From positions 1 through 64,000 of the IMG/VR virus record IMGVR_UViG_3300025093_000018: a stretch of 64,000 nucleotides of DNA. One strand, written 5' to 3'. The position numbers and the translations under genes are program-made. Of the stretch, positions 1 through 64,000 are shown piece by piece. Source of the stretch: a virus. Numbering within the stretch: the first letter of the stretch is position 1; each line of letters starts with the position of its first letter. The notes under the pieces are model-generated. The model saw nothing but the letters and a program-made list of their open reading frames with translations, made no database searches and was not told the origin of the DNA.

Positions 1-1968
1 TTCATCTGTAGCTATTTTAGACATTGCTATATTATAATTATCTTTAGCTCCTTGGTCTAAATCATCTACAGTATGCATAGTCTTTCTTATTGGATGATCT
101 TCATCCAATTCTGTACCATTAGCATTCATAATCTCCTCATCATTACCAATAACTTTTAAAATAGCAACAGCTTGAACATTTATACCTGAAACTTTCCCTT
201 TAGTTTCGTGGTAATAACCATTAGCTATATTATTCCAATAAAACATTTCTCGTTCGTGTATTTCTTGTTTAAGTTGTTTCATCGGTTCACTGTTAGGACT
301 TAAAGTAGCATTAGCTAATTCTTCTTTCTTTTGTTTAAGTACTGGGTCTTTTTGCATATCTTGATACATAGGATTTTCTGGTATCTGTATCATTTTACCA
401 TTTTTATCAACTGGTATATATGATATTACAACGTCTGAATTTTCATCTACTACAAGAGCATCAAGGCCTTTATAAGGTTTTCCTTTAGACCAAATACTGG
501 AATCTAACTCCATTGTAATGTTATTAACTAAAGTACCATCTAAAAATCTAGCCTTTTTCCATAAAAACATTTTTTCTAGATCTCGTTGTTTAGATATTGG
601 TTTTTGAAAATCAATAGATTCTTTAGCTCTATCATCAACATGCCCCTCTAACCTTGTGGTAAAATCAAACTTCTCCTTAGGTTTAAATGCATTATCATCA
701 TCACCAGTATAAATAAAATTAGTTCCTTCTGGATCTATATCATATGTAAAAGACACCCTACGAGTCATACCTAATACAGCATCTAACGATTCTGGTAAAG
801 CTTTATGAGGGCCTTCTCCAGTTCTAGCGGCTTTCTCCTCTTCTGTTTCTTCTAAGTCTCGTACTTTAACAGTAAGCCCCTCAGTTTGAAGTCGTTTAGC
901 TGCTTCTAGCTTTAATCGATTAATAACTATCTGAGACGCTTGAACATCTGCAGCAGCATATGCATTATTTATTATCTTCTTTGCCTGCTCTTTATCAGCC
1001 ATTCTTGCCTCTTTATAAGCATCTTCTATAATTTTCGCAACAGAACTTTCCTGATAAGCATCAGCTACTAAAGTATTAAACCCTGGTGAACTAGCTAACC
1101 TATCCGGTAATGTTTCAAGCGCACTATTTAATTGGTTAATATTAGACTTAGCATCTTCTCTATCTGTTTTTTCCGTATAAAAAGTCGCCCCATCAAATGT
1201 TACATTTTTATAAGTTTCTTTAGCTGAATCGGCAGTATATCCAATATCAGTAAATACCGGGTCTATTAATTCCTTATAAGCATCTTTAGTAGATATACCG
1301 CTAGCTAATGTATTTGTAAAATCACCATTTACAATCATACTGCCTTTAGTATTATCAATATTAATAATCTCATCAAGACTATTTTCTCTAAGCTGTAATC
1401 CTTTTTTATATTTTACAGGTCTATAAATTTTACTACCGTCTTTATCAGTAGCGTGTATACTAGCTGCTTGGATATACTCGGTTTTACCAGTCTTATTATT
1501 TATAGCAACACCAACACCATTCTGCATTACCCACTGGTCACCATATCCCCCATCTTTAATTCTTTGTGACGCATCATCATGAGCTGCTTTTTCCTGAGCT
1601 AAATGATCTAATTCCGTACTATATAATTGATTTAATTTACTATTAAGATCAAGAAATTCTGGGTTCGATTGGTAATTAGGGTCTGTAGTCATTACAAGGT
1701 TTAGTCTATCTTCTAAATCTCTAGCTTTAGCCATATAAGCCTGCTTATCTACCTGTAGTCCTTTAATATCTTTATAAGGATTTGGTAACTCAACTTTTGA
1801 GTCTCCCTTACCTGAGGCTTTAGTTTTTGGTTTGTGTTTATCTAACATTACCCCAATATCAGCAGCTGTAGACTCTTGTCTTAGTTGTACTTTGTATGGG
1901 TAATAGTGTGTTACAGATCCACCGGCCTGGTGTTTCTTTATTGGTTGTTTTTTCCTGAAAAGTATCAT
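1..1968 (-). CDS. Large virion (cargo-like) protein, 3' end outside window
   Basis: An open frame of 656 codons runs from an ATG at 1968 off the left edge, so the C-terminus is missing. The N-terminus is basic and carries the peptide KKHQAGGS at residues 11-18, the same element found at the N-termini of several other large proteins here. The rest is hydrophilic, rich in Lys, Asp and Glu, with likely helical stretches around residues 300-350 and no membrane segment. It is the last gene of the minus-strand late block, behind a terminator and a 130-bp gap. In crAss-like phages this position is often taken by large ejected capsid proteins and the virion RNA polymerase; I see no polymerase motif in the visible part. 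Function is inferred from context only. Confidence 0.8.
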   Translation of the reverse strand, partial: MILFRKKQPIKKHQAGGSVTHYYPYKVQLRQESTAADIGVMLDKHKPKTKASGKGDSKVELPNPYKDIKGLQVDKQAYMAKARDLEDRLNLVMTTDPNYQSNPEFLDLNSKLNQLYSTELDHLAQEKAAHDDASQRIKDGGYGDQWVMQNGVGVAINNKTGKTEYIQAASIHATDKDGSKIYRPVKYKKGLQLRENSLDEIINIDNTKGSMIVNGDFTNTLASGISTKDAYKELIDPVFTDIGYTADSAKETYKNVTFDGATFYTEKTDREDAKSNINQLNSALETLPDRLASSPGFNTLVADAYQESSVAKIIEDAYKEARMADKEQAKKIINNAYAAADVQASQIVINRLKLEAAKRLQTEGLTVKVRDLEETEEEKAARTGEGPHKALPESLDAVLGMTRRVSFTYDIDPEGTNFIYTGDDDNAFKPKEKFDFTTRLEGHVDDRAKESIDFQKPISKQRDLEKMFLWKKARFLDGTLVNNITMELDSSIWSKGKPYKGLDALVVDENSDVVISYIPVDKNGKMIQIPENPMYQDMQKDPVLKQKKEELANATLSPNSEPMKQLKQEIHEREMFYWNNIANGYYHETKGKVSGINVQAVAILKVIGNDEEIMNANGTELDEDHPIRKTMHTVDDLDQGAKDNYNIAMSKIATDE

Positions 1969-2030
1969 AAATACATTGTTTATGTCTGTTAATATACTAA
2001 AAATAGTCTAATATATTAAGGTTATAATAG

Positions 2031-2060
2031 TAAAAAAGCCTTGATTTTTATACCAAGGCT
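2031..2060 (-). terminator. Rho-independent terminator after the 744-residue gene
   Basis: On the minus strand AGCCTTGG and CAAGGCT form a 7-bp stem with an A/T loop, followed directly by six T. It lies 42 bp after the stop of the 744-residue gene. Confidence 0.8.
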
Positions 2061-2101
2061 CTTCGTCATATATTAAGTCTCTCCTACTTGAGAGTTATTT
2101 T

Positions 2102-4336
2102 TTATTTATTTTCATCTACTTCACGAGCTCCGTAGTTAAGATTTAAAAGTGAGTCCCCTTTACTAAACACATCATGCTTATACATAGTTTCTTCCATATC
2201 TGTCTCACCTAAAAGTCCTAGTTTCTCAGCATACTTAGATCTGTTCTCATATAATTCTTTATTAGACTCTTTAAAGGCTTTATCATAATCATTAACCTTT
2301 TGTTGTCTCTCTGCCTCACTTAAGTTTTTATCTAACCCAGTTACATACTTTTGTCTATCTAGTCTATGTGTACCTTCAGCATAACGAAGTGTTCTTTCGT
2401 TATCATCGTATTGTTTAAGAGCTAAGTTATATTCTCTATCTTTATTTTCTTTCCAAATAGCCGCTCTAGCAGTATTTCTTTGTTTAGCATTAGCATTCCA
2501 TCTACCTTGTATAGTATTAAATACAGCACCTAAATTAGAAGCCCATTGAGCTTCTCTAGCGACTTCATTTGCAGCATCCTTAACTTTCCCCTCAGTAACA
2601 CGTAATTCGTTCGCATTCTTCACTCTATTAGCCTCTACTAAGTCATCTGAGATTTGCTGTCTCTTCTCTTCTGACTCTCTAGCAAATCTTTCCTCTTCAG
2701 CGCGTAAATGTTCAGCCTCTTTAACAGCCCAGTCCATTCTAGCATCCCTTTTAGCTTCACTGATTTTCATACCAGTAATCATCTGCATAATAGGATCAGA
2801 ACCTTGATATCCGGAACCACCTATCTTAGCTATATCTTTTTGTACCCTACTTCTTATAGAAGGGTCGATACCAGAAATAGATCTAACAGTTCTAGAACCT
2901 CTTCCTTGGTAATCTTCCTGATATACAGGTGTTACAGCTACTGGTCTATCATAAGCCTTTTTAGCTAACCATAACTGCGCTATATCATTAAATTGAATAG
3001 GACCTAATGGTGTATTAAATCCAGTCCTAGAAACTATAGGTGCCATTCCTTCTCTAACTACACCAGTATTTTTATGTCCTCTAGCTTTTTGAACTAAATC
3101 CTCCTCTAAATCAGCGCTAGCATAATCATCTATAACAGATGAATATTGTGTGGCTTGATTCTGCCCAAAACTATGATCAACATTCCTACCGAATTTATTT
3201 ATAGATTCTGTTCTAGGTAATAAGTATCCTGTAGGAGTTCCGTATTTACTAACATCCTTCTGTGACGGCGTTGTGTAATCCCCTTCCGTATCTTTAGATC
3301 TTTCTGGAATATAGTCCTGATAATCAACATCATCCCCGGGTGTGCCATAATTAGCTACATTAATAGGGTTAGTAGTTTCTTGTATATAATTACTAGGATC
3401 TGAACCAGGTGTTTTATAAGTATTAATATTTAAAATATCACCAATACTTTTATATTGCCCAGCATTTTGTACTGGAACACCTTGATATGGCGCTGCATTA
3501 TAAACAGGACTTCTATAACCTGAAGCGTCTTGTGCAGGTTGTACAGTAAATTTATTAGGATCTAGTGGTGTAGGAACTGTGTAAGAACTACCATCTACAT
3601 TAGGTCTACCATATGTACTACCATCTGTAGTAGGTGTTGTATATCTAGGGTCTAACATTACAGGAGGATTATAAGAACTCGGGTCAGTATTAGTCCCAGG
3701 ATCTTGGATAAGATCCAATATGTAGCTATCATTAAGTATACTACTACCTGATTGATATTTAGGAACTAACTTACCACCATTTTTAAATTTAGCAACATCA
3801 GTAACAGTATAACCAATTTCTCGTTTTTTCATACTTTCCTGTGCAGTTTTTAATGTTGGGTCTTTAAATACCTCATTTGCTACATTAGTATATTGATATA
3901 TCTTCTTATCAATGTACCTATTAATTTCTTTTCTATCCTCCTCGTTATACCTGTCCATACTAAGAGCCATACGTCTTTCACCGTTTAGGTAACGTACAGC
4001 AGCTTCAGCATAACCTTGTGCTTTATGTTTGATAGTATTATTAAAGTGTTTATCAAGCTTTCTATAATGATTCATCAATTTATCCATTGATTGATCCTTA
4101 TATTTCTCCCCCGGCTCCTTACCAGCTCTTCTGTTTTCAATTTCTTTCCCAAGATCTCCTAAAGTTTTATGTAATGATTTTAGATTTGTCTTATCTTCAT
4201 CATAATAAACAGATTTAGAAAATCCGCCCATAATAGATTTAACTTTAGGGTCTATATAAGAAAGCTCACTTTCAACGTAAGAAGCCGAAGACCCGACCGA
4301 ACCTCCAGTTTGATATTTCTTTAAATAATCTAACAT
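2102..4336 (-). CDS. KYQxGG-type large virion protein with Tyr/Pro repeats and coiled coil
   Basis: This 744-residue protein starts MLDYLKKYQTGG, and a second copy of the element (KFKNGGKLVPKYQSGS) sits at residues 184-199. Residues about 215-400 form a low-complexity stretch of degenerate repeats with TP..D...Y spacing, rich in Tyr, Pro, Asn and Asp. Residues about 540-720 are charged and predicted to be long helix or coiled coil (many RE/EK/AE runs). There is no signal peptide or membrane segment. The gene follows a 96-residue protein carrying the same peptide and ends at a strong terminator. I infer a minor virion or cargo protein; I do not recognise a named family. Confidence 0.85.
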   Translation of the reverse strand: MLDYLKKYQTGGSVGSSASYVESELSYIDPKVKSIMGGFSKSVYYDEDKTNLKSLHKTLGDLGKEIENRRAGKEPGEKYKDQSMDKLMNHYRKLDKHFNNTIKHKAQGYAEAAVRYLNGERRMALSMDRYNEEDRKEINRYIDKKIYQYTNVANEVFKDPTLKTAQESMKKREIGYTVTDVAKFKNGGKLVPKYQSGSSILNDSYILDLIQDPGTNTDPSSYNPPVMLDPRYTTPTTDGSTYGRPNVDGSSYTVPTPLDPNKFTVQPAQDASGYRSPVYNAAPYQGVPVQNAGQYKSIGDILNINTYKTPGSDPSNYIQETTNPINVANYGTPGDDVDYQDYIPERSKDTEGDYTTPSQKDVSKYGTPTGYLLPRTESINKFGRNVDHSFGQNQATQYSSVIDDYASADLEEDLVQKARGHKNTGVVREGMAPIVSRTGFNTPLGPIQFNDIAQLWLAKKAYDRPVAVTPVYQEDYQGRGSRTVRSISGIDPSIRSRVQKDIAKIGGSGYQGSDPIMQMITGMKISEAKRDARMDWAVKEAEHLRAEEERFARESEEKRQQISDDLVEANRVKNANELRVTEGKVKDAANEVAREAQWASNLGAVFNTIQGRWNANAKQRNTARAAIWKENKDREYNLALKQYDDNERTLRYAEGTHRLDRQKYVTGLDKNLSEAERQQKVNDYDKAFKESNKELYENRSKYAEKLGLLGETDMEETMYKHDVFSKGDSLLNLNYGAREVDENK

Positions 4337-4348
4337 GTAAGTGTTATC

Positions 4349-4639
4349 TTACAGTTTTCCGCCTAATTTAAACTTAGGAGCACCAGACATACGCATACCG
4401 TTTCTAGCCATAGGAGCAGCACCTTCAGGAGCAGGAGCACCTTGAGCAGCGCCTAACATAGCTACTAAAGTATCACAAATAGCCATAGCTAATTCTGGGT
4501 TAGGGTTTGCAGCATACTCTTGTAGCATACCTTCTACATCTGGTCCTTGAGGAGCAGCTGCAGGAGCAGCACCTGGTACAGGCCCACCAGCTTGGTGTTT
4601 AGTTACGTTTTCGCCGTAAGTGTTTAAATAATCTTTCAT
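4349..4639 (-). CDS. Small Ala/Pro-rich protein with KHQAGG and KFKLGG motifs
   Basis: Ninety-six residues. The N-terminus (MKDYLNTYGE, then KHQAGGP at 15-21) resembles that of the downstream 744-residue protein. The middle is low-complexity Ala/Pro/Gly. The C-terminus ends KFKLGGKL, so the GG motif occurs near both ends. It lies 12 bp before the 744-residue gene and is probably co-transcribed with it. No enzymatic domain is visible. A structural or scaffolding adaptor is plausible but inferred. Confidence 0.75.
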   Translation of the reverse strand: MKDYLNTYGENVTKHQAGGPVPGAAPAAAPQGPDVEGMLQEYAANPNPELAMAICDTLVAMLGAAQGAPAPEGAAPMARNGMRMSGAPKFKLGGKL

Positions 4640-4709
4640 TTGATTTTTGTTTTATGTAATGATTATATTATGTATTTATATTAAAATTATTTCAAATTCG
4701 TATGGGTAA

Positions 4710-5336
4710 TTACTTGAATATAGAGCGTTTTACTCTTATCCAATAAATAGGTTCAGATCCTGAGACCAGAGGTTTTTCTATTGAAGTACCTATAATAGTT
4801 CTTTGCTTAATAGTCAAATCCAGATCTAAACTAACAGATTTTAAATCCCATTGATAAAGTCCTAAACCAGCTCCAGCGTATAACCCAAATGTTCTTTTCT
4901 TTACTACAGTAGTTTGTTTTTCCGTGTATTTAATCTGTAGATTGTCTAATTTAGGAAATAGATATCCTTCTGTAGAGTCTTTTTGTATAGATAGATCACC
5001 AGTAATTGATAAACTATCTCCAGTAGAAGATAAACTATCAGTTTCATATTTAAACTCTCTATCTACTGTTGGTACCTCAGCCTCTATTTGTTTCTCTATA
5101 TATGTTGTATCACCTGTAATAGAATCAATAACCGGAATATAAATTTTAACTGGAACTTCAATATATTCTTTAGGCCCTTCTTTGTATACAATTTTTTCTA
5201 CTGGAACTTCTACTATCTTTTCAATATATTCTACCTTTGGTTCAGATATATCACCATTACCACACCCTTTAAATGATGTAGCAATAACAGCCCCCAAAAC
5301 TAGTCCAATCACTAATATGATCCAATTGTTTTTCAC
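4710..5336 (-). CDS. Membrane-anchored spanin-like protein of the lysis cassette
   Basis: The start is GTG inside GAGTGA, overlapping the stop of the endolysin-like gene. Residues 5-22 are a hydrophobic segment followed by a Cys (FKGCGNG), compatible with an inner-membrane anchor or a lipoprotein-like export signal. Residues 30-80 are rich in Val, Glu, Lys and Pro with short repeats (VEYIEKIVEVPVEKIVY). The C-terminal 60 residues contain a Gly-rich beta-like stretch (GLYAGAGLGLY) resembling a small outer-membrane beta structure. Directly after an endolysin gene, an inner-to-outer membrane connector (spanin role) is a reasonable inference, but no family match is claimed. Confidence 0.7.
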   Translation of the reverse strand: MKNNWIILVIGLVLGAVIATSFKGCGNGDISEPKVEYIEKIVEVPVEKIVYKEGPKEYIEVPVKIYIPVIDSITGDTTYIEKQIEAEVPTVDREFKYETDSLSSTGDSLSITGDLSIQKDSTEGYLFPKLDNLQIKYTEKQTTVVKKRTFGLYAGAGLGLYQWDLKSVSLDLDLTIKQRTIIGTSIEKPLVSGSEPIYWIRVKRSIFK

Positions 5337-5920
5337 TCGAAGTCTGATTTGTTAAATAAGGTGTAGGTGAAGGTGCTACCGTATAATCCTGTACTTTTTT
5401 CAAGTAAGGGTATAAATTCTTTTTCAAACCTAGGTTTACTCTTAATAACCTGACACCCGGCCGAATTTTTTCCAATATATTTTGCACTCCAAGCATGGTG
5501 TATATTAGTATAAAAAATCCCTTCTTCAATGGTAGATGGGTCTAAATCGTGGTTTGTATCCTTATTATTATCTCTATATACTGGTATAGCTTTAAATTGT
5601 CTACCAGCTTTATATCTTTTCCTTCCGTGAGGACCTATTTTAAAGGCTCCTCTGTATTGACCTTCTACCATGATTGCACACCCAGTTTTTCTCATTGGAT
5701 TCTTTAACCAATGTGACCCTGGATCTGTAGTCGCCTCAAACGAAACTACTTGAAAACATCCGTCATTATTATAGTATGCAACACATATATAATCATCAAA
5801 TAAATTGGTATTTGTTTGCATTCTAATACCAAATACATTAATAGAGTAAGGGGCAGTAAAAAACTTATACCCCTTACAATCAAATGCTTTCTTTATATTT
5901 TCTTCTGATAAATCTATCAT
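5333..5920 (-). CDS. Putative peptidoglycan-active endolysin (L,D-peptidase-like)
   Basis: This 195-residue protein resembles a family of Bacteroidetes-phage lysis proteins I recall by pattern: FDD near residue 40, TTDPGSHW at about 66-73, a G.A....GQYRGAFKIG stretch at about 80-95, VYRD at about 113, and a C-terminal NIHHAWS....SAGCQVI. The His followed by SxGC is reminiscent of the catalytic His/Cys of L,D-transpeptidase-like (YkuD) enzymes, so a cysteine peptidase acting on peptide crosslinks is my best reading. There is no signal peptide, so a holin would be needed. Its neighbours (holin-like genes upstream, spanin-like gene overlapping downstream) support a lysis role. Confidence 0.7.
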   Translation of the reverse strand: MIDLSEENIKKAFDCKGYKFFTAPYSINVFGIRMQTNTNLFDDYICVAYYNNDGCFQVVSFEATTDPGSHWLKNPMRKTGCAIMVEGQYRGAFKIGPHGRKRYKAGRQFKAIPVYRDNNKDTNHDLDPSTIEEGIFYTNIHHAWSAKYIGKNSAGCQVIKSKPRFEKEFIPLLEKSTGLYGSTFTYTLFNKSDFE

Positions 5921-6189
5921 TATCCTATATCTTCTGGATCAAATTCTCTTTTTTCTTCACTTGCTTCTTCACCTTTTTCTTCACTTGCTTCAGCTTCTTC
6001 ACTTTCTTTTTTCTTTAACGAAGCCACTTGATAAGCTTTAATTTGTGGTTCAGTCTGTTCAAGTATAGCATTAATCGTACCACTAGCAGTTTTATAAGGT
6101 AATTCACTTAAAGCTTCTAATGCTATATTAATTATTACTACTGGTAACTTTAATGTAACTTGAATATTGTCTAATTCTTCTTGTGTCAT
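5920..6189 (-). CDS. Small protein with acidic C-terminus, lysis region
   Basis: Eighty-nine residues. Residues 1-55 read like a small helical domain (LKLPVVIINIALEAL). Residues 60-89 are a Glu/Lys/Ser low-complexity tail with two EEASEEK repeats. It overlaps the start of the endolysin-like gene by one base as TAATG, indicating translational coupling. No family is recognised; a lysis-accessory or structural role is only inferred from position. Confidence 0.7.
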   Translation of the reverse strand: MTQEELDNIQVTLKLPVVIINIALEALSELPYKTASGTINAILEQTEPQIKAYQVASLKKKESEEAEASEEKGEEASEEKREFDPEDIG

Positions 6190-6260
6190 ATTTACATATT
6201 TATTAATTTATAATCACTAATAATATAATGTTAATTTATTAATTCTTAAAGGTACTAGGA

Positions 6261-6506
6261 TTAAATTTGTTGGTCTTTTGGCATACCAAGTAATCCAGCT
6301 CCTATTGTAAGGATACCTAATATTAATGGAGTATCTAAAGTGAACCAATGCATTCCGTTTAATAATGCGGCTATAACCCCAGTAAATATAAGGGCAAGAC
6401 CACCAAGCCTTTTAGAAGAAGGTTTACCATTTTTATCAATAAAAAACTTATTATCAGATAATCTAGGTAAAATATATTTATTTAGAAATCTTTTAAATTT
6501 ACTCAT
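6261..6506 (-). CDS. Two-helix membrane protein, holin-like
   Basis: I place the start at the ATG that overlaps the upstream stop as TAATG, giving 81 residues starting MSKFKRFLNKY. The first 30 residues are basic. Two hydrophobic segments follow, LGGLALIFTGVIAALL and LILGILTIGAGLLG, with a short connecting loop, and the protein ends in a charged tail. Size and topology fit a class II-like holin or a holin partner. It is the third consecutive membrane protein in the lysis cassette. An upstream in-frame ATG would add only three residues. Confidence 0.7.
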   Translation of the reverse strand: MSKFKRFLNKYILPRLSDNKFFIDKNGKPSSKRLGGLALIFTGVIAALLNGMHWFTLDTPLILGILTIGAGLLGMPKDQQI

Positions 6507-6889
6507 TAGTGACATTCATATGCTCTGCCTTGGAAATCATAATAATATGCTCCTAAGGCTGGATTATAATAAGCACGGTATAATCTAAGATCCATACCAG
6601 CTCTGTAAAATAATTCGTTTGTTTCTGTGTTCTTTCTGAGGCCGATAGCTTTAGTTTTTGATTTTAATTCTTTCCAGGATTCTAATTCAGTAACTCTCCT
6701 CTCAAAATCGGGGATAATTTTTGTTCTTGCAGAATCAGCAAAATGAATAGTTTCCATAATTTCGGTAATCTCTTTATGATATACCTTCTCAATTACGTAT
6801 CCACCAGCCCCTGTAAGAAACCCCCAAATAGTAACTATAGCTCCAATATAACCAGCAATCTTTAATAAGTTTTTACCAAAATCATTCAT
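6506..6889 (-). CDS. Single-pass membrane protein of the lysis cassette
   Basis: One hundred and twenty-seven residues with one N-terminal membrane segment (residues about 8-32, IAGYIGAIVTIWGFLTGAGG), then a soluble helical part ending in a Tyr-rich region (YYNPALGAYYYDF). It follows the phage-holin-like gene by two bases and overlaps the next gene. The topology suits an antiholin, a spanin component or an accessory lysis protein. No named family is recognised. Confidence 0.7.
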   Translation of the reverse strand: MNDFGKNLLKIAGYIGAIVTIWGFLTGAGGYVIEKVYHKEITEIMETIHFADSARTKIIPDFERRVTELESWKELKSKTKAIGLRKNTETNELFYRAGMDLRLYRAYYNPALGAYYYDFQGRAYECH

Positions 6890-6891
6890 AA

Positions 6892-7431
6892 TTAATCTCT
6901 TTCAACGTCTAAGTCAAACCATTTATTTATCTGTCTCTTAATTACAATTAATAATTTATTAGCTTCCATTAGTCCCATCCTACTAAAATTCTCAATAACA
7001 CTAATAATTAATTGTACTAATATCATATTTAATATTACATAATAAAACCACTCATAAATATTAACTCCGTACCCAAATATTTCTGGAATAGTTAATTGAG
7101 TTTTAAATATATGTATGATACCTAAAGTTATAGTATAAGCAGCGATTTTAACGATCATACGACCAAACTTTCTACTTTGTATCTTCTTTCCTTGTTTTAA
7201 ACTAGCTTTTAAACCAGTAAAAAACTCAAGACCTATTAATAATATAAATGCCAAATATGCCATTGGAGTTAATCCTATAAAAGTTTCTATCACGGTTGCT
7301 ACGGTACCCAACACAACTCCTATTTTAGCTATTTTAGTAAATCCTATGCACATATGCATAAGACTTTGACCTAAATCTTGAAGGCTTTCAAACCCAAATC
7401 CTTTTAAGGTGTGTAGTAATAATTTGGACAT
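6892..7431 (-). CDS. Holin, phage_holin_4-like
   Basis: One hundred and seventy-nine residues with three to four hydrophobic segments: about 32-52 (IAKIGVVLGTVATVIETFIG), 56-75 (AYLAFILLIGLEFFTG), 95-112, and 125-150. The second segment ends in GLEFFTGLKASLKQGKKIQS and is followed by SRKFGRMIVK, which matches the signature of the phage_holin_4 family (PF05105; D/E..TG...A, then S...G...K). It would form inner-membrane lesions that let the downstream endolysin-like enzyme reach the periplasm. It leads a four-gene run of overlapping or near-touching genes. Confidence 0.8.
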   Translation of the reverse strand: MSKLLLHTLKGFGFESLQDLGQSLMHMCIGFTKIAKIGVVLGTVATVIETFIGLTPMAYLAFILLIGLEFFTGLKASLKQGKKIQSRKFGRMIVKIAAYTITLGIIHIFKTQLTIPEIFGYGVNIYEWFYYVILNMILVQLIISVIENFSRMGLMEANKLLIVIKRQINKWFDLDVERD

Positions 7432-7508
7432 TAGTTAAATCTTTTTTCTAATTAGTTATTTATTCTCTTATTAGTACTTATTATTTTCTATTTTTAGTAG
7501 TGTTTTAA

Positions 7509-9659
7509 TTATAAACCTGAATTTTTAATAGCCACTGCTTCAGAAACTGCTGTTGCTTGATCTACATAAGCTGAATAAAACACCCCTTTTATTTTTCCTG
7601 TTCCATATAACGGTGAACTATCTAATACTGCCCCTATTGAAATAATGTCGTTTGTTGTACTGTCGTTAAACCAATCATCAGTTAGAGTTGTTATGTCGTA
7701 ATCCGTTACTTCAACACCATCCCAATAAAATTTCATTTGAACTCCATCTTGAACTATTGAAAAAACGCCATAACCAGCATAATCATTTGTAGACCTCAAT
7801 GAAGGTGTACCTCCCCCTAAAGTATGAATAACCCTTAGTTGGTCGCTCCCTGATTGAAACAAAGCATCCCAATATTCGAGAGTTTGTGAACTATCGGCAC
7901 TACCAAACACTATTAAAGCATTTTCATTTTCTACAAAAAAGTGCATTACACCTGTAGAGTCACTACTCCTGAAATTAGCGTAGCTATTTGATAAATACTC
8001 TGGCCCAGCAGCATTGAAATGTAGATGGTCAGCATTCAACGTTGGTTGGTTTGCTGCTGCAGGGTTATTCATTGTAATTTCACCAGTTAAATCAAATCCA
8101 TATGTAGTGGTAGAAATCTCTTCTGTCCAGTTATATGTCCACCCATGTATAATAGGGTTTATTTGATTTAACTTACTCATAGATAGTTGAATATCCATTT
8201 GATATACTCTCATTATATCTTGATGCATTGCTATGACGTCAGCTTCAGATTGGGCAATACTATGATATCCAGATAAAAACCACTCCATATCCCCATAATT
8301 AACAGAACTTCTTATAGATTTACCTATAGTAATATTATCTGTATTTATAGTTAGATCATCAATCCATTGTCCGTTATTAATCCCATTAACATCAACATCT
8401 TGAAAAATTCCATTAATGCATACTTTGTATTCTGTGCCAGTAGATAATACAGTACATAAATATAACGGAAACTGTGTAGTGTTATCATTTGCTACATTTC
8501 TAATTCTGTTATCTCCAGCCCCACCAGTATTTACCCTTAGAATATTATTAGAACCAAAATTTGCAGCTCCGCCCCAATAACGGTTTGTTGTCCCATTATC
8601 TGCAGCAACTAGAGCCATTGTTACTTTTGTGGATTCTGGCTTTAATAACCAAGTAACCATTCCTTGCGAGTCTGACCCCCTCCAATCGCTAGTATGTTTT
8701 TCTACCCCAGTAGACAACCCATTAAAAGTTAATGATGGTAATCCACTAGCTGTAAGAGCTGAACTTGCATTATATGTTGGTTCTTCCCCTGATACACTAT
8801 ATAGATTGTGTTCTCCTGCGTAATCGTTAGCAGCAAAATAATCATCTGTTGCCACATCTCCCACTTCGCAATTAGTTGTATCAACAGTTATACTACTAAT
8901 CTCGTCATAGAATCTCCATTCATTAGCTATATCACTGTTATAGTTATCTGAAGCATTTGAGAATCTGTAGTAAGCAATTGCATTAGCAATAGAACTTTCA
9001 TCTTTAGGAACTCCATTATTATAAATATCTACGATTTGAGGGGCTGTTAATACTCTATTGATCAATAATACATCAGTCATTGAACCATCAAAAAATAAAT
9101 CATCGCCAGCAGAGTTATATTTTCTACAACCAAATCTTCCATTATCCAAACCTGTCATATCATTAAACCAATATTGAGGTTGTCCAGATGTTACATAGCT
9201 TTGTGGAACCGCTACCCCATTAACATAAAGTGTTGGAGTAACTCCATCCTGAACAATAGCAACATGGGTCCACAAATCAGCCACAAATACAGGATTATCT
9301 GTCTCTCTAAGAAATTTAGATGAACCTGCTTCTCGAGCCAACATCCTTAATGTGCCAGATGTATGCATATATAACATAAAATCTGTCTGAGCATCAGTGT
9401 CTCCAAAACAAATAATAACATTATTAGTTAATGGTGTTGGATCAGTAGGTTTAACCCAAACACTCCACGTACCAGTTGTAGTTGTTGCTAGAGGAGTTAA
9501 TACATTATCTGCAACAACAAGTTCATCTGTAGAAACTGTTAAAGCTTTATCTATAGTGTGAGTTTCTGTATTCTCAGCACTCCACATATTTGTAAATGAA
9601 AAGTCCTTGTACACACTACTTAAAGAAGGTGCCATTATATAAGGATTAACTACAAACAT
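7509..9659 (-). CDS. Tail fibre / receptor-binding protein with LamG-like modules (copy A)
   Basis: This 716-residue protein is made of repeated beta-sandwich modules of the LamG / concanavalin-like type. Module 1 (about residues 25-230) has the typical GTWSVWVKP, WTHVAIVQDG and LYVNGVAV strands and ends DIYNNGVPKDE. Two related modules follow (about 240-480 and 490-716), each with a Y/WDG-like carbohydrate-binding pattern and an end such as DWFNDSTTND. Its first 290 residues clearly resemble those of the 736-residue protein 6 kb upstream, so the two are paralogues. A role in binding host surface glycans is inferred. The fibre-tip block it ends is followed directly by the lysis genes. Confidence 0.8.
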   Translation of the reverse strand: MFVVNPYIMAPSLSSVYKDFSFTNMWSAENTETHTIDKALTVSTDELVVADNVLTPLATTTTGTWSVWVKPTDPTPLTNNVIICFGDTDAQTDFMLYMHTSGTLRMLAREAGSSKFLRETDNPVFVADLWTHVAIVQDGVTPTLYVNGVAVPQSYVTSGQPQYWFNDMTGLDNGRFGCRKYNSAGDDLFFDGSMTDVLLINRVLTAPQIVDIYNNGVPKDESSIANAIAYYRFSNASDNYNSDIANEWRFYDEISSITVDTTNCEVGDVATDDYFAANDYAGEHNLYSVSGEEPTYNASSALTASGLPSLTFNGLSTGVEKHTSDWRGSDSQGMVTWLLKPESTKVTMALVAADNGTTNRYWGGAANFGSNNILRVNTGGAGDNRIRNVANDNTTQFPLYLCTVLSTGTEYKVCINGIFQDVDVNGINNGQWIDDLTINTDNITIGKSIRSSVNYGDMEWFLSGYHSIAQSEADVIAMHQDIMRVYQMDIQLSMSKLNQINPIIHGWTYNWTEEISTTTYGFDLTGEITMNNPAAANQPTLNADHLHFNAAGPEYLSNSYANFRSSDSTGVMHFFVENENALIVFGSADSSQTLEYWDALFQSGSDQLRVIHTLGGGTPSLRSTNDYAGYGVFSIVQDGVQMKFYWDGVEVTDYDITTLTDDWFNDSTTNDIISIGAVLDSSPLYGTGKIKGVFYSAYVDQATAVSEAVAIKNSGL

Positions 9660-9660
9660 A

Positions 9661-10068
9661 TTAATCTAATAATTTAATCTTAAGACCGGCCCCAGCGATC
9701 GTAGAGCCTACTTGTGTAACAAATACTTCTATTTTATCTCCTTGTACAAAAGCTATATCACCATCTAATACATAAGGTGTGGCAGCTGTTAGACTAGTAT
9801 TTTCACTAGCATCTATTGTAATAGGGGTACTAAATATAGTAGTTCCGTTCTTTTTAATATCGACTGAAATAGCAGCTCCGGTAGGGGCAGTAACAACACT
9901 TATCATTACACTATCTAAGGATATCGCATATGGTATATAATCAGTAAATACTGATGTAGACGCATCAGCTACTAGATCTGACGTTTCATCAGACCCGGCA
10001 AAGAAATAATGATTCTTTACATTATCTTTTCTTAATCTATTTAATATGGGATCAAATATAATAGCCAT
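9661..10068 (-). CDS. Small beta-rich virion protein
   Basis: One hundred and thirty-five residues with a mainly beta, Thr/Ile/Val-rich composition (DYIPYAISLDSVMISVVTAPTG). The pattern resembles small phage fibre or decoration domains that carry a VQGDKIEVFV strand. It sits one base before the LamG fibre gene and three bases after the 96-residue gene, so all three are probably translated together. Probably a fibre-associated or attachment protein; no firm family. Confidence 0.7.
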   Translation of the reverse strand: MAIIFDPILNRLRKDNVKNHYFFAGSDETSDLVADASTSVFTDYIPYAISLDSVMISVVTAPTGAAISVDIKKNGTTIFSTPITIDASENTSLTAATPYVLDGDIAFVQGDKIEVFVTQVGSTIAGAGLKIKLLD

Positions 10069-10071
10069 TTA

Positions 10072-10362
10072 TTATCCGTATGATAATGTTCCTAATAATG
10101 CAATAGTACCGGCAGAGTCTGTCTTTATATTTCTATCAGAGTCAGCTAATCTAGCTGCTTCTGTTAAAAACCCCGCGTCAAAATAAGTCTGACTTGCACT
10201 AGGTTCGGTTACTCGAGAAATCGGATATCCAGAAACACCATTAATTGCTCTGGCTCCATATATTACATAAGTAATAGTACCATTAACATGTATTGATAAT
10301 GGTGGTGTATTCGATTCTCTTAAAATATCTATTAATTCGTCTAATTGTAATTCTCGTCCCAT
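10072..10362 (-). CDS. Small fibre-region protein
   Basis: Ninety-six residues starting MGRELQLDELIDILRES, a short amphipathic helix, then a beta-rich part (ITYVIYGARAINGVSGYP). No motif is recognised. It heads a three-gene set with the 135- and 716-residue proteins. Inferred to be a minor tail-fibre component. Confidence 0.65.
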   Translation of the reverse strand: MGRELQLDELIDILRESNTPPLSIHVNGTITYVIYGARAINGVSGYPISRVTEPSASQTYFDAGFLTEAARLADSDRNIKTDSAGTIALLGTLSYG

Positions 10363-10447
10363 ATTGATTACGTTTATTTATATACTATCAATGAATATAC
10401 AAAATTTATATTAATTTTTTAAAGTTAAAGTTTTATAGTGAAGAATA

Positions 10448-11905
10448 TTATTTCTCCTCTTTCCAGGCAATAGATACAGTAGTATCTCCAGCACTTGTTC
10501 CTGATACTGTCTTAGCTGCTATCACAAAAGTTTCTTCTGGTAATAACTCTGTCTTTAATTTTGTTAAGTCTGCACTTGCATCCCCATTAGCTGCTACAAT
10601 AAAGGAAAAAATTAACGTACCATTTGTTACAGTAGTACCTGATTTATCAATAACTGAAATACTATTAAACTCATCCACAAATTGATAATTAGTAGTACCA
10701 TCTACATCAGGAGTTTTATAAATTTCTACAATAACTGCTTTATTATGTTCACTATCCACAAATACTGTGACAGGAAAAACTTTTCCTAAATTATAATAAT
10801 TTCCATAAACTAATCTACTCTTTAAAGTAATTAAATTAGTAAGAGTAGTTCCAAGACTACTAACAATATCATTATCAGAAAATGTATTATTTTTAACAAG
10901 CTCGTCCCCTTCAAGAGATATGGAAGCAGAAGCTCCTAAAACTGTTAAATTAGTTCCACTACTACCAAGGCTAGCAGAAGCCCACCCAACTTTTAAATTA
11001 GGTTTTCCTGTATGAGTAACTGTATCAGTGTTAGACCATTTGATGCGATGAACTTCTACAAAAATACCTTTATTTGGATCATATACAGAAAATGTAATAT
11101 TAGCTACACCTAGATACCCGTAACGTATTTTATATACATTTAGTTTTGTGGGGTCAAACCCACTAAATGGTGTTGTAGTTATATTCCAGTTTGTTTGTGC
11201 TTCATGTCCATCTGTTTTGGCTTTACCTGCTGTTTTTTGTGCGATAGATGCCGTGACTCCACCACTAACTGAAAATGTACCAGTCTGTACTGCTGCTGAC
11301 TTAGCTATACAATATACTACATTTGAAACTTGTTCAAAACGCCATTTCCCACTTAACGTACCATCAGCAGCCAATCCTGCTCTTATTTCTTCTGCATTTG
11401 TTTCTGTATTACTATTAGTTACTGATATACCTACTGCATCATCAGCCAAAGTTACAGTACATGTCCCGGCACCTGTGGCAGTTACAGTAATTATTTGTTC
11501 TTCAGCAGCCCCATCATAGGAATGAATAATACCAAAATTAGCTCCATCATATCCAAATGCAATAGTTTCCGTTAGATTAAACATTCCACCAAATTGTAAA
11601 GAACTAGCTATACCAGTAGTAAAAGCAGCTGTAAATTTACAAACTATACCTTGTCCAGCCCTATAATTTAAAGTTTCTCTAGATCTTACCACACCATATC
11701 CGCCTAAAGAAGTCCCCGATTGACATCTAAATAGGTTACCAACATTATCTGCTATACCACCAGTTGCCGTAAAAGTTTCTAATTCTTGTAAATTAGAAGG
11801 ATCTATTTTATATTTATTTGCTAATTGAACAACAGGAGTTAAATGGGAAGTTATTTGCTCCCCAAAAGCACCATATTCATTATTATTCGATTTAATTACC
11901 GACAT
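10448..11905 (-). CDS. Tail fibre protein (large beta-structured)
   Basis: This 485-residue protein has an N-terminal AFGEQ..SHLTPVVQLANKY segment, then ETLNYRAGQGIVCKFTAAF, MFNLTETIAFGYDGANFGI and later WASASLGSSGTNL. I recognise this overall pattern from large fibre or tip proteins of tailed phages, where FGE...P..Q..Y is followed by Y.aGQg...rFT.. and GY.g..FGi. The structure looks beta-sandwich throughout, with no enzymatic motif. It lies 12 bp after the 259-residue gene. An attachment function is inferred. Confidence 0.75.
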   Translation of the reverse strand: MSVIKSNNNEYGAFGEQITSHLTPVVQLANKYKIDPSNLQELETFTATGGIADNVGNLFRCQSGTSLGGYGVVRSRETLNYRAGQGIVCKFTAAFTTGIASSLQFGGMFNLTETIAFGYDGANFGIIHSYDGAAEEQIITVTATGAGTCTVTLADDAVGISVTNSNTETNAEEIRAGLAADGTLSGKWRFEQVSNVVYCIAKSAAVQTGTFSVSGGVTASIAQKTAGKAKTDGHEAQTNWNITTTPFSGFDPTKLNVYKIRYGYLGVANITFSVYDPNKGIFVEVHRIKWSNTDTVTHTGKPNLKVGWASASLGSSGTNLTVLGASASISLEGDELVKNNTFSDNDIVSSLGTTLTNLITLKSRLVYGNYYNLGKVFPVTVFVDSEHNKAVIVEIYKTPDVDGTTNYQFVDEFNSISVIDKSGTTVTNGTLIFSFIVAANGDASADLTKLKTELLPEETFVIAAKTVSGTSAGDTTVSIAWKEEK

Positions 11906-11917
11906 TATTATTATAAT

Positions 11918-12697
11918 TTATTTTATTAACCACTCAGTCCCTGTAAATTGATAAGTATGATTCTCTCCCTGTAAAACTACTTCTGTTTGACTTTCAAAGT
12001 CTACATTATTTCCATTCCCATCTACTATTATTTTACCACCGGCATTATCATACTTATACACATTTATAACATCGTCTTTACTAGGTGATTGTGGTAAGGT
12101 TACTGTTTTATCACTTCCTCCAGTTGTCATTACAACAAAATCCCCAGCAGAAGCGTTATAATTATTAGACACTTCTGTTATTGTAGACCCGTCGCCTCTT
12201 TGAGAATTTAACTCTGACTCATATAGAATATTTGAAATATTTGCATTTTGTAAGTCAGAAAATTTTATTTTAAAAGTATATATTATAGCAACATTTGTAT
12301 CTGCCGGAGTTCCAGAGAATACATAATTTCCATCTGCATCTAGTGATGTTGTTACTATCGTTCCCCCACTAGTTTGAGGGCTTTCCCAAGTGACGTTATT
12401 GTTCCCATCAATCTTTGAAAGAATTGCATCTTTTGAGGCTCCAAACTTGTCGAGTACGATCGTCCCATTCGTCGGTACAGTAACCGAGTCTGGTGAGCTT
12501 GTTCCTGCGACAACTTCATAATATGTGATAAGTAACTCATTATTATTTATTATTGTTAGCGTTCCAGATACCTCATCTATTGCGTCTTTAACATTAACAG
12601 ATGTTAACCCGGACGCAGTATTATCATAGTTTACCTGGCTAGCTCGAGAAACCAATCTATACCTATTAAGTATATAATCAAATATAACTTTACTCAT
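11918..12697 (-). CDS. Fibre protein with collar-like N-terminus
   Basis: Two hundred and fifty-nine residues. Residues 1-60 (VIFDYILNRYRLVSRASQVN and VNVKDAIDEVSG) resemble the attachment segment of phage fibres, and AIFDPILNRLRK of the 135-residue protein has the same feel. The centre is Thr/Val-rich beta. The C-terminal 100 residues match a frequent fibre-end domain (AGDFVVMTTGGSDKTVTLPQ, then TEVVLQGENHTYQFTGTEW). It follows the M23-like gene by three bases. Structural role inferred. Confidence 0.75.
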   Translation of the reverse strand: MSKVIFDYILNRYRLVSRASQVNYDNTASGLTSVNVKDAIDEVSGTLTIINNNELLITYYEVVAGTSSPDSVTVPTNGTIVLDKFGASKDAILSKIDGNNNVTWESPQTSGGTIVTTSLDADGNYVFSGTPADTNVAIIYTFKIKFSDLQNANISNILYESELNSQRGDGSTITEVSNNYNASAGDFVVMTTGGSDKTVTLPQSPSKDDVINVYKYDNAGGKIIVDGNGNNVDFESQTEVVLQGENHTYQFTGTEWLIK

Positions 12698-12700
12698 ACC

Positions 12701-13549
12701 TTAACTTTTAAGTAATGGTTTCTTCTTTTGTTTATAACTAAATATATTATTACCTTCTCCATCAGGTATATATTTATATGCTATACCTTGAATAAGTTGT
12801 GAGGGGTCTACATTATACTTAGATGATGTACCATAGTGTCTAACTTTAACGTGTGGTGCTGTCATAGAACCTGATCCAGTTGTATACCCCCAAATTTCAT
12901 CCCCCCTTTTTAACTTTTTACCTTTAAGATTTTTTATATCAGTTTCTGTCATAGGATCAAGATGCATATACTGTGTTTTAGTACCGTCAGAATTTCTAAC
13001 CACTACATAATACCCAGCTGCAGGTTTTGCTCCGGTTCCTACTTTTGATCCATCGCCTTCCAATAAAACACTTTCAATAACCCCATCTGATAAAGCATGA
13101 GCTTTTCCAGTAGAAGTTGTAATATCAATTCCTCTAGAGTGTTCTTCTTTTCTCCCTTTTAAATTTCTTAATCCGTACCCTCCAGTAACTTTAATCGTAG
13201 CATCCCCTACTTTAACCTTATCACCCTCTTTAAGACTGTTATAGCCATCTTCTACAGAAAAGTTATGCCACTTACCATCTATAACTTCTTTATCCTTAGA
13301 CTGCGTTGTTTTACTTCTATTAATAGGTTTTTTATTTGTAATAGATGCAGCTTTAAAATATCTTCTAGCTGGTGACTCAAATTCTCCAGGTATAGTATTA
13401 TGTTTATACCCGTGAGGCTGTGAGATCATATGGTCCATAGGTTTTACATCACCAGAGTAACGACTAAGGTCAATTATATCCTGAGGAATAGTACTAGGAT
13501 CAGTACCGATAAATTCGCCACCTTTTTGATATTTCTTTAAAACCCCCAT
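12701..13549 (-). CDS. M23-like peptidoglycan hydrolase domain with altered active site and KYQKGG N-terminus
   Basis: Two hundred and eighty-two residues starting MGVLKKYQKGGEF, the shared virion peptide. Residues about 120-255 read as an M23 (LytM) metallopeptidase fold: GGYGLRN....EEHSRGIDI gives the first His and Asp, GVIESV and YYVVVRNSDGTKTQYMHL follow, then a GDEIWGYTTGSG barrel strand. The expected last HxH is APHVKVRHYG, so the first His is kept and the second is Lys, although a His lies three residues further on. The domain may be inactive or use a shifted ligand. It overlaps the DUF192-like gene as TAATG. A virion-associated cell-wall-binding or wall-degrading protein is inferred. 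Confidence 0.75.
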   Translation of the reverse strand: MGVLKKYQKGGEFIGTDPSTIPQDIIDLSRYSGDVKPMDHMISQPHGYKHNTIPGEFESPARRYFKAASITNKKPINRSKTTQSKDKEVIDGKWHNFSVEDGYNSLKEGDKVKVGDATIKVTGGYGLRNLKGRKEEHSRGIDITTSTGKAHALSDGVIESVLLEGDGSKVGTGAKPAAGYYVVVRNSDGTKTQYMHLDPMTETDIKNLKGKKLKRGDEIWGYTTGSGSMTAPHVKVRHYGTSSKYNVDPSQLIQGIAYKYIPDGEGNNIFSYKQKKKPLLKS

Positions 13550-14208
13550 TACTTTGTAACGTACTCTTGTTTTTGATTATCTTGCCTATCGATCATTTCA
13601 ATCATAGCTTCTGCTAAAGCAAGTTTATCCCCATTTTTATGTTTACTAATTAATCTTTTAGTATCCTCTCTACTAAAAATACGAGCTCCAGGTTCTATAT
13701 TAGCAACAACTTCTCCGTCCGTGTTAAGTATTTGCAATTTATTAGGATCCACTTTTATATCATCAACTTTAACCTCAAATACCTTCTCACCAACCATTTC
13801 AAACCTACCGCCATGTTTAAATTTTTGTACCCCTTTTAATTGAGTAGATAAATCTTTTTCAGGGTTTAAAGTCATGCCAAGTCTAATCCCTAAACGATCT
13901 ATATCGCCTTTATTTAACTCTAATACCATATGAGGTGGCATAAGAGCTGTAATACCAAACCTATCATCTTTATCTAAAGATCCTACCTGTATAACTTCCC
14001 AGTTAGAATCTAGCATTACAAAATCAAGATCATAATTCATATCGCGCATAACCATAGTAACGTTAGAAGGTTTTGGAAACATAAATAACATTCCTTTATT
14101 TTTACCTAACCTCTTAGTACCAGAAAGACCTTGATATAAGGTCTCTTCTGTATTGGCCACGGCGACCTTTAATTTTTTATCACCTATATTTAATTTATAT
14201 AGCCCCAT
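13549..14208 (-). CDS. DUF192-like protein with C-terminal GG-motif module
   Basis: Residues 1-120 of this 219-residue protein look like DUF192 (PF02643): VAVANTEETLYQGLSG, GMLFMFPKP, MVMRDMNYDLDFVMLD, then EVIQVGSL. The family's molecular function is not well established. Residues about 125-135 are KGVQKFKHGGRFEMVG, a form of the shared GG peptide. They are followed by a tail (ANIEPGARIFSREDTKRLIS) that resembles the tail of the upstream 475-residue protein (SKELVINKESTLEIEKLAKE). Both ends overlap neighbours as TAATG, so it belongs to a coupled three-gene set. I infer a virion role for the tail; the role of the DUF192 part is unknown. Confidence 0.75.
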   Translation of the reverse strand: MGLYKLNIGDKKLKVAVANTEETLYQGLSGTKRLGKNKGMLFMFPKPSNVTMVMRDMNYDLDFVMLDSNWEVIQVGSLDKDDRFGITALMPPHMVLELNKGDIDRLGIRLGMTLNPEKDLSTQLKGVQKFKHGGRFEMVGEKVFEVKVDDIKVDPNKLQILNTDGEVVANIEPGARIFSREDTKRLISKHKNGDKLALAEAMIEMIDRQDNQKQEYVTK

Positions 14209-15635
14209 TAATCTGTCATTAATTCAGAGTAATCAAACGTATTATCAGCTAATTCTTTATTCACTAGTTCCCCTAATTTTTTCTTAGCTTCCGGATTCTT
14301 TTTAGCTTCTTTAGCTAGTTTTTCTATTTCTAAAGTAGATTCTTTATTAATAACTAATTCCTTACTTTCTATCTCAGCTACTTTAGCACCATTTTTTACA
14401 ACGGGTAAACCTCTATCGCCCTTTACACTTGTATTATTTTCCTCATCATGAGATGGCCCATCTACAATTACATTAGTTTTAGCCACATCTATTTTACCGC
14501 CCCTTCTAAATACAGGTACAGTTTTACTTCCGTTTTTCTTGAAAATAACTTTTGTAGGTTTAGTTTCTCTCCCTAAGAGTGTACCACCTTTCTCATACCT
14601 ATGTGTAATTTTTCTAGGCTTAGCTTCTGGTGTTGGCTCGTCTCTTTTTTCAGTTTCTGCTTTAATAGAAGCTATTTCATTCACAGAGATAATACCATAT
14701 CTAAGCACACCACCTTTTTTATATCTAAGATTACCTTGAGCATCATATCTAGATGCTTCATTCATTACTCTTTGATATCTAGCCTTTTCAGTAGCTTTAC
14801 CAATTATCTTTCTTTTTTGCTCCCTAATAGCAGCATTATGTCTTTCCCTAGCAGCGGCTGCTTTTTTCTCAGCTTTTTCTCTCTTTTCCTTAGCTCCTTT
14901 ACCAGAAAAATACCCAGCTACACCACCAATAACAGCTCCAGCTGCAGCACCAATAGGTCCTAAGGTCATACCAATACTAGCACCGGTAGCAGCACCAGAC
15001 ATAGCACCGCCAACATCTTCATTTTTATTAGCAGATTGTTGAGCACCAGCAGCACCAACTAAAGCAGTACCAGCCGCAACAGCAGCTCCACCACCAGCAG
15101 AGAAACCACCTCCTCCACCACCGCCGGATTTACCGCCACCAGAAGCAGCAGCTCCACCGCCTTTAGCTGTAGCAGCTCCACCGCCTGTAGGTTTACCAGC
15201 AGCTTTCCAATCAGCCCTAGACATAGCACCTTCCCCAGCACTAGATTTATATCCAGAATACCCTTTACTTTTACCCATACCACTAAACATACCACCTCCA
15301 GATCCTCCAGATTGTTTCCCACTCTGATAACCACTTATACCAGCTTGCATAGCTCCAGTCGTAGCTCCAGCATAATCAAAGTCAGTTTTTTCAAACTCAG
15401 GGGCTTCTTGTTCTTTAAGTAAATCAGCCTTATCCTTAGCCTCTGACATAGTTTTATTATGGTCTAAAAATTTTCTTCTTTTTTTATCTTTTTCAACAGA
15501 AGATAATTCTTTATCCTTACTTCTCATATTAAGATTAGAAGATGGTCTAATAGTTCCAGGTGGGGTCATACTATTAAGACTATTCCCATAAGCATCTGGT
15601 TGGTATCTGTTAAAAGCGTTATTTCTTAGTAACAT
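14208..15635 (-). CDS. Gly/Ala-rich virion protein with repeated GG motifs
   Basis: Residues about 100-200 of this 475-residue protein are extremely Gly/Ala/Ser-rich. Residues about 205-245 form a hydrophobic glycine-zipper-like segment (GASIGMTLGPIGAAAGAVIG) that could insert into a membrane. A basic helix follows (residues about 250-290, KREKAEKKAAAARERH). Three copies of the GG peptide come next (YKKGGVLRYG, YEKGGTLLGRE, FRRGGKIDVAK). A C-terminal GPSHDEENN...ELVINKEST module is a pattern I recall from phage virion proteins. Its position in the fibre-tip block and its composition suggest an ejected or membrane-active virion protein; this is inference. Confidence 0.8.
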   Translation of the reverse strand: MLLRNNAFNRYQPDAYGNSLNSMTPPGTIRPSSNLNMRSKDKELSSVEKDKKRRKFLDHNKTMSEAKDKADLLKEQEAPEFEKTDFDYAGATTGAMQAGISGYQSGKQSGGSGGGMFSGMGKSKGYSGYKSSAGEGAMSRADWKAAGKPTGGGAATAKGGGAAASGGGKSGGGGGGGFSAGGGAAVAAGTALVGAAGAQQSANKNEDVGGAMSGAATGASIGMTLGPIGAAAGAVIGGVAGYFSGKGAKEKREKAEKKAAAARERHNAAIREQKRKIIGKATEKARYQRVMNEASRYDAQGNLRYKKGGVLRYGIISVNEIASIKAETEKRDEPTPEAKPRKITHRYEKGGTLLGRETKPTKVIFKKNGSKTVPVFRRGGKIDVAKTNVIVDGPSHDEENNTSVKGDRGLPVVKNGAKVAEIESKELVINKESTLEIEKLAKEAKKNPEAKKKLGELVNKELADNTFDYSELMTD

Positions 15636-15701
15636 ATTGTGTGTATTTATTTCTTAGATATCCTAATATATAGCAAAATATCTCTAAATTTTAATGTTCT
15701 A

Positions 15702-16010
15702 TTAAAGTTCTCCTCGATCGATTATTGACGTATCAAGGTCTTGAAAGTTTAATGGTAAGGTAGGCATTTCAGAAGCCCATTCCGATTTTGATGGCTCAAC
15801 TAAGATAGGTTTACCTTCAGTTGTTCGTAAATCTACTCTACCGCCTGCCCCAGCAAAATTTTGACTGGTATAATCCCCCGACTCTAATACATTACCATCT
15901 TCATCAGTAGATTGCTTACCATACTTACCATATAAAAAATTATGTATAAGTTGTTCTTTATTTCTGTAATCAGTATCGTTATTACAAACTATTCCTCTAA
16001 AAGTAGCCAT
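15702..16010 (-). CDS. Small protein of the tail-fibre block
   Basis: One hundred and two residues, hydrophilic, with one FAGAGGRVDLRTTEGKP stretch and no recognised domain. It lies two bases after the 736-residue fibre gene, so it is probably co-translated with it. A minor fibre or baseplate part is the likely role. Confidence 0.65.
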   Translation of the reverse strand: MATFRGIVCNNDTDYRNKEQLIHNFLYGKYGKQSTDEDGNVLESGDYTSQNFAGAGGRVDLRTTEGKPILVEPSKSEWASEMPTLPLNFQDLDTSIIDRGEL

Positions 16011-16012
16011 AA

Positions 16013-18223
16013 TTAGTATATATTATAAATTTTATTTAATTTAGTGTGTAAATTTTGAACAGTAGCTACATCAGTATAAGGAGCGTAATCCATATAAGCC
16101 ATCTCTACATCTGGAGAATAAGTAGCAGCTGAATTTACTTTTGCTCCCATCTGTATTGCATCGGATACAGTATAGTCATCTAACCAGTCTCCTGTAGAAG
16201 ATCCTGACATAACTTCATTAACCCCATTTATTATAACAGCTAATGTAGAAGCGCCTTTTTGCATAAATGACATTATATAGGTATTTCCAGCTGTGATTGT
16301 AGTAGTTGTAGCATCTCTAAAAAATACCCCGGCACCATCCTTATTATATAAAACCCTAGCATTACCTGATGTAGTAACGGCCCCTAGATGTCTCTCGGTA
16401 TTTGTAGCTACGTCTACAACAGAATATAAAATATTTGTAGCAGATAGATCAGTTATTTTACATACAACAGTAAATACACCAGTAGTTCCTAAAGTACTAC
16501 CGTAATTAGCCACTGAATTTTCTAAATAATCTGTTCCTGCATCTACAAAAGTAATACTAGATTCATTATTAAAATCTACGTCAGATGTAGTAAATGTAGG
16601 TTGATTAGCAGCAGCTGGGTTAGCCATATCATATTTCCCCAGAATATCAAAAAGTGTTGTAGTTGTACCGTCTACGAAACTCATATTAGCATTCCACATA
16701 TTATGTGTACTATAAGTATTAACTATCTCACTTATCGCTACCTCAAAATCCATACCATAATACTTCATAATATCTTGGTGCATAGATCTTAGATCAGCGT
16801 CACTTAAAACCGAATCATGGTACATAGTTAATGCCCAATCCATCGAGGCAAAAGATTCTGTAGATTGATTAGAAAACCCTATAGAAATATTATCAAGCTC
16901 CCCAGCAACCATATCATTTAACCACTGACCATCAGCTGTTATTGTAGCAGTAGATTGCTCAATACCATTTACCCATATTTTAAAATTTACCCCATCAGAC
17001 AACACAGTGCAAATCATTTTAGGATATCCTCTAGGTTGAGTGTTTTGAAAGTTATTAATAGTAGATGTTCCGTTAATAGATCTTATACGCCCAAAATTAC
17101 TAGAACCAGTGCCACCACCAATAAAATATCTATTATTCGATGATTTATCAGCTGTTGAAAACGCATAAATTAAATCATCGTTGGGGGTACAAATATAAGT
17201 TATCATACCTACGTTATCTCCTGATCTAAAATCTGAAAAGTTTTTATTAAATCCAGTAGATGTACCATTAAATTTAAACGTCTGTCTTCCTTTGTAGTTA
17301 GAATCATCATATTGTATAGTGGGGTAATTCCATCCATGACTAGATAAATCGTGCGTCCCAGCATAATCATACAATACCACATGAGAAGTTATTTCAGTTT
17401 CAGCTATATCACCAACCTCACAATTTACCGAATCAGCTGTTATACTACTTATTTCATCATAAAATCTCCACTCATTAACTACATCGCTATTATAATTATC
17501 AGAAGCATTATCAAATCTATAGTAAACTATAGCATTAGATATACTACCTTCATCTTTAGGAAAACCATTATTATATATATCAGTTACAGCAGCTGCATTT
17601 TTAGCATCACTTGTAATTAAGATATCACCAAACTTACCGTCAAAAAATTCGGTATTACCACCTGAATTGTAATTTAAACACCCAAGTCTACCATTATCCA
17701 ATCCCGTGCAATCTGTAAACCATTTTGTACGATCTACATCCACAGCCCATATAGTAGATATATCAACCCCATTCACAAATAAATTAGGTTTAACTCCATC
17801 ATGAGCCACTAATAAATGTACCCAATTACCATCAGTTGTATCTATAGCGAAGGTAGATCTAATATTCCACTGGGTAGTACCGGCAATACCTAAAGCCACT
17901 ACAAATCTTCCAAGAGTATCTATTTGGAAGACTAAAAATTCATTAGCATCTGTATCACCAAATGTTATTAATCTGTGAGTAACACCAGCTATTACATCTG
18001 GTAAATATACCCAAGTAGAAATTGTACCTGTAGTCTGAGATGCAACAGCAGTTAATACATTATCAAAATTAACATACTCATCTGTAACTACAGTTAAAGC
18101 ATTCTTAGTAGAGTATTCACTGATATTTTCAGCACTCCACATATGTAAAGGGCTATACTTATTATATATTACCGGTAAAGACGGAGGCTTTGCTCCCGCA
18201 TATAAACTAGAATGAAAAAGCAT
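16013..18223 (-). CDS. Tail fibre / receptor-binding protein with LamG-like modules (copy B)
   Basis: Seven hundred and thirty-six residues and a paralogue of the 716-residue fibre. Shared landmarks in the first 290 residues are HMWSAEN, TTGTISTWVY, LITFGDTDA, GLDNGRLGC.NYNSGG, DIYNNGFPKDEGSI and NEWRFYDEISSITAD. Two further LamG-like modules follow, each with a FxGxxTGF or GQWLNDM pattern. The sequence diverges most in the last two modules, as expected for receptor-binding tips. It starts inside the stop of the 1131-residue protein (TAATG). Confidence 0.8.
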   Translation of the reverse strand: MLFHSSLYAGAKPPSLPVIYNKYSPLHMWSAENISEYSTKNALTVVTDEYVNFDNVLTAVASQTTGTISTWVYLPDVIAGVTHRLITFGDTDANEFLVFQIDTLGRFVVALGIAGTTQWNIRSTFAIDTTDGNWVHLLVAHDGVKPNLFVNGVDISTIWAVDVDRTKWFTDCTGLDNGRLGCLNYNSGGNTEFFDGKFGDILITSDAKNAAAVTDIYNNGFPKDEGSISNAIVYYRFDNASDNYNSDVVNEWRFYDEISSITADSVNCEVGDIAETEITSHVVLYDYAGTHDLSSHGWNYPTIQYDDSNYKGRQTFKFNGTSTGFNKNFSDFRSGDNVGMITYICTPNDDLIYAFSTADKSSNNRYFIGGGTGSSNFGRIRSINGTSTINNFQNTQPRGYPKMICTVLSDGVNFKIWVNGIEQSTATITADGQWLNDMVAGELDNISIGFSNQSTESFASMDWALTMYHDSVLSDADLRSMHQDIMKYYGMDFEVAISEIVNTYSTHNMWNANMSFVDGTTTTLFDILGKYDMANPAAANQPTFTTSDVDFNNESSITFVDAGTDYLENSVANYGSTLGTTGVFTVVCKITDLSATNILYSVVDVATNTERHLGAVTTSGNARVLYNKDGAGVFFRDATTTTITAGNTYIMSFMQKGASTLAVIINGVNEVMSGSSTGDWLDDYTVSDAIQMGAKVNSAATYSPDVEMAYMDYAPYTDVATVQNLHTKLNKIYNIY

Positions 18224-21200
18224 TAACTAAAAGTTTGATTGAATGATGCTAGATAGTTTGTCCCGTCGTAAAAAAGAATAATTAAATCTATAGCTGAAGC
18301 TCCAGTAGAAATTACTGGTGCAGTACCTCCAGGCCATTTAACTGCTGCAGGCCACACAAGGTCTCTTGGTGTAGTAGCGTCTTGAATTACTTTTACTACA
18401 TAAGATGCTCCTGCTTTAGGATTACTTAATGTTAAGGTAACATCTCCCGTGGCAGAGGCTAAATCTACTGTAGCAGCATTACTATCATTCCAATCAATTG
18501 TTTCAGTAGTTCCTGTAGGTGTTAAAGTAGAAGCAGCCGCAGAATATGCTTGACCTTCAACTCTATGGTTACCTTTTACATCTAGTGCCTCTGTAGGAGA
18601 GGTAGTATTTATACCTACTTTTCCTGTACTATCTAATTGTAATCCTGTATAATGTATTTTATAAGCTTGTGATCCTACTGTTGCACTTGTATCTACATCA
18701 ATAGAAGTACCACTTGTATATGTAGTAATTGTACCTGCATTAGTACCATCAGCAAAAATAAATTGAGAACCAACCATCGCTGCTGTAAATGTTGTACCAG
18801 AACCTGTAATAGTATTACCAGATTGTGATGCTGTACCTGTTTCATACTGTATAGGAGATACAGATAAATCATTAGCAGGCACTTTAACAAAAATACCTAA
18901 TTTACCAGTACCAGCCATATAAGAATCGGCTGTCTTAGCTAATAAGAAACTTGGCGTAGTTTCCTCCCAACCTATACCAAAAGAATTTCCAACTGAATTA
19001 GTTAAATCTGTTGATGTTGGATTATCTGATCTACCTATTATTATAGCTCCAGCTGCCGATGCAACACATCCTCCACCTATTGCTATAGATTCTATACCTG
19101 TAGCCTCTGCTTCTGTACCTATTGCAATAGTATGAGCAGCACCAACTATTGCTGTATGCCCTATACCTACACCGCTAGATGCTCCAGTATCTGTTACAGA
19201 ATATCCTATTAAAAAGTTTGCTGCTGTAGTAACAACAGATGTTCCAATAGCTATTGCATAATTAGCCCCGGCAGTTGTCGCTCCATTACCTATTGCTACT
19301 GAATACCCTGCCCCAGCATTTGCTTGAAATCCAACTGCTGTTGCTCTAAACCCAGTAGATACTGATGAACCGCCAAGTGCAACAGCATTATTTCCTGTAC
19401 CATCAGCGCCATTTCCAATAGCAACTCCTGCCCCTGTAGTTGATCCTACTCCAATAGCAATACCTCCATTAGCTGTGTTTGTAGCATCTTTCCCGATAGC
19501 TACAGATGATGAGGCTACACTTGCATTAGTTCCAATAGCAACTCCATATACAGCACCTGCTGCACTTTGAGTAGCACCTACACCTATAATAATTTGTTCT
19601 CTTGTACTCCCCGCATTATCACTTGCTCCATTTCCAATCACGATAGATGAAGCATGGGTAGCTGATGCATTAAGACCTATAATAACAGTAGTGTTAGTAT
19701 TAGGAACAGCACCTTCGCCTAATGACCAAGAACCATCATCTCTAATTTGAAAAAAGTCAACCCCCGCAGAATCTTCAACAAGAAAAGAGGTAGTTCCAGC
19801 ATCTGTCCCTTCCCCTTGAACATGTAATTTTGCATCTGGAGCATCATCACCTATCCCTAACCTACCATTTATATAGTTATAACCAGAATCAGATAAATAT
19901 AAACCGTATCTAGCTCCAACAGCAGGCGCTCCAGTTACAGCACTTAGATCAGGTGTATAATAAGCTTTAAATCCTGTAATAGTACCTAAATTAGAAGTAG
20001 ATAAACCACTCCAAGATCCTATAGCTTCGGTTATAGTACCATTAGCTGTAACAGTTTGAAATTCATTAAGAATGCCAATACCTTGGGTTACAGTACCCTG
20101 ATCAACTAAAATAATTCTATTAGCACTACCAACCATACCTCTAGATGCGGTAAGTGATTGTCCAGCAGTTGTTTGATTCCAAACAGCCATATTTCTAGAC
20201 CCTCTAATAGAGGTAAGGGCATCACCAGCAACAACATCTTGTAAAACTCCTACAGATTGAGTCCCAAAGAAAGCAGCTCCAGGAAGAACAGTTTTTGTAT
20301 TTTCTGTATAACTACCAACGTCTTGAAGTAATCCTGCGGTTGGCCCACCACCTTTAACAAACATTACAAGACCGTCTCTAACTTCAAATTTAGTCCCTAC
20401 AGTAGGAGAACTTGTATTAATAGCTATCTGCTCTGATCCTCCGTCTATCCAAAATAAGTTAGATCCACCGCCAGTAAAAAATGTAAAATCATCAGTTAAA
20501 GTAGCAACTACTGATGTAGGTACAGTACCACTTCCTGCGTAAATACCATAACTAAGCGGTGTGATGTCGCTTAACATAGCAAGTGTTCCGGACTTATCGG
20601 GAACAGTAACAGCTCTATCCGCAATACCAGCAAATGTAAATATTGATTCTACATTAGTTGTACTACTACTAAAAAATCCAAGCTTATCAACATAAGCTGT
20701 ATCGTTAGTTTTTAAATGTCTAAGAACCCCAGCAGAACCCCCACCAATAGCAACAGACCCTGTTACACCTATATCAGACTGGATTTTACTAGAAGTACCT
20801 ATAAGTACAGGTGATACACTTGCGTTAAGAATTGAGTGAGTAGAAGTGTTTAAACCAGATTTAAGTATTATCTTATCACCAGCTTTAACCTGTATAATAT
20901 TATCAGAAGCAAATGCTTGAAACCCTGCTTTAGGTGTTACCCCTATATAATCAAACCCCATAGTAGCTTCAGCATCATCAAAATAGATGTTTGCTTTAGC
21001 ATATCCACCAGAATCATTCGTTATAGCTACAACATTGTCAGAACTATCTCTTAAATTAATCTGACCACCACCATTTAATGCATCAATAGTTTGACCATCA
21101 TTAGTAGTATTTCCAGCCGCCAATACTTGAGCTAAAGTATCAACATTAGATTTAATACCTAAAAAATCTGCAGCTAAAATAGCAGAATCTGCAGTAGCCA

Positions 21201-21618
21201 TTAATATATCACCTATATTTAGAGTAGTTTCCCCAGCAATACCAGCAATAGTACCACTAACAGAAATTATCCAAAAATCACCCTTTTGAATATTAGCAGG
21301 TGCAGTAGCTGATAAACCTTCATCATCTACACCAGAACCTATTTGACCAGCCGTAACGCCGTCAGGGATAGCTCCAGTTGAGGCGTCATAAGTACCAATT
21401 AAAGCTCCAAATTTATTTAAATCATCAGCAGTTACTATCTTTTTAATAGTAGTATCGGAGTAAATATAAATGTCTTTTTCGCCTGTAGTTAATTGCCACA
21501 TTCTACCCTCATAAAGATCACCTCCAGTAGGGTGGGCACCTAACTTTTCAACAGAAAAATTTCTTATCTCATGTTTATTATGGTCAATATGTACGTGTAT
21601 ATTATTAGTGTCTGCCAT
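18223..21618 (-). CDS. Trimeric tail fibre with YadA-like head repeats
   Basis: An 1131-residue protein. The N-terminus (residues 1-60) has a HIDHNKHEIRNFSVEKLG attachment-like segment and GRMWQLTTGEKDIYIY, common at the baseplate end of fibres. Residues about 640-870 contain many YadA-head-like 14-residue repeats with SxAIGxxA spacing (SSVAIGKDATN, GGIAIGVGS, GYSVAIGNGAT), a left-handed beta-roll trimer known from adhesins. Residues about 1020-1131 form a C-terminal domain (ATVDLASATGDVTLTLSNP, then GTNYLASF) frequent at fibre ends. No autocleaving chaperone motif was spotted. It heads the fibre genes after four smaller baseplate-like proteins. Confidence 0.85.
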   Translation of the reverse strand: MADTNNIHVHIDHNKHEIRNFSVEKLGAHPTGGDLYEGRMWQLTTGEKDIYIYSDTTIKKIVTADDLNKFGALIGTYDASTGAIPDGVTAGQIGSGVDDEGLSATAPANIQKGDFWIISVSGTIAGIAGETTLNIGDILMATADSAILAADFLGIKSNVDTLAQVLAAGNTTNDGQTIDALNGGGQINLRDSSDNVVAITNDSGGYAKANIYFDDAEATMGFDYIGVTPKAGFQAFASDNIIQVKAGDKIILKSGLNTSTHSILNASVSPVLIGTSSKIQSDIGVTGSVAIGGGSAGVLRHLKTNDTAYVDKLGFFSSSTTNVESIFTFAGIADRAVTVPDKSGTLAMLSDITPLSYGIYAGSGTVPTSVVATLTDDFTFFTGGGSNLFWIDGGSEQIAINTSSPTVGTKFEVRDGLVMFVKGGGPTAGLLQDVGSYTENTKTVLPGAAFFGTQSVGVLQDVVAGDALTSIRGSRNMAVWNQTTAGQSLTASRGMVGSANRIILVDQGTVTQGIGILNEFQTVTANGTITEAIGSWSGLSTSNLGTITGFKAYYTPDLSAVTGAPAVGARYGLYLSDSGYNYINGRLGIGDDAPDAKLHVQGEGTDAGTTSFLVEDSAGVDFFQIRDDGSWSLGEGAVPNTNTTVIIGLNASATHASSIVIGNGASDNAGSTREQIIIGVGATQSAAGAVYGVAIGTNASVASSSVAIGKDATNTANGGIAIGVGSTTGAGVAIGNGADGTGNNAVALGGSSVSTGFRATAVGFQANAGAGYSVAIGNGATTAGANYAIAIGTSVVTTAANFLIGYSVTDTGASSGVGIGHTAIVGAAHTIAIGTEAEATGIESIAIGGGCVASAAGAIIIGRSDNPTSTDLTNSVGNSFGIGWEETTPSFLLAKTADSYMAGTGKLGIFVKVPANDLSVSPIQYETGTASQSGNTITGSGTTFTAAMVGSQFIFADGTNAGTITTYTSGTSIDVDTSATVGSQAYKIHYTGLQLDSTGKVGINTTSPTEALDVKGNHRVEGQAYSAAASTLTPTGTTETIDWNDSNAATVDLASATGDVTLTLSNPKAGASYVVKVIQDATTPRDLVWPAAVKWPGGTAPVISTGASAIDLIILFYDGTNYLASFNQTFS

Positions 21619-21626
21619 AATTTAAA

Positions 21627-22169
21627 TTATAATATATAAGTTGCTTTTACAGATAAATTAGCTAACGAATCTAATGAAGTTAAGGTTATATCATCAACTG
21701 CTGTTAATTCAATATTAATACCATCAGTTATATTTTCACCTGTAGCAGTGTAAACACTTACAGATATAATATCAGCTGCTCCGGGTACATTTACAACATA
21801 AGGAGTTGAAGCTACTAAAGATACAGATGTAACTATATGAGTACTGGCTACAACTGATAAACTAACAGTACCAGTCTCAACAAAGTTAAAATCACGTCCA
21901 CCATAAGATATACCATTAACTGTCAATCCAGCGGGGTAAGTAAATGATGATGGTAATTCACCTGTTGCAGACTCCTTCCATACATACTCCCTTTCTGTAG
22001 AAAGTACCCAAGCACGCATACCTTCATAATAACGATATGCATTAGAATCCCCGGCACCTAAATCTTGTAAGTCTGTAAGATCTGTAAATACAACCCTATC
22101 ATCTACAGGTGTTTGAGATCCTATACGAAGACCTTCTCCTTGAGCATTTTTATTAGTAATAGCTGACAT
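21627..22169 (-). CDS. Baseplate or fibre-associated beta protein
   Basis: One hundred and eighty residues. The first half has GAGDSNAYRYYEGMRAWVLS, which echoes the GRMWQLTTGE segment of the fibre downstream and suggests the same attachment fold. The second half is a Thr/Val/Ser-rich beta domain. It starts at the TAATG overlap with the previous gene and stops 8 bp before the fibre gene. Structural role inferred. Confidence 0.7.
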   Translation of the reverse strand: MSAITNKNAQGEGLRIGSQTPVDDRVVFTDLTDLQDLGAGDSNAYRYYEGMRAWVLSTEREYVWKESATGELPSSFTYPAGLTVNGISYGGRDFNFVETGTVSLSVVASTHIVTSVSLVASTPYVVNVPGAADIISVSVYTATGENITDGINIELTAVDDITLTSLDSLANLSVKATYIL

Positions 22170-22858
22170 TAAAAGATAAATTTATAATAGTAAGTAGCTG
22201 GTGCTATTGTATTTATACTGCAATATATTTTTCTATTGTTACCAGCATCTACAATAACATTAAATTGACTAGTAATATCTAGACCTGCTCCATCCTCAAT
22301 AGCCGTAACAGTACCATAAGAATCCGGTACAACAAACACTACCCTAGCTGTTACTGCAGCAACTAAACTAAATATATTAATAATAGTCGCTTTATCTGTC
22401 ACAGTTAAAGCAGCTTCTAAAGGCGCTGTTAAATCTCCAGGAACAGTAATATTATCTCCAGGACCTGATAATTGGCCGTACTTAAACGCAGCAGTAACCA
22501 CAACAGTTATAGACTCAATAAAACTTTGTGGATCTCCATTTGAATCTGTATAATATACAGTTAAATAGTAATTATATGTACCAGGTGAAGATGGTATACT
22601 ACCTCCGGTTAATGTTGTAGATGGTGTTAAATTAGTTCCTGTAGCTATAGGAGTTGGTGTTACACCTTCATTAATTGCCCAACTATCTACAGTACCATCA
22701 TTTTGTGTAATAGTTCCGGATAAAACGATACTACCAGGTAATGAAGTATCTACGTATGTATCTGGTGTAGCTGTAAATGTTGAGGTAGGCGGAGTGTACC
22801 CAGGTATTCCTGAGAACATATAATCTGCCATATTTTTAAATTGTTTTCCGCTTATCAT
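22169..22858 (-). CDS. Ig-like fibre or baseplate protein
   Basis: Two hundred and twenty-nine residues. Residues about 20-130 read as a bacterial Ig-like domain (TPDTYVDTSLPGSIVLSGTI, then GTYNYYLTVYYTDSNG). The remainder is beta-rich and resembles the C-terminal halves of its neighbours (KATIINIFSLVAAVTARVVF). It lies one base after the stop of the 493-residue gene. Surface-exposed structural protein inferred. Confidence 0.7.
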   Translation of the reverse strand: MISGKQFKNMADYMFSGIPGYTPPTSTFTATPDTYVDTSLPGSIVLSGTITQNDGTVDSWAINEGVTPTPIATGTNLTPSTTLTGGSIPSSPGTYNYYLTVYYTDSNGDPQSFIESITVVVTAAFKYGQLSGPGDNITVPGDLTAPLEAALTVTDKATIINIFSLVAAVTARVVFVVPDSYGTVTAIEDGAGLDITSQFNVIVDAGNNRKIYCSINTIAPATYYYKFIF

Positions 22859-22859
22859 G

Positions 22860-24341
22860 TTATTTCAATTTAGTTATTTCTAAATAACCAGCTAATGTAG
22901 TATTTAAAGAACTGGCAGCCCAAGAACTAGTAGTTGTTAATCCAAGGATAACGCCGTCACCAACCCCAGCTGTAGATCCAATAATTAGTAAAGCCTCTAC
23001 TTCATAAGAAGCTTGGTCAGAATCAGTCCACGCTGTTGTAGGACTAGCTACTGTTGCAATATCTTTTAAAACAGTAGTACCTGGAACACCTGCAGCTGCA
23101 GTAGTTAATCCATTTATACTGTAAAAATTAAATGTAAAATCATTATGTTTATCAGATACAACATTTATCTTTACCTTTACTTTATATGTACCTTCAGGTA
23201 ATGTGAACGATACTTTTTCCGTGGCTGGTCCGTCTGCATTCCACGCGGATACCAAAGCGTCCCCATTTGCAGTAGTTGTGTCAACTCTAGGGTTATAATT
23301 AGAACCTACAGCAGTTAAAGATGCATCTGCTGCAATATCGTATCTAACTATCTTAGAGTTATTTAACGGTTGATCTATTTGAATCCAGTTATTAAATACC
23401 GTAGGGTCTTTTTGGGGCGGTAATAGATAAGCACCTTGGTCAGTAGACCTTAAATCTACCCAATAATAATTATCGGCCGGTGTAGAGTAAAGACCTGGTA
23501 TCCATGTTGTAGGATCTATAGATTTAGGTCTAGTACCAGACCAAATTTCCCATGCCCATGGTAAAGCATATAATACATTTGGATCAGTTCCAGTCCACGC
23601 TAAATGTGTACCAAGATTAAAATTATCTACCTTTCCTTGTATAGCTTGGTTAAGTAAATTTCCTTGGTAAGCAGATAGTGGAGATGTTGTACTTGTAGAT
23701 GTAAGATTATTAATAACTCCTATAGCATCTAAGAAGTTAGTGATTAAATCCCCTTTCTTTATATACTGAACAGCATCCCACTGACACATTGCTGTACCAT
23801 GATTCTTAAATGTAACAGATTCATTACCGGTTACACGACCATTAATAGTCATATCAAACCCGTCTTCCATTACAATATCGTTTGACCCAGCAACATCATA
23901 ATCTTTATGTACAAAAGTTAATTGTTGTGCATCTGCTATATAAAATGTAACTTGCTCACCTGCAACTGCATTTGTAATGCTAGCAATAGTAGCGGATCCA
24001 CCACCAACTACAGTAACTACTACACTATGACATGTAGCAATAGCTGGAGACACTAATGATAAATCTAATACAGTAGTAGTAGGTGTTATATTAAGAGCTC
24101 CAGTCGTTTTAGATGTAGTTGTAGCTCCACCAATATTAACCCATGCTAGCACGCTAGGAGCTGATTCTTGGGCTTGGTAATTTAATTGTACATCCTGTAC
24201 ATAAATAATAGCCCCTTCTGGGATAAAATTAGCAGCGGCATTAGGATCTGGTAAACTAGCAACATTAGCCACAGGAGCTAACCTTGCATCTAAAGATTCT
24301 TTTATCTTAGGATTTAGATTATTATTAATTTCTGTTGCCAT
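22860..24341 (-). CDS. Tail fibre / baseplate protein
   Basis: Four hundred and ninety-three residues. The N-terminus (NNNLNPKIKESLDARLAPVA, then PEGAIIYVQD and LAWVNIGG) is an attachment-type segment frequent in phage fibre proteins. The C-terminal 180 residues form a beta jelly-roll-like domain (VRYDIAADASLTAVGSNYNP, then FTLPEGTYKVKVKINV) of the type often found at trimeric fibre tips. No enzymatic motif. It lies between an Ig-like protein and the 234-residue protein, all in one direction. Confidence 0.75.
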   Translation of the reverse strand: MATEINNNLNPKIKESLDARLAPVANVASLPDPNAAANFIPEGAIIYVQDVQLNYQAQESAPSVLAWVNIGGATTTSKTTGALNITPTTTVLDLSLVSPAIATCHSVVVTVVGGGSATIASITNAVAGEQVTFYIADAQQLTFVHKDYDVAGSNDIVMEDGFDMTINGRVTGNESVTFKNHGTAMCQWDAVQYIKKGDLITNFLDAIGVINNLTSTSTTSPLSAYQGNLLNQAIQGKVDNFNLGTHLAWTGTDPNVLYALPWAWEIWSGTRPKSIDPTTWIPGLYSTPADNYYWVDLRSTDQGAYLLPPQKDPTVFNNWIQIDQPLNNSKIVRYDIAADASLTAVGSNYNPRVDTTTANGDALVSAWNADGPATEKVSFTLPEGTYKVKVKINVVSDKHNDFTFNFYSINGLTTAAAGVPGTTVLKDIATVASPTTAWTDSDQASYEVEALLIIGSTAGVGDGVILGLTTTSSWAASSLNTTLAGYLEITKLK

Positions 24342-24346
24342 ATTAA

Positions 24347-25051
24347 TTATGTTGTTTTAATCGTAAATGTCTTCTTATGCGGTTCCGTAAATATAGTATC
24401 ATAATTTAATACCCAAAATTCATGAGATCCTACAGTGGTTTGAGTAAAATCTGATGCTGGAATCCATACTTTATTTGGTTCGATAGCCACCCCTTTAAAA
24501 TTGGCCCCTCCACTAGCTGTGGGTATAGCTACATATAATCTCTCTGGTACCCCATTTGTTGTAATTTCAAATGTATCTAATGAACTAGATATTTCAGATA
24601 GAGATGTACTATCTGGAGCTCCAACAGGAGCCGTCTTCATTCCATAATAAGTTGGTAGTACAGATGTAATGGTAAGTGAGGCATTTAAAGTTACCGGAGT
24701 AACACCATCAGTAATATCGACTGTAGATGTTACTACGAATGTAGACCCAACTGCTCCTAAAATAACACTGGTAGGTACACCAGATAACGGAGTAGCACTA
24801 CCTACTGTATTTGGTTCAGCTGTAGGATATGTAATAACATGAGAACTGGCTACAATACTATAACCAGTTGGCATGTTTACTATTGTAGAAGTAAATACTA
24901 CAGCACCATTATTATAATTTTCCGGTACTGTAATTTCACCTATAGATGATGAAAGTTCTAAGCGGGCTGTATTAAGACTTGCACCTTGCAGATCTTCTAG
25001 CCTTAGAATGATCTCAGAGATCGTTAAATCGTAAATATTATCTTTTGCCAT
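24347..25051 (-). CDS. Ig-like baseplate or fibre adaptor
   Basis: Two hundred and thirty-four residues, beta-rich. An N-terminal helix (LTISEIILRLEDLQGASLNT) is followed by two probable Ig-like sandwiches. It sits six bases after the 1869-residue protein and shares low-complexity beta character with the next three proteins, which suggests serial duplication of a fibre-attachment module. Function inferred from context. Confidence 0.7.
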   Translation of the reverse strand: MAKDNIYDLTISEIILRLEDLQGASLNTARLELSSSIGEITVPENYNNGAVVFTSTIVNMPTGYSIVASSHVITYPTAEPNTVGSATPLSGVPTSVILGAVGSTFVVTSTVDITDGVTPVTLNASLTITSVLPTYYGMKTAPVGAPDSTSLSEISSSLDTFEITTNGVPERLYVAIPTASGGANFKGVAIEPNKVWIPASDFTQTTVGSHEFWVLNYDTIFTEPHKKTFTIKTT

Positions 25052-25057
25052 TGTTTA

Positions 25058-28000
25058 TTAGTTAAATGAGTAAACGAACTTAGAAATGATTGACTGTATC
25101 GTAACATAGTCGTTTCCTTCATATACAATTCTTATTTTTATTGCTTTATCTCTTACCCTTGATTTATCAGTACCCTTACCAACTTCAACATATAAGTGAT
25201 CTTCCCTATATTCCATATTTTGTTTGATGATCCCGAATTCTAATCTATTGATATTCAGACCAGTAAGTGGTGCTGTAACAGGAGCTCCAAACTCATCAGT
25301 TATGCCTACATAGTTTACTCCATTCAACGTAATAGCATTCCCAATGATATAAAAAATATTGTTATGTACAAAGTGGGATCCTACAATACGTTCGGCTTCT
25401 TCAGCACTAATTCCAAAGTCTATAAGTAAGTTTCCACCATTCATAAACTGAGTAGCAGTCCATGAAATATATTCATGTCTTTGTTTCATTAATTGCGTAT
25501 AAGATCCGTCAGTAACTGCGAATGTCTCATAATCAACATCAGAATCAATCTTATATGTAATTCTACCCGGGAAAGTTCTATTACATATAAAGTGTAAATT
25601 ATTTAATATCTTTTGAGCTGAAGAATTATCAACCAACACAAATTCAAATTCAAACTTATCTTGATTACCATAGAAATGACAATAAGGTACATTAGGTGAA
25701 AAATGCTCCCAAACCTTATCCATATTATCTACAGCATTAAATGAATATAAATCATTACTTATATTAAATGTAAACAGAGGATTCCAACTTAATCTAGATA
25801 CCCACTTACTTATAGTTTCATTAAAATATAAACTACCTAATTTATTAGTCTCTACTAATACAGGCTCATATATTTGAAGTTGTTCATTATATCCCGGTAT
25901 AGTGGTATAACCGCCAGGCAATATAACCTCCCCTTTACTATTAGGACTTAATGTATCTAAACCATCTACTGCGTCATCAGTTGCTGTTCCCGCAGAAGCA
26001 TCTGTGACAGGTGTGTCAGAAGCTGCTTTTGTTTTCTTAGCGGTTTCATACGCAGCAAAATCAGCAGCATTTACAGGACCACTTAAATCTATATCTGTAA
26101 ATTCATCGTCTACCGGCGGATCAACTGGAGTATCTCCTCCAACATCACCAACCTCTACAGGTACATCACCTATAGGATCTGGGTCATTAGGGGGAACTGC
26201 AACCATTTGATATAAATCTGTAGTATACTTACCATCTAATTGGTTTAAGAATGAGAATATAACATTATTTCTTTCCCTATCATAATTAGCTTTTACGAAA
26301 CTTGGTAATCTATTATTATCTAACCTGTCCTTGTACTCGTTTAATATTACTTGTACTGCAAAATCACTAATAAGCTCCATACTATGCTGCTCACCTTGGC
26401 TTACAATTCTCCATATTTTGGTTTTATTTAAATCACACCCATATATGTACTCATCTGTTTTAATAATACTAAATTGTTGATCACTACCATATTCAGTAGA
26501 AATTATTTTCATTTTCTGTGCTAAGATCTTAGCATCATCAATAAATACTCCGTCTCCTTCACCCCCAACCATAGTACGTTGGTTCATAGGAACAACTCCT
26601 GTACCCTTTTCAAAAATACAGAATAAGTGATTATTATGAGCAACTAATTTTGTAATCTCTCCTAATTGTTTATTATAATCTCTAAAATTAAGACCACTAA
26701 AGTCTGTGTAACCATTTTTAAAGTTACCAGCAACAGCTGACTCAGAAACCATTACACGGTTACCATAATTTATATTTAAAACAGGAGACCTATCATTAAG
26801 AGCTGTATAATTACGATCACTAAATGCATAATGGTACCCGTGGTTATAACCAGCACTTTCATTTTGTCTAGAACCTCTAATATCTTCAATAGTATCTATT
26901 GGAAAATAAGTTCTATTTTTACCATATAATACTTTTTCTTCCGGGCTAAAGAACTCAAATGTTCTCATAGATGTATTATAATTACTCTCACATACAATAG
27001 GGAATACAGTACCTCTATCATATAAACCTGGTTGTAATAGATATGCATATAAAGTAGGGTCTGTGGCTGAAGGTGTACCTTCAATACCTAAAGAGTAATT
27101 TAATCTTTTATAAGCATAATTTATAAAACAATCCCCATCATAAATATCTATATCTGCATTATTTATTACATCTTCCCAACTATATCTTTTAGAAATTGCA
27201 TAATAAGGTTCGACAACACCAGAATTATTATATTTATTTTTCCAGTCTGTTTGTGTTTGTGGACCTATTGGTGAACTATAGATGTTAGAAACAACACCAA
27301 GTCTGAATCCTTCATGCTGTACTTTATATGTCCAATCAGCTATATCTGTACCAGCTAATCCATATCCATTTTGTTGAAATGCTAAATAATTACGAACACT
27401 CTGATCATCATTTCTAAGTTCATTAGCTAGGTATATATCTGCTTTATCATTTTGTTCTATCTTAGATATTTTAACCCCAATATAATCTGCAAAACGAATT
27501 TGATCAGCTGCCCATATAATACCAGTATTTACACCGCTTAATGCTTGCTCACTATTAGGGTTACTAGAATAAGGTTGATCAATTAAATTATTATCTTGCG
27601 CATCTCTTGCAGTATAGAATAGGTTTCGATCACTTTTAGAGGCAAACTGCCCGTTACTGAAAGAATCTTGATTATCGGGTATATAATTAACTTTAATAGA
27701 TTCACCAGTATCTAGATCATCTAATGGTGTAGGATCAAATACAATATTCTCAATACGTATATCTTGAATAGGTGTATTATCTGTAGAAGATACAGTATGT
27801 AAATTATTATTAATTGTATTTTGCATACCAGTTAAAGTATATGTACCAGTAACTTCTACTGTTTCAGTATACGCTAGAGTAGGTGTATTACCCTCACTAT
27901 TACCATAATATTTATAATATCTATAGATAGGTAATTTTACTTGTATTGTAAATGTACCAGTTTGTCCGACAGACATTGTATTTAAAGGAACGGAGAAAAC

Positions 28001-30667
28001 AGCTGAGTTAACAACCCCAATTTCCCTATCATGTTGCGGTGATTGAGCAAATTGATTACCATATACAGATGGCTTCTTAGGTGATGAATCAAATACTTCT
28101 AAATACCTAAATGCAGTCCATGCACTAGTACCCGTGCTATATGTAGCATCTAACGCGTACCCACCAACAGTACCAGATCCTGGAACATAATTACCAGAAG
28201 AATCTATTTGTAAATCTATTTTTAAAAACCCGGTCTCTGTTCTAGTATGAGAGATATTTAGGAGATCAACATATGTATGTGTAACAGGTCCTATACTCCA
28301 TGCCCCATCTAAAGATCTAAACTCAGCATCTAAATTTAATGTTATATTACTATTAGGTGCTGTTTCAAAACCACCACCCCAAGGCCCTAATATAGTTAAA
28401 TCACCGTTTGCTGGCGGATTAGTACCACAAGTTAAATTACCTGTAGTAGCCGTTCCCGTAGTACATATATGTGAGTTAATAGTTTGGTTACTTGGTATTG
28501 GAAACTCACCCTGCCACTGTATTGGGTACCCAGTACCACCACCTGGAGTTGTAGTTACTTGTAAGTTCTCTACTACATCTTGACGACCTATAACTGTATT
28601 ACCATTAACACCATTTATAGCTAATCCTTTATTTGATCCATTAAATATAGACGACATATAAGGCTTATTAACTAAAGCATCAGGTGTATAGAATGCGTAA
28701 GACATTGGAACAGCTTTCCCATTATGAGAGTAATAAGTTGGATCTGGCCAAACTATACCTTGCATAGATAATGGATCACCTCTTTTTATACCAGGTACAT
28801 TATTATTAGTAACAATAGGTGTATCTTGATACATTATAATATTTTCCCATATTCTACCTGGGGAAGGCATAACTTTTACATTATCTTCAAAAGCAGGTTG
28901 ACCGTGATTATTTGAACCATATCTATCTTTACCAATGCCCCATCTACAATCTTGAACAGACTTGTATGTAGGTGTGGTTGGGCTTAACAGCGTAGGTATT
29001 TCTGCAGTGTTACACATGTAACCCTGAACTAAGGCGTCATTTTTTCTTTCTTTCCTAACAAAAAAGAATCCATCAGTCTCAGACTGAATAATAGAATTAT
29101 TAATTAATGATTGTACATTAACTCTAAGACCTTTTACCTCAGTAGTGTCGTAAGCTGCCCCCTTTAAAAGTACCTTACGTTTGTGAGTTCTGTAAACCCC
29201 AAGTCTATTTTCAGATGTGTTGCCAACAAAACCGTCAGCACTTGTTATTGGAGAGGTTCCTGTATAAGAGAAAGTCCCATCATAATTATCACCACCTCTT
29301 ATAGGTAATGCTGGTGTTAGACCTCGTCCATTATTTAAAATAAATATAATACCAACTTCATAAGTTTCTCCAGACCAATAACCTAAATTATAGTAAACGT
29401 TAGAAGGATCAGCATATCCTTCACCTTTCTCTTTTATAGTTATATCTTTAGTAATCTCCTCTATGTGTAATCCTTGGGCGGCATCACTAAATATATCAAA
29501 ATTATCTGTAGTATTTGTAATATTACCTAAAACAAGTCTATCATCATGCTGAGCGATTGTTTTTACGGTATCAATAGAAGAATAATCTATGTTAAGAGTA
29601 GCATATGATATTACATCTGTGACTTCAGTACCATATACAGTGATATTCATAGACCCACCAGTAGCTGGTAAATCATAAATATCTTGAATTTCATAAATTG
29701 TAGTTGTAGTATCGGTTTCTCCTACAGCATGAGAGTAATATACCTTTATACCACTAAATTTCTGGTCTAAGTTATTTAATGTAAAACTTATTGTTTTACC
29801 AGTATCTTCTTGATCAGTTGCTCCATGATCATCATAACCCATAGAAATTAAACGAGATTCTTCTATAATGTCTGTTAATCCGCCATCACTATCCGTGTAT
29901 TTAAAATAAAATCTATATCCGCCACCTTTAATAGCCCCACCATAACTAAGACCATTATAAGTTAAGTCGACTATAGTATCCGACTGTCTTAGTAATTTAG
30001 TAGCACCAAACCTCGCTTCAGCATAAGTATTTGTATCTTTATCTTGACGCCTATCAGCAATAGCAGCATTTTTCCCATCCTCACTCACTTTAAATCTACT
30101 GTTAATTAATCTAACAGGGTTATAATCATCAGTAAATATAATATTCACTGAATCATCGTATGATGGTTGTATCTCTACTTCTATTAATCTATCACTTAAA
30201 AAATTTAACTCTGGAGTTCTAAAAGGTTCATTATAGTTTACATCATCATCTAGTGGATGAGGTATAACTGGTGAATTATTTGGTATAGTAGAAAAATTCT
30301 TTAGTGGGGCATACTTATCCTTCATAGGTAAATAATAACTAGCATCTATACCATTATTTACCAGATTGTCCCAGTCTGGAGACGGGAAAGACCCTATTTC
30401 TCCTTCGATAAAATTTCCGTTAGAGTCAAATCTACCAGATACTATATAAGATATACCTTTAAATACTTCAACACCTAATGGCTGAAATCCCTCAGTAAGT
30501 TGAGTAACATGCTCATTACCATTCATATTTTGAAGGATAAGCTGGTTTTTCCCTTTAGTTGTAAGAGCCGCGTTAATAGCGTCAGTCATCACATTAGGTT
30601 TTGTATTAATCGGATGTGAATCTGTGTTAAGCTCTGTAAACTGATTAACTGACTGTTCTTGACTCAT
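25058..30667 (-). CDS. Very large tail protein, muzzle / stabilisation-like
   Basis: An 1869-residue protein, the largest in the window. The N-terminus (NQFTELNTDSHPINTKPNVM, then DAINAALTTKGKNQ and PLGVEVFKGISYIVSGRF) follows the pattern of phage tail stabilisation proteins that start with D..P......y.dA.N and continue into beta-propeller-like repeats; in crAss-like phages the counterpart is the muzzle protein. Residues about 1490-1570 are an acidic Pro/Asp/Ala-rich low-complexity insert, which could be a flexible linker. It overlaps the 257-residue gene and precedes all fibre genes, as expected for the distal end of a short tail. The identification is by pattern and position. Confidence 0.8.
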   Translation of the reverse strand: MSQEQSVNQFTELNTDSHPINTKPNVMTDAINAALTTKGKNQLILQNMNGNEHVTQLTEGFQPLGVEVFKGISYIVSGRFDSNGNFIEGEIGSFPSPDWDNLVNNGIDASYYLPMKDKYAPLKNFSTIPNNSPVIPHPLDDDVNYNEPFRTPELNFLSDRLIEVEIQPSYDDSVNIIFTDDYNPVRLINSRFKVSEDGKNAAIADRRQDKDTNTYAEARFGATKLLRQSDTIVDLTYNGLSYGGAIKGGGYRFYFKYTDSDGGLTDIIEESRLISMGYDDHGATDQEDTGKTISFTLNNLDQKFSGIKVYYSHAVGETDTTTTIYEIQDIYDLPATGGSMNITVYGTEVTDVISYATLNIDYSSIDTVKTIAQHDDRLVLGNITNTTDNFDIFSDAAQGLHIEEITKDITIKEKGEGYADPSNVYYNLGYWSGETYEVGIIFILNNGRGLTPALPIRGGDNYDGTFSYTGTSPITSADGFVGNTSENRLGVYRTHKRKVLLKGAAYDTTEVKGLRVNVQSLINNSIIQSETDGFFFVRKERKNDALVQGYMCNTAEIPTLLSPTTPTYKSVQDCRWGIGKDRYGSNNHGQPAFEDNVKVMPSPGRIWENIIMYQDTPIVTNNNVPGIKRGDPLSMQGIVWPDPTYYSHNGKAVPMSYAFYTPDALVNKPYMSSIFNGSNKGLAINGVNGNTVIGRQDVVENLQVTTTPGGGTGYPIQWQGEFPIPSNQTINSHICTTGTATTGNLTCGTNPPANGDLTILGPWGGGFETAPNSNITLNLDAEFRSLDGAWSIGPVTHTYVDLLNISHTRTETGFLKIDLQIDSSGNYVPGSGTVGGYALDATYSTGTSAWTAFRYLEVFDSSPKKPSVYGNQFAQSPQHDREIGVVNSAVFSVPLNTMSVGQTGTFTIQVKLPIYRYYKYYGNSEGNTPTLAYTETVEVTGTYTLTGMQNTINNNLHTVSSTDNTPIQDIRIENIVFDPTPLDDLDTGESIKVNYIPDNQDSFSNGQFASKSDRNLFYTARDAQDNNLIDQPYSSNPNSEQALSGVNTGIIWAADQIRFADYIGVKISKIEQNDKADIYLANELRNDDQSVRNYLAFQQNGYGLAGTDIADWTYKVQHEGFRLGVVSNIYSSPIGPQTQTDWKNKYNNSGVVEPYYAISKRYSWEDVINNADIDIYDGDCFINYAYKRLNYSLGIEGTPSATDPTLYAYLLQPGLYDRGTVFPIVCESNYNTSMRTFEFFSPEEKVLYGKNRTYFPIDTIEDIRGSRQNESAGYNHGYHYAFSDRNYTALNDRSPVLNINYGNRVMVSESAVAGNFKNGYTDFSGLNFRDYNKQLGEITKLVAHNNHLFCIFEKGTGVVPMNQRTMVGGEGDGVFIDDAKILAQKMKIISTEYGSDQQFSIIKTDEYIYGCDLNKTKIWRIVSQGEQHSMELISDFAVQVILNEYKDRLDNNRLPSFVKANYDRERNNVIFSFLNQLDGKYTTDLYQMVAVPPNDPDPIGDVPVEVGDVGGDTPVDPPVDDEFTDIDLSGPVNAADFAAYETAKKTKAASDTPVTDASAGTATDDAVDGLDTLSPNSKGEVILPGGYTTIPGYNEQLQIYEPVLVETNKLGSLYFNETISKWVSRLSWNPLFTFNISNDLYSFNAVDNMDKVWEHFSPNVPYCHFYGNQDKFEFEFVLVDNSSAQKILNNLHFICNRTFPGRITYKIDSDVDYETFAVTDGSYTQLMKQRHEYISWTATQFMNGGNLLIDFGISAEEAERIVGSHFVHNNIFYIIGNAITLNGVNYVGITDEFGAPVTAPLTGLNINRLEFGIIKQNMEYREDHLYVEVGKGTDKSRVRDKAIKIRIVYEGNDYVTIQSIISKFVYSFN

Positions 30668-31418
30668 TTTGTTTCTTTTCTCTATTTAATCTTTTCTTCT
30701 TGACGGATCTCATTACTTTATCATGATTTTTACCTAGAGGTCTATAAAATCTGATCTCACCGTCTTTATCTATGATCCTAAGTTCTTCCCCTCTCCTTAA
30801 ATTGTAAGCCATTCTTCTGGATCCTATTCTTACAATCTTATTTATACTACTTTCTTTAATATAAGGAAATTGTTCGTAAATCTCCGGTAGAAAGTGATTA
30901 ATATTTTTTGGTCGCTTAGAGAAGTTTTTACCACTATTAGCTGTATCTACTAGATGTTTATAATATGGTTTATTAACATAAACTTCTAATTGCTGACGTC
31001 TAGAGTGTTTAGAAAATCTATACTTAACTCTAGGTATTTTATAATTAGTGGCTAAAAGATCGAATTCATGTAACTGACCTTTCTGCCTTCTATACTTAAC
31101 AACTGAATCTTTCATTTCAGCTGTATATATCTCAGCTTTACAATTACCTGGAAACATATATGAACAATTTCCAGATATTATATCCCAAAGAACACTTTTT
31201 ATATATAATCTAAAGATCTTCCTAACTAATGAAGAATTATCTTTAACATTATATAACTTTTGTAGTTTACCCTTAGGTGAGTTTGATTTAACTTCCAATA
31301 CTTCCTTAGCGAATTCTTTATCGTTAGGAAATATATCCTTAAGGGTAAGCATAAGACTTGCGTCAAATGCTGCTACCTTTATTAATTTTCCGTCCTCATT
31401 ATAAACATGAGTAGGCAT
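30645..31418 (-). CDS. Basic protein between connector and muzzle-like genes
   Basis: Two hundred and fifty-seven residues, strongly basic, with a Lys/Arg-rich C-terminus (VMRSVKKKRLNREKKQNES). No catalytic motif is recognised. It overlaps the start of the 1869-residue gene by 23 bp and the upstream gene as TAATG, so it is tightly coupled to tail assembly. An assembly factor or a DNA- or RNA-binding internal protein are both possible. Confidence 0.75.
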   Translation of the reverse strand: MPTHVYNEDGKLIKVAAFDASLMLTLKDIFPNDKEFAKEVLEVKSNSPKGKLQKLYNVKDNSSLVRKIFRLYIKSVLWDIISGNCSYMFPGNCKAEIYTAEMKDSVVKYRRQKGQLHEFDLLATNYKIPRVKYRFSKHSRRQQLEVYVNKPYYKHLVDTANSGKNFSKRPKNINHFLPEIYEQFPYIKESSINKIVRIGSRRMAYNLRRGEELRIIDKDGEIRFYRPLGKNHDKVMRSVKKKRLNREKKQNESRTVS

Positions 31419-32185
31419 TATTCTAAAGTTTTATAACTACTATAAAATACTTTTCTATCTGATCTAGTTTTTGCAGAAAGTAGTCTGTCTAAGAAGTTTT
31501 GAGATAAATATTCAGGAATTTTAGCTGCAGCGGCCATACGCTCAGCTTCTGGTTTAATATATGGTAGGAATTTAGTAGATTGATCATCCCCCATAAAAGC
31601 TTTCTTTTGTGTTACTAAGAAGGCCATCTTATAAGCAATGGCTTCAACTTCTTTCCTAGTTAACAACGGGTTTTGATCGGAATCCATTAAAATACCCCTA
31701 TAAATAACGGTAACCATATTACCAACAAACTTCTTATCAAATCTAAGTTTCTTACAAGTACCAGATGCATCAATTTCATATGGAACAAAATCACCCTTTG
31801 GATGAAGGTCTGATCTAGATAAATTATGTCTTTTAAAAGACGGATCACTAACCACATCAGGTAAAAATGAATAACTAGCTGTTATAGTTATAGTTGTAGG
31901 GTCTCCATATAGAATTACTAGATCATCATCACTAAAATCTGCTGTTGACCCCTCTGATACAGCCTCTATATATTCGAAATTACAAGGAAGGTCTACAAAA
32001 CCATCTTGATCTATATTAGCCGTAAACCCATGTACAGCTGTAGCAACATTTCCTAGGTCGCGAAATATAAAGTAAGAATCTTCAACGAAATCATCATCAG
32101 TCATAGATATTCCAAATAATGCTTTCATTCTATGCTTACTAGTCAAGTATTCATATAAACGCTCTTGAGCTTCTTCTTGTGCCAT
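31418..32185 (-). CDS. Connector / tail-ring protein
   Basis: Two hundred and fifty-five residues. The N-terminus is helical (EEAQERLYEYLTSKHRMKAL) and the central part has beta strands with a GFVDLPCNFEYIEAV segment. A C-terminal helical part (VEAIAYKMAFLVTQKKAF) follows. The pattern of a helical start, a GxVxLPxdfexI strand and a final helix is typical of phage head-tail connector or ring proteins. The gene lies between another connector candidate and the muzzle-like gene, matching crAss-like gene order as I know it. Confidence 0.75.
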   Translation of the reverse strand: MAQEEAQERLYEYLTSKHRMKALFGISMTDDDFVEDSYFIFRDLGNVATAVHGFTANIDQDGFVDLPCNFEYIEAVSEGSTADFSDDDLVILYGDPTTITITASYSFLPDVVSDPSFKRHNLSRSDLHPKGDFVPYEIDASGTCKKLRFDKKFVGNMVTVIYRGILMDSDQNPLLTRKEVEAIAYKMAFLVTQKKAFMGDDQSTKFLPYIKPEAERMAAAAKIPEYLSQNFLDRLLSAKTRSDRKVFYSSYKTLE

Positions 32186-32192
32186 AAATTAA

Positions 32193-32888
32193 TTAAGTTA
32201 CTGGGTCAGACTGAGTATTAGGTAAAGGAGGCAGATTCATCTGTCTATAGTATCTAACATATTTCTCAGTCAAAGTATCAATTATAGCTTGTTGAACGTG
32301 TCCTGGTGCTGGATATTCCTTATCACCAAAATCAGGACTATCATCCCCAATTCTTGATGGGTGTTCAAAAATAGCTCTTATTGACATATATTTTAAACCA
32401 ACATGTTGACCAGCATTCATTAGATAAGCTGTCATCATGCCATTTTTATCTTGTGTTGTATCAATCCAAATAAACGGTCTTTTAGACGTTCTAACGCGAT
32501 ATTTATGGTTTTGCATACTATCGGTATCAAAATACACAATAAAGTCTTCCTGCTTATTCATAAGACCAAAATATTCTACAGCACTATCATCGAATGTAGC
32601 TGCTACAGGTGGTATTTTAACAGCTGGTACTCCATCCCCGGAAGAAAACCCACATGGAGCATTCTGTGATAAGTCGTGACAGGTTACGTGTAAAGCATCT
32701 ATAGTTTGGTATAAATATTTAGGATTAAGCTTTCTTCCGGAGTCTGCATATTTTTGTATATAAGCAGCTCTTTCTAAATCAACTTCCTCCTCAATTTGTT
32801 TAACTGAGTAAGCTTGGTTAGAAATATTTCCAGATAAACCATCTGAAACTCTATTACGTATTGCTGATGTTATCTCGTTTAGAGTCAT
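32193..32888 (-). CDS. Connector / ring protein
   Basis: Two hundred and thirty-one residues. It starts MTLNEITSAIRNRVSDG and continues with a helix-turn segment (YSVKQIEEEVDLERAAYIQK), typical of phage head-completion or ring proteins that begin with nEi...Ir....d. A beta-rich middle is followed by a helical end (VQQAIIDTLTEKYVRYYRQM). Two bases separate it from the 587-residue KYQ-type gene. Connector role inferred. Confidence 0.75.
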   Translation of the reverse strand: MTLNEITSAIRNRVSDGLSGNISNQAYSVKQIEEEVDLERAAYIQKYADSGRKLNPKYLYQTIDALHVTCHDLSQNAPCGFSSGDGVPAVKIPPVAATFDDSAVEYFGLMNKQEDFIVYFDTDSMQNHKYRVRTSKRPFIWIDTTQDKNGMMTAYLMNAGQHVGLKYMSIRAIFEHPSRIGDDSPDFGDKEYPAPGHVQQAIIDTLTEKYVRYYRQMNLPPLPNTQSDPVT

Positions 32889-32890
32889 AC

Positions 32891-34654
32891 TTATCTCTTT
32901 ATAGTAGCAATCTTATTTAAATCTAAAGAGCCTTGTTTTTTTAATGCTTTCTTATAAGTCTTTTCAGATTTCTTAGCCCTTTTTTCTTTATCTTTCTGAG
33001 ACTTTTTATAATCTTTGTCATTCTTTTTAGTAACCGAATTATCCTTTACTACAAAACCTTTTTGACCTTTTCTAAGTAAAACCCCACCACCTTTGTGAGA
33101 TTTACCACCGCAGTTATAGCTAGCTGTTTTACTATCTGCTTTTCTTTCAGCTTTTCTTTTAGCTTTATTTAAAACACGTAATTCTTTTTTATATAGTTCC
33201 TCTAATGAACCATCTCCACCACCTTGTTTCTTTCTTTTATTCTTACGTTTTTTAGATTGTTTAGTAAGCCACTTACCATAAGTTTCACTTACTACCCCAT
33301 CGTAACCCTCAACTTTAGTAGTTAACTTACCACCTTTCTGTGATTTTTTAAGTAAAACCCCACCTCTTTTATGTTTTCTAGCAGGCGCTTGAGATCCAGT
33401 AGTTAATCTATAACCAAAGTTTAAATCTCTAATATTTGTCTGAGGTGTATAACCTTGCTGTTCAGCTTCTTTACTTCCGTAATATTGTTTTTCTTTAAAC
33501 CCCGCTCTTCTTCTATAAGCATTTTTCCACTCTAGATTTTTATAAAAATTTTCTAAGTCTTCTGCTGGTATCATTCTTTGACCTGCTTGTTTGTGGTCTT
33601 CCGGATAAACAGCATTAGGGTCGATTGTTTGGTTTATATCCATAGTATTAGGATCTATGCCATATTTCTTCTGAACCCCTTGTCTAAATTTAATTATCTC
33701 TTGATTTCTTCTATTTCTTTCTGCCATTATAGCTGCATTAGCTTTGGCTTTACTATCTAATTGAGTAGGTCTGTTTGGATCATAGGCTGGCTGCCATTCG
33801 CTTAAACCTTGATATTGTTTAGGATCTACTTCACCTGGAGTTAAAACAGCTGTATTTGTTCTTTGTACACCGTTTACTGCCTTAGGTGTAATCTGGTAAG
33901 TATTTACAGAGTCTACTTTATTACCGGTTTGGTATTTTAGTAATCTACCTCCATTTCTATAATTTGTCATATTATTTTCCTTAATTTTAATTCCTTGTGC
34001 TTGAGCTATATTTTGTGGTGTGCCCCAAGTAGAGGCAAATGCTCTTGGGTTTTCTTTAACCTGTTGAACTATCTCTTTACTACTTAAACCATCTGTACCA
34101 TATTTCTTAGCGTACATTTTGGCCATATTATAGTTGGAAGCTTCCCAATGTTCTTTTCCTGTATCCTTACCTTGTCTTCTTTGGTATAGTTGACCATCCT
34201 CATATTTAAATCCAGGTGTAAACCCTCTAGCACTATCTGATTGTCTCTGTGCAGCTATAGCATCAGCTTTTCTTTTAGCAGCTAATTCATCAGTAGCTTT
34301 TCTATCAAATATCCAGTCTGCCTTTGTAGCATCTGCATCATACGAGTATACTTCTCCCATATCTCTAGCTACATCTTGAAAGAATTGTTCTCCTCCTTCT
34401 CTTCCTGTAGACCCCGGTAAACTTTTATAGTAATCTACAATACCTTGTTGTTTTGTATTACCTCGGGATGCTGCTGCTACATAATTTGGGTCACTTATAT
34501 ACTTTTCATATCCAGATTTATCCCAAACTGCAGGTTTAACCACTTTATTTGGTTGTGCTTTATAATTTGGAGCAGAAGCAGCTCTAGTAGCTATAATATT
34601 ATCTCCTTTAGCGGCTATTAATTTATTACCTCCTTGATATTTTAATATTCCCAT
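32891..34654 (-). CDS. KYQxGG-type protein with four motif copies
   Basis: This 587-residue, strongly basic protein carries the GG peptide four times: MGILKYQGGNKL at the N-terminus, NGGRLLKYQTGN at 234-245, RGGVLLKKSQKGGK at 430-443, and GGGVLLRKGQKGF at 522-534. The pieces between copies differ in composition. Residues 1-230 form a soluble domain with many Tyr and Asp, 250-425 a second soluble region, and 455-587 is Lys-rich and helical. This makes the protein look like concatenated cargo modules. It stands between the terminator of the 339-residue gene and the connector genes. A DNA-associated internal virion protein is inferred. Confidence 0.8.
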   Translation of the reverse strand: MGILKYQGGNKLIAAKGDNIIATRAASAPNYKAQPNKVVKPAVWDKSGYEKYISDPNYVAAASRGNTKQQGIVDYYKSLPGSTGREGGEQFFQDVARDMGEVYSYDADATKADWIFDRKATDELAAKRKADAIAAQRQSDSARGFTPGFKYEDGQLYQRRQGKDTGKEHWEASNYNMAKMYAKKYGTDGLSSKEIVQQVKENPRAFASTWGTPQNIAQAQGIKIKENNMTNYRNGGRLLKYQTGNKVDSVNTYQITPKAVNGVQRTNTAVLTPGEVDPKQYQGLSEWQPAYDPNRPTQLDSKAKANAAIMAERNRRNQEIIKFRQGVQKKYGIDPNTMDINQTIDPNAVYPEDHKQAGQRMIPAEDLENFYKNLEWKNAYRRRAGFKEKQYYGSKEAEQQGYTPQTNIRDLNFGYRLTTGSQAPARKHKRGGVLLKKSQKGGKLTTKVEGYDGVVSETYGKWLTKQSKKRKNKRKKQGGGDGSLEELYKKELRVLNKAKRKAERKADSKTASYNCGGKSHKGGGVLLRKGQKGFVVKDNSVTKKNDKDYKKSQKDKEKRAKKSEKTYKKALKKQGSLDLNKIATIKR

Positions 34655-34707
34655 AATACAAGTTTTGCGTATTATACATTATAGTAAAAATACTTGAATA
34701 TATAAAG

Positions 34708-34742
34708 TAAAAAAGCCCGCCTTTGTAGACGAGCTTTCTTTT
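34708..34742 (-). terminator. Terminator after the 339-residue virion gene
   Basis: On the minus strand AGCTCGTC and GGCGGGCT pair over eight positions (with G-U pairs), loop TACAAA, followed by six T. An A-run on the other side makes it potentially bidirectional. Confidence 0.75.
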
Positions 34743-34761
34743 TAATCTATTTCTTAGACTA

Positions 34762-35781
34762 TTACGCGATAAACGCAGCAACAGTAGCAACAGAACTTCT
34801 ATCAGCTAAGATTAATGATTCTGTCTCTTCTTGTGCTCTTGTTAAAGGAGCAGCTTGAACAGTAGCTGTAGATCCAGCGTTAGCAGCAGCAGCTAAGATA
34901 GCAGCAGCAGCCATTTTAGAAATAGCAGCGTTAGCAGCAATCATTGTAGACTCATTCATCCAGATAGTAAATCTGTGAGTAGCTGGAAGCGGACCATGGT
35001 CAGCAGCTAAAGTAGATAGATTCTCATCGAAAGTAGTATCAATAGTGAAAGATACTTCAGTATACAATCCTCTAATATCTACGTTAGTAGAATCTTGATC
35101 TAATCCATAAGGATCAGTATTGTATCCTGTAGCCATTTTTACAGACTCTTCTAAGAATTTACCAGTACCTAATCCTGGCTCAGCAGATGAGTTAGTTACG
35201 TTTTTAGCTAATGATACTGGAGTTTGAGTTCCAATACCAGAGTTAGCTCTAGAAATTTCAATTTTAGTTACTTCAACTGACTCATAACCAGCAGTAGTAG
35301 CAACATCGATATCAGCAGCAGCAGCACCGTTAGTAATATTAATTACTGGATCCTCAATATGGAATTGAGTTACTCTATTAGTCCAAGCAGTTACAATTGC
35401 AGTTCTAATAGCAGCAGCGGTAACAGCTGTTAATGGTTGGGTCATAAAAGTAATTGGTCTAGCAGCACCAATAAAGTTATTTTTAACTTCTGATTGATAT
35501 CTTCCAGTCTTAGCGTATACTCTAACTTCTACAGCATCACCAATAACAATACCAGCTGGAGCAACAATAGTCCAATCAATTGATTCGTTAGCAGCAGTAA
35601 TTCCTCTGTGCATTTTCATATCTGAAATATCAGCAATAGCAAAGGTACCAAAACCTTCAATTGAGATAGTATCAGTATTTGCTACAGCACCACTTGTGGC
35701 TACAGTAGCTCCGGTATTATCTCTTACGATAACTTCGGCATCTGAGTTTAATACTCTTAATTTGTCTCCTAATGTAAACAT
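34762..35781 (-). CDS. Abundant-type virion protein (capsid auxiliary or tail)
   Basis: This 339-residue protein is beta-rich and unusually Ala/Thr-rich, with an Ala-dense helix near the C-terminus (residues about 285-315, MAAAAILAAAANAGSTATV). Codon use is more GC-rich and regular than in neighbouring genes (many GCA and GCT). It has its own upstream region with a TACCTTTG promoter-like box and its own terminator, as the capsid gene does. This isolation is typical of very highly expressed virion proteins. I cannot tell a decoration protein from a tail component by sequence alone. Confidence 0.75.
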   Translation of the reverse strand: MFTLGDKLRVLNSDAEVIVRDNTGATVATSGAVANTDTISIEGFGTFAIADISDMKMHRGITAANESIDWTIVAPAGIVIGDAVEVRVYAKTGRYQSEVKNNFIGAARPITFMTQPLTAVTAAAIRTAIVTAWTNRVTQFHIEDPVINITNGAAAADIDVATTAGYESVEVTKIEISRANSGIGTQTPVSLAKNVTNSSAEPGLGTGKFLEESVKMATGYNTDPYGLDQDSTNVDIRGLYTEVSFTIDTTFDENLSTLAADHGPLPATHRFTIWMNESTMIAANAAISKMAAAAILAAAANAGSTATVQAAPLTRAQEETESLILADRSSVATVAAFIA

Positions 35782-35906
35782 AATTTTCTTTTGTTTTTGA
35801 TCTTACTTATACCAGTGTAGTAAAATCGTTTTTATAAATTTTATAAGGTCACAGCTGGTATCCGCAACCTATTGTTTTTGTAGTATACTAAATTAAATTC
35901 TAACTA

Positions 35907-35914
35907 CAAAGGTA
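35907..35914 (-). promoter_or_regulatory. Promoter-like -7 box upstream of the 339-residue virion gene
   Basis: The minus strand reads TACCTTTG, an exact fit to the Bacteroidetes -7 consensus TAnnTTTG, inside the 133-bp gap before the gene. No TTG is present at the usual -33 distance. The same octamer lies before the major capsid gene. It implies a 5' leader of about 120 nt, in which ATACCAG and CTGGTAT could pair. Confidence 0.4.
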
Positions 35915-36691
35915 TTATTCAATCGACTCATTTGTCGGTATATGTGTCTGTAATCTAGGGTTTTGTTGGTTTTCCAAAATTAATTTTACTGTACGTTTTA
36001 TAATTTCATTACAAACATATTCTGGAAATTCCATTTGTGGGGTATTATCAGTTACTGCATCTCTTTGTGTAGCAGTCATCGTTATTAAAGCTGGTTGTTT
36101 TAAATAGTCAATATTAAACTCTGTCACGGAAAACTTATTGGGATCACCGTAATAAATTTCTATAGCTCCAGGTTTAATATTATCTCTATAATCATCTACT
36201 ATTTTATAATAAGTAGTTCTATAATCAGGCTTTAAAAATGCATTATTCATTATACCAACGGCTAGATCAGATGTCAATCTTTTCGTAACACCTTGGTGTA
36301 TATACCCAGCAGGTTGACACTTATAAGGTATATTAGTTTGTACACTTGTATTACAACTTAGTAAGTGAAAATAATCACTAGGAAGCCCAACAACCATAAA
36401 AGCACTATTATACTTATTACCAAAATAAGTATTTCTAGACCCGGAAAAACTTCCTGTAAAAGTAGTGGTGGCTGGGGATGAATTTGTTACATACACCCCA
36501 CTCGTAGAAGAGTGGAGCGCTTGTAAATCATCTGTAAGTTGTTGTGTATCTTGATACTTTCTGTATCTCTCATTGACATATTCTTGAATACCTTTATTAC
36601 CAAAGTATAAGAAATCTTCAAGATGTAATGACGGAGCTTTTACTGTATTAAGCTCTGTTAGTAGATATTCGTAAAATTGTCTGTGAGTCAT
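35915..36691 (-). CDS. Ring / head-completion protein
   Basis: Two hundred and fifty-eight residues. The first 60 are helical with LEDFLYFGNKGIQEYVNERY, a pattern I associate with ring protein 1 of crAss-like phages (f...lNkgi.eyvn.ry). A beta-rich middle carries a FMVVGLPSDYFHLLSCNTSV strand similar in form to the GFVDLPCNF strand of the later connector protein. The C-terminus is helical (PEYVCNEIIKRTVKLILENQ). It sits just downstream of the capsid region, in agreement with a portal-adjacent ring role. Confidence 0.75.
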   Translation of the reverse strand: MTHRQFYEYLLTELNTVKAPSLHLEDFLYFGNKGIQEYVNERYRKYQDTQQLTDDLQALHSSTSGVYVTNSSPATTTFTGSFSGSRNTYFGNKYNSAFMVVGLPSDYFHLLSCNTSVQTNIPYKCQPAGYIHQGVTKRLTSDLAVGIMNNAFLKPDYRTTYYKIVDDYRDNIKPGAIEIYYGDPNKFSVTEFNIDYLKQPALITMTATQRDAVTDNTPQMEFPEYVCNEIIKRTVKLILENQQNPRLQTHIPTNESIE

Positions 36692-36697
36692 TTATTA

Positions 36698-37558
36698 TTA
36701 TTTTGTGAAGTCGAAAGCAGCCCCCTGTTCTGTACCTTCCTCTTTGTCGTTTGCGGGGTCATTATCTTTCACAAAGTAATCAGGATTAGTTTCTTTTTCT
36801 AATAACGCTAATACTTCCTTATTATCTTTGTTTTGTAAGAAAGAAATTGCAGCTTCGTCAGACATTCCAAATACTTGAGATCCAAACTTAATTGCTCCAT
36901 TAGGAGTTGTAGTAATTACATTTTTTTGTTTAGCCTTCAAATAAAGTAAGTGAATACCTAAGAATTTACTTTCATATACTTCGATTACTTTTTTACAAGT
37001 TTTACTATTATTAGCTTGTTCTAATAGGAACTGTTTAACAACCTCAGGATTTTCACCCTTCATGTCAAATCCTAATAACAAAGCTCTATTTTCATAGTTT
37101 ACTGGTGAATCCTCTAATACATATTTAATAGCTTCGAATTTCTTCTCAACTTCAATATTTTTCTTTAAAGCTTCTTTACCTTCAATTTCTACGTAGAATC
37201 TTGCTGTCTTTGATTTTTGTGCTTCCTCAAATGATGAAGCAACTTCTTTAGTCTCCTTTACCCAGGCCCAGTTAATAGCATCTACTTCATTATCAAGGTT
37301 AAACTCAATACCATCCTCAAGGACAATTGAAGTATTTTTTCTAGCATTTTCGCCTGTTTCACCTACAGTTACATAATAAGTAAGGGATTTTTTATCATCC
37401 TCTGTAATTCTTTTTACGCCTCTATACCACCCTACTTTAGGGTCAAAAGCCGGTTGAACTGTATGCTTTGTTTTAAAGATTCCCCTAAGGGTAATAATCT
37501 TATCAATAGGAGTACCATTCTCCTTCTGCTCTAAATTAAGCATTCCTTTTTCACTCAT
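36698..37558 (-). CDS. Virion-associated protein after the capsid gene
   Basis: I choose the internal ATG (MSEKGMLNLEQ), giving 286 residues; an upstream ATG adds 14 residues that lie in an A/T-rich leader. The protein has a beta-rich first half (DKIITLRGIFKTKHTVQPAF) and a helical second half, ending in an acidic tail (DNDPANDKEEGTEQG). No catalytic motif. It lies downstream of the capsid-gene terminator. Probably a head or connector protein; no named family is claimed. Confidence 0.75.
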   Translation of the reverse strand: MSEKGMLNLEQKENGTPIDKIITLRGIFKTKHTVQPAFDPKVGWYRGVKRITEDDKKSLTYYVTVGETGENARKNTSIVLEDGIEFNLDNEVDAINWAWVKETKEVASSFEEAQKSKTARFYVEIEGKEALKKNIEVEKKFEAIKYVLEDSPVNYENRALLLGFDMKGENPEVVKQFLLEQANNSKTCKKVIEVYESKFLGIHLLYLKAKQKNVITTTPNGAIKFGSQVFGMSDEAAISFLQNKDNKEVLALLEKETNPDYFVKDNDPANDKEEGTEQGAAFDFTK

Positions 37559-37637
37559 ATTATTCTTATTTGTTTTTATTAAAATGTTTATAACAACCAA
37601 AATATAGTCATAATATTTTAATTTTCTATGTGTATAA

Positions 37638-37668
37638 TAAAAAAGAGGTACCTAAATAGATACCTCTT
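37638..37668 (-). terminator. Terminator after the major capsid gene
   Basis: AAGAGGTA and TACCTCTT form a perfect 8-bp stem around CTAAATAGA-like loop bases, followed on the minus strand by a run of six T. It lies 23 bp past the capsid gene stop. Confidence 0.85.
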
Positions 37669-37690
37669 AGTATATTACGAGTAATTATTA

Positions 37691-39103
37691 TTACACAATT
37701 ACTGACTCTTCCAAGATGAAAGATTTGTAAGGGTTGAATACAACTGTACCAGCGAACCCTAACAAGTGGTACTGAGAACCAGCAACTCCTGTAGAAACTT
37801 CTCCAGAAGTCATACCGTCTTGTCCACCCATACCGTTTAAGTTTCCAGAAATCATTTCTGACCCTTTTAACGTAAACATAGCGATATTAGGTCTTCCAGA
37901 GTTTAAGTCAACACCTGTATCTAAGAAGATACCGTATCCATGATCAGGATATTCTTGACCTAAAGATCTATCTGGCATAAAAGTAATTGTATTACCTTGT
38001 ACATGGTAAGATTTGAAAGTAGCTCCAACTTCAACCTCTTTACCTTTAGCTTTAGAGTAGAAGTAAGATCCATCAGATGGAGAAATAAATCTCAAGTCAT
38101 CTTTCATCAATTTACCAAATGCTCTCCATAATCTTTCGTTACAGATAACAGCATAAACATTTCCAGTTGGGTTATCTGATTTTTCAACCATTGAAGTGAT
38201 AACGTCATCTAAAATGTCAGCAGTTAAAATAGAGTAAGAGAATTTATCACAGTATCTCTCGATTTGAGCTACTACACCATCTCCCATAGGGATGTCACGA
38301 CCGTGGTCATCTTGCAAACGACATTTACCGTTCACATCGTAGTTAGTCTCACCCCAAACACATGCTTGGTCTCTTGAGTTCAAGAAGTGATCTAAACAAT
38401 CTTTCTCTTTTTTATTCATTTTGTAGTAAGCTGAATCATCCTTACCTTTAGCAGTTTGGATATAGATATCTTCTTGTCTAGCATAGTCAGATGACCAGTC
38501 TACAGAAGCTCTATGACGAGAAATGTAATTTCTGTGCTTTTCAGTGTTACTTACAAATTTAGTGTATCCTCTCTCAGATAACTCTGGGAAGTAGTTACTT
38601 CTGTATCTAGTAGTGAAACCAGCAGCAGCGTAAGCAGTGTTAATAGTCTTGGTTGGATCATTAGTCACCAATCTTACTCTGTACTCATATTTCTTTTGTG
38701 AGATTTTCTTAGGAACTGCAGTAACAAATAATTGTTGCTTGTTCTCTAATGTGAAAGTATCATTTTTGTCATAATATCTTTCCTCCAAGATGATAGTCTC
38801 AACTTGCTCTTGAGAACCGTCTCCCGAGATAGCACCAACAATCTTAACTTTCTTAATAAAGTTAACGTTGATATCCCACTCAATACACATTGAGTTCACA
38901 GGGCTAAAAGACCCTTCTGATTTCTTAGGATTGTAATAAACATTTTTTAATGCATCAGTCAAAGTACTGATTGCTAAGTGTGGGTACATTGTAACCACAG
39001 TACCCAATTTGTGAGGCTTTTCTCCTAAAAGAGTACCAAAATGTTGGATAGTTTTCGTATCGCTCATATTCTGAGGGATAGTATTTCTGTCTACAATTTT
39101 CAT
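37691..39103 (-). CDS. Major capsid protein (crAss-like type)
   Basis: Four hundred and seventy residues. It sits directly after a scaffold-like gene, has its own leader and terminator, and uses a more regular codon set than its neighbours, all as expected for the most abundant virion protein. Landmarks include SVDWSSDYARQEDIYIQTAKG, MNKKEKDCLDHFLNSRDQAC and NVYAVICNERLWRAFGKLM. These resemble crAss-like HK97-fold capsid proteins as I recall them (QeDlfiq...., a tyrosine/lysine-rich helix, then a long spine). No N-terminal cleavage site is evident. Identification rests on pattern and gene order. Confidence 0.8.
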   Translation of the reverse strand: MKIVDRNTIPQNMSDTKTIQHFGTLLGEKPHKLGTVVTMYPHLAISTLTDALKNVYYNPKKSEGSFSPVNSMCIEWDINVNFIKKVKIVGAISGDGSQEQVETIILEERYYDKNDTFTLENKQQLFVTAVPKKISQKKYEYRVRLVTNDPTKTINTAYAAAGFTTRYRSNYFPELSERGYTKFVSNTEKHRNYISRHRASVDWSSDYARQEDIYIQTAKGKDDSAYYKMNKKEKDCLDHFLNSRDQACVWGETNYDVNGKCRLQDDHGRDIPMGDGVVAQIERYCDKFSYSILTADILDDVITSMVEKSDNPTGNVYAVICNERLWRAFGKLMKDDLRFISPSDGSYFYSKAKGKEVEVGATFKSYHVQGNTITFMPDRSLGQEYPDHGYGIFLDTGVDLNSGRPNIAMFTLKGSEMISGNLNGMGGQDGMTSGEVSTGVAGSQYHLLGFAGTVVFNPYKSFILEESVIV

Positions 39104-39124
39104 ATTATTTAGCTTTTGTTTTAT

Positions 39125-39141
39125 GGAAGGTAGTTCCTCCC
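39125..39141 (-). promoter_or_regulatory. Leader hairpin 21 nt before the capsid start
   Basis: On the minus strand GGGAGG and CCTTCC form a 6-bp stem (one G-U) around AACTA. It may stabilise the capsid mRNA or position ribosomes; GGGAGG also resembles a sequestered Shine-Dalgarno site, unusual in this genome. Confidence 0.4.
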
Positions 39142-39188
39142 TTGATTATTATTGATATATCCACCTAAGCAAAATATTTTTTAATTCA

Positions 39189-39196
39189 CAAAGGTA
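39189..39196 (-). promoter_or_regulatory. Promoter-like -7 box upstream of the capsid gene
   Basis: TACCTTTG on the minus strand matches TAnnTTTG and is identical to the box before the 339-residue virion gene. There is no TTG at the -33 position. The leader would be about 80 nt. Confidence 0.4.
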
Positions 39197-39213
39197 AAAA
39201 TAAAATTATTTTA

Positions 39214-40458
39214 TTAAACGTCATCATGAAGTTCATCTAGAGTAATCCTCTCTGGTTCTCTATATGGAGTTGGTGGTCTATCATCACCTTTTCCACCTTC
39301 TGGCTTTTCTGTTCTACCACTAATAGGTTTAGTAGGCATACCGTCAGTAACGCTAGCTCTACCCTTTTTATGAGCTTTAGTTACCTCTTTCTTCCAATAA
39401 TTATCTAAAGTATCAAGTGCTTCTTCTCCTTTATAATGTAAATAAGCTACTCTAAATAACTTAGCTGGATCAGAGAAAACCTCCTCCATAAACAAAGAGT
39501 CACCACTCTCACCTACCTCTAGAATTTTACTTAGTACCTCATTCTTAACATCATTATCTACAGGAAAACCTACAACGTTTTCAATATCAGCTACAGCATT
39601 AACGATAGTAGTTCTGTCTTGCTCTAGCTCTGCTTTATAGGCTTCATGCTCTTCAGCTGCTAACCTCTTTGCTTCCTCTTGCTGAGTACGTATAAAAGAC
39701 TCTCTCATACGCTCCACATTAGCCTCAAAGAATTTACCTTCTTTAGCTTTTGATAGATCTTCCGCAACCTCTTCGTCAGTTGCTTCCGGATTAGCCTCTT
39801 TAATAAACTTTGTGTAAATAGCATCTTCAGACATACCTTGATAGTCAATTCCAGTAGATTCCGCTAAAGCTCTTTCTTCAGCTAATCTAGACTTAGCCAT
39901 ACCCTCTAGAATTTCTTCTACAGTACCTTCTTGACTTCTAATGTAATTAATTAAACCTACCTCATCTTCGTCTAAACCATGTTGTTGAACAGATTGTCGT
40001 GCGCCTAAGTCTGCTAAAGATTTAAGGACATTAAACTGTTCTTGTTCATCTAGTTCATTGAAGTGACGCTCAACAGTATTACCTTCCTCATCTTCCATTT
40101 CAATGAGTCCAGCCTGGATACCAAATTCAGAAAGATACTGCTCGATACCAGATACTACCACATCATCGTCATTACCTCCTGTATCATCACCGCCGTCATC
40201 ATCAGACCCTCCGGTAGGTTCATTACCTCCATCTGGTTCATTACCATCACCTGGTTCATCTCCCCCTTCAGGGTTATTGTCTGGATCATTTGGTGGGGTT
40301 GTAGCGCTTCTAGGATTCCCTTCTGGGTTAACTACGTAATTAGGATCATTTGGATCCCCTTTGTCATCACCTTCTGGTGCTTTTCCGCCTTCTGGCGTTT
40401 TTCCTTGTTCTAAGTTGTCATCTTCATCACTGTGAAGATCTTCTAATGTAATTGCCAT
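39214..40458 (-). CDS. Scaffold-like protein upstream of the capsid gene
   Basis: This 414-residue, strongly acidic protein starts MAITLEDLHSDEDDNLE. A long low-complexity Gly/Asp/Pro/Asn region follows (residues about 15-105), then helical segments rich in Glu and Ala (residues about 150-340). It ends ERITLDELHDDV, echoing its own N-terminal LEDLHSDED. Acidity, helix content and location between portal-proximal genes and the capsid gene suit an assembly scaffold. The LHSD motif recurs in two small proteins at 56.1-56.6 kb. No protease domain is visible. Confidence 0.75.
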   Translation of the reverse strand: MAITLEDLHSDEDDNLEQGKTPEGGKAPEGDDKGDPNDPNYVVNPEGNPRSATTPPNDPDNNPEGGDEPGDGNEPDGGNEPTGGSDDDGGDDTGGNDDDVVVSGIEQYLSEFGIQAGLIEMEDEEGNTVERHFNELDEQEQFNVLKSLADLGARQSVQQHGLDEDEVGLINYIRSQEGTVEEILEGMAKSRLAEERALAESTGIDYQGMSEDAIYTKFIKEANPEATDEEVAEDLSKAKEGKFFEANVERMRESFIRTQQEEAKRLAAEEHEAYKAELEQDRTTIVNAVADIENVVGFPVDNDVKNEVLSKILEVGESGDSLFMEEVFSDPAKLFRVAYLHYKGEEALDTLDNYWKKEVTKAHKKGRASVTDGMPTKPISGRTEKPEGGKGDDRPPTPYREPERITLDELHDDV

Positions 40459-40525
40459 ATTATTCTTATTTAAGTTATTAACTTATTAATTTTTTCATTA
40501 TATAATATATGTATTCTTTTTGGTA

Positions 40526-40945
40526 TTAGTTAGTACTTTCACTAGATAATCTCCAGTGAAACTGACCATCTATTAATGTACCAAAGAAGGACATTTTCTT
40601 TCCAGCAGTAATAGTATAAGACCTGGTTGTATTAGCAGGATCATCTAATAATATATGATCTGTATTAAAGATAAAAATCTTACTTACTGTATTATTTGAA
40701 TTATCCAATTCTAACCAATGCATAGTTCTATCCTCCCAATTAACCGGAGAATTAATATAAACAGTTTGTGCTTGATTTACTGGAGAAGTATATTTCATCC
40801 TAGTATGGTCATGCATTAAATCAGGTGAAACGGTTAAACCGTAAGATACTAATTCAATCTCTCTGCTATCTGTATCAGGAGCATCAGTATTTTTAAGTGT
40901 TTTACTATTCCTGGTTGCTTGTTCTAATATAGGTGTATTTGCCAT
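40526..40945 (-). CDS. Small beta-rich head protein
   Basis: One hundred and thirty-nine residues with a beta-sandwich-like composition (TVYINSPVNWEDRTMHWLEL, then ITAGKKMSFFGTLIDGQFHW). It lies between the 112-residue gene and the scaffold-like gene. A decoration or head-fibre protein is possible, but no family is recognised. Confidence 0.7.
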   Translation of the reverse strand: MANTPILEQATRNSKTLKNTDAPDTDSREIELVSYGLTVSPDLMHDHTRMKYTSPVNQAQTVYINSPVNWEDRTMHWLELDNSNNTVSKIFIFNTDHILLDDPANTTRSYTITAGKKMSFFGTLIDGQFHWRLSSESTN

Positions 40946-40956
40946 AATTTAAATTT

Positions 40957-41295
40957 TTAGTTGTTAGAGTTTTTTAATGCATTCAGATCTACTGGATCTG
41001 GTAAATTATTAAACACTCTATCAGGTAATTGACTATTTGTTCCGCAAAGATCCTTAGTCAATAATTCTTTTAATATATCTAATAAATACTCATTATCTGC
41101 AACTTCTTCATTATCTTCATACTCTAAGTGATCAATAATAGCTCCAATTGCAATAGATAAAGCATACATCTTATCTAATTCTACTGAATTACCTACAAAA
41201 GGCTCCTTGCTGGCAATCTTATCTATAAGTCTACCAACAAGAGCTCTACCCTCTATAAGATAAGGCTCATAACTATCTGTAAATTTAATTAACAT
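40957..41295 (-). CDS. Small acidic helical protein of the head block
   Basis: One hundred and twelve residues, mainly helical and acidic in the middle (LEYEDNEEVADNEYLLDILK), with no recognised domain. Its start overlaps the 356-residue gene by seven bases. An assembly factor is plausible. Confidence 0.65.
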   Translation of the reverse strand: MLIKFTDSYEPYLIEGRALVGRLIDKIASKEPFVGNSVELDKMYALSIAIGAIIDHLEYEDNEEVADNEYLLDILKELLTKDLCGTNSQLPDRVFNNLPDPVDLNALKNSNN

Positions 41296-42359
41296 AAGTG
41301 TTCTTTATCATGGTATAAGCATAGGTAACATAATTCTCTTGTAGATTCAATGATCTTTTGAGATGTTTTAAATACCTCAGCGTTAAATTTAACTAATGCC
41401 CCAACTCTCTTCTGAGTTAGTTTTATCCAGTTATGGATAGTAGACATACCAAAATCCTTTTTATCACAACAACATGCTATTTTTAATAACTCCTTTCTAA
41501 TCGCCTCGTTTAAATCTGGTGTAGCTAAATGTTGAGTTTCAACAAAATAAACAGGATCATTAGTCATTGCTGGTCCCATATTATTTCTTAAAAAATCCAT
41601 CCACTCTACAAACGTAGGAGTTTCTTTCCAATCTGTTGGATCTGGTATAGTTAAATTAGAATCATTAGGGTCTACAACAGGTGCTCCTGTATTACCTGTA
41701 ATATTCACATAAAACTTTTCTTGAGTTGGGTAGTAAATGATTTGTCCATTAGCTGCACTTGTAGCAGCGTTTGCAGCAGTCCAAGTCTTACAAGCTATAA
41801 CATAAGAAGTATACCAACCATCTGTATAAATTTTAGTCCCTATAGCATTAGCTAATTCAAACGAGTGTTGAACTGGAGCCCTATAGAAAGCTGTATATCT
41901 ATTTTCAACTAAACCAGACTCTCCACCTAAAAATTGTTTTACAACAGTAATTCCTTGAGATTGATCGTATGGCCAGTTAGCTGTATCTAATGGGTTAGAT
42001 GTTTCTGGAAAGGATCCAGGTAGTTGAAATTCTGCTGGTTTATATACCCATTCATTTGAGTTGTTATACCCGGCTAATTGTGTAGCGCTAGCCCCTGAAT
42101 CAGATTCCATAACTACAGTTTGTATTAATTCCTGAGTTTCACAAGAAATACCATTATAAGTTAAGAAAGTTTTCTTAACCATATCAGTCCCTAATTGCCA
42201 CGGTAATACAGCGTAATTTAAATTAGTATCAAGTAGAGCTAGATCCTTGTCAGTGAAATCATAGTCTAATGATATATTCTCAACATTAGGGTTTAATCTA
42301 AATGCTGAGTCAGATAAACTACCTGCAGTAGGCATTGACTCTACTATTCTAATATCCAT
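41289..42359 (-). CDS. Head-block structural protein
   Basis: Three hundred and fifty-six residues. The N-terminus (LNPNVENISLDYDFTDKDLA) is hydrophilic and the middle mixes beta and loops (FYVNITGNTGAPVVDPNDSN). The C-terminal 80 residues are helical with a Cys pair and further Cys (LLKIACCCDKKDFGM and ELCYLCLYHDKEHLC), perhaps metal-binding. It lies behind the portal gene in a coupled run. A portal-associated or head-fibre role is inferred from place only. Confidence 0.7.
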   Translation of the reverse strand: MDIRIVESMPTAGSLSDSAFRLNPNVENISLDYDFTDKDLALLDTNLNYAVLPWQLGTDMVKKTFLTYNGISCETQELIQTVVMESDSGASATQLAGYNNSNEWVYKPAEFQLPGSFPETSNPLDTANWPYDQSQGITVVKQFLGGESGLVENRYTAFYRAPVQHSFELANAIGTKIYTDGWYTSYVIACKTWTAANAATSAANGQIIYYPTQEKFYVNITGNTGAPVVDPNDSNLTIPDPTDWKETPTFVEWMDFLRNNMGPAMTNDPVYFVETQHLATPDLNEAIRKELLKIACCCDKKDFGMSTIHNWIKLTQKRVGALVKFNAEVFKTSQKIIESTRELCYLCLYHDKEHLC

Positions 42360-42517
42360 TATTTATAATTTTTAATAAATTCTTTTACTTTATCTACAGA
42401 ACCAAAGTAATTAATCCATCTCGGTTTAAAAAGTTGTCTAATATTAACAGTTACAACCGCTCTATTTTCTAACTCAATTTTATACTTTTGACTTGTATTT
42501 TCCGAAATCTCTGCCAT
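42359..42517 (-). CDS. 52-residue protein coupled to the portal gene
   Basis: An ATG overlapping the portal stop (TAATG) opens a 52-codon frame, MAEISENTSQKYKIELENRA..., that ends in a second TAATG overlap with the next gene. The two-sided coupling and the lack of any gap argue that it is translated. It has a short beta-like segment and a basic C-terminal helix (VDKVKEFIKNYK). Function unknown. Confidence 0.75.
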   Translation of the reverse strand: MAEISENTSQKYKIELENRAVVTVNIRQLFKPRWINYFGSVDKVKEFIKNYK

Positions 42518-44883
42518 TATATATTATTTCTAATTTCTCTCGCATTACCGGCAGTGTTCTCAGCATATAGTTGTTCTCTTTCTAATTGTACAATCTCCCT
42601 ATCTTTTTCAATATCTGCGGCATCTTTCTTAATTTTACGTTCTATCTCTTCTTTACCAAGATCAATCTTATCTTGATCATTTTTAGCTTTAAGAGCTAAC
42701 TCTCTATTTTTTAGGTCTACATCCTCTTGAGATTTTTTATCAATCTCTTTTTGTAACTGATCTATTAATTTAGCTTGTTCTTGGCTATCATTACTCATTT
42801 GCTCTACCTGACCCTCTAACTGACCAACCATATCGTTCTCCTCCCTACGTTTCCTTATACTAGTTTGTACTAGTTGTAGGATATTTGTAGTAGAATCAGA
42901 CATAATCATTTCGATTAAAATTTCTGGATCTATAACACCAGCTGCAATTAACTCTGGTACAGCAGCTGATAACTTCTCTAACTTAGCGTTCTCCCTACTA
43001 GAATTAACAACTTGTATATTGAAATCTGTAAAACAAAAGTCTTTAGCTTGGACATCAAATAAAATTGATCTATGACCAACAATATAAGAACCTCGCTTAC
43101 CTTTTATATAGGAGTATCTTGCTCTATTAATTAAGTCAATAAGCATATATCTCCTAGCCGTATGAACTAATTCAAATAAATCTTTCGTGATTAAAGATGT
43201 TTGTTGTTGACCAACTTTAACATTACTAACCGCATCTCTAACCTCAGCGGCTTGATACATATGTCTATTTATACCAGATACAACATCTGCTTGAGCTTGT
43301 ATAGTCTCAAGTACCGCATTTAATGAGGCTATAACATTACCATCTACCGAACCTTTAAAATCTCCGTAATGTTGGAATAAATTTGCCCCATCTTCTGTAG
43401 GGTCTATTATTTCAACGCCTTGCTTTCTTAGTGCGATAAATTTTAATAACCGCTCCATAAAATCATTACCAAGTACTTTTGGTATAGCTGCTAGGTTAAT
43501 ACGTGACCCATCAACACCAGAGTTAGCTATTAAGTTATCTCTAAAGAACATTACAATATCAAAAGAGTCTTGTAAATCCTTTAAAGACCATGCTAATGAA
43601 TATGGTTCTCCATTTCTTTCATTATACCCTACACCATTATAAGATAATTTAGTTTTCCACGGGGTACCTATACTTCTTACGGTATTTCTACTCTTACCAC
43701 ATTCCAGGTAAATATTATAACCAATTCTAATTCCTTGATATTTATCAAGTCTATAAGCTTTCTTTTTTACCTTACTAGCCCCAGCATCTGCTCCATAAAA
43801 TTCTCTATACTCCTCTGTTGATACTTTACTTTCATTTACAACTTGTAAGTCGTCTTGTGTCTCGTCATCAATGTCAACCTCATTACTAGCTAACCACTCA
43901 ACAAAATATACCGGTATATAATCAGTTCCTCTTCTAGTGTATTGATTAGTTTTACCTATAGTTCCATCAATACTTCTATTGGCATACTCGATTTCTCTTG
44001 TAGATCTTACTATATTTGTATGTCCAGTACCTCTACCAGGTGCTTTACCAAATAAGTCTTCTTTATCCTGTTTACTTAGTAAATGCCCCCATCTATTTAA
44101 GATCTCTTCCCTCTTCATATACTCTCTCTGAACAACAGTGTCTACATTAGGATTATTTCCTGTAGACATAAATTGATGGTTAGTATTCTTACTAAAGAAT
44201 ATATTTTCTGGTTTAACTATCTCTAAAACAGGGTCAGCACCTATCTGAGGTACTGATGTTTTATAGTAAGCTTCCCCAGTAACTAAAAGGTCTAAAAAGA
44301 ATAATTTAACCTTCTGCTTTAAGTCTATAGTTGGGTCTTGTGAAAAGAATTTAATTAATGATTGAGCAGCTATTTCGAAGGAAGATATAAAGGATTCATT
44401 TATCAAAGAGTCAATGGATTCCAAATATCTTTGGCTAACCATATTATCCTCTATAGGCATCCCTTTCTGGAGATTTGTTTTATTCCTACTTAACTGCTCT
44501 TGGTACTTTGCTCTAACACGTTTTACTCTCTCCTCTGTTTTCTGTGTCTCTATGTTTTCTAGGGATACAGAATCATTAACAGTTACCCTATATGTAAATG
44601 TTTCATCTAATAAAATTCCAAGTAATACATCAATCCTTGTTTTTACAAGAGGGGTCATTTTAAGCGCTAACGGGGTTTCAATTCCGAAAGTCTCTTGTAA
44701 ATAACGAAATTCATCATCATCCCTAATACCTTCGTAAAGGTTTCTGGCTCTTCTAATATGATCTCTCTCGTAAACTAATTGAGCAATACTGAAGTCTATA
44801 CACTTGTGTAGATACTCAAAGGTATTCTTTTCCTTTTCTGTAGTATATACATCTTCTATATTTTTATTAGTTACATATGGCAT
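42517..44883 (-). CDS. Portal protein
   Basis: This 788-residue protein has the start typical of large portals, with a long helical part (FEYLHKCIDFSIAQLVYERD), DVLLGILLDETFTYRV and later GVGYNERNGEPYSLAWSLKD. The C-terminal 170 residues are a charged coiled coil (QEQAKLIDQLQKEIDKKSQE), as in portals with a long barrel or clip extension. Gene order terminase, GroES-like protein, portal, scaffold, capsid supports the call. It forms the dodecameric DNA channel at one capsid vertex by family analogy. Confidence 0.85.
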   Translation of the reverse strand: MPYVTNKNIEDVYTTEKEKNTFEYLHKCIDFSIAQLVYERDHIRRARNLYEGIRDDDEFRYLQETFGIETPLALKMTPLVKTRIDVLLGILLDETFTYRVTVNDSVSLENIETQKTEERVKRVRAKYQEQLSRNKTNLQKGMPIEDNMVSQRYLESIDSLINESFISSFEIAAQSLIKFFSQDPTIDLKQKVKLFFLDLLVTGEAYYKTSVPQIGADPVLEIVKPENIFFSKNTNHQFMSTGNNPNVDTVVQREYMKREEILNRWGHLLSKQDKEDLFGKAPGRGTGHTNIVRSTREIEYANRSIDGTIGKTNQYTRRGTDYIPVYFVEWLASNEVDIDDETQDDLQVVNESKVSTEEYREFYGADAGASKVKKKAYRLDKYQGIRIGYNIYLECGKSRNTVRSIGTPWKTKLSYNGVGYNERNGEPYSLAWSLKDLQDSFDIVMFFRDNLIANSGVDGSRINLAAIPKVLGNDFMERLLKFIALRKQGVEIIDPTEDGANLFQHYGDFKGSVDGNVIASLNAVLETIQAQADVVSGINRHMYQAAEVRDAVSNVKVGQQQTSLITKDLFELVHTARRYMLIDLINRARYSYIKGKRGSYIVGHRSILFDVQAKDFCFTDFNIQVVNSSRENAKLEKLSAAVPELIAAGVIDPEILIEMIMSDSTTNILQLVQTSIRKRREENDMVGQLEGQVEQMSNDSQEQAKLIDQLQKEIDKKSQEDVDLKNRELALKAKNDQDKIDLGKEEIERKIKKDAADIEKDREIVQLEREQLYAENTAGNAREIRNNI

Positions 44884-44895
44884 TGATACTAGCTA

Positions 44896-45483
44896 TTATA
44901 ATGTGCACAGTATATCTCTACTGTTTAATGTTTTTATCTGCTCACCAGGTTTATTTACAATTAAATTACCTGCATGAGGTTCAAAGAAAACTACAGTACC
45001 TTCCGAATAACCGGTAGAGTTTATACCACATTTAATAACCTTTCCCTTTTGTGTTACAGCCTCTCTCGGGTCATTGTGATCTCCTATATATACTTCGTCT
45101 TCTACTTTTTGATCTTCTATAAGTTCTACTAAAATTCTATCATTAGTAGGTTTAAGTTCTTCTTTTGTCATCTCTAAACTATCTGAAATTGCTACTATAT
45201 TATATGCTGGAATTATTTTCGTATAAACACCTTTGGTTGCTAGTGCGTGGCCTGACCACTGTGAAAATATTGCATACTTACCTTCTTCTATACTAGGACA
45301 CTGATCCTTATCTTTTGCTTTAGGTCCAAACTTATGAATTTTACCTATATAAAACTCTGTTGGATGTGCATCTGTCTCGACAGCATTTTGATTTCCTACG
45401 TATAAACCTTCAGATACTTCTTCTAGTTTTTCAACTTCTACCAGAACATGTTGATTTTCTGGTTTTACATCATTTACTTCCAT
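44896..45483 (-). CDS. Tandem GroES-like co-chaperonin
   Basis: One hundred and ninety-five residues containing two GroES-fold repeats. The first (about 10-100) has ENQHVLVEVEKLEE, FYIGKIHKFGP, EEGKYAIFSQWSGHAL and YNIVAI. The second (about 108-195) has LKPTNDRILVELIED, KGKVIKCG, EGTVVFFEPHAGNLI and SRDILCTL. These follow the GroES order of a P..DRvlV strand, a G.V..vG strand, a GD.Vlf....G strand and a final .diLa. Phage co-chaperonins (for example T4 gp31) refit host GroEL for capsid folding; a similar use is inferred. Placement between terminase and portal supports a head-assembly role. Confidence 0.8.
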   Translation of the reverse strand: MEVNDVKPENQHVLVEVEKLEEVSEGLYVGNQNAVETDAHPTEFYIGKIHKFGPKAKDKDQCPSIEEGKYAIFSQWSGHALATKGVYTKIIPAYNIVAISDSLEMTKEELKPTNDRILVELIEDQKVEDEVYIGDHNDPREAVTQKGKVIKCGINSTGYSEGTVVFFEPHAGNLIVNKPGEQIKTLNSRDILCTL

Positions 45484-45541
45484 ATTATTTATATTTACAT
45501 TACCTCGATAATATATTAAATTCTATTTAATTAAAAATGTG

Positions 45542-47866
45542 TTAATACATTGGCTTTGGGTCATCAGGATCGGTCATATCTATCCATCTTACCCCACCAT
45601 GTTTTTTAAATTTTTCAGCTTCTAAGAATTGCTCCATCTCATTTCCTCCTTGACCTTTTTTCTCGGGAATTACTCCGTACCTTTTAATTCTACGACCGTC
45701 TGGTAACTTTTCTGTCCAATAACCAAAAGATTGTAATTGTTGAGTTTCTCTTACTGGTGGTTTAGCTACCTTACCCATTAAATCTTCATCTGATAATTCA
45801 CATAACCCCATAGCTATTACCATATCATACTTAGTACGATTATCTCTATCATAATCTTGTAGTTGAGCTAGTAAATCCGGAAACCATATTTTATCATAAC
45901 TATCATCAATATATGATTTAATTTTACCGTCCATATGATCAATAAGATAAGAACTTACCTGAGTACCTATTAAATTAGAGCTCTTCTTAGGGTCTCCCCC
46001 TTGTAAAGCAATAGATGGTCTCTTCTTTAGTAAGTGATAAAACCCCATATCTCTAAAATAACCAACAATACCAATTTTAGTATACTCTATATTTACTTGA
46101 GAGTTATAGTATATGGCCAGCTTAAGTGCATTACCCCAATCATCCCTAACATCGTCAGAACGTTTATTATATTTAGCAACATAAATATTTGATGTGTATT
46201 TAAAGTACCCTTTATCCACAACACGTTTTTTAACCATCATACAAAGTTCAGAACCTTTTTTATTATCTGTTGCGTAAGATGAATCAATATTACCTTGATC
46301 AATACTATCACAACCGGATACATATAAATCTTTCATTGGTTGTTTCTCGTCGTCAGGTAAATCTGTTATATCCTGCAACCAGTGTGGATGCTCTAGTATT
46401 TCTATATCACCAGTAGTTGGTGCTGGATCCCATTCTACCCCAATAATTTTACCATTCTCAGCTTGTTTCCATTTAAGGAAACCTCTACCAGGTTTTGGTA
46501 TATTATCTTTACCAAAGTCAATTGTGGTCCTTTGTGTGGCTATCTTATCCTGATCAAAGATATTTACTCCTGTACGTAAGAATACCTCTTTAATAGTCAT
46601 AGGGAATTCTTGTAGAAGCCCCATGTATGCAATTGGGTCTGATTTCTTCTTGGCTCTCTCTTCTTCCGTTTCCATTCTACCTAAAGCTACATCTGGGCAT
46701 CCACTATCTTCCCAAGTACCAGAACGTTTTATATGTGTTGGGATAAATATTCCACAACCTTTATCGCCAGCTTCTTCCCAATCCCATGTTGGTATACATT
46801 CACTAGCAATAGGATCCATAAATATCCCTTCTGCTTGATCATTTTCTACAGTACCTCCAGTCCCAGAATATAAAACTGTACATTTCTTCATACCACCCAT
46901 TACATACCAAGATCCTCTAGATTCTCTCATGCATGATTTAAGATCTCCTTTTTGTCCTGTAGGTGGGAACGCAGCAAACTCCTCTATTAACTGTATAGTA
47001 GGACGCTTACCCCTTGTCTTACCGGCGTTTTTACCATAAGTAATTTTTTCCATTTTAGCTAGATACCCTCTATCTTCTGTTGTACCATCTGGTAATTCTA
47101 CCACCTCTCCAGAATATTTCATTGTTAGCGAGTCGGTAATACGTTTATGTTTAAGAGCTCTATGTAACTTTTCAATAGCTGTTAAACATTCCTCAACCTT
47201 ATTCCAAGCCTCGGAAGTTGTTTCATCATTTGTAGAAGATACTACAGTCCAAGAGTTAGGGAATAATCTATATTCTCTATCCATAATCGAGCCCCATAGG
47301 TATGATTTACCTATACCACGACCTCCCATTAAAGATACATCTTGTTTTGTAAGTCTTGCCTTCCAAGCTATATCAAGTATATATCTATCGATATTACAAT
47401 AAAAAGGATGACCTGGGTCAAAATCAGGAACTAAGTTTCCGTCTTCATCATATTTTGGGACTGGGAATACAAAAACATTTAACCAGTAAACCATATAAGG
47501 ATTCCAATACTCACCATCAACCCAAACACCATGTTTACAATATTCTATAAGATCTCGATACCAATTCTCCATATCTAAAGAATCCGGATGATAAGCTGGT
47601 AAGTCTCTCCATTGTATTAGTTCTTTAGGTACAGGTCTATATACTAAGTAATCTTTTAAATTAATTTCTTCATTACCTGTTGGACAACCATATAATTTAT
47701 CTGGTACATCAGTAACATCAAACTCACCATTCATGATTTTTCCATCTTTCTTAACTAAGAAATCTAAATCAAACTTATCATAGTCATTTTCAAACGCAGC
47801 TCTTGGAAGTTTATTAATATCAATAAACTTTACCGGTTTTGGTTTATGTAATTCTCTAGTTGTCAT
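45542..47866 (-). CDS. Terminase large subunit
   Basis: Seven hundred and seventy-four residues. The ATPase Walker A is GGRGIGKS at residues 181-188, followed by VVSSTNDETTSEAWNK. Walker B is TIQLIEE at about 290-296 and a coupling-like YSGTGGT motif follows at about 333. The nuclease half starts near LYVSGCDSIDQGNID (Asp520 and neighbours as metal ligands). It packages DNA through the portal. The gene overlaps the 200-residue gene by one base (TAATG), and that upstream gene may be the small subunit. Confidence 0.9.
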   Translation of the reverse strand: MTTRELHKPKPVKFIDINKLPRAAFENDYDKFDLDFLVKKDGKIMNGEFDVTDVPDKLYGCPTGNEEINLKDYLVYRPVPKELIQWRDLPAYHPDSLDMENWYRDLIEYCKHGVWVDGEYWNPYMVYWLNVFVFPVPKYDEDGNLVPDFDPGHPFYCNIDRYILDIAWKARLTKQDVSLMGGRGIGKSYLWGSIMDREYRLFPNSWTVVSSTNDETTSEAWNKVEECLTAIEKLHRALKHKRITDSLTMKYSGEVVELPDGTTEDRGYLAKMEKITYGKNAGKTRGKRPTIQLIEEFAAFPPTGQKGDLKSCMRESRGSWYVMGGMKKCTVLYSGTGGTVENDQAEGIFMDPIASECIPTWDWEEAGDKGCGIFIPTHIKRSGTWEDSGCPDVALGRMETEEERAKKKSDPIAYMGLLQEFPMTIKEVFLRTGVNIFDQDKIATQRTTIDFGKDNIPKPGRGFLKWKQAENGKIIGVEWDPAPTTGDIEILEHPHWLQDITDLPDDEKQPMKDLYVSGCDSIDQGNIDSSYATDNKKGSELCMMVKKRVVDKGYFKYTSNIYVAKYNKRSDDVRDDWGNALKLAIYYNSQVNIEYTKIGIVGYFRDMGFYHLLKKRPSIALQGGDPKKSSNLIGTQVSSYLIDHMDGKIKSYIDDSYDKIWFPDLLAQLQDYDRDNRTKYDMVIAMGLCELSDEDLMGKVAKPPVRETQQLQSFGYWTEKLPDGRRIKRYGVIPEKKGQGGNEMEQFLEAEKFKKHGGVRWIDMTDPDDPKPMY

Positions 47867-48468
47867 TACTCTTCATCATCCCTAAACACGCCACGTTCTA
47901 TCATAGAACTTCCCTTATCTCCTCTAACTCTACCAACATTTTCTACTTTCTTAGCTGTTTCCTTGGCTTTTAACATACCAACTGCTAGTACTTCTAATTG
48001 TTTTACAAATCCAGCAATAGCTCTCTCATTAGTAACAACCTTATCTAGTTGACCGTCTTCATCATGAACAATCTCTATAAAGGGTTCTGTTTTATTTAAT
48101 AAAGCACTGATTTCATCAATTTTCTTTTGTTGTACCATAGCAGATCTTTCTAACGCATCCTCATTAAAGTAGTTGTATGCGTCCATAGCAGCATCTATAA
48201 GACTCTGTTCTTTATTAGTGAATGATGTTTTATTGATAGGACCTAGAGCTCTGACCATGGCTTGTCTAGGTTTTTCGCGGTAGTCTACATCTTTCATAGG
48301 ATTGCTGTTTGTAAGATCACAACAATAAAATACGTATAATAACATACGCATGCCTAGCTCTTCTTTGTTCTTTTTACTAGCGTATTCAAGGATATTAGTA
48401 AATTCCTCAATCATAGCTAATTTAGGATCAATAGCTAGTTTACCACCAAGTAGTGTAAACGATATCAT
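47866..48468 (-). CDS. Helical protein upstream of terminase (possible small subunit)
   Basis: Two hundred residues, mostly helical (IEEFTNILEYASKKNKEELG), with the C-terminal third rich in Lys and Arg (AKKVENVGRVRGDKGSS). No clear helix-turn-helix was recognised. The position immediately upstream of, and coupled to, the large terminase subunit suggests a small-subunit role, as in many tailed phages; this is inference. Confidence 0.7.
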   Translation of the reverse strand: MISFTLLGGKLAIDPKLAMIEEFTNILEYASKKNKEELGMRMLLYVFYCCDLTNSNPMKDVDYREKPRQAMVRALGPINKTSFTNKEQSLIDAAMDAYNYFNEDALERSAMVQQKKIDEISALLNKTEPFIEIVHDEDGQLDKVVTNERAIAGFVKQLEVLAVGMLKAKETAKKVENVGRVRGDKGSSMIERGVFRDDEE

Positions 48469-48491
48469 ATTCTTCTTATTATCTTATATTA

Positions 48492-48710
48492 TTATTTCGA
48501 ATGTACTAAATCTTTAGTATTAAAGATCTGTTCTTGATATTCTCCTTTATTTGTAAACCAAAAACATAAAACACCCATTAGCTGAGGTTTATTAGTCTTC
48601 TCATCTTTCATTCGACTTTTCTTGATCTCTTTAACGATCATTTGAGGTCTAAACATAATTTCCTGTTTCAACTCTACAACTTCTCCAGGAACAAAATATA
48701 CCATACTCAT
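48492..48710 (-). CDS. Small protein at the head of the morphogenesis operon
   Basis: Seventy-two residues, starting MSMVYFVPGEVVELKQ, then a basic stretch (KEIKKSRMKDEKTNKPQ) and a beta strand GVLCFWF. The fold looks like a small beta-barrel. It follows the best promoter candidate of the late block by about 35 bp. Function unknown. Confidence 0.7.
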   Translation of the reverse strand: MSMVYFVPGEVVELKQEIMFRPQMIVKEIKKSRMKDEKTNKPQLMGVLCFWFTNKGEYQEQIFNTKDLVHSK

Positions 48711-48739
48711 AACTTATTAACATTAAAATTTATATTACT

Positions 48740-48769
48740 TTAATATAAGAAAGTTTTTAATAAGGTCAA
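48740..48769 (-). promoter_or_regulatory. Candidate promoter of the terminase-capsid operon
   Basis: On the minus strand TTG, then exactly 19 bases, then TATATTAA. Spacing and the TA..TT core agree with the Bacteroidetes TTG-N19-TAnnTTTG form, though the last two bases differ. The start site would be about 10-25 bases before the ATG of the 72-residue gene. Confidence 0.5.
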
Positions 48770-48773
48770 TGGG

Positions 48774-48806
48774 ATTCGCGATTCGCGTATTGCATATCGT
48801 GATATG
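48774..48806. repeat. Tandem ATTCGCG and CATATCGTGATATG palindrome
   Basis: Two adjacent ATTCGCG copies are followed, six bases on, by CATATC-GT-GATATG. They lie between the tRNA-Arg 3' end and the late promoter candidate, a good place for a regulator site or a tRNA 3'-processing signal. Confidence 0.45.
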
Positions 48807-48814
48807 GAATATTG

Positions 48815-48887
48815 TTACCCCGCTAGGACTCGAACCCAGATCTGCGGGGCCGTAACCCACTGTTTTATCCAATTAAACTACAAGGCA
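48815..48887 (-). tRNA. tRNA-Arg(ACG)
   Basis: Cloverleaf with acceptor TGCCTTG/CGGGGTA (several G-U pairs), D-stem GTTT/AAAC, anticodon stem GTGGG/CCCGC around TTACGGC, and T-loop TTCGAGT. Anticodon ACG; 3' CCA not encoded. An ACG anticodon needs A-to-I editing to read CGC and CGA. Confidence 0.8.
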
Positions 48888-48893
48888 ATATAG

Positions 48894-48964
48894 AGCACCT
48901 GGTAGGATTCGAACCTACGTCTGAGGTTTTGCAGACCCCTGCCTAGCCACTCGGCCACAGGTGC
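48894..48964 (-). tRNA. tRNA-Cys(GCA)
   Basis: Acceptor GCACCTG/CAGGTGC is perfect; anticodon stem GGGGT/ACCTC surrounds CTGCAAA (anticodon GCA); the T-arm is GTAGG TTCGAAT CCTAC. CCA not encoded. Confidence 0.9.
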
Positions 48965-48968
48965 GTAG

Positions 48969-49039
48969 CACGACAGGAAGGATTCGAACCTTCATGATAC
49001 GGTTTTGGAGACCGATCAGCACAACCTACGCTCTGAAGT
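48969..49039 (-). tRNA. tRNA-Trp(CCA)-like, degenerate acceptor
   Basis: The T-arm GAAGG TTCGAAT CCTTC and the anticodon loop CTCCAAA (CCA) are clear, but acceptor ACTTCAG/CTGTCGT has two central mismatches and the D-arm is short and weak. It may be a decaying gene or one that needs repair or special processing. Confidence 0.55.
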
Positions 49040-49044
49040 AAATA

Positions 49045-49101
49045 TTGTTATTTATATCCGATTAGTAAGGTTATAAGTGACTAACCAGATATAAATAACA
49101 A
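49045..49101. repeat. 14-bp inverted repeat between tRNA genes
   Basis: TTGTTATTTATATC and GATATAAATAACAA are exact complements separated by 29 bases that can add GGTTA/TAACC. In the transcript this is a long hairpin between tRNA-Leu(TAA) and the tRNA-Trp-like gene, possibly an RNase processing signal. Confidence 0.6.
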
Positions 49102-49107
49102 GTTTTG

Positions 49108-49190
49108 TAGCCGGGGCGGGAATCGAACCCGCACGTCCTAGGGACAACGGATTTTAAGTCCGTCGCGTCTACCTGTTCCGCCACCCGGCC
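49108..49190 (-). tRNA. tRNA-Leu(TAA)
   Basis: Class II tRNA. Acceptor GGCCGGG/CCCGGCT, anticodon stem ACGGA/TCCGT around CTTAAAA (TAA), variable arm containing GTCC-CTA-GGAC, and T-arm GCGGG TTCGATT CCCGC. CCA not encoded. Confidence 0.9.
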
Positions 49191-49252
49191 ATAGATTATA
49201 TTTGTTTCATTACCATTCACGTACAGTGAACAGGGACTTTTATTGAACATTG

Positions 49253-49333
49253 TAGCTTCGGTGGGATTCGAACCCACAAACCTCTTGCTTCTAAGGCAAG
49301 GTACTCTTCCATTCGTCTTTACGGCACGAAGCT
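49253..49333 (-). tRNA. Atypical tRNA, anticodon TAG (Leu?)
   Basis: Perfect acceptor AGCTTCG/CGAAGCT, anticodon stem CTTGC/GCAAG around CTTAGAA (anticodon TAG), and T-arm GTGGG TTCGAAT CCCAC. The variable region is only six bases, unlike a leucine tRNA, and the D-arm region is about 26 bases with just a GTA/TAC stem. Identity is therefore uncertain. Confidence 0.6.
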
Positions 49334-49338
49334 ATTTG

Positions 49339-49414
49339 TAGCCCTAGAGAGGATCGAACTCTCTTTTCCGCAGTGAAAACGCGACGTCCTAACCAACAAT
49401 TAGACGATAGGGCC
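49339..49414 (-). tRNA. tRNA-Glu(TTC)
   Basis: Acceptor GGCCCTA/TAGGGCT, anticodon loop TTTTCAC (TTC) and T-arm GAGAG TTCGATC CTCTC. It is the first tRNA of its cluster and begins only about six bases after a GC hairpin with a U-tract. Confidence 0.85.
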
Positions 49415-49420
49415 ATAAAA

Positions 49421-49450
49421 CAAAAAACCCCGGTGGTTACCGAGGTTCTT
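49421..49450 (-). terminator. Terminator or attenuator at the head of tRNA cluster A
   Basis: On the minus strand AACCTCGGT pairs with ACCGGGGTT around AACC, followed by TTTTTTG. It separates a short leader from tRNA-Glu with almost no gap, so the tRNAs need read-through or antitermination unless they have a promoter inside the hairpin. Confidence 0.75.
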
Positions 49451-49490
49451 TAGTGTTTAACTTTAAAACTTTAAATTATGTCAATCAAAT

Positions 49491-49577
49491 TCAAATATCT
49501 TTAGCGCATACACCAGAACCTCCGTTGGATTCTTCCAACAGCCATAAACAAAGTTCTAATGTGCGTAATGTTTTCAT
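49491..49577 (-). CDS. Possible 28-codon leader ORF before tRNA cluster A
   Basis: A frame MKTLRTLELCLWLLEESN... lies between a TAAATTTG box and the cluster A hairpin. It has no family and no SD. Two other tRNA leaders also contain a frame of 25-30 codons, but these may be chance; translation is not supported by anything else. Confidence 0.25.
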   Translation of the reverse strand: MKTLRTLELCLWLLEESNGGSGVCAKDI

Positions 49578-49581
49578 ATTG

Positions 49582-49589
49582 CAAATTTA
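49582..49589 (-). promoter_or_regulatory. Promoter-like -7 box of tRNA cluster A leader
   Basis: TAAATTTG on the minus strand fits TAnnTTTG. It ends five bases before the leader ATG, so a transcript starting here would be leaderless or nearly so. No TTG lies at -33. Confidence 0.4.
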
Positions 49590-49616
49590 ATAATAAAATT
49601 TAAAAGTAAAATGGGG

Positions 49617-50063
49617 TTAATCGTAAACTCGAACTTCTATAGTGTGATTTTTATAAAACTCGTTATTTACATAAGTTCCAGCAGAGTTAACCATTTCATA
49701 ATAAATAGTATTTACATCTTCCCAATACGCTAATACGTGACTATTACCATTTTGTGCTGTATTATTATGAAAAACTGCAGTTTTACCTTCTGTAAATACT
49801 CCAGCTAAGGTCATATAATAACCACCTGGGTACCCAGCATAACTCCAAACAGGTGTTCCTCCTAAAGTATTTTCTAATACAGTAGCATCAGGAGCACTAG
49901 TACCTGATTGTGTTAATGTTGCTGTATATACTCTATAGGGTCTTACAGTCTTATTGGCTAAAGCTATAAGTTCCTCTCTAAGTCTATTAATATCTTTTAC
50001 ATCTTTACCAGTATGTTGTATATTGGCTTTGATAGAATCTGTAGTATCAGATACTTGTCCCAT
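49617..50063 (-). CDS. Virion accessory protein (VYTATLTQSGT type)
   Basis: One hundred and forty-eight residues. A helical N-terminal half-segment (DINRLREELIALANKTVRPY) is followed by YRVYTATLTQSGTSAPDATV and LENTLGGTPVWSY, a pattern I recall in small proteins common in Bacteroidetes phages next to fibre or capsid genes. The end is beta-rich (NHTIEVRVYD). It probably caps or decorates the virion. It follows the 144-residue gene by 26 bp. Confidence 0.75.
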   Translation of the reverse strand: MGQVSDTTDSIKANIQHTGKDVKDINRLREELIALANKTVRPYRVYTATLTQSGTSAPDATVLENTLGGTPVWSYAGYPGGYYMTLAGVFTEGKTAVFHNNTAQNGNSHVLAYWEDVNTIYYEMVNSAGTYVNNEFYKNHTIEVRVYD

Positions 50064-50089
50064 AATTGATTATTTTTAATTAAATTTTA

Positions 50090-50524
50090 TTAACTCTTAA
50101 CTGACCAATCAATTACCATTGCAGCGTCTAATGCGTTAGAAGCGTGAGCATTAAAGATCTTAATAGTAAGGGTATCATCTGTAGGCTCTACTTTAGAGAT
50201 TACAGGCATTCCAGCTCCTGTATAACTAGAGATTACAGCTGTAACAATTGAACCTGTAGTTAGTAAAGTATTAGAAATAGTTAATACAGTTGCTTCTGTA
50301 AGAGCAGCAGTTGATAACGCAGCAGTAGTAGATTTACCAACTGAGTTATTTAATGTAGGTGTTGCACCTGTTGTTGTGTTGTCTGAAGCTTCACCTGTTA
50401 AGTAGTTAGCTACATCAGTCATGAAGTTTCTAAGGGTCGTAGTAAAATCTTTTCTATCTGAATTGTATTGTAAGTCAGCTAAGATTCTAGTTTTAAGACC
50501 CGCGGATCCTGTAATAGTTGCCAT
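50090..50524 (-). CDS. Small virion-type protein, beta-rich
   Basis: One hundred and forty-four residues. An N-terminal helix (GLKTRILADLQYNSDRKDF) is followed by a beta domain with LTISNTLLTTGSIVTAVISS and VEPTDDTLTIKIFNAHASNA, the usual shape of phage head-decoration or head-fibre proteins. It stands alone upstream of the 148-residue protein, with a promoter-like sequence 40-75 bp before the ATG. Confidence 0.75.
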   Translation of the reverse strand: MATITGSAGLKTRILADLQYNSDRKDFTTTLRNFMTDVANYLTGEASDNTTTGATPTLNNSVGKSTTAALSTAALTEATVLTISNTLLTTGSIVTAVISSYTGAGMPVISKVEPTDDTLTIKIFNAHASNALDAAMVIDWSVKS

Positions 50525-50564
50525 AATTTTTTATTTAAAATATTAATTAATATTGTTTATACGA

Positions 50565-50596
50565 CTAAAGAATACAAAAATTTATCGTAAATACAA
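50565..50596 (-). promoter_or_regulatory. Weak promoter candidate for the 144/148-residue genes
   Basis: TTG, 19 bases, then TATTCTTTAG on the minus strand. Spacing fits the Bacteroidetes form, but the -7 box has an extra base. It lies in the only gap of this gene pair. Confidence 0.35.
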
Positions 50597-50625
50597 GGTT
50601 AATTACAAACTATTTAATTTAAGTA

Positions 50626-52890
50626 TTATTTATAAGGTAATAGATTACTCTTTTTTACTGAGTTTGTTTTAAATTCTGGTAATGTATAAGCATTTCCAGT
50701 CTTTAAATAATCTTGTAACTGGGTAAACTTCTCTTTAATCTTGGTATCTTTTAAATATACTTCTCTAGCTTTAGGCCAATATCTAGCCTTTTCAAACTCT
50801 TCTTCAGTTCCTTCAAACATTAATCCCCTGATCTGTCCATCTATCCAATTCTCTTTAAACTGCTCTTTACCATCTCCCTCTCCATAATCTTCCTTAGACA
50901 TTTCCCAATCACGCTCAAAATCTCCTTTATGTTTTTCCAAGAAAGCATCCTCAAATTCTTTTCTATGTTTTTTGTACACTTTATCACTAGTCATACCATG
51001 CATCATATCTAACATGATAGACTGCTCGTTGTTAGTTTTAGGGTCATAGACTATACCATGAGTACCAGGTTTAGGGTGATCATATGAATATCCACTATAA
51101 TAAGTTACTTTTTCTCGTCCTTCTTTAGGACTGAAATACTCTATACTACCAACACCAGTCTTATCTCTTGTGAACTCTGGGTCAGATTTTATAGTAACTT
51201 CACCCATGTTTTTAAATGCTGGATATTTATTATAGATGTTATCAAGCATTACCCCACCTTGTTGATACTTCAATAACACTCCTCCATTCCTTTTTGATTG
51301 TATTGATACAGCTCCAGATACTCCCACCAAAGGTGTTGTAGTGTAAACAGCATTTAAAAACTGTTTTAGGTCTTTTTTATCTAAATTCACTACTAAATTA
51401 GTAATATCATTTGGTAAATCTCCTCCTATTCTACTGCTAGATTTTAATTGATCAATGGCTGCATCAGATATATCCCCACCACTCCATAAGCCCTTTTCTT
51501 TTAGATAGGATAGAGCTCTAACACCTCTAACTTGTTGTTCTGGTTTTTTATTTAAATATTCTATTGTACGAATAACTTGTGGATTATCAGATTGTTGTCG
51601 TATAGTTTTAAAAGGTATCCCTTTCATACTATAGTCAATATTATACGTATTTGAGGCGTGTATAAATTCATGGTTAGCTATATTACTTAACTCCTTATTA
51701 TTAACGTTTTTATCTATACCTAACCAAACATGCGGGTTTTCATCTATAGTAGAAGAAAATCCTAACTGTCTAGTATCTACCCCGGTCATATCTTTATACG
51801 TAACTTCAGTTTTATTTAACTTATGTAAAGCTATTGCTCTAGCTCTCTTAGCATCAGCCTTACTTTCTTTGGCTACAGACATTCTACGTTTTAACCATTC
51901 ATCTGATTTTAACCAATTTTCTTGTTCTTTAAATGCTTTTTGTACTACCTCCAAATTCTTCTTACTTGGTATCACAGTAGGTGTGTTTAATAAATCTTTC
52001 TTTTTATATAATTGCTTATTTATAATATGTTGTTGTTTATCTTTTGGAGACTTTTTAACTATTTCCCAAAACTCTCTATCTTTTGATGTTAATAATTTAA
52101 TTTTATCATTTGATAATTTTAATATATCATCAACTGACTTAATATTATTAGTATTTGTATTTAAAGCGTCATATACATTTTTTACACTACCATCCTGATT
52201 ATAATGTATAGTTCTCTTTGTATCTATCTTTGCTTTACCTTCTGGGGATAAAAAAGAATTAAATATTTCCTCTTCTTTACTATAAATCGGTTTCTTTTTA
52301 GATAAATAAGGTTCTAATTTAGGGTCAAGAGTTGTTTTATTTAGTTTAGGATATATAACTGTTCCTTTATATACTTTAGGTGAAGGGGATTTTCTTAGTA
52401 ATCCTAAACCACTCTTACTTACAGGTTTAACATACTTACCAAGTTTAAGAGTATGCGCTGCTGCACCTATTTCTGGGGCTACAGCAATTACATCTAAAGC
52501 TTGATCAACACCTTCCCAATAAGGGCTCTTAGTGATAGGATTTACATAAGACATTTGAGCGTACATAGCTGAACCTGGGTTTGCGTACATAGTTAAATCT
52601 GCGGCAGTCTTCGCGGTACCTTTTGCTGTCCCTACAGGGTCATCTATAATTCTTGTCATAGAATTAAACGGTGTTATATCACCTAAAAAATTCATAACAC
52701 TATGACCTATTTGATCTAATTCTTCAGTTGTAGACTTAGATTTAACTGTAAATTCTGATAAATCAGGTGCCTGATAAACATCTGTTTTAGGGTTATACTT
52801 AGTTACGGTACCTTTTTTATAAGCTTTTTTATAATCAGAAGTTCCGTATTTAATCCCGCCACCTTTTTGGTATTTTAATAATATACCCAT
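50626..52890 (-). CDS. KYQxGG-type virion protein with HEFIH zincin motif
   Basis: Seven hundred and fifty-four residues starting MGILLKYQKGGGIKYG, with a second copy NGGVLLKYQQGGVML at residues 535-549. A hydrophobic Ala/Gly-rich stretch lies at about 95-150. HEFIH at residues 407-411 (context NIANHEFIHASNTY) is an HExxH zincin motif, suggesting a metalloprotease. The 205 residues after the second motif are acidic and helical and look like a separate module. The gene stands apart from the morphogenesis block, between tRNA clusters A and B. A virion-packaged protease or a maturation target is inferred. Confidence 0.8.
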   Translation of the reverse strand: MGILLKYQKGGGIKYGTSDYKKAYKKGTVTKYNPKTDVYQAPDLSEFTVKSKSTTEELDQIGHSVMNFLGDITPFNSMTRIIDDPVGTAKGTAKTAADLTMYANPGSAMYAQMSYVNPITKSPYWEGVDQALDVIAVAPEIGAAAHTLKLGKYVKPVSKSGLGLLRKSPSPKVYKGTVIYPKLNKTTLDPKLEPYLSKKKPIYSKEEEIFNSFLSPEGKAKIDTKRTIHYNQDGSVKNVYDALNTNTNNIKSVDDILKLSNDKIKLLTSKDREFWEIVKKSPKDKQQHIINKQLYKKKDLLNTPTVIPSKKNLEVVQKAFKEQENWLKSDEWLKRRMSVAKESKADAKRARAIALHKLNKTEVTYKDMTGVDTRQLGFSSTIDENPHVWLGIDKNVNNKELSNIANHEFIHASNTYNIDYSMKGIPFKTIRQQSDNPQVIRTIEYLNKKPEQQVRGVRALSYLKEKGLWSGGDISDAAIDQLKSSSRIGGDLPNDITNLVVNLDKKDLKQFLNAVYTTTPLVGVSGAVSIQSKRNGGVLLKYQQGGVMLDNIYNKYPAFKNMGEVTIKSDPEFTRDKTGVGSIEYFSPKEGREKVTYYSGYSYDHPKPGTHGIVYDPKTNNEQSIMLDMMHGMTSDKVYKKHRKEFEDAFLEKHKGDFERDWEMSKEDYGEGDGKEQFKENWIDGQIRGLMFEGTEEEFEKARYWPKAREVYLKDTKIKEKFTQLQDYLKTGNAYTLPEFKTNSVKKSNLLPYK

Positions 52891-52928
52891 ATCTAGGTAA
52901 TGTACAAAAAATTATTAAAAATATAAAG

Positions 52929-53002
52929 TACTCCCGGTAGGATTCGAACCTGGAACCGTCCCCTTAGAAGGGGGATGCTCTATCCAGTTGAGCTACGGGG
53001 CC
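52929..53002 (-). tRNA. tRNA-Arg(TCT), 3' half mismatched
   Basis: D-stem GCTC/GAGC and anticodon stem TCCCC/GGGGA around CTTCTAA (TCT) are perfect. The outer two T-stem pairs and two acceptor pairs (GGCCCCG against CGGGAGT) do not match. Either degenerate or repaired after transcription. It is the sole tRNA of cluster B. Confidence 0.65.
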
Positions 53003-53005
53003 AAA

Positions 53006-53040
53006 TAAAAAAGCCCCGGAACTTTGTAGTCCGAGGCTTC
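53006..53040 (-). terminator. Terminator or attenuator at the head of tRNA cluster B
   Basis: On the minus strand AAGCCTCGGA pairs with TCCGGGGCTT around CTACAAAGT, then TTTTTT. tRNA-Arg(TCT) begins four to ten bases later, the same arrangement as in clusters A and C. Confidence 0.75.
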
Positions 53041-53076
53041 CTGTTATATATGAATTATTCTTACTTACATATTTAC

Positions 53077-53140
53077 AAATACAGATAGCCGCGGACTCCG
53101 TCTCGAATCGACAGTTCCGTTACTCTTAATGCCTGTATTT
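53077..53140 (-). ncRNA. Structured leader of tRNA cluster B
   Basis: AAATACAG at one end and CTGTATTT at the other form an 8-bp closing stem around about 48 bases that contain CGGAACT/AGTCCG and GTC/GAC pairs with a TTCGA loop. A 30-codon frame (53065-53157) overlaps it and may be chance. Looks like a folded RNA leader or a degenerated tRNA; identity unknown. Confidence 0.4.
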
Positions 53141-53189
53141 ATAATTATTGCTTGCATGTTGATTGCAATATAAATATTAAATTTTAAAC

Positions 53190-53789
53190 CTAAAAGGTCT
53201 TAGAATAATTTTTTAGCTTTTCTTTATCAGAACTTGAAAATTTAGATGAGTAGGTTAGGTTACCTTCTTCGCTCATTATATAATCCTCTGTACCACTATG
53301 GTATAAACCAAATAGATGTCCAAACTCATGTATAATAACCCTTGAACAATCCTTATTCGAATCCTGAAGACTGAGATCTACAAGGGCTACAGCCTTTAAA
53401 GTACCTATACAGTTAGTATGAGCTGCTCCTATAACATCTTCGTCACTTCTACCTGTAATATACAAACTTATATCGGCCCAATTATTAGTTAACCTTTTAA
53501 TAGAGGCTATTACAGAAAGATACGGGTTATAATCACTACCTCCATATGTAAAGGTAGAAATTTTAAAGTGGATGCCTACTTGAGCATATACATTATTAAC
53601 GTGGATCATAATCTCTTTAAGATCACTATAAGTTTTACTGGATGTGGTATCTACAAAGATATTTACGTTATAATGTTGGGTAGCTACTAACTCCTGCGCA
53701 TTAGATTTCAACACAGGATCAATTTTATATTGCCCTAGTAATGTAAAGCTGCAAACAAATAAGGCTAAAAATAATAAAAGTTTTTTCAT
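53190..53789 (-). CDS. Secreted metzincin metalloprotease
   Basis: One hundred and ninety-nine residues. Residues 1-20 are a classic signal peptide (MKKLLLFLALFVCSFTLLGQ). The zinc site HEFGHLFGLYH at about residues 153-163 is a full HExxHxxGxxH metzincin motif, and DYIMSEEG shortly after supplies the Met-turn. The body before it resembles a small matrixin-like catalytic domain without a propeptide. It would act outside the cytoplasm on protein substrates. It stands alone between tRNA clusters B and C, unlike its neighbours in function, so it may be a host-interaction cargo gene acquired by transfer. A role in the virion is less likely because of the signal peptide. Confidence 0.85.
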   Translation of the reverse strand: MKKLLLFLALFVCSFTLLGQYKIDPVLKSNAQELVATQHYNVNIFVDTTSSKTYSDLKEIMIHVNNVYAQVGIHFKISTFTYGGSDYNPYLSVIASIKRLTNNWADISLYITGRSDEDVIGAAHTNCIGTLKAVALVDLSLQDSNKDCSRVIIHEFGHLFGLYHSGTEDYIMSEEGNLTYSSKFSSSDKEKLKNYSKTF

Positions 53790-53827
53790 AATTTAAATCA
53801 TATTTACATTCTCATAGTACTAAGGTA

Positions 53828-53854
53828 ACACTTTTTATTTGAATAAAAAAGTGT
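53828..53854. terminator. AU-rich bidirectional hairpin after tRNA cluster C
   Basis: ACACTTTTTATT and AATAAAAAAGTGT pair nearly perfectly. It lies just after tRNA-Gln and before the metzincin gene, and could end the tRNA transcript in either direction. Confidence 0.5.
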
Positions 53855-53859
53855 AATTG

Positions 53860-53930
53860 TTACCAGGAGAGGATTCGAACCTCTACCTTCTGGACCAAAA
53901 CCAGACGTCCTGCCATTAGACCACCCGGCA
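53860..53930 (-). tRNA. tRNA-Gln(TTG)
   Basis: Acceptor TGCCGGG/CCTGGTA, anticodon stem TCTGG/CCAGA around TTTTGGT (TTG) and T-arm AGAGG TTCGAAT CCTCT. CCA not encoded. Last gene of cluster C. Confidence 0.9.
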
Positions 53931-53936
53931 ATTTTG

Positions 53937-54009
53937 TGGACGAGGGCGGATTCGAACCACCGACGCTAGGCTCTTCAGGCCCACGCTCTACCAACTGAGC
54001 TACTCGTCC
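53937..54009 (-). tRNA. tRNA-Phe(GAA)
   Basis: Acceptor GGACGAG/CTCGTCC, D-stem GCTC/GAGC, anticodon loop CTGAAGA (GAA) and T-arm GGTGG TTCGAAT CCGCC. CCA not encoded. Confidence 0.9.
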
Positions 54010-54016
54010 AGTTTAG

Positions 54017-54104
54017 GGTGTACGATGGGATTCGAACCCATGACGTGTCACTAACCGTACCGGGACCACAACCCAGCGCCTTCGACCGCTTGGCTACGCA
54101 CACC
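54017..54104 (-). tRNA. tRNA-His(GTG) with long variable arm
   Basis: Acceptor GTGTGCG/CGTACAC with an encoded extra 5' G facing discriminator C, the mark of histidine tRNA. Anticodon stem CTGGG/CCCGG surrounds TTGTGGT (GTG). The variable region is 18 bases (ACG/CGT stem possible) and the D-arm GCC...GGC looks like a class II tRNA, unusual for histidine. Confidence 0.8.
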
Positions 54105-54110
54105 ATGTAG

Positions 54111-54192
54111 TGGGACCGGGAGGACTCGAACCTCCAAGCCGTTAGGACCCGGGTTACAACCGGGGACGCTACCAATTACGCTCTACGTTCCC
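54111..54192 (-). tRNA. tRNA-Tyr(GTA)
   Basis: Acceptor GGGAACG/CGGTCCC (one mismatch), anticodon stem CCCGG/CCGGG around TTGTAAC (GTA), variable arm of about 12 bases and T-arm GGAGG TTCGAGT CCTCC. Confidence 0.85.
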
Positions 54193-54283
54193 ATATTATA
54201 TACGATCACATATAATCCCCGATATATCAGGTAATTTTATAATATTATACCCGCTATAGCATGGTTTTATATGTTTTACATAT

Positions 54284-54305
54284 ATTATACCCTAATAGGT
54301 ATAAT
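54284..54305. repeat. Hairpin in the tRNA-Ala to tRNA-Tyr spacer
   Basis: ATTATACC and GGTATAAT flank a six-base loop. The 113-bp spacer is almost pure A/T otherwise and holds no gene; this may be a processing site for the tRNA precursor. Confidence 0.45.
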
Positions 54306-54308
54306 TTG

Positions 54309-54382
54309 TGGAGCTACCGGGATTCGAACCCGGAACCTCTTCCGTGCAAAGGAAGCGCTCTTCCAGTTAGAGCTACAGCCCC
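54309..54382 (-). tRNA. tRNA-Ala(TGC)
   Basis: Acceptor GGGGCTG/TAGCTCC, D-stem GCTC/GAGC, anticodon stem CTTCC/GGAAG around TTTGCAC (TGC) and T-arm CCGGG TTCGAAT CCCGG. Confidence 0.9.
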
Positions 54383-54387
54383 ATATG

Positions 54388-54461
54388 TAGCGGGGGCGAG
54401 ATTCGAACTCGCGTCCTTCGGGTTATGAGCCCGACGTCCTAGACCCCTAGACCACCCCGCT
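54388..54461 (-). tRNA. tRNA-Met or Ile2 (CAT)
   Basis: Acceptor AGCGGGG/CCCCGCT, anticodon stem TCGGG/CCCGA around CTCATAA (CAT) and T-arm GCGAG TTCGAAT CTCGC. Sequence alone does not tell methionine from lysidine-modified isoleucine use; the A1-U72 pair makes an initiator possible as well. Confidence 0.85.
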
Positions 54462-54464
54462 AAG

Positions 54465-54537
54465 TCGAGTGAGCTGGATTCGAACCAGCGAATTCGTGCT
54501 CCCAAAGCACGCCCGTATAGCCTCTGCGTACCACTCG
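54465..54537 (-). tRNA. tRNA-Pro(TGG)
   Basis: Acceptor CGAGTGG/TCACTCG, anticodon stem CGTGC/GCACG around TTTGGGA (TGG) and T-arm GCTGG TTCGAAT CCAGC. First tRNA of cluster C, about eight bases after a hairpin with a U-tract. Confidence 0.9.
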
Positions 54538-54545
54538 ATATAATA

Positions 54546-54578
54546 CAAAAAGCCCGAACTCTTTAAGAATCCGGGCTA
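54546..54578 (-). terminator. Terminator or attenuator at the head of tRNA cluster C
   Basis: On the minus strand TAGCCCGGAT pairs with GTTCGGGCT around TCTTAAAGA, then TTTTTG. Third case of a terminator-like hairpin directly ahead of tRNA genes. Confidence 0.75.
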
Positions 54579-54604
54579 ATCAGCTTAGTATATGTATGAT
54601 CACA

Positions 54605-54682
54605 TTATAACACACTAATATCACCCAGAGAGCTAAAGGCCATCGGCTGAAAATAAAATGCGTTATGTTGTGTTTTTCTCAT
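54605..54682 (-). CDS. Possible 25-codon leader ORF before tRNA cluster C
   Basis: MRKTQHNAFYFQPMAFSS... lies between a good promoter and the cluster C hairpin. It is basic at the start and has no family. It could be a leader peptide or meaningless; the region may act as RNA. Confidence 0.25.
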   Translation of the reverse strand: MRKTQHNAFYFQPMAFSSLGDISVL

Positions 54683-54715
54683 TGAAGTTATTTCTTCGTT
54701 TTGTTTATCGTACTG

Positions 54716-54745
54716 CAAATATAAATATATGTTTTTAATCTACAA
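54716..54745 (-). promoter_or_regulatory. Promoter of tRNA cluster C leader
   Basis: TTG, exactly 19 bases, then TATATTTG on the minus strand: a full match to the Bacteroidetes TTG-N19-TAnnTTTG promoter. It is the best host-type promoter in the window and points at the tRNA cluster. Confidence 0.7.
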
Positions 54746-54762
54746 GGTACTAAATAAAAATT

Positions 54763-55494
54763 TTAAATATCTGTTACATCAGGTAATGCTTTATATGTCT
54801 TCAATTCTTCTTCAGCCTTTAATCTAAGCTGTCTCTCCTTCAACCCCATAGATTTCCATTTGGCCTCACTTTGTACAGCTCTAGAGTACTCGTATTCGGC
54901 TTCATCTATTACTACAGCATAGATATTTATTGTGTCTTCATCAGATACATGGCCTAACGATTTAAGCTTTTTAGCTAAATCATTTAAAGCTTTATTTGTA
55001 AAACCACAGGGCTTGACTCTGTTACTTTTTGCATCATTAAATTCTATCTCCTTGCCTGTTTTTACCGTATAGATGTATAGTTGTCCTATCATTAACTTCT
55101 CTTCCCAGGTAAGATTCTTTGAATTAAGAAAAGCACTGGGGATCTTCATCACATCTCTATAACTACTGCTTACTCTATACTTGCCATTAGATATCTTCCC
55201 AAGGACACCGAGTTCTTCAAGATCTTTAAAAGCTCTTTTGATCGTACTAAGTGATGCTCCAGTAATTTCCGCTATCTCAGACCTATTAGGCAATGTTAAG
55301 GTATTTGATCTCGAATCATAAACACCTATTGTTTTAAGTATGGCTAGTACCATTAATTGTTTTGGATAATTAATAAAACCATCAGGTAATGTTACATACC
55401 CTCCGGTTCTTAATGTGGCTTTCATACCACCAACCCCTTTAAAGGTTACAGGACTTCCGTCGTCCTTTAGTGCATTAAACTTCTTCATTTCCAT
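54763..55494 (-). CDS. Winged-helix DNA-binding protein, possible replication initiator or regulator
   Basis: Two hundred and forty-three residues. Residues about 35-110 form a helix-turn-helix / winged helix (PKQLMVLAILKTIGVYDSRS, then RSEIAEITGASLSTIKRAFK and LEELGVLGKISNGKYRVSS). Residues about 118-200 may be a second winged-helix-like unit (LTWEEKLMIGQLYIYTVKTG, then TNKALNDLAKKLKSLG), which recalls the two-winged-helix layout of plasmid Rep proteins; the C-terminus is a charged helix. Four identical repeats lie directly upstream, so either autoregulation or iteron-type origin binding is likely. The start is preceded by a TATATTTG box. Confidence 0.8.
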   Translation of the reverse strand: MEMKKFNALKDDGSPVTFKGVGGMKATLRTGGYVTLPDGFINYPKQLMVLAILKTIGVYDSRSNTLTLPNRSEIAEITGASLSTIKRAFKDLEELGVLGKISNGKYRVSSSYRDVMKIPSAFLNSKNLTWEEKLMIGQLYIYTVKTGKEIEFNDAKSNRVKPCGFTNKALNDLAKKLKSLGHVSDEDTINIYAVVIDEAEYEYSRAVQSEAKWKSMGLKERQLRLKAEEELKTYKALPDVTDI

Positions 55495-55498
55495 AATG

Positions 55499-55506
55499 CA
55501 AATATA
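55499..55506 (-). promoter_or_regulatory. Promoter-like -7 box of the winged-helix gene
   Basis: TATATTTG on the minus strand fits TAnnTTTG and ends four bases before the ATG, implying a leaderless or near-leaderless mRNA. No TTG at -33. It sits beside repeat copy 1, so binding there could block it. Confidence 0.45.
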
Positions 55507-55539
55507 AGGAAAATTAATGAATTAAAAAAGGTTCATTTT

Positions 55540-55765
55540 AAAAAGGGTCAGATTTCCTCACCCGTCTTTAAAGGGCTAGAGAGCTTTTAGTAGTTTTAGT
55601 ATGGTTCATTTAGGTGTTTTTCGGTAGTTTTTCGGTAAAATTTCGGAAAAAGGGTCAGATTTCCCCCAAAAAGGGTCAGATTTCCTCAATGATTTTTGGT
55701 AAAATTTTTGGGGTTAAATAGTTGAAAATAAAAACGTTAAAAAGAAAAAGGGTCAGATTTCCTCA
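55540..55765. repeat. Four iteron-like direct repeats
   Basis: AAAAAGGGTCAGATTTCC is present exactly at 55540, 55647, 55668 and 55745, with TCA following in copies 1, 3 and 4. Copies 2 and 3 are 21 bp apart, two helical turns; the others are 107 and 77 bp away. The DNA between them is A/T-rich with TTTCGGTAAAATTT-like sub-repeats. This 304-bp gene-free stretch lies between the 107-residue gene and the winged-helix gene. Typical features of an origin or an operator array; no gene is seen in it. Confidence 0.8.
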
Positions 55766-55798
55766 TCTTTTTAACGCTATTATATATTAAGGATTATT

Positions 55799-56122
55799 TT
55801 ATTTTGAAGTACTACAAGTAACCCAAAACGGTTGATCAAGTGGTCTATATGTCCAATCAGGTCTACTTAGAATAGGGCCATGGATTGGGCACCAGGTTGA
55901 GTTCCACCAACCGCATGTACATGTTTGGGAAATATATGGTACTGGAGATGTTACCGGAGGTACGTAAACTTCCTCCTCTACCTCCTCATGTTTGTCCGTA
56001 GATTTGTCGGAAAACTTTGCTAATTTATCTTTAATCTTTTGTACTTGTTCTTCATTTAAGGTCTTAGCTCCTGATATATCAAAGAAACCATTTAACCAGA
56101 TTATAAATTCTTCGTGTGTCAT
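55799..56122 (-). CDS. Small protein with Cys/His cluster
   Basis: One hundred and seven residues. Residues about 1-40 are helical, 45-60 acidic (DKHEEVEEEVYVPPV), and the C-terminal part has SQTCTCGWWNSTWCPIHGP, a CxC...CPxH set that could bind zinc. Its ATG overlaps the previous stop (ATGA). Function unknown. Confidence 0.7.
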   Translation of the reverse strand: MTHEEFIIWLNGFFDISGAKTLNEEQVQKIKDKLAKFSDKSTDKHEEVEEEVYVPPVTSPVPYISQTCTCGWWNSTWCPIHGPILSRPDWTYRPLDQPFWVTCSTSK

Positions 56123-56298
56123 TTCTTATTAAATATTAAATTAAATTCAAACGTTGTTACAAGGAAAGTAAAACTATACGGCTTTTTACTCTTTTCATAA
56201 ATCTCTATATCATCTTCTTCATTATCATGTAATCTTTCCCAGTATTTACTATTTTCAAATATTACCTCAGGGTTATATTCATATTGTTTTTTCGTCAT
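56119..56298 (-). CDS. 59-residue acidic protein with LHDNEEDD motif
   Basis: A 59-codon frame MTKKQYEYNPEVIFENSK... with RLHDNEEDDIEIYE in the middle, close to DLHSDDDDDIEMYD of the neighbouring 92-residue protein and DLHSDEDDNLE of the scaffold. It overlaps the next gene as ATGA, supporting translation. Function unknown. Confidence 0.7.
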   Translation of the reverse strand: MTKKQYEYNPEVIFENSKYWERLHDNEEDDIEIYEKSKKPYSFTFLVTTFEFNLIFNKK

Positions 56299-56336
56299 AT
56301 TCTTCTTATTTTGTACCCACCAACCCGCCCTTTGAG

Positions 56337-56359
56337 TAAAGCGGCTTCGCCGTGTTTAC
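56337..56359. terminator. Hairpin with TTCG loop between small genes
   Basis: GTAAAGCGGC-TTCG-CCGTGTTTAC folds into a stable stem closed by a UUCG-type loop on the plus strand (GAA loop on the minus). It lies in the 65-bp gap after the 92-residue gene. No clear U-tract, so it may be a processing or stabilising hairpin rather than a terminator. Confidence 0.45.
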
Positions 56360-56363
56360 GATG

Positions 56364-56642
56364 TTAAATCCTATATTTATCCCATTTTGAATCAATATCG
56401 TCTTCTTGATCTGTAATTTTTATAGATCTTTGATCACGAAGTCCTTTATTAATTATTTCCTCAGGTTCATTTATAGGTTTGATAAAATCTTGCTGAATGT
56501 CGGTATTCGGTTCTGACTCTTGAGATTTGGCCGGCCCAGATTCATCATACATTTCAATATCGTCATCATCATCACTATGTAAGTCATCTAAACCACTTGA
56601 CTCTTCACCTTTATCTATGTCATCCCAATCTTTAAAATCCAT
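56364..56642 (-). CDS. Acidic protein with scaffold-like LHSDDDD motif
   Basis: Ninety-two residues, highly acidic and probably disordered. GLDDLHSDDDDDIEMYDE at about 17-34 repeats the N-terminal motif of the scaffold-like protein 16 kb away. It starts two bases after the 90-residue gene. It might compete for or recruit the same partner as the scaffold; that is inference. Confidence 0.7.
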   Translation of the reverse strand: MDFKDWDDIDKGEESSGLDDLHSDDDDDIEMYDESGPAKSQESEPNTDIQQDFIKPINEPEEIINKGLRDQRSIKITDQEDDIDSKWDKYRI

Positions 56643-56644
56643 AA

Positions 56645-56917
56645 TTAATCTTTTAGTTCATATGTTATTTGTTCCAGGTGTTTAAAATCTTTTATATCCG
56701 CTAAATTAATTCTAACTAACGTGCTACAGGATGCAGCTACATTACATACTTTACCTACCTCTAAAGATACTTCAATTTCTACATAATCCACAGCCTCGTC
56801 AAAGGTGATCTTCATCTTATTTATACTGCAAATTAATTTGGTTGGGTCGTCCTCCGGACTGAAGACGAAATTCTTTGGTAAGCCATCTAAGTATTCATAT
56901 ACTTCTTCTATTGTCAT
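56645..56917 (-). CDS. Small hypothetical protein, first minus-strand gene
   Basis: Ninety residues, mixed alpha/beta (EVYEYLDGLPKNFVFSPEDD, then DYVEIEVSLEVGKVCNVAAS). No recognised family. It is the gene closest to the divergent control region on the minus side and heads the small-gene set. Confidence 0.7.
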   Translation of the reverse strand: MTIEEVYEYLDGLPKNFVFSPEDDPTKLICSINKMKITFDEAVDYVEIEVSLEVGKVCNVAASCSTLVRINLADIKDFKHLEQITYELKD

Positions 56918-57398
56918 ATTATTCTTATCAAGTGATTTAATTTAATTATCAAATCGACTACATACCTAATATAGTGATTTATAACGAAATAACCATGGGT
57001 ATGCTAAAGTAACACTATGTATGTTATACAAGAATCTTCTCTGTTAGTTTTCTGATATACAGGTACTTATATACAAACCCCCGCCCTTTATATTAAAGAG
57101 GTACTTTATATAATAACCCCCATCGAATTATATTATAGCATGTTAGGAGGTATAAAGAGCTTGTATAGTATGTGACAAGGTGGCAGGAACGTGACAAGTT
57201 GACATAAATAAGGAAGGGGTGGGGCTAATCTTACAACCTCCCCGGCTAAGTTTCAGTGGGAAAACAATATATATTGAACTTCGATTTATATTTTGGAAAA
57301 CTCCAATCCCAAATTAAATTGCTAAATAATTAGCATTTGTTTCAACAACCCGATAACGGTGTGGGTGCTCATATACATGAGTTTTGGCCGTCTTTGTC
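56918..57398. promoter_or_regulatory. Divergent control region between minus and plus gene blocks
   Basis: About 480 bp without a gene. It holds a hairpin TTATATTAAAG/CTTTATATAA (57087-57112), the direct repeat GTGACAAG (57172 and 57192), a TAATCTT stem-loop (57226-57260), the palindrome CAATATATATTG (57266-57277), TGCTAA/TTAGCA (57320-57335) and CTCAT/ATGAG (57368-57381). No match to TTG-N19-TAnnTTTG was found on the plus side. Probably a bidirectional promoter zone, perhaps with a replication role. Confidence 0.6.
57226..57260 (+). ncRNA. TAATCTT stem-loop, copy 1
   Basis: TAATCTTAC is followed 19 bases later by GCTAAG and then AGTGGG. CCC/GGG and CTAA/TT(C)AG can pair. The order matches copies at 58166 and 58813. 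This copy precedes the first plus-strand gene instead of following one. Confidence 0.5.
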
Positions 57399-57818
57399 AT
57401 GAAGGAGAATTTAAGTAAGGTTTCAGACTACATCAGAGCAATCTCTGAGCATTTTAACCATGACCCTAAGTATATAACTCTGCGTGTGCTGGTGGGTAAT
57501 ATGCATTTTGACGGTAGTGTGAGTGAGTCTGGTATGAAGGTTATCAAGGCTATGAAGGCTCTAAGCCCTGAGGATCATGTTGTTTCTCATATTTACAATG
57601 AGCTTGATATGATCAGGATGGGTGCTGAGTATGAAGCTAGTATTGTTAAGGAGCCTGTTATCATAGGTCGTATAGATCTTGATAATGAGGTTAAGGAGCA
57701 AATAGCTCTTGAGGTTGCAGAGGATAGGGCTAACATGCCTGATATGAACCCTGGACCACAGGAGCATTGTCCTGAATGTAGAGAGATGATAGTGTTGGGT
57801 CATTGCAGATGCTTCTAA
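57399..57818 (+). CDS. Small protein with C-terminal zinc-knuckle-like Cys/His motif
   Basis: I choose the ATG giving MKENLSKVSDYIRAI (139 residues); an upstream TTG would add five. The N-terminal two thirds are helical. The C-terminus EHCPECREMIVLGHCRCF has four Cys and two His (CxxC...HCxC), very likely a zinc site. No family is recognised. First gene of the plus block, so probably early expressed. Codon use favours GAG, AAG and CTT, different from the minus-strand genes. Confidence 0.75.
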   Translation: MKENLSKVSDYIRAISEHFNHDPKYITLRVLVGNMHFDGSVSESGMKVIKAMKALSPEDHVVSHIYNELDMIRMGAEYEASIVKEPVIIGRIDLDNEVKEQIALEVAEDRANMPDMNPGPQEHCPECREMIVLGHCRCF

Positions 57819-57831
57819 TAATTTATTAACT

Positions 57832-57851
57832 TGCCGGAACTAGTGGCGGCA
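57832..57851 (+). promoter_or_regulatory. Intergenic hairpin before the 99-residue gene
   Basis: TGCCG and CGGCA enclose ten bases and end 14 nt before the next ATG. It has neither the GAAA loop nor a TAATCTT box, so it stands apart from the two hairpin families. Confidence 0.4.
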
Positions 57852-57865
57852 CTCTTGATTGAGTT

Positions 57866-58165
57866 ATGGCTAGAATTATCATGGCGAAGGCTTTGATTAG
57901 TGGTGTTGTGACTAAGGTCAGTTTATTCACACAGAATGAACCACCGCGTTTTGTTGACATGCCTGTCAGGTGTGTGTCAGTTTATAAGGGGAAGTCTGAT
58001 CTTCTTATAAATACTAGTGACTTGAACGATGAAGCTATTGCTTATATCACTAAGCATGCTTTAGACAGTCAAGTTGAAATTGTAGGACTTGGTAGTCTTA
58101 CAAGAGTAGTATTTGCTCCGGCTGATGGCGTTGTTATGGGGTTTGGCGCTGATGTTATCCCTTAA
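57866..58165 (+). CDS. Small hypothetical protein, plus block
   Basis: Ninety-nine residues, beta-rich with alternating Val/Ile/Leu (ISGVVTKVSLFTQNEPPRFV, then VEIVGLGSLTRVVFAPADGV), possibly an OB-like or small barrel fold. An internal ATG at 57881 is an alternative start. It ends in TAATAATCTT, directly entering a stem-loop and the hammerhead ribozyme. Function unknown. Confidence 0.7.
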   Translation: MARIIMAKALISGVVTKVSLFTQNEPPRFVDMPVRCVSVYKGKSDLLINTSDLNDEAIAYITKHALDSQVEIVGLGSLTRVVFAPADGVVMGFGADVIP

Positions 58166-58203
58166 TAATCTTTCAACTACCCTGCTAAGATTTAGTGGGG
58201 TAG
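58166..58203 (+). ncRNA. TAATCTT stem-loop, copy 2, abutting the hammerhead
   Basis: TAATCTTTC, then CTACCC-TG-CTAA-GAT-TTAG-TG-GGGTAG. The CTACCC/GGGTAG and CTAA/TTAG stems are exact. There is no U-tract; the last three bases (TAG) are also the first three of the ribozyme stem III. Confidence 0.6.
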
Positions 58204-58256
58204 CTGTCTACAGATGTGTGTCTGTACTGATGAGTTCCAAAAGGACGAAACAGCTA
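58201..58256 (+). ncRNA. Type III hammerhead ribozyme
   Basis: All core parts are present. Stem III is TAGCTGT/ACAGCTA (7 bp) and the cleavage triplet GTC ends at 58208. Stem I is TACAGA/TCTGTA with loop TGTGTG. The core CTGATGA spans 58227-58233. Stem II is GTTC/GGAC with loop CAAAA, and the core GAAA spans 58247-58250. This matches the known hammerhead consensus without a single core deviation. Self-cleavage would separate the mRNA of the 99-residue gene from that of the 172-residue gene, leaving a 38-nt leader after the core. Hammerheads are known from phage genomes; this location between small plus-strand phage genes is the notable part. Confidence 0.93.
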
Positions 58257-58293
58257 ATTTAATAGGTGATGACTTACCATCGAAATTCATGTT

Positions 58294-58812
58294 ATGAAAA
58301 TGTATTCAATCTACCTACGGGGTTCAGAAGGACAGTACGAACACGTAGGCGCAGTAGATGCGACAAATCTTGAAGAAGCGTTTGTAATGACGCAAAATAT
58401 TGATGAGCGTCCTAACGCTTTAGGCAATTGTAGAAGTACATCAGTTGGTGATATCTTTGTTGAATTTGACTTAGACTCACAGGAACCAATACCTTACAAG
58501 GTAGAGGTGACTGGGTTTAGTATTTCTGATGTAGATCCTAGTGCTCCTGGTAGACACTATTTCCAAGAGAAGATGACAGAACAAATGTGTGCTCCTGCAC
58601 CTAGTTATGTTATTAGTTTCGAAGGAGTAGATGTTGAGTTAGAAAGTGCTAGAGATCTTATACCAACAATTGTTAAGTTATTACCATTGTATGATGATGA
58701 TACTAAATTCGAAGTAATCCAAGTAATTGGTAACCAAGAAGGTATTGTTGCACAAGGGTATGGAGAAGAAGTATTACCTAAAGTAGCTCAATACATCTTT
58801 GAAAACTACTAA
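58294..58812 (+). CDS. RSTSVGD-motif protein (YodL-like?)
   Basis: One hundred and seventy-two residues. The N-terminal 75 read MKMYSIYLRGSEGQYEHVGA, ATNLEEAFVMTQNI and CRSTSVGDIFVE, a pattern I associate with small mobile-element and phage proteins carrying R.tSVGDvi (YodL-type domain), function unclear. The C-terminal part (YVISFEGVDVELESARDLIP) is a separate alpha/beta segment with an acidic stretch. Its mRNA would begin at the hammerhead cleavage site. Family assignment is tentative. Confidence 0.7.
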   Translation: MKMYSIYLRGSEGQYEHVGAVDATNLEEAFVMTQNIDERPNALGNCRSTSVGDIFVEFDLDSQEPIPYKVEVTGFSISDVDPSAPGRHYFQEKMTEQMCAPAPSYVISFEGVDVELESARDLIPTIVKLLPLYDDDTKFEVIQVIGNQEGIVAQGYGEEVLPKVAQYIFENY

Positions 58813-58856
58813 TAATCTTATATCCACCTAGCTATTTTATAGTTGGGTGGATTTAT
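58813..58856 (+). terminator. TAATCTT stem-loop, copy 3, terminator-like
   Basis: TAATCTTA, then ATCCACC-TAG-CTAT-TTT-ATAG-TTG-GGTGGAT followed by TTATT. Same plan as copy 2 with a different stem sequence, which indicates that structure is conserved. Begins inside the tandem stop of the preceding gene. Confidence 0.65.
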
Positions 58857-58871
58857 TACTAATTAATAAGC

Positions 58872-58883
58872 CCTGGAAACAGG
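58872..58883 (+). promoter_or_regulatory. GAAA-tetraloop hairpin H1
   Basis: CCTG-GAAA-CAGG, nine bases before the ATG at 58893, flanked by AATAAGC and CAATATAAA. One of four copies in the plus block whose stems change in a compensatory way. Confidence 0.7.
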
Positions 58884-58892
58884 CAATATAAA

Positions 58893-59105
58893 ATGAAAAC
58901 ATCGTTAAAAATATCCAAGAAACATTTACTGTACTTAATAGACCTATGTATAACATTATGTGGATACACAGTGACATTAGGCTTAGGTAAAATGAATGAC
59001 AACCCTTACTACAAAAGCTATTACATATCTCTTCACAATAAGAAAGGACATACAATAGCTGAGTGCGGGAGAACTAATAAGTATAAACAATTACTAAATA
59101 AATAA
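58893..59105 (+). CDS. Small hypothetical protein, plus block
   Basis: Seventy residues, basic (MKTSLKISKKHLLYLIDLCI), with a short hydrophobic patch at about 12-30 and a hydrophilic end. It starts nine bases after hairpin H1 and is followed four bases later by the 185-residue gene. No family recognised. Confidence 0.65.
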   Translation: MKTSLKISKKHLLYLIDLCITLCGYTVTLGLGKMNDNPYYKSYYISLHNKKGHTIAECGRTNKYKQLLNK

Positions 59106-59109
59106 AACA

Positions 59110-59667
59110 ATGAACAAAAAAGAAATAGTAACTATGCTACAATTTGCAGTAGACAATACTGCTGCAAGAAATCCTGCTTTGACTAAGGACGTAGCGGACA
59201 GAATTTACAGTCTAATTAATGATGACTATATGGAGCCAAACTATAGTTCTGCTAGCCGGATTCTAAAGGTTAACATGTCTATGAACTTTGGTAGTATAGA
59301 AATCCAAACAGTTGATCATCTTGATCAAGATGGTGGTGATGTACGTGAGGGTGAAAGAGTAAGTGTTGAAGGAACAAGCACTGTTATCTATTTTGGTGAA
59401 AAAGGTAAGAAAGGACCTGAACCATACAATAGACAAGGTGTGCAATACATACCACTACAGTGGTCAAGCCTTGAACTTGTAGATGAGAGAGAAGAGTGTG
59501 ATGTGTATGCTACACTTCCTATGAAATGTAATACATCAATAGAAATAGGAAGGTTCAACTACAACGATCACTGGAATACAATAGAATTCACTATAGTTGT
59601 TGAGCAATTTAATAAAGATGATTTCATCAATGAATTGTTCGAAATACTACAGTATTCTAACAAATAA
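59110..59667 (+). CDS. Hypothetical protein, plus block
   Basis: One hundred and eighty-five residues. An N-terminal helix pair (EIVTMLQFAVDNTAARNPAL) is followed by a beta-rich middle (VNMSMNFGSIEIQTVDHL) and an amphipathic C-terminal helix (FNKDDFINELFEILQYS). No motif is known to me. Probably co-transcribed with the 70-residue gene; ends before a strong terminator. Confidence 0.7.
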   Translation: MNKKEIVTMLQFAVDNTAARNPALTKDVADRIYSLINDDYMEPNYSSASRILKVNMSMNFGSIEIQTVDHLDQDGGDVREGERVSVEGTSTVIYFGEKGKKGPEPYNRQGVQYIPLQWSSLELVDEREECDVYATLPMKCNTSIEIGRFNYNDHWNTIEFTIVVEQFNKDDFINELFEILQYSNK

Positions 59668-59674
59668 AATAAGT

Positions 59675-59712
59675 AGGGCAAGGTAATCTTATCACTACCT
59701 TGCTCTATTTTA
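59675..59712 (+). terminator. Terminator with TAATCTTA in the loop
   Basis: AGGGCAAGGTA and TACCTTGCTCT form an 11-bp stem; the loop contains ATCTTATCAC, and ATTTTAA follows. The TAATCTTA box here lies partly in the loop instead of before the hairpin. Confidence 0.75.
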
Positions 59713-59730
59713 ACCTTTAATTAATAAAAT

Positions 59731-59742
59731 CCTAGAAATAGG
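59731..59742 (+). promoter_or_regulatory. GAAA-tetraloop hairpin H2
   Basis: CCTA-GAAA-TAGG, nine bases before the ATG at 59752, with the same flanks (AATAAAAT before, TAATATAAA after). Stem differs from H1 by a G-C to A-T pair change. Confidence 0.7.
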
Positions 59743-59751
59743 TAATATAAA

Positions 59752-59865
59752 ATGAAAAAGTTATTAAGTAAAATCGTAAGTCTCCTAGTAATGACACCTA
59801 GAGAGAACAGATTGGTAAGAGTGTCAGCGTTAATGATAACAGGTCATAGACCACAAAACAAATAG
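59752..59865 (+). CDS. 37-residue basic protein
   Basis: MKKLLSKIVSLLVMTPRENR... is short, basic and amphipathic. The start has the same AATATAAAATGAAAA context and hairpin spacing as the 70-residue gene, which supports translation. The next gene's ATG follows two bases after its stop. Function unknown. Confidence 0.6.
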   Translation: MKKLLSKIVSLLVMTPRENRLVRVSALMITGHRPQNK

Positions 59866-59867
59866 TT

Positions 59868-60323
59868 ATGTTGGTAGAGATAATAAAAGATGACGAAGGA
59901 TGTCCAATCCTTTTAGAAGATGGTAAGAGGGTAGATTCTCATACTATAGCAACTAGTAGAGGGGATTACATAGGTAAATCAGCTTATATGTTATTCCGAA
60001 GATATGGGTGGGGATGTAAAGGTAAACTTACAGGTCCTGCTGAGGATTGTAAAGAAATAGATGCTGAATTACATGAAAAGTATTTCACTATTAATGGTGA
60101 AGATGCTTCTAAGTATGTTATTCATTTACCTCCGAGTTTAGCTAATTTAAATTGTAGAATAGCTAGATTGCATGGGTATGAGTATTATAAAGAGTTAATT
60201 AAAGCTGGATTTACAGAGTATTTCTCAGCTACTACTGCTTATAACTACGGACTACTGCTTGCAAACCCGGATAAAGAAGAAATCTTCGACATCTTAGGTA
60301 TAAAATCAAAAACTAATTATTAA
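59868..60323 (+). CDS. Hypothetical protein, plus block
   Basis: One hundred and fifty-one residues, alpha/beta (MLVEIIKDDEGCPILLEDGK, then YIGKSAYMLFRRYGWGCKGK). The end is helical (ADKEEIFDILGI-like). The N-terminus has a strand-turn-strand with HTIATSRGDYIG. No family recognised. Followed by hairpin H3 and a perfect terminator. Confidence 0.7.
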   Translation: MLVEIIKDDEGCPILLEDGKRVDSHTIATSRGDYIGKSAYMLFRRYGWGCKGKLTGPAEDCKEIDAELHEKYFTINGEDASKYVIHLPPSLANLNCRIARLHGYEYYKELIKAGFTEYFSATTAYNYGLLLANPDKEEIFDILGIKSKTNY

Positions 60324-60333
60324 TTAATAAAGT

Positions 60334-60345
60334 CCTGGAAACAGG
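60334..60345 (+). promoter_or_regulatory. GAAA-tetraloop hairpin H3
   Basis: CCTG-GAAA-CAGG after AATAAAGT. Unlike the other copies no ATG follows at 9-10 bases; instead a 13-bp terminator stem begins two bases later. This copy may be orphaned by a deletion or insertion. Confidence 0.65.
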
Positions 60346-60346
60346 C

Positions 60347-60388
60347 AATAAAAGCAAGGTAATCTTACGGGACTGCCTTGCTTTTATT
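60347..60388 (+). terminator. Perfect 13-bp terminator with TAATCTTA in the loop
   Basis: AATAAAAGCAAGG and CCTTGCTTTTATT pair without mismatch, loop of 16 bases beginning TAATCTTACGGG. A-run and T-run on either side make it bidirectional. Confidence 0.8.
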
Positions 60389-60414
60389 AAGTGTCTAATT
60401 TAAAATGAAACAAA

Positions 60415-60630
60415 ATGATAGCACGTATCAACGGTATCGTCATGCCGGTAGTATTTGATGGCGAAAACATAGTAATAGCTCTTGACCCTTCAATTGAGGG
60501 TGACGACCAAAGAGTGAGTATTAACAAGGCAGAGAACGAGGTCGTGTTCACTGAAAACACTCGTTTAACAAAACGACCAAAGAGACGACGCATGAAGCGA
60601 AGTCCTATTAACCTAAGCAGAATAAAATGA
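60415..60630 (+). CDS. Small basic protein
   Basis: Seventy-one residues: a beta-rich N-terminus (MIARINGIVMPVVFDGENIV) and a very basic C-terminus (TKRPKRRRMKRSPINLSRIK), suggestive of nucleic-acid binding. Ends as ATGA overlapping the next gene. An ATG ten bases earlier opens only a 17-codon frame in another phase. Confidence 0.65.
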   Translation: MIARINGIVMPVVFDGENIVIALDPSIEGDDQRVSINKAENEVVFTENTRLTKRPKRRRMKRSPINLSRIK

Positions 60631-61058
60631 AAAGAACATTTGCTCCGCTTGTCCTAATGATGATATTCTCGTTGGGACTAGCACTGACCTCTGTATGTCA
60701 GTCCAAAACTGCAGAAGCTAAAGTAGCTGAAACAGCTGTATTTGATTACGATTTAAATCGCTACTTGAGTAGTAAAAACGGTGAGGTGGATAACCACTAC
60801 ACCGAAGCTGTAATCACTAAAAAGAATAACCTAATGACTTTCAAGATGAAAGTAGGAAAGGATTCTGTACATACAGCTGTATACAAGATCGTTGAACGAA
60901 AGCAGGGTCATCGAGTAATTTTAGCCAAACGTGTTGACACTAAGGCTAAGATAAAGATAATTCAGCGGAAGCACGAGCTCGAAGTACTATGTGACTTTAA
61001 CCGGAAACATAATAGATTCGATGGTGCTATTATATTTACCGATCTTGAATTTAAATAA
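60627..61058 (+). CDS. Secreted or membrane-anchored small protein
   Basis: One hundred and forty-three residues with an N-terminal signal peptide (MKRTFAPLVLMMIFSLGLAL, possible cleavage near TSVCQSKTA; the Cys could also be a lipobox-like residue). The mature part is beta-rich and basic. Overlaps the previous stop as ATGA. An envelope role early in infection, such as exclusion, is conceivable but not shown. Confidence 0.7.
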   Translation: MKRTFAPLVLMMIFSLGLALTSVCQSKTAEAKVAETAVFDYDLNRYLSSKNGEVDNHYTEAVITKKNNLMTFKMKVGKDSVHTAVYKIVERKQGHRVILAKRVDTKAKIKIIQRKHELEVLCDFNRKHNRFDGAIIFTDLEFK

Positions 61059-61065
61059 TGTTTAA

Positions 61066-61088
61066 CCGGGGATCATTTCGGTGGTCCC
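61066..61088 (+). promoter_or_regulatory. Hairpin after the signal-peptide gene
   Basis: GGGGATCA and TGGTCCCC pair over 8 positions (two G-U or mismatched closing pairs) around TTTCGG. It overlaps the possible TAATG-coupled start at 61058 and precedes the ATG at 61106. Confidence 0.45.
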
Positions 61089-61105
61089 CATATTATTTGT
61101 CAATC

Positions 61106-61258
61106 ATGAAAGGATTAACAAAAGAAGAGTTTGAAACAGAGTATATAGCAATAGCTAATACAAACTTCAACTCTAAACCCTGGAAGATAATCGTCCGGGC
61201 CCTCGCTCAAAAAGCTATACAGAGCTCAATGGTTGGGGACAAACTAGACAGTAAATAA
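61106..61258 (+). CDS. 50-residue protein
   Basis: MKGLTKEEFETEYIAIANTN..., a small mixed protein with a helical, basic C-terminal half (IIVRALAQKAIQSSMVGDKL). An in-frame ATG at 61058 overlaps the previous stop as TAATG and would add 16 residues through a hairpin; I prefer the internal start but cannot decide. Ends within TAATAATCTT-like sequence. Confidence 0.6.
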   Translation: MKGLTKEEFETEYIAIANTNFNSKPWKIIVRALAQKAIQSSMVGDKLDSK

Positions 61259-61281
61259 TCTTACTGTCAACCCAGCTTTAA
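61256..61281 (+). ncRNA. TAATCTT element, copy with CCCAGCTTT
   Basis: TAATCTTA then CTGTCAACCCAGCTTTAAT. The CCCAGCTTT part is repeated after the TAATCTTCC copy at 61904, so these two form a sub-group; a stem is not obvious in either. Confidence 0.4.
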
Positions 61282-61312
61282 TTAAGTCAATCAATTGTTT
61301 AACTAATAAAGT

Positions 61313-61324
61313 CCTAGAAATAGG
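61313..61324 (+). promoter_or_regulatory. GAAA-tetraloop hairpin H4
   Basis: CCTA-GAAA-TAGG, ten bases before the ATG at 61335, after AATAAAGT. Same stem as H2, same left flank as H3. Confidence 0.7.
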
Positions 61325-61334
61325 CATTTTTACT

Positions 61335-61820
61335 ATGAGTAAAATCAAGTATTCCAAGAAGAGGTTAACCTCTCAAGCGAGATTGAAGAACTTCATCTCG
61401 AAAATTATCCCTGTAGGGACAGTGTTAATGGTTACTGACCTTATGAAGGGTCACTACGAAGACAACGACGGAAACGAAGTTGCCAACGATGTGATTCTTT
61501 GTCAGGATCCTGATGGTCAAATTCTTAAATTGTCAGTTCGTGAGTTCATGAAGATGACAGTGAAGGATGGTGAGCACTATCAGGGTGAGTCTGACAACGA
61601 TGATATCTTCTTACCTGAGAAGATTGAAATTGTTGCTAGTGAGGACCGAAAAGGTAAGGGCGAGGATGAACCTCGGTACCCTACTTACGCGTACAATGGT
61701 GCGCAAGAGTTCATCGACTCTAAAGGTCAGCTTGATTACGTTGAAACCGTGATTAAGTCTGGGCTAAGAGAAGATAACCCTTTCGACCCACTTCAGAACT
61801 ACACTGTAGTATTGTCGTAA
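61335..61820 (+). CDS. Paralogue 1 of a plus-block protein pair
   Basis: One hundred and sixty-one residues, clearly related to the 163-residue protein that follows. Shared landmarks are MS..KYSKKR, the PVGTVL strand, the NDVILCQDPDGQILKLSVRE segment, DDIFLPEKI.I..SEDR, YPT.AYN.A..F and the C-terminal NYTVVLS. Mixed beta fold. No known family. Codon use is more GC-rich (CGA, GAC, AAG) than in its paralogue. Confidence 0.75.
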   Translation: MSKIKYSKKRLTSQARLKNFISKIIPVGTVLMVTDLMKGHYEDNDGNEVANDVILCQDPDGQILKLSVREFMKMTVKDGEHYQGESDNDDIFLPEKIEIVASEDRKGKGEDEPRYPTYAYNGAQEFIDSKGQLDYVETVIKSGLREDNPFDPLQNYTVVLS

Positions 61821-61827
61821 GACTTAT

Positions 61828-61860
61828 AGCATCTCCGGCTAACCACCGGGGGTGCTTTTA
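61828..61860 (+). terminator. Terminator after paralogue 1
   Basis: AGCATCTCCGG and CCGGGGGTGCT pair over 11 positions (some G-U) around CTAACCA, then TTTTA. The loop side carries CGGCTAAC, echoing the GCTAAG of the TAATCTT stem-loops. Confidence 0.8.
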
Positions 61861-61883
61861 AAAAATTTTGCCAGTAAAAAATT

Positions 61884-61926
61884 TAATCTTCCGATCGACT
61901 ACATAATCTTCCAATCGACCCAGCTT
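61884..61926 (+). repeat. Direct repeat TAATCTTCC(G/A)ATCGAC
   Basis: Two copies of TAATCTTCC.ATCGAC, 20 bp apart, the second followed by CCAGCTTT. A double form of the TAATCTT element in the 180-bp gap between the two paralogues. Probably a regulatory site. Confidence 0.6.
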
Positions 61927-62003
61927 TGCCGTAGGCGCGATGGATTGCAGTAGAAATCGATGTCGCATTAATTAAATTAATTTTATAATTAAAAATAAAA
62001 ATT

Positions 62004-62495
62004 ATGTCAAGAGTAAAATATTCAAAGAAAAGAATGGTAGGTCAATCAAGAACTAGTAACTTGAAATACATGCAACCACTTAAACCTGGAACTGTGTTGC
62101 ACGTTGAAGATACCGTAGAAGGTAGCTTTATTGGACCAAATGGACAGGAAGTAATGAATGATACAATCTTATGTCGTGACGCTGATGGTCAAGCTATCAA
62201 AGTTCCTGTAAGAGAGTATGCAAAAATGGATATCGACGGACAACCTTGGGATTCTGAAGGTGATTCTGATGAAATCTTTTTGCCTGAAAGTATTACTATT
62301 ATCTCATCTGAAGATAGAGTATATACTCCTCAAGGTGGAGAAGAGCAAAAGCTTTATCCAACATTCGCTTACAATGATGCAGAAGCATTTGTAGCATCTC
62401 AAGGTGGAATGGAATTTGATGACTTGGTGAAGTCAGGAGTTAAAGAAGATAACAACTTCGCTCCAGTGCAAAACTACACTGTACAAGTAAAATAA
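62004..62495 (+). CDS. Paralogue 2 of a plus-block protein pair
   Basis: One hundred and sixty-three residues, paralogous to the preceding 161-residue protein (MSRVKYSKKRMVGQ, NDTILCRDADGQAIKVPVRE, DEIFLPESI, YPTFAYNDAEAFVASQ, NYTVQVK). A/T-rich leader without SD or the GAAA hairpin. Duplicated small proteins in early regions often adapt to different partners; no function is known. Confidence 0.75.
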   Translation: MSRVKYSKKRMVGQSRTSNLKYMQPLKPGTVLHVEDTVEGSFIGPNGQEVMNDTILCRDADGQAIKVPVREYAKMDIDGQPWDSEGDSDEIFLPESITIISSEDRVYTPQGGEEQKLYPTFAYNDAEAFVASQGGMEFDDLVKSGVKEDNNFAPVQNYTVQVK

Positions 62496-62681
62496 TGTAA
62501 CACGGGGAGGCTACTGACTCCCCTATACATATTAGATTCATACTTGAAGAAATCTTAAGTTGGTAGAACATAAATCCAATCTCTAAGTAGGTAAGAAATC
62601 ATAGAAATGTCGCCTTAAAGAACATATTATTTGATAATTAGCCGAGTTTAATCACTTGAACTCTTAGGCTTGAATTATATA

Positions 62682-62726
62682 ACCTTATAACCCTTTGGTG
62701 GTATGGATCGAATCCAGTTATAAGGT
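62682..62726 (+). ncRNA. tRNA-like minihelix
   Basis: ACCTTATAAC and GTTATAAGGT are perfect 10-bp complements. Directly inside the 3' strand lies TGGAT-CGA-ATCCA, reading TGG-ATCGAAT-CCA like a T-arm. The result is an acceptor-plus-T-arm minihelix without D and anticodon arms. Confidence 0.55.
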
Positions 62727-62830
62727 CAATAACTATTACTTTTGGTAAATTGTTTATTAATCTGTTGACATAATGGCAGAAATTGCTACGTTTTAGATTG
62801 ATAAATATTAGTTAGGTTGATTGACTGAAG

Positions 62831-62858
62831 GCTCCTGGGTAACACCGGGAGCTTTTTT
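62831..62858 (+). terminator. Strong terminator of the non-coding region
   Basis: GCTCCTGG and CCGGGAGC (one G-U) around GTAACA, then TTTTTT. Confidence 0.85.
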
Positions 62859-62859
62859 A

Positions 62860-63019
62860 ATGACAATCTGGCGGGATTCGGGGGAAATGTCACCCTCTCA
62901 ATTACCCATACAAGCCATTTTGACACATCTGTCAATCTGTCACTTAAATAAAAGTAATAATACTGCACGTCCTTGAGACTTGCTCTTAAAAAATTTAAAC
63001 CAACAAAAACACTATAAAA
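62860..63019 (+). promoter_or_regulatory. Gene-poor stretch with TGTCA repeats
   Basis: Contains TGACA-CATC-TGTCA as an inverted repeat and a further TCTGTCA (62919-62942), a plausible operator. A 38-codon frame starting at 62860 begins in the terminator U-tract and is probably chance. Otherwise A/T-rich leader of the small membrane genes. Confidence 0.4.
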
Positions 63020-63178
63020 ATGAACTTAATTAAAGGAATTTGGACCCTATTTCTTATCAGTTTAATACTATTTTTATGGTGGATAGGTGGTTGGTTATTT
63101 TGGGCCGTATGTATAACAGCTAGTTTTATGTTAGCGTTATTCTTTGTAATAATATATTTATTAAACGAAAATAAATAA
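63020..63178 (+). CDS. 52-residue membrane protein
   Basis: MNLIKGIWTLFLISLILFLW... with two closely spaced hydrophobic segments (about 6-22 and 25-48), almost entirely membrane-embedded, and a short NENK tail. The start has an A-rich context. Followed two bases later by the next ATG, so part of a small-gene run. A small envelope-acting protein is possible. Confidence 0.65.
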   Translation: MNLIKGIWTLFLISLILFLWWIGGWLFWAVCITASFMLALFFVIIYLLNENK

Positions 63179-63180
63179 TC

Positions 63181-63420
63181 ATGAAAAGACCTAGACTAAA
63201 AAATGGTTCACAAATAAACTTAGACTCATTTGTCTTAACAATGGACCAACCAAAAGAAGAGTATAAAAAACCGGATACACTCTGTAAGATCACAGTAGAG
63301 AATATCCGTGAGACCAGAGCTCGACGAATTGCTAATAAATTTATTCCAATATTTTTATCAGAAGCTCGTAAGATTGCTGGACCTAGAAGAATCCTTGAAA
63401 ACCTTAATTATGATTTTTGA
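63181..63420 (+). CDS. 79-residue basic protein
   Basis: MKRPRLKNGSQINLDSFVLT..., basic, with a helical C-terminal part (ETRARRIANKFIPIFLSEAR). Its stop overlaps the next gene. No family recognised. Confidence 0.6.
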   Translation: MKRPRLKNGSQINLDSFVLTMDQPKEEYKKPDTLCKITVENIRETRARRIANKFIPIFLSEARKIAGPRRILENLNYDF

Positions 63421-63550
63421 AGATAATTCTAAACAAAAACCAGTGAAACGCTGGGCAAACGCATTGCTTTCCGCAGTAGTATTTGTGATCGTGTGGTTAG
63501 CATTTTGGTGGTGTGTTAATTCAATTATTTGGTTAATATCATTACTATAA
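63410..63550 (+). CDS. 46-residue membrane protein
   Basis: Starts MIFEDNSKQKPVKRWANALL inside the end of the previous gene, followed by a single hydrophobic helix of about 28 residues (VVFVIVWLAFWWCVNSIIWL). Type of topology: short cytosolic N-terminus, one pass. Overlapping start supports coupled translation. Function unknown. Confidence 0.6.
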   Translation: MIFEDNSKQKPVKRWANALLSAVVFVIVWLAFWWCVNSIIWLISLL

Positions 63551-63619
63551 AGATCGATAAGATGCCCAAGCATGTAAACGCCCTGGTATATGAGATCTGT
63601 AACTATTAAATAAACTATT

Positions 63620-63715
63620 ATGAAAACATTAATTGCATATTATATAGGCTTAGGCATAGGTTGGTTAATGTTTCATCCTGATAGTCCATTTAATAAAACT
63701 AAAACTAAAACTTAG
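63620..63715 (+). CDS. 31-residue small membrane-type protein
   Basis: MKTLIAYYIGLGIGWLMFHP followed by a Lys/Thr tail. One short hydrophobic segment. The A/T-rich leader and the MKT start resemble the other small genes here. Could be real but is near the limit of what can be called. Confidence 0.45.
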   Translation: MKTLIAYYIGLGIGWLMFHPDSPFNKTKTKT

Positions 63716-63732
63716 TAAGACAAACCAATTTC

Positions 63733-63858
63733 ATGCAAAGAAATGGTAGACTAATAACGGGTAGAATAAGATCCAAAGTTATTAATCTTTACTCAAATTA
63801 CGAGACTACGGCGAAGCCGTATCTCTTCATGTGCTTGCCCAGCACTTTAATGAACTAG
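63733..63858 (+). CDS. 41-residue basic peptide gene
   Basis: MQRNGRLITGRIRSKVINLY..., very basic N-terminus. A stable hairpin TACGGC-GAA-GCCGTA (63813-63827) lies inside it, which could also be a non-coding signal. No family. Confidence 0.4.
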   Translation: MQRNGRLITGRIRSKVINLYSNYETTAKPYLFMCLPSTLMN

Positions 63859-63869
63859 TAGATAAATAA

Positions 63870-63995
63870 ATGAGTAGTTATAAGAGACAAGCGGAGAAAT
63901 TCGCTTTAAGGCACCTGTACTCCCAGGTTAAGAAAACAGCCGTAAACATTATTGAACTTAAGGTAGTAATAAAAGGAGAACCCTACCAGTCTTAG
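63870..63995 (+). CDS. 41-residue basic peptide gene near the window end
   Basis: MSSYKRQAEKFALRHLYSQV..., basic and helical. It begins 11 bases after the previous stop. Some likeness in size and charge to that gene, no clear homology. Function unknown. Confidence 0.45.
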   Translation: MSSYKRQAEKFALRHLYSQVKKTAVNIIELKVVIKGEPYQS

Positions 63996-64000
63996 AAGTT

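Follow-up and report, generated by a model that had tools for sequence, protein, structure and literature searches.

In the window, a stretch of 64,000 nucleotides taken from a virus record, a putative hammerhead ribozyme is located in a + strand block of small genes that runs opposite to the structural genes (Table 1). Its placement between two co-directional phage genes, as given in the original prediction, was upheld by the 99-aa and 172-aa open reading frames (ORFs) on either side, the products of which matched no PHROG family at E 0.1 and no Pfam family at E 0.05. An overlapping 49-aa ORF with a TTG start (58113-58262) was judged spurious, and the Pfam match of a 144-aa ORF at 57384 to a clostridial enterotoxin (E 0.043, 13.9 bits vs a cut-off of 25) was taken as chance.

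The terminase, portal, and head proteins of the record match PHROG families, and a further protein of 1869 aa has a Pfam match to the crAss muzzle family (crAss_MUZ, E 2.5e-25). A tblastn search with the terminase matched 74 phage records, all at less than 60% identity (20.6-27.0% among the best 20 of the 74), and eight of the ten terminase-matched records examined are classified in the Crassvirales. Judged by the muzzle family and the terminase, the phage that carries the ribozyme is a crAss-like phage. No relatives of three nearby proteins were found in viral_contigs, and 14 kb compared with annotated phages in a near search gave no match.

Elsewhere in the window, the − strand of 48814-54537 carries eleven tRNA genes according to ARAGORN and twelve tRNA matches according to Rfam, the extra Rfam match lying at 49339-49414. 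In addition, the motif CCTRGAAAYAGGC occurs in an AT-rich context on the + strand at 58872-58884, 59731-59743, 60334-60346, and 61313-61325, with one copy mismatched. These four matches compare with 0.27 expected, three of the copies stand 8-9 bases before an ATG, and a fifth copy with one mismatch is present in the rest of the record (L002, 11734-11746); the motif is possibly a phage promoter or translation leader. In the segment 60333-60390 (+), the copy at 60334 is followed immediately by a long hairpin with a T-rich end and no start codon, which is an unusual order.

Table 1. Positions of the genes and RNA elements at the ribozyme locus.
Feature	Position	Strand	Details
Upstream ORF, 99 aa	57866-58165	+	TAA stop at 58163-58165, then a second in-frame TAA
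Hairpin, 12 bp, loop GAU	58177-58203	+	58177-58188 with 58192-58203; -16.0 kcal/mol, z -3.9 (58176-58208 alone)
Type III hammerhead ribozyme (predicted)	58201-58256	+	RF00008, 47.2 bits, E 1.2e-9; E 9.4e-11 in the record search
Stem III, 5' strand	58201-58207	+	7 bp with 58250-58256
C17, predicted self-cleavage between 58208 and 58209	58208	+	RF00008 alignment position and established hammerhead chemistry
Stem I hairpin	58209-58226	+	58209-58215 with 58220-58226
Loop I, UGUGUG	58215-58220	+	Outer U.G may pair
Conserved core CUGAUGA	58227-58233	+	
Stem II, GUUCC-AAAA-GGAC	58234-58246	+	One extra base; of 85 distinct copies, L005 alone also has it
Conserved GAAA (G12, A13, A14, A15.1)	58247-58250	+	
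Stem III, 3' strand	58250-58256	+	RF00008 alignment
Downstream ORF, 172 aa	58294-58812	+	
Terminator-like hairpin at the next gene end	58822-58852	+	T-rich tail; contrast within the phage to the ribozyme site

Identity and covariation of the hammerhead

In a permissive scan of 251 bases (58100-58350), the Rfam hammerhead model RF00008 was matched from end to end (model positions 1-54 of 54) with zero broken pairs marked. The GUC cleavage triplet, CUGAUGA, and GAAA, which conform to the hammerhead core (CUGANGA ... GAAA with an NUH triplet), and the three stems are all present where they had been predicted, and the predicted cut after 58208 coincides with C17 in the alignment. Stem III ends open whereas stems I and II are looped, as is the case for type III. 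The check with Infernal and Rfam that had been proposed for the element thus yielded a match, albeit at 47.2 bits against a gathering score of 48.5; because the copy is 1.3 bits short, the whole-window Rfam scan at the gathering threshold did not list RF00008 and reported tRNAs alone. The gathering score of RF00008 is a limit set in curation and no property of the ribozyme itself; in all sequence features tested apart from this cut-off, the segment 58201-58256 is a full member of the hammerhead family. Further Rfam matches near the site, to snoRNA and EBv-sisRNA-1, had E values of 2.1 or worse and were taken as chance.

A first pattern search gave seven stretches, comprising L004, L005, and L008 as type III, L003 and L009 as type I, and L006 and L007 as unpaired, to which a further search added L010 as type I; an exact search with the window's own stem I found nothing. 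L003, a virus contig of 5.9 kb, carries three type I hammerhead patterns within 1.7 kb (3094-4771, +). The closest relative is L005 (51.3 bits with RF00008), in which the UGUGUG loop and the GUUCCAAAAGGAC stem II are the same as in the window while stems I and III differ but are re-paired. The 70,543-base virus record of L005, which may be a fragment, showed no match to the window terminase in a search run without a positive control.

The family was then defined by a pattern for loop I and the core, which required CUGAUGAG and CGAAAC and matched 104 stretches in viral contigs (L005 included) and 27 in bacterial genome contigs. Of these, 101 viral loci (103 sites) and 19 bacterial loci (20 sites) passed a pairing test as type III, whereas 3 of the 104 viral and 8 of the 27 bacterial loci failed, L140 being a near miss in stem II; in terms of pattern matches, 13 of 137 were rejected. 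As a consequence of this pattern and test, the conservation of loop I and the core holds by construction and minimal pairing was required, while neither the sequences of the stems nor the stem II loop nor any upstream sequence entered the selection. More distant relatives keep the core, though the pattern itself demanded this. Before counting, one overlapping match was dropped, identical ribozymes were merged (124 sites to 85 rows), and repeated flanks were removed (to 96); the contigs are partly related, so the copies counted do not represent independent events. Judged by title, 15 of the 19 bacterial contigs with a UGUGUG-loop hammerhead belong to metagenome-assembled genomes (MAGs) of a type that we take to be Patescibacteria.

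Among the 85 distinct ribozymes, standard pairs occupy 98.2% of 1275 cells, compared with 66.8% in shuffles, and both sides of a pair have changed in 447 cells, compared with 131. The covariation score is 0.855 vs 0.215 for shuffles and 0.064-0.117 for slid partners. Paired cells make up 100% in stem I, 100% in stem II, and 94.6% in stem III, where the outermost pair is broken in 21 of the 85 copies, and compensatory changes are present in all three stems. That 12 of 15 pairs have changed on both sides is no evidence alone, because 119 of 500 shuffles reach 12. At the cleavage site, position 17 carries C in 69 copies, U in 9, and A in 7. Although pairing is partly by construction, since all rows had passed the pairing test, the ribozyme structure appears to be maintained by selection in these copies. 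The end-to-end model match and this covariation together confirm the assignment of 58201-58256 as a type III hammerhead, and the element looks like a genuine self-cutting RNA.

The same alignment bears on the loops. In the window, stem II can be drawn either with a U.G pair and the CAAAA loop of the original prediction or with an AAAA loop and one bulged U. The pairing as such stands, and the second form is favored because 83 of the 85 distinct copies lack the extra base. Forty-eight of those 83 have a CAAAAG tip, and stem II terminates in CAAAAG in 50 of the 85 with the window and L005 included. Loop I plus its closing pair reads GUGUGUGC in 48 and AUGUGUGU in 37 of the 85, UGUGUG being fixed by the search pattern. 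A ribozyme controlled by an aptamer was rejected, as neither loop I nor loop II is long or varies much (loop I, again, by pattern).

Both RF00008 and R1, a model built from family rows that include the window, find one copy alone in the 80,990-base record; the R1 score of the window, 67 bits, is accordingly high by construction. A paired-core scan of the whole record gave no second hammerhead, and a laxer version gave one weak type II-like pattern (4/3/3 bp) outside the window, which neither RF00008 nor R1 supports. As a random control, 1000 windows of matching composition were generated with a first-order Markov model; they contained 530 loose hits when all types were counted, of which 12 reached 5/3/5 bp or more and one reached 6/4/6 bp or more, compared with 8/4/7 at the window site. 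An inactive relic or chance match is therefore hard to credit: the rarity of such hits, the complete core, the E value of the RF00008 match, the covariation, and the recurring composite architecture described below all argue against it, even though 4 of 18 consensus-fitting hammerheads did not cleave in vitro and 14 were active according to the main text of Perreault et al. (2011; PMC3088659).

The idea that the ribozyme is a trait of the crAss lineage found no support, R1 detecting zero copies in ten terminase-related phage records (eight of them Crassvirales); R1 is tuned to the UGUGUG loop family and could miss other hammerheads. R1 likewise gave no copy in MW202828.1, a phage that shares a homologue of the gene upstream of the L051 ribozyme. 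Four contigs with a close terminase relative (L015-L018) contain no RF00008 match, which is uninformative because, by coordinates, they end before the ribozyme site.

A hairpin abutting the ribozyme

Directly 5' of the ribozyme, a 12-bp hairpin covers 58177-58203, and its last three bases are shared with the outer end of stem III. The hairpin does not have the form of an intrinsic terminator, as CUGUCUAC follows and there is no T-run. Within the same block, hairpins with T-rich tails were found by a terminator scan at two neighboring gene ends (58822-58852 and 61068-61089). The presence of T-rich tails there and the lack of one at the ribozyme hairpin fit the idea of a substitute for a terminator.

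A hairpin at this boundary (score at least 6, gap -1 to 3) is present at 69 of the 96 distinct flanks but in only 73 of 480 mononucleotide shuffles, and the 69 hairpins have 52 distinct 5' arms. The abutting 35 nt have a median folding energy of -12.4 kcal/mol, compared with medians between -3.5 and -4.6 for segments at six control offsets; a z below -2 was reached by 49 of the 96 flanks and by 3 to 15 of 116-119 control segments. By this rule, the remaining 27 flanks (17 of 75 viral, 10 of 20 bacterial) have no hairpin; they include that of L005, the closest relative, where the upstream RNA folds strongly (-21.1 kcal/mol) but irregularly. When gene ends of the viral contigs were compared, 32 of 37 with a ribozyme had a hairpin scoring at least 7, as did 87 of the 375 other tandem ends (Fisher p 2e-14, without correction for relatedness). 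The ribozyme sample was limited to 37 ends by the gene caller, which accepted only tandem genes with ORFs of 70 aa and a gap of at least 40 nt. The bias of the search pattern was checked in the 11 records that have at least two RF00008 matches, where 31 of 32 sites were read; two of these records (G011 and G019) are near-identical at these sites. The hairpin (score at least 7) was found at 12 of 17 sites without the UGUGUG loop I and at 12 of 14 with it.

These data also bear on whether the hairpin could itself be a working terminator, U-tract-independent or factor-assisted, with the ribozyme merely trimming read-through. Terminator-like hairpins are present at other gene ends of the window phage (eight calls on both strands in 56600-64000 vs 3.8 expected), and 64 of the 87 other gene-end hairpins of the viral contigs likewise have fewer than five T in the next eight bases. 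However, a tail of at least five T was found at 0 of the 32 ribozyme hairpins vs 23 of those 87 (p 4e-4), and the window hairpin was not called by the terminator scan. The downstream gene also lacks the short leader motif seen before some other genes, which is a weak point, as the motif is likewise absent before most genes of the block. On balance, a terminator at this position seems improbable.

Folding of 58177-58258 indicated that the hairpin and the ribozyme are compatible (-25.5 vs a minimum free energy of -26.1 kcal/mol), with predicted probabilities of 0.90 for the hairpin and 0.72 for stem III. In longer native stretches, the probability of stem III was 0.10 (58166-58293), 0.02 (57966-58493), and 0.62 (58066-58393), all values referring to a thermodynamic fold that excludes co-transcriptional folding and loop-loop contacts. 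Competition with stem III, as predicted in two of the three stretches, counts against the mechanism proposed below. The same vulnerability to mispairing would be expected if the ribozyme were active and the hairpin were only an insulator that sequesters upstream RNA so that stem III can fold, any protection of the end being a by-product; such a role is also favored by the gap to stem III, which in 64 of the 69 flanks scored is -1 to +1 and so of the size that coaxial stacking would require. Nevertheless, this explanation is unlikely on three counts. Folding of the window phage shows hairpins after several genes that have no ribozyme attached, so that a gene-end hairpin is of some use by itself in this phage. 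Loops of the UUCG or GNRA kind, which are characteristic of very stable hairpins, cap at least 31 of the 69 (the commonest being UUCG with 12, GAAA with 8, and GCAA with 6). Finally, the probability of stem III without the upstream sequence is 0.81-0.96, no lower than with the hairpin.

Gene-independent placement and a possible route to mRNA ends

With the upstream ORF taken as the longest one ending at most 150 nt upstream, 122 of the 124 sites had such an ORF (at least 60 aa long in 92 cases), and a downstream ORF was found at 115 sites (111 of them at least 45 aa). The distance from the stop codon to the cleavage site has a median of 34 nt (quartiles 28-39) and that from the ribozyme to the next start a median of 26 nt (quartiles 21-28), near-identical contigs being kept in; the corresponding values in the window are 43 and 42 nt. 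A cruder gene caller placed 68 of the 124 sites between two same-direction genes and 32 inside an ORF, and we suspect that most of the ORFs containing those 32 sites are false. The flanking proteins form 50 upstream and 69 downstream clusters, some short ORFs among which may not be genes, and the cassette is therefore not tied to one gene. When 20 neighboring proteins were scanned, the families recognized included HNH endonuclease, anti-restriction, and gamma-glutamyl-cyclotransferase. In a Paceibacterota contig (L030), the cassette is located between the gene for an ABC transporter binding protein and a permease gene, the start of which lies 141 nt further on, past a second hairpin-like stretch. 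In L045, the cassette is followed by a gene for an ABC ATPase. These two neighborhoods look cellular rather than phage-derived, although MAG contigs can be misbinned. As far as comparison of sequences can carry them, the ribozyme fold, its coupling to the hairpin, the spacing, the lack of a U-tract, and the independence from particular genes are supported.

Based on these features, a possible mechanism is proposed in which the gene-end hairpin and a constitutive type III hammerhead cut the transcript and make mRNA ends without a terminator, and to this reading we assign a probability of about 0.6. We infer ribozyme activity, co-transcription of the two genes, and a stabilizing role of the hairpin. 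Transcription would run through both the 99-aa and the 172-aa gene, and the ribozyme would cut the phage transcript after C58208. The upstream mRNA would then keep the 12-bp hairpin five bases from its 2',3'-cyclic-phosphate end and would resist 3' exonucleases. The downstream mRNA would begin with a 5'-hydroxyl and the stem I hairpin. In this way the mRNA ends would form without RNA polymerase stopping, so that one transcription unit could yield separate messages. A role as a substitute for a terminator had been offered in the original prediction as a possibility, and at that conditional strength it is now favored by the comparative evidence, namely the abutting hairpin free of a U-tract, the narrow spacing to stop and start codons, the gene-independent placement, and the multiple copies in some genomes.

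Multiple copies could also be read differently. Two to four RF00008 matches occur in 11 of 35 virus records, about 0.3-3.3 kb apart in ten of these and near opposite contig ends in one, and paired copies could release RNAs with 5'-OH and 2',3'-cyclic-phosphate ends for circularization or ligation by RtcB. Such a function is highly improbable for the element described here, as only one copy was found in the window phage, and spliced or circular products could not be detected according to the main text of Perreault et al. (PMC3088659). The recurrence of the cassette after many unrelated genes, in other phages and in some bacteria, suggests a protein-free way of ending mRNAs. Going further, the hairpin and hammerhead may form a self-contained cassette that has spread horizontally among many unrelated phages and Patescibacteria, giving stable 3' and defined 5' ends, without terminator or ribonuclease, and thereby separately stabilized messages; this wider proposal is tentative, and we hold its chances to be slightly below even.

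Relation to known systems and implications

The intercistronic REP elements between malE and malF are stabilizing hairpins, at which the 3' end arises when decay stops. They resemble the cassette in that a hairpin follows the upstream cistron and would block 3' exonucleases, and in L030 the flanking genes likewise encode a binding protein and a permease. The difference lies in the origin of the 3' end, which would be produced by ribozyme cleavage in the cassette instead of by the stopping of decay.

Compared with the type III hammerheads of RF00008, the window copy has the same permutation, core, cleavage triplet, and three stems and matches the whole model. It differs in the upstream gene-end hairpin, in its intergenic setting in a DNA phage, and, together with most of the relatives tested, in falling under the gathering cut-off, which was passed in 3 of the 35 virus records while 32 had a match at E<=0.001. 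Since most copies in the records tested are below this cut-off, routine annotation would miss them.

Processing of mRNA by hammerheads in phages is a proposal of 2011: in their main text, Perreault et al. describe clustered hammerheads that flank prophage genes, propose that long transcripts are processed into mRNAs of single-gene or operon length, and report cleavage of three arrays in vitro, one of them also in E. coli (PMC3088659). The window copy shares with these the location between phage genes, but it is single and resides in a crAss-like phage. The HHphage variant of haloviruses HF1 and HF2, treated in the same text, lies in a phage early-gene transcript, 13 nt upstream of a start codon, and the mapped 5' end is within three nucleotides of the cleavage site; unlike the window copy, it has a variant core with a two-base insertion and belongs to an archaeal virus (PMC3088659). 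The main text of that paper describes no coupled gene-end hairpin under those words, as "hairpin" appears there twice (for stem loops and in a reference title) and "terminator" not at all. In the open-licence literature on hammerheads and phages, the coupling of hairpin and ribozyme was not found, which is weak evidence of novelty; the composite of a gene-end hairpin and a type III hammerhead as a mobile mRNA-end cassette may be new.

A 2017 review calls the role of prokaryotic hammerheads open (PMC6155905), and a 2023 paper notes an enrichment of bacterial hammerheads in the vicinity of particular genes, above all those of Mu-like phages, for reasons unknown (PMC10085705). The recurring cassette, with its narrow spacing to stop and start codons, offers a concrete and testable answer to why phages carry hammerheads, namely that the ribozyme would make mRNA ends that are capped by a stabilizing hairpin. 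If this is true, the cassette would be a natural model for insulating genes within one operon.
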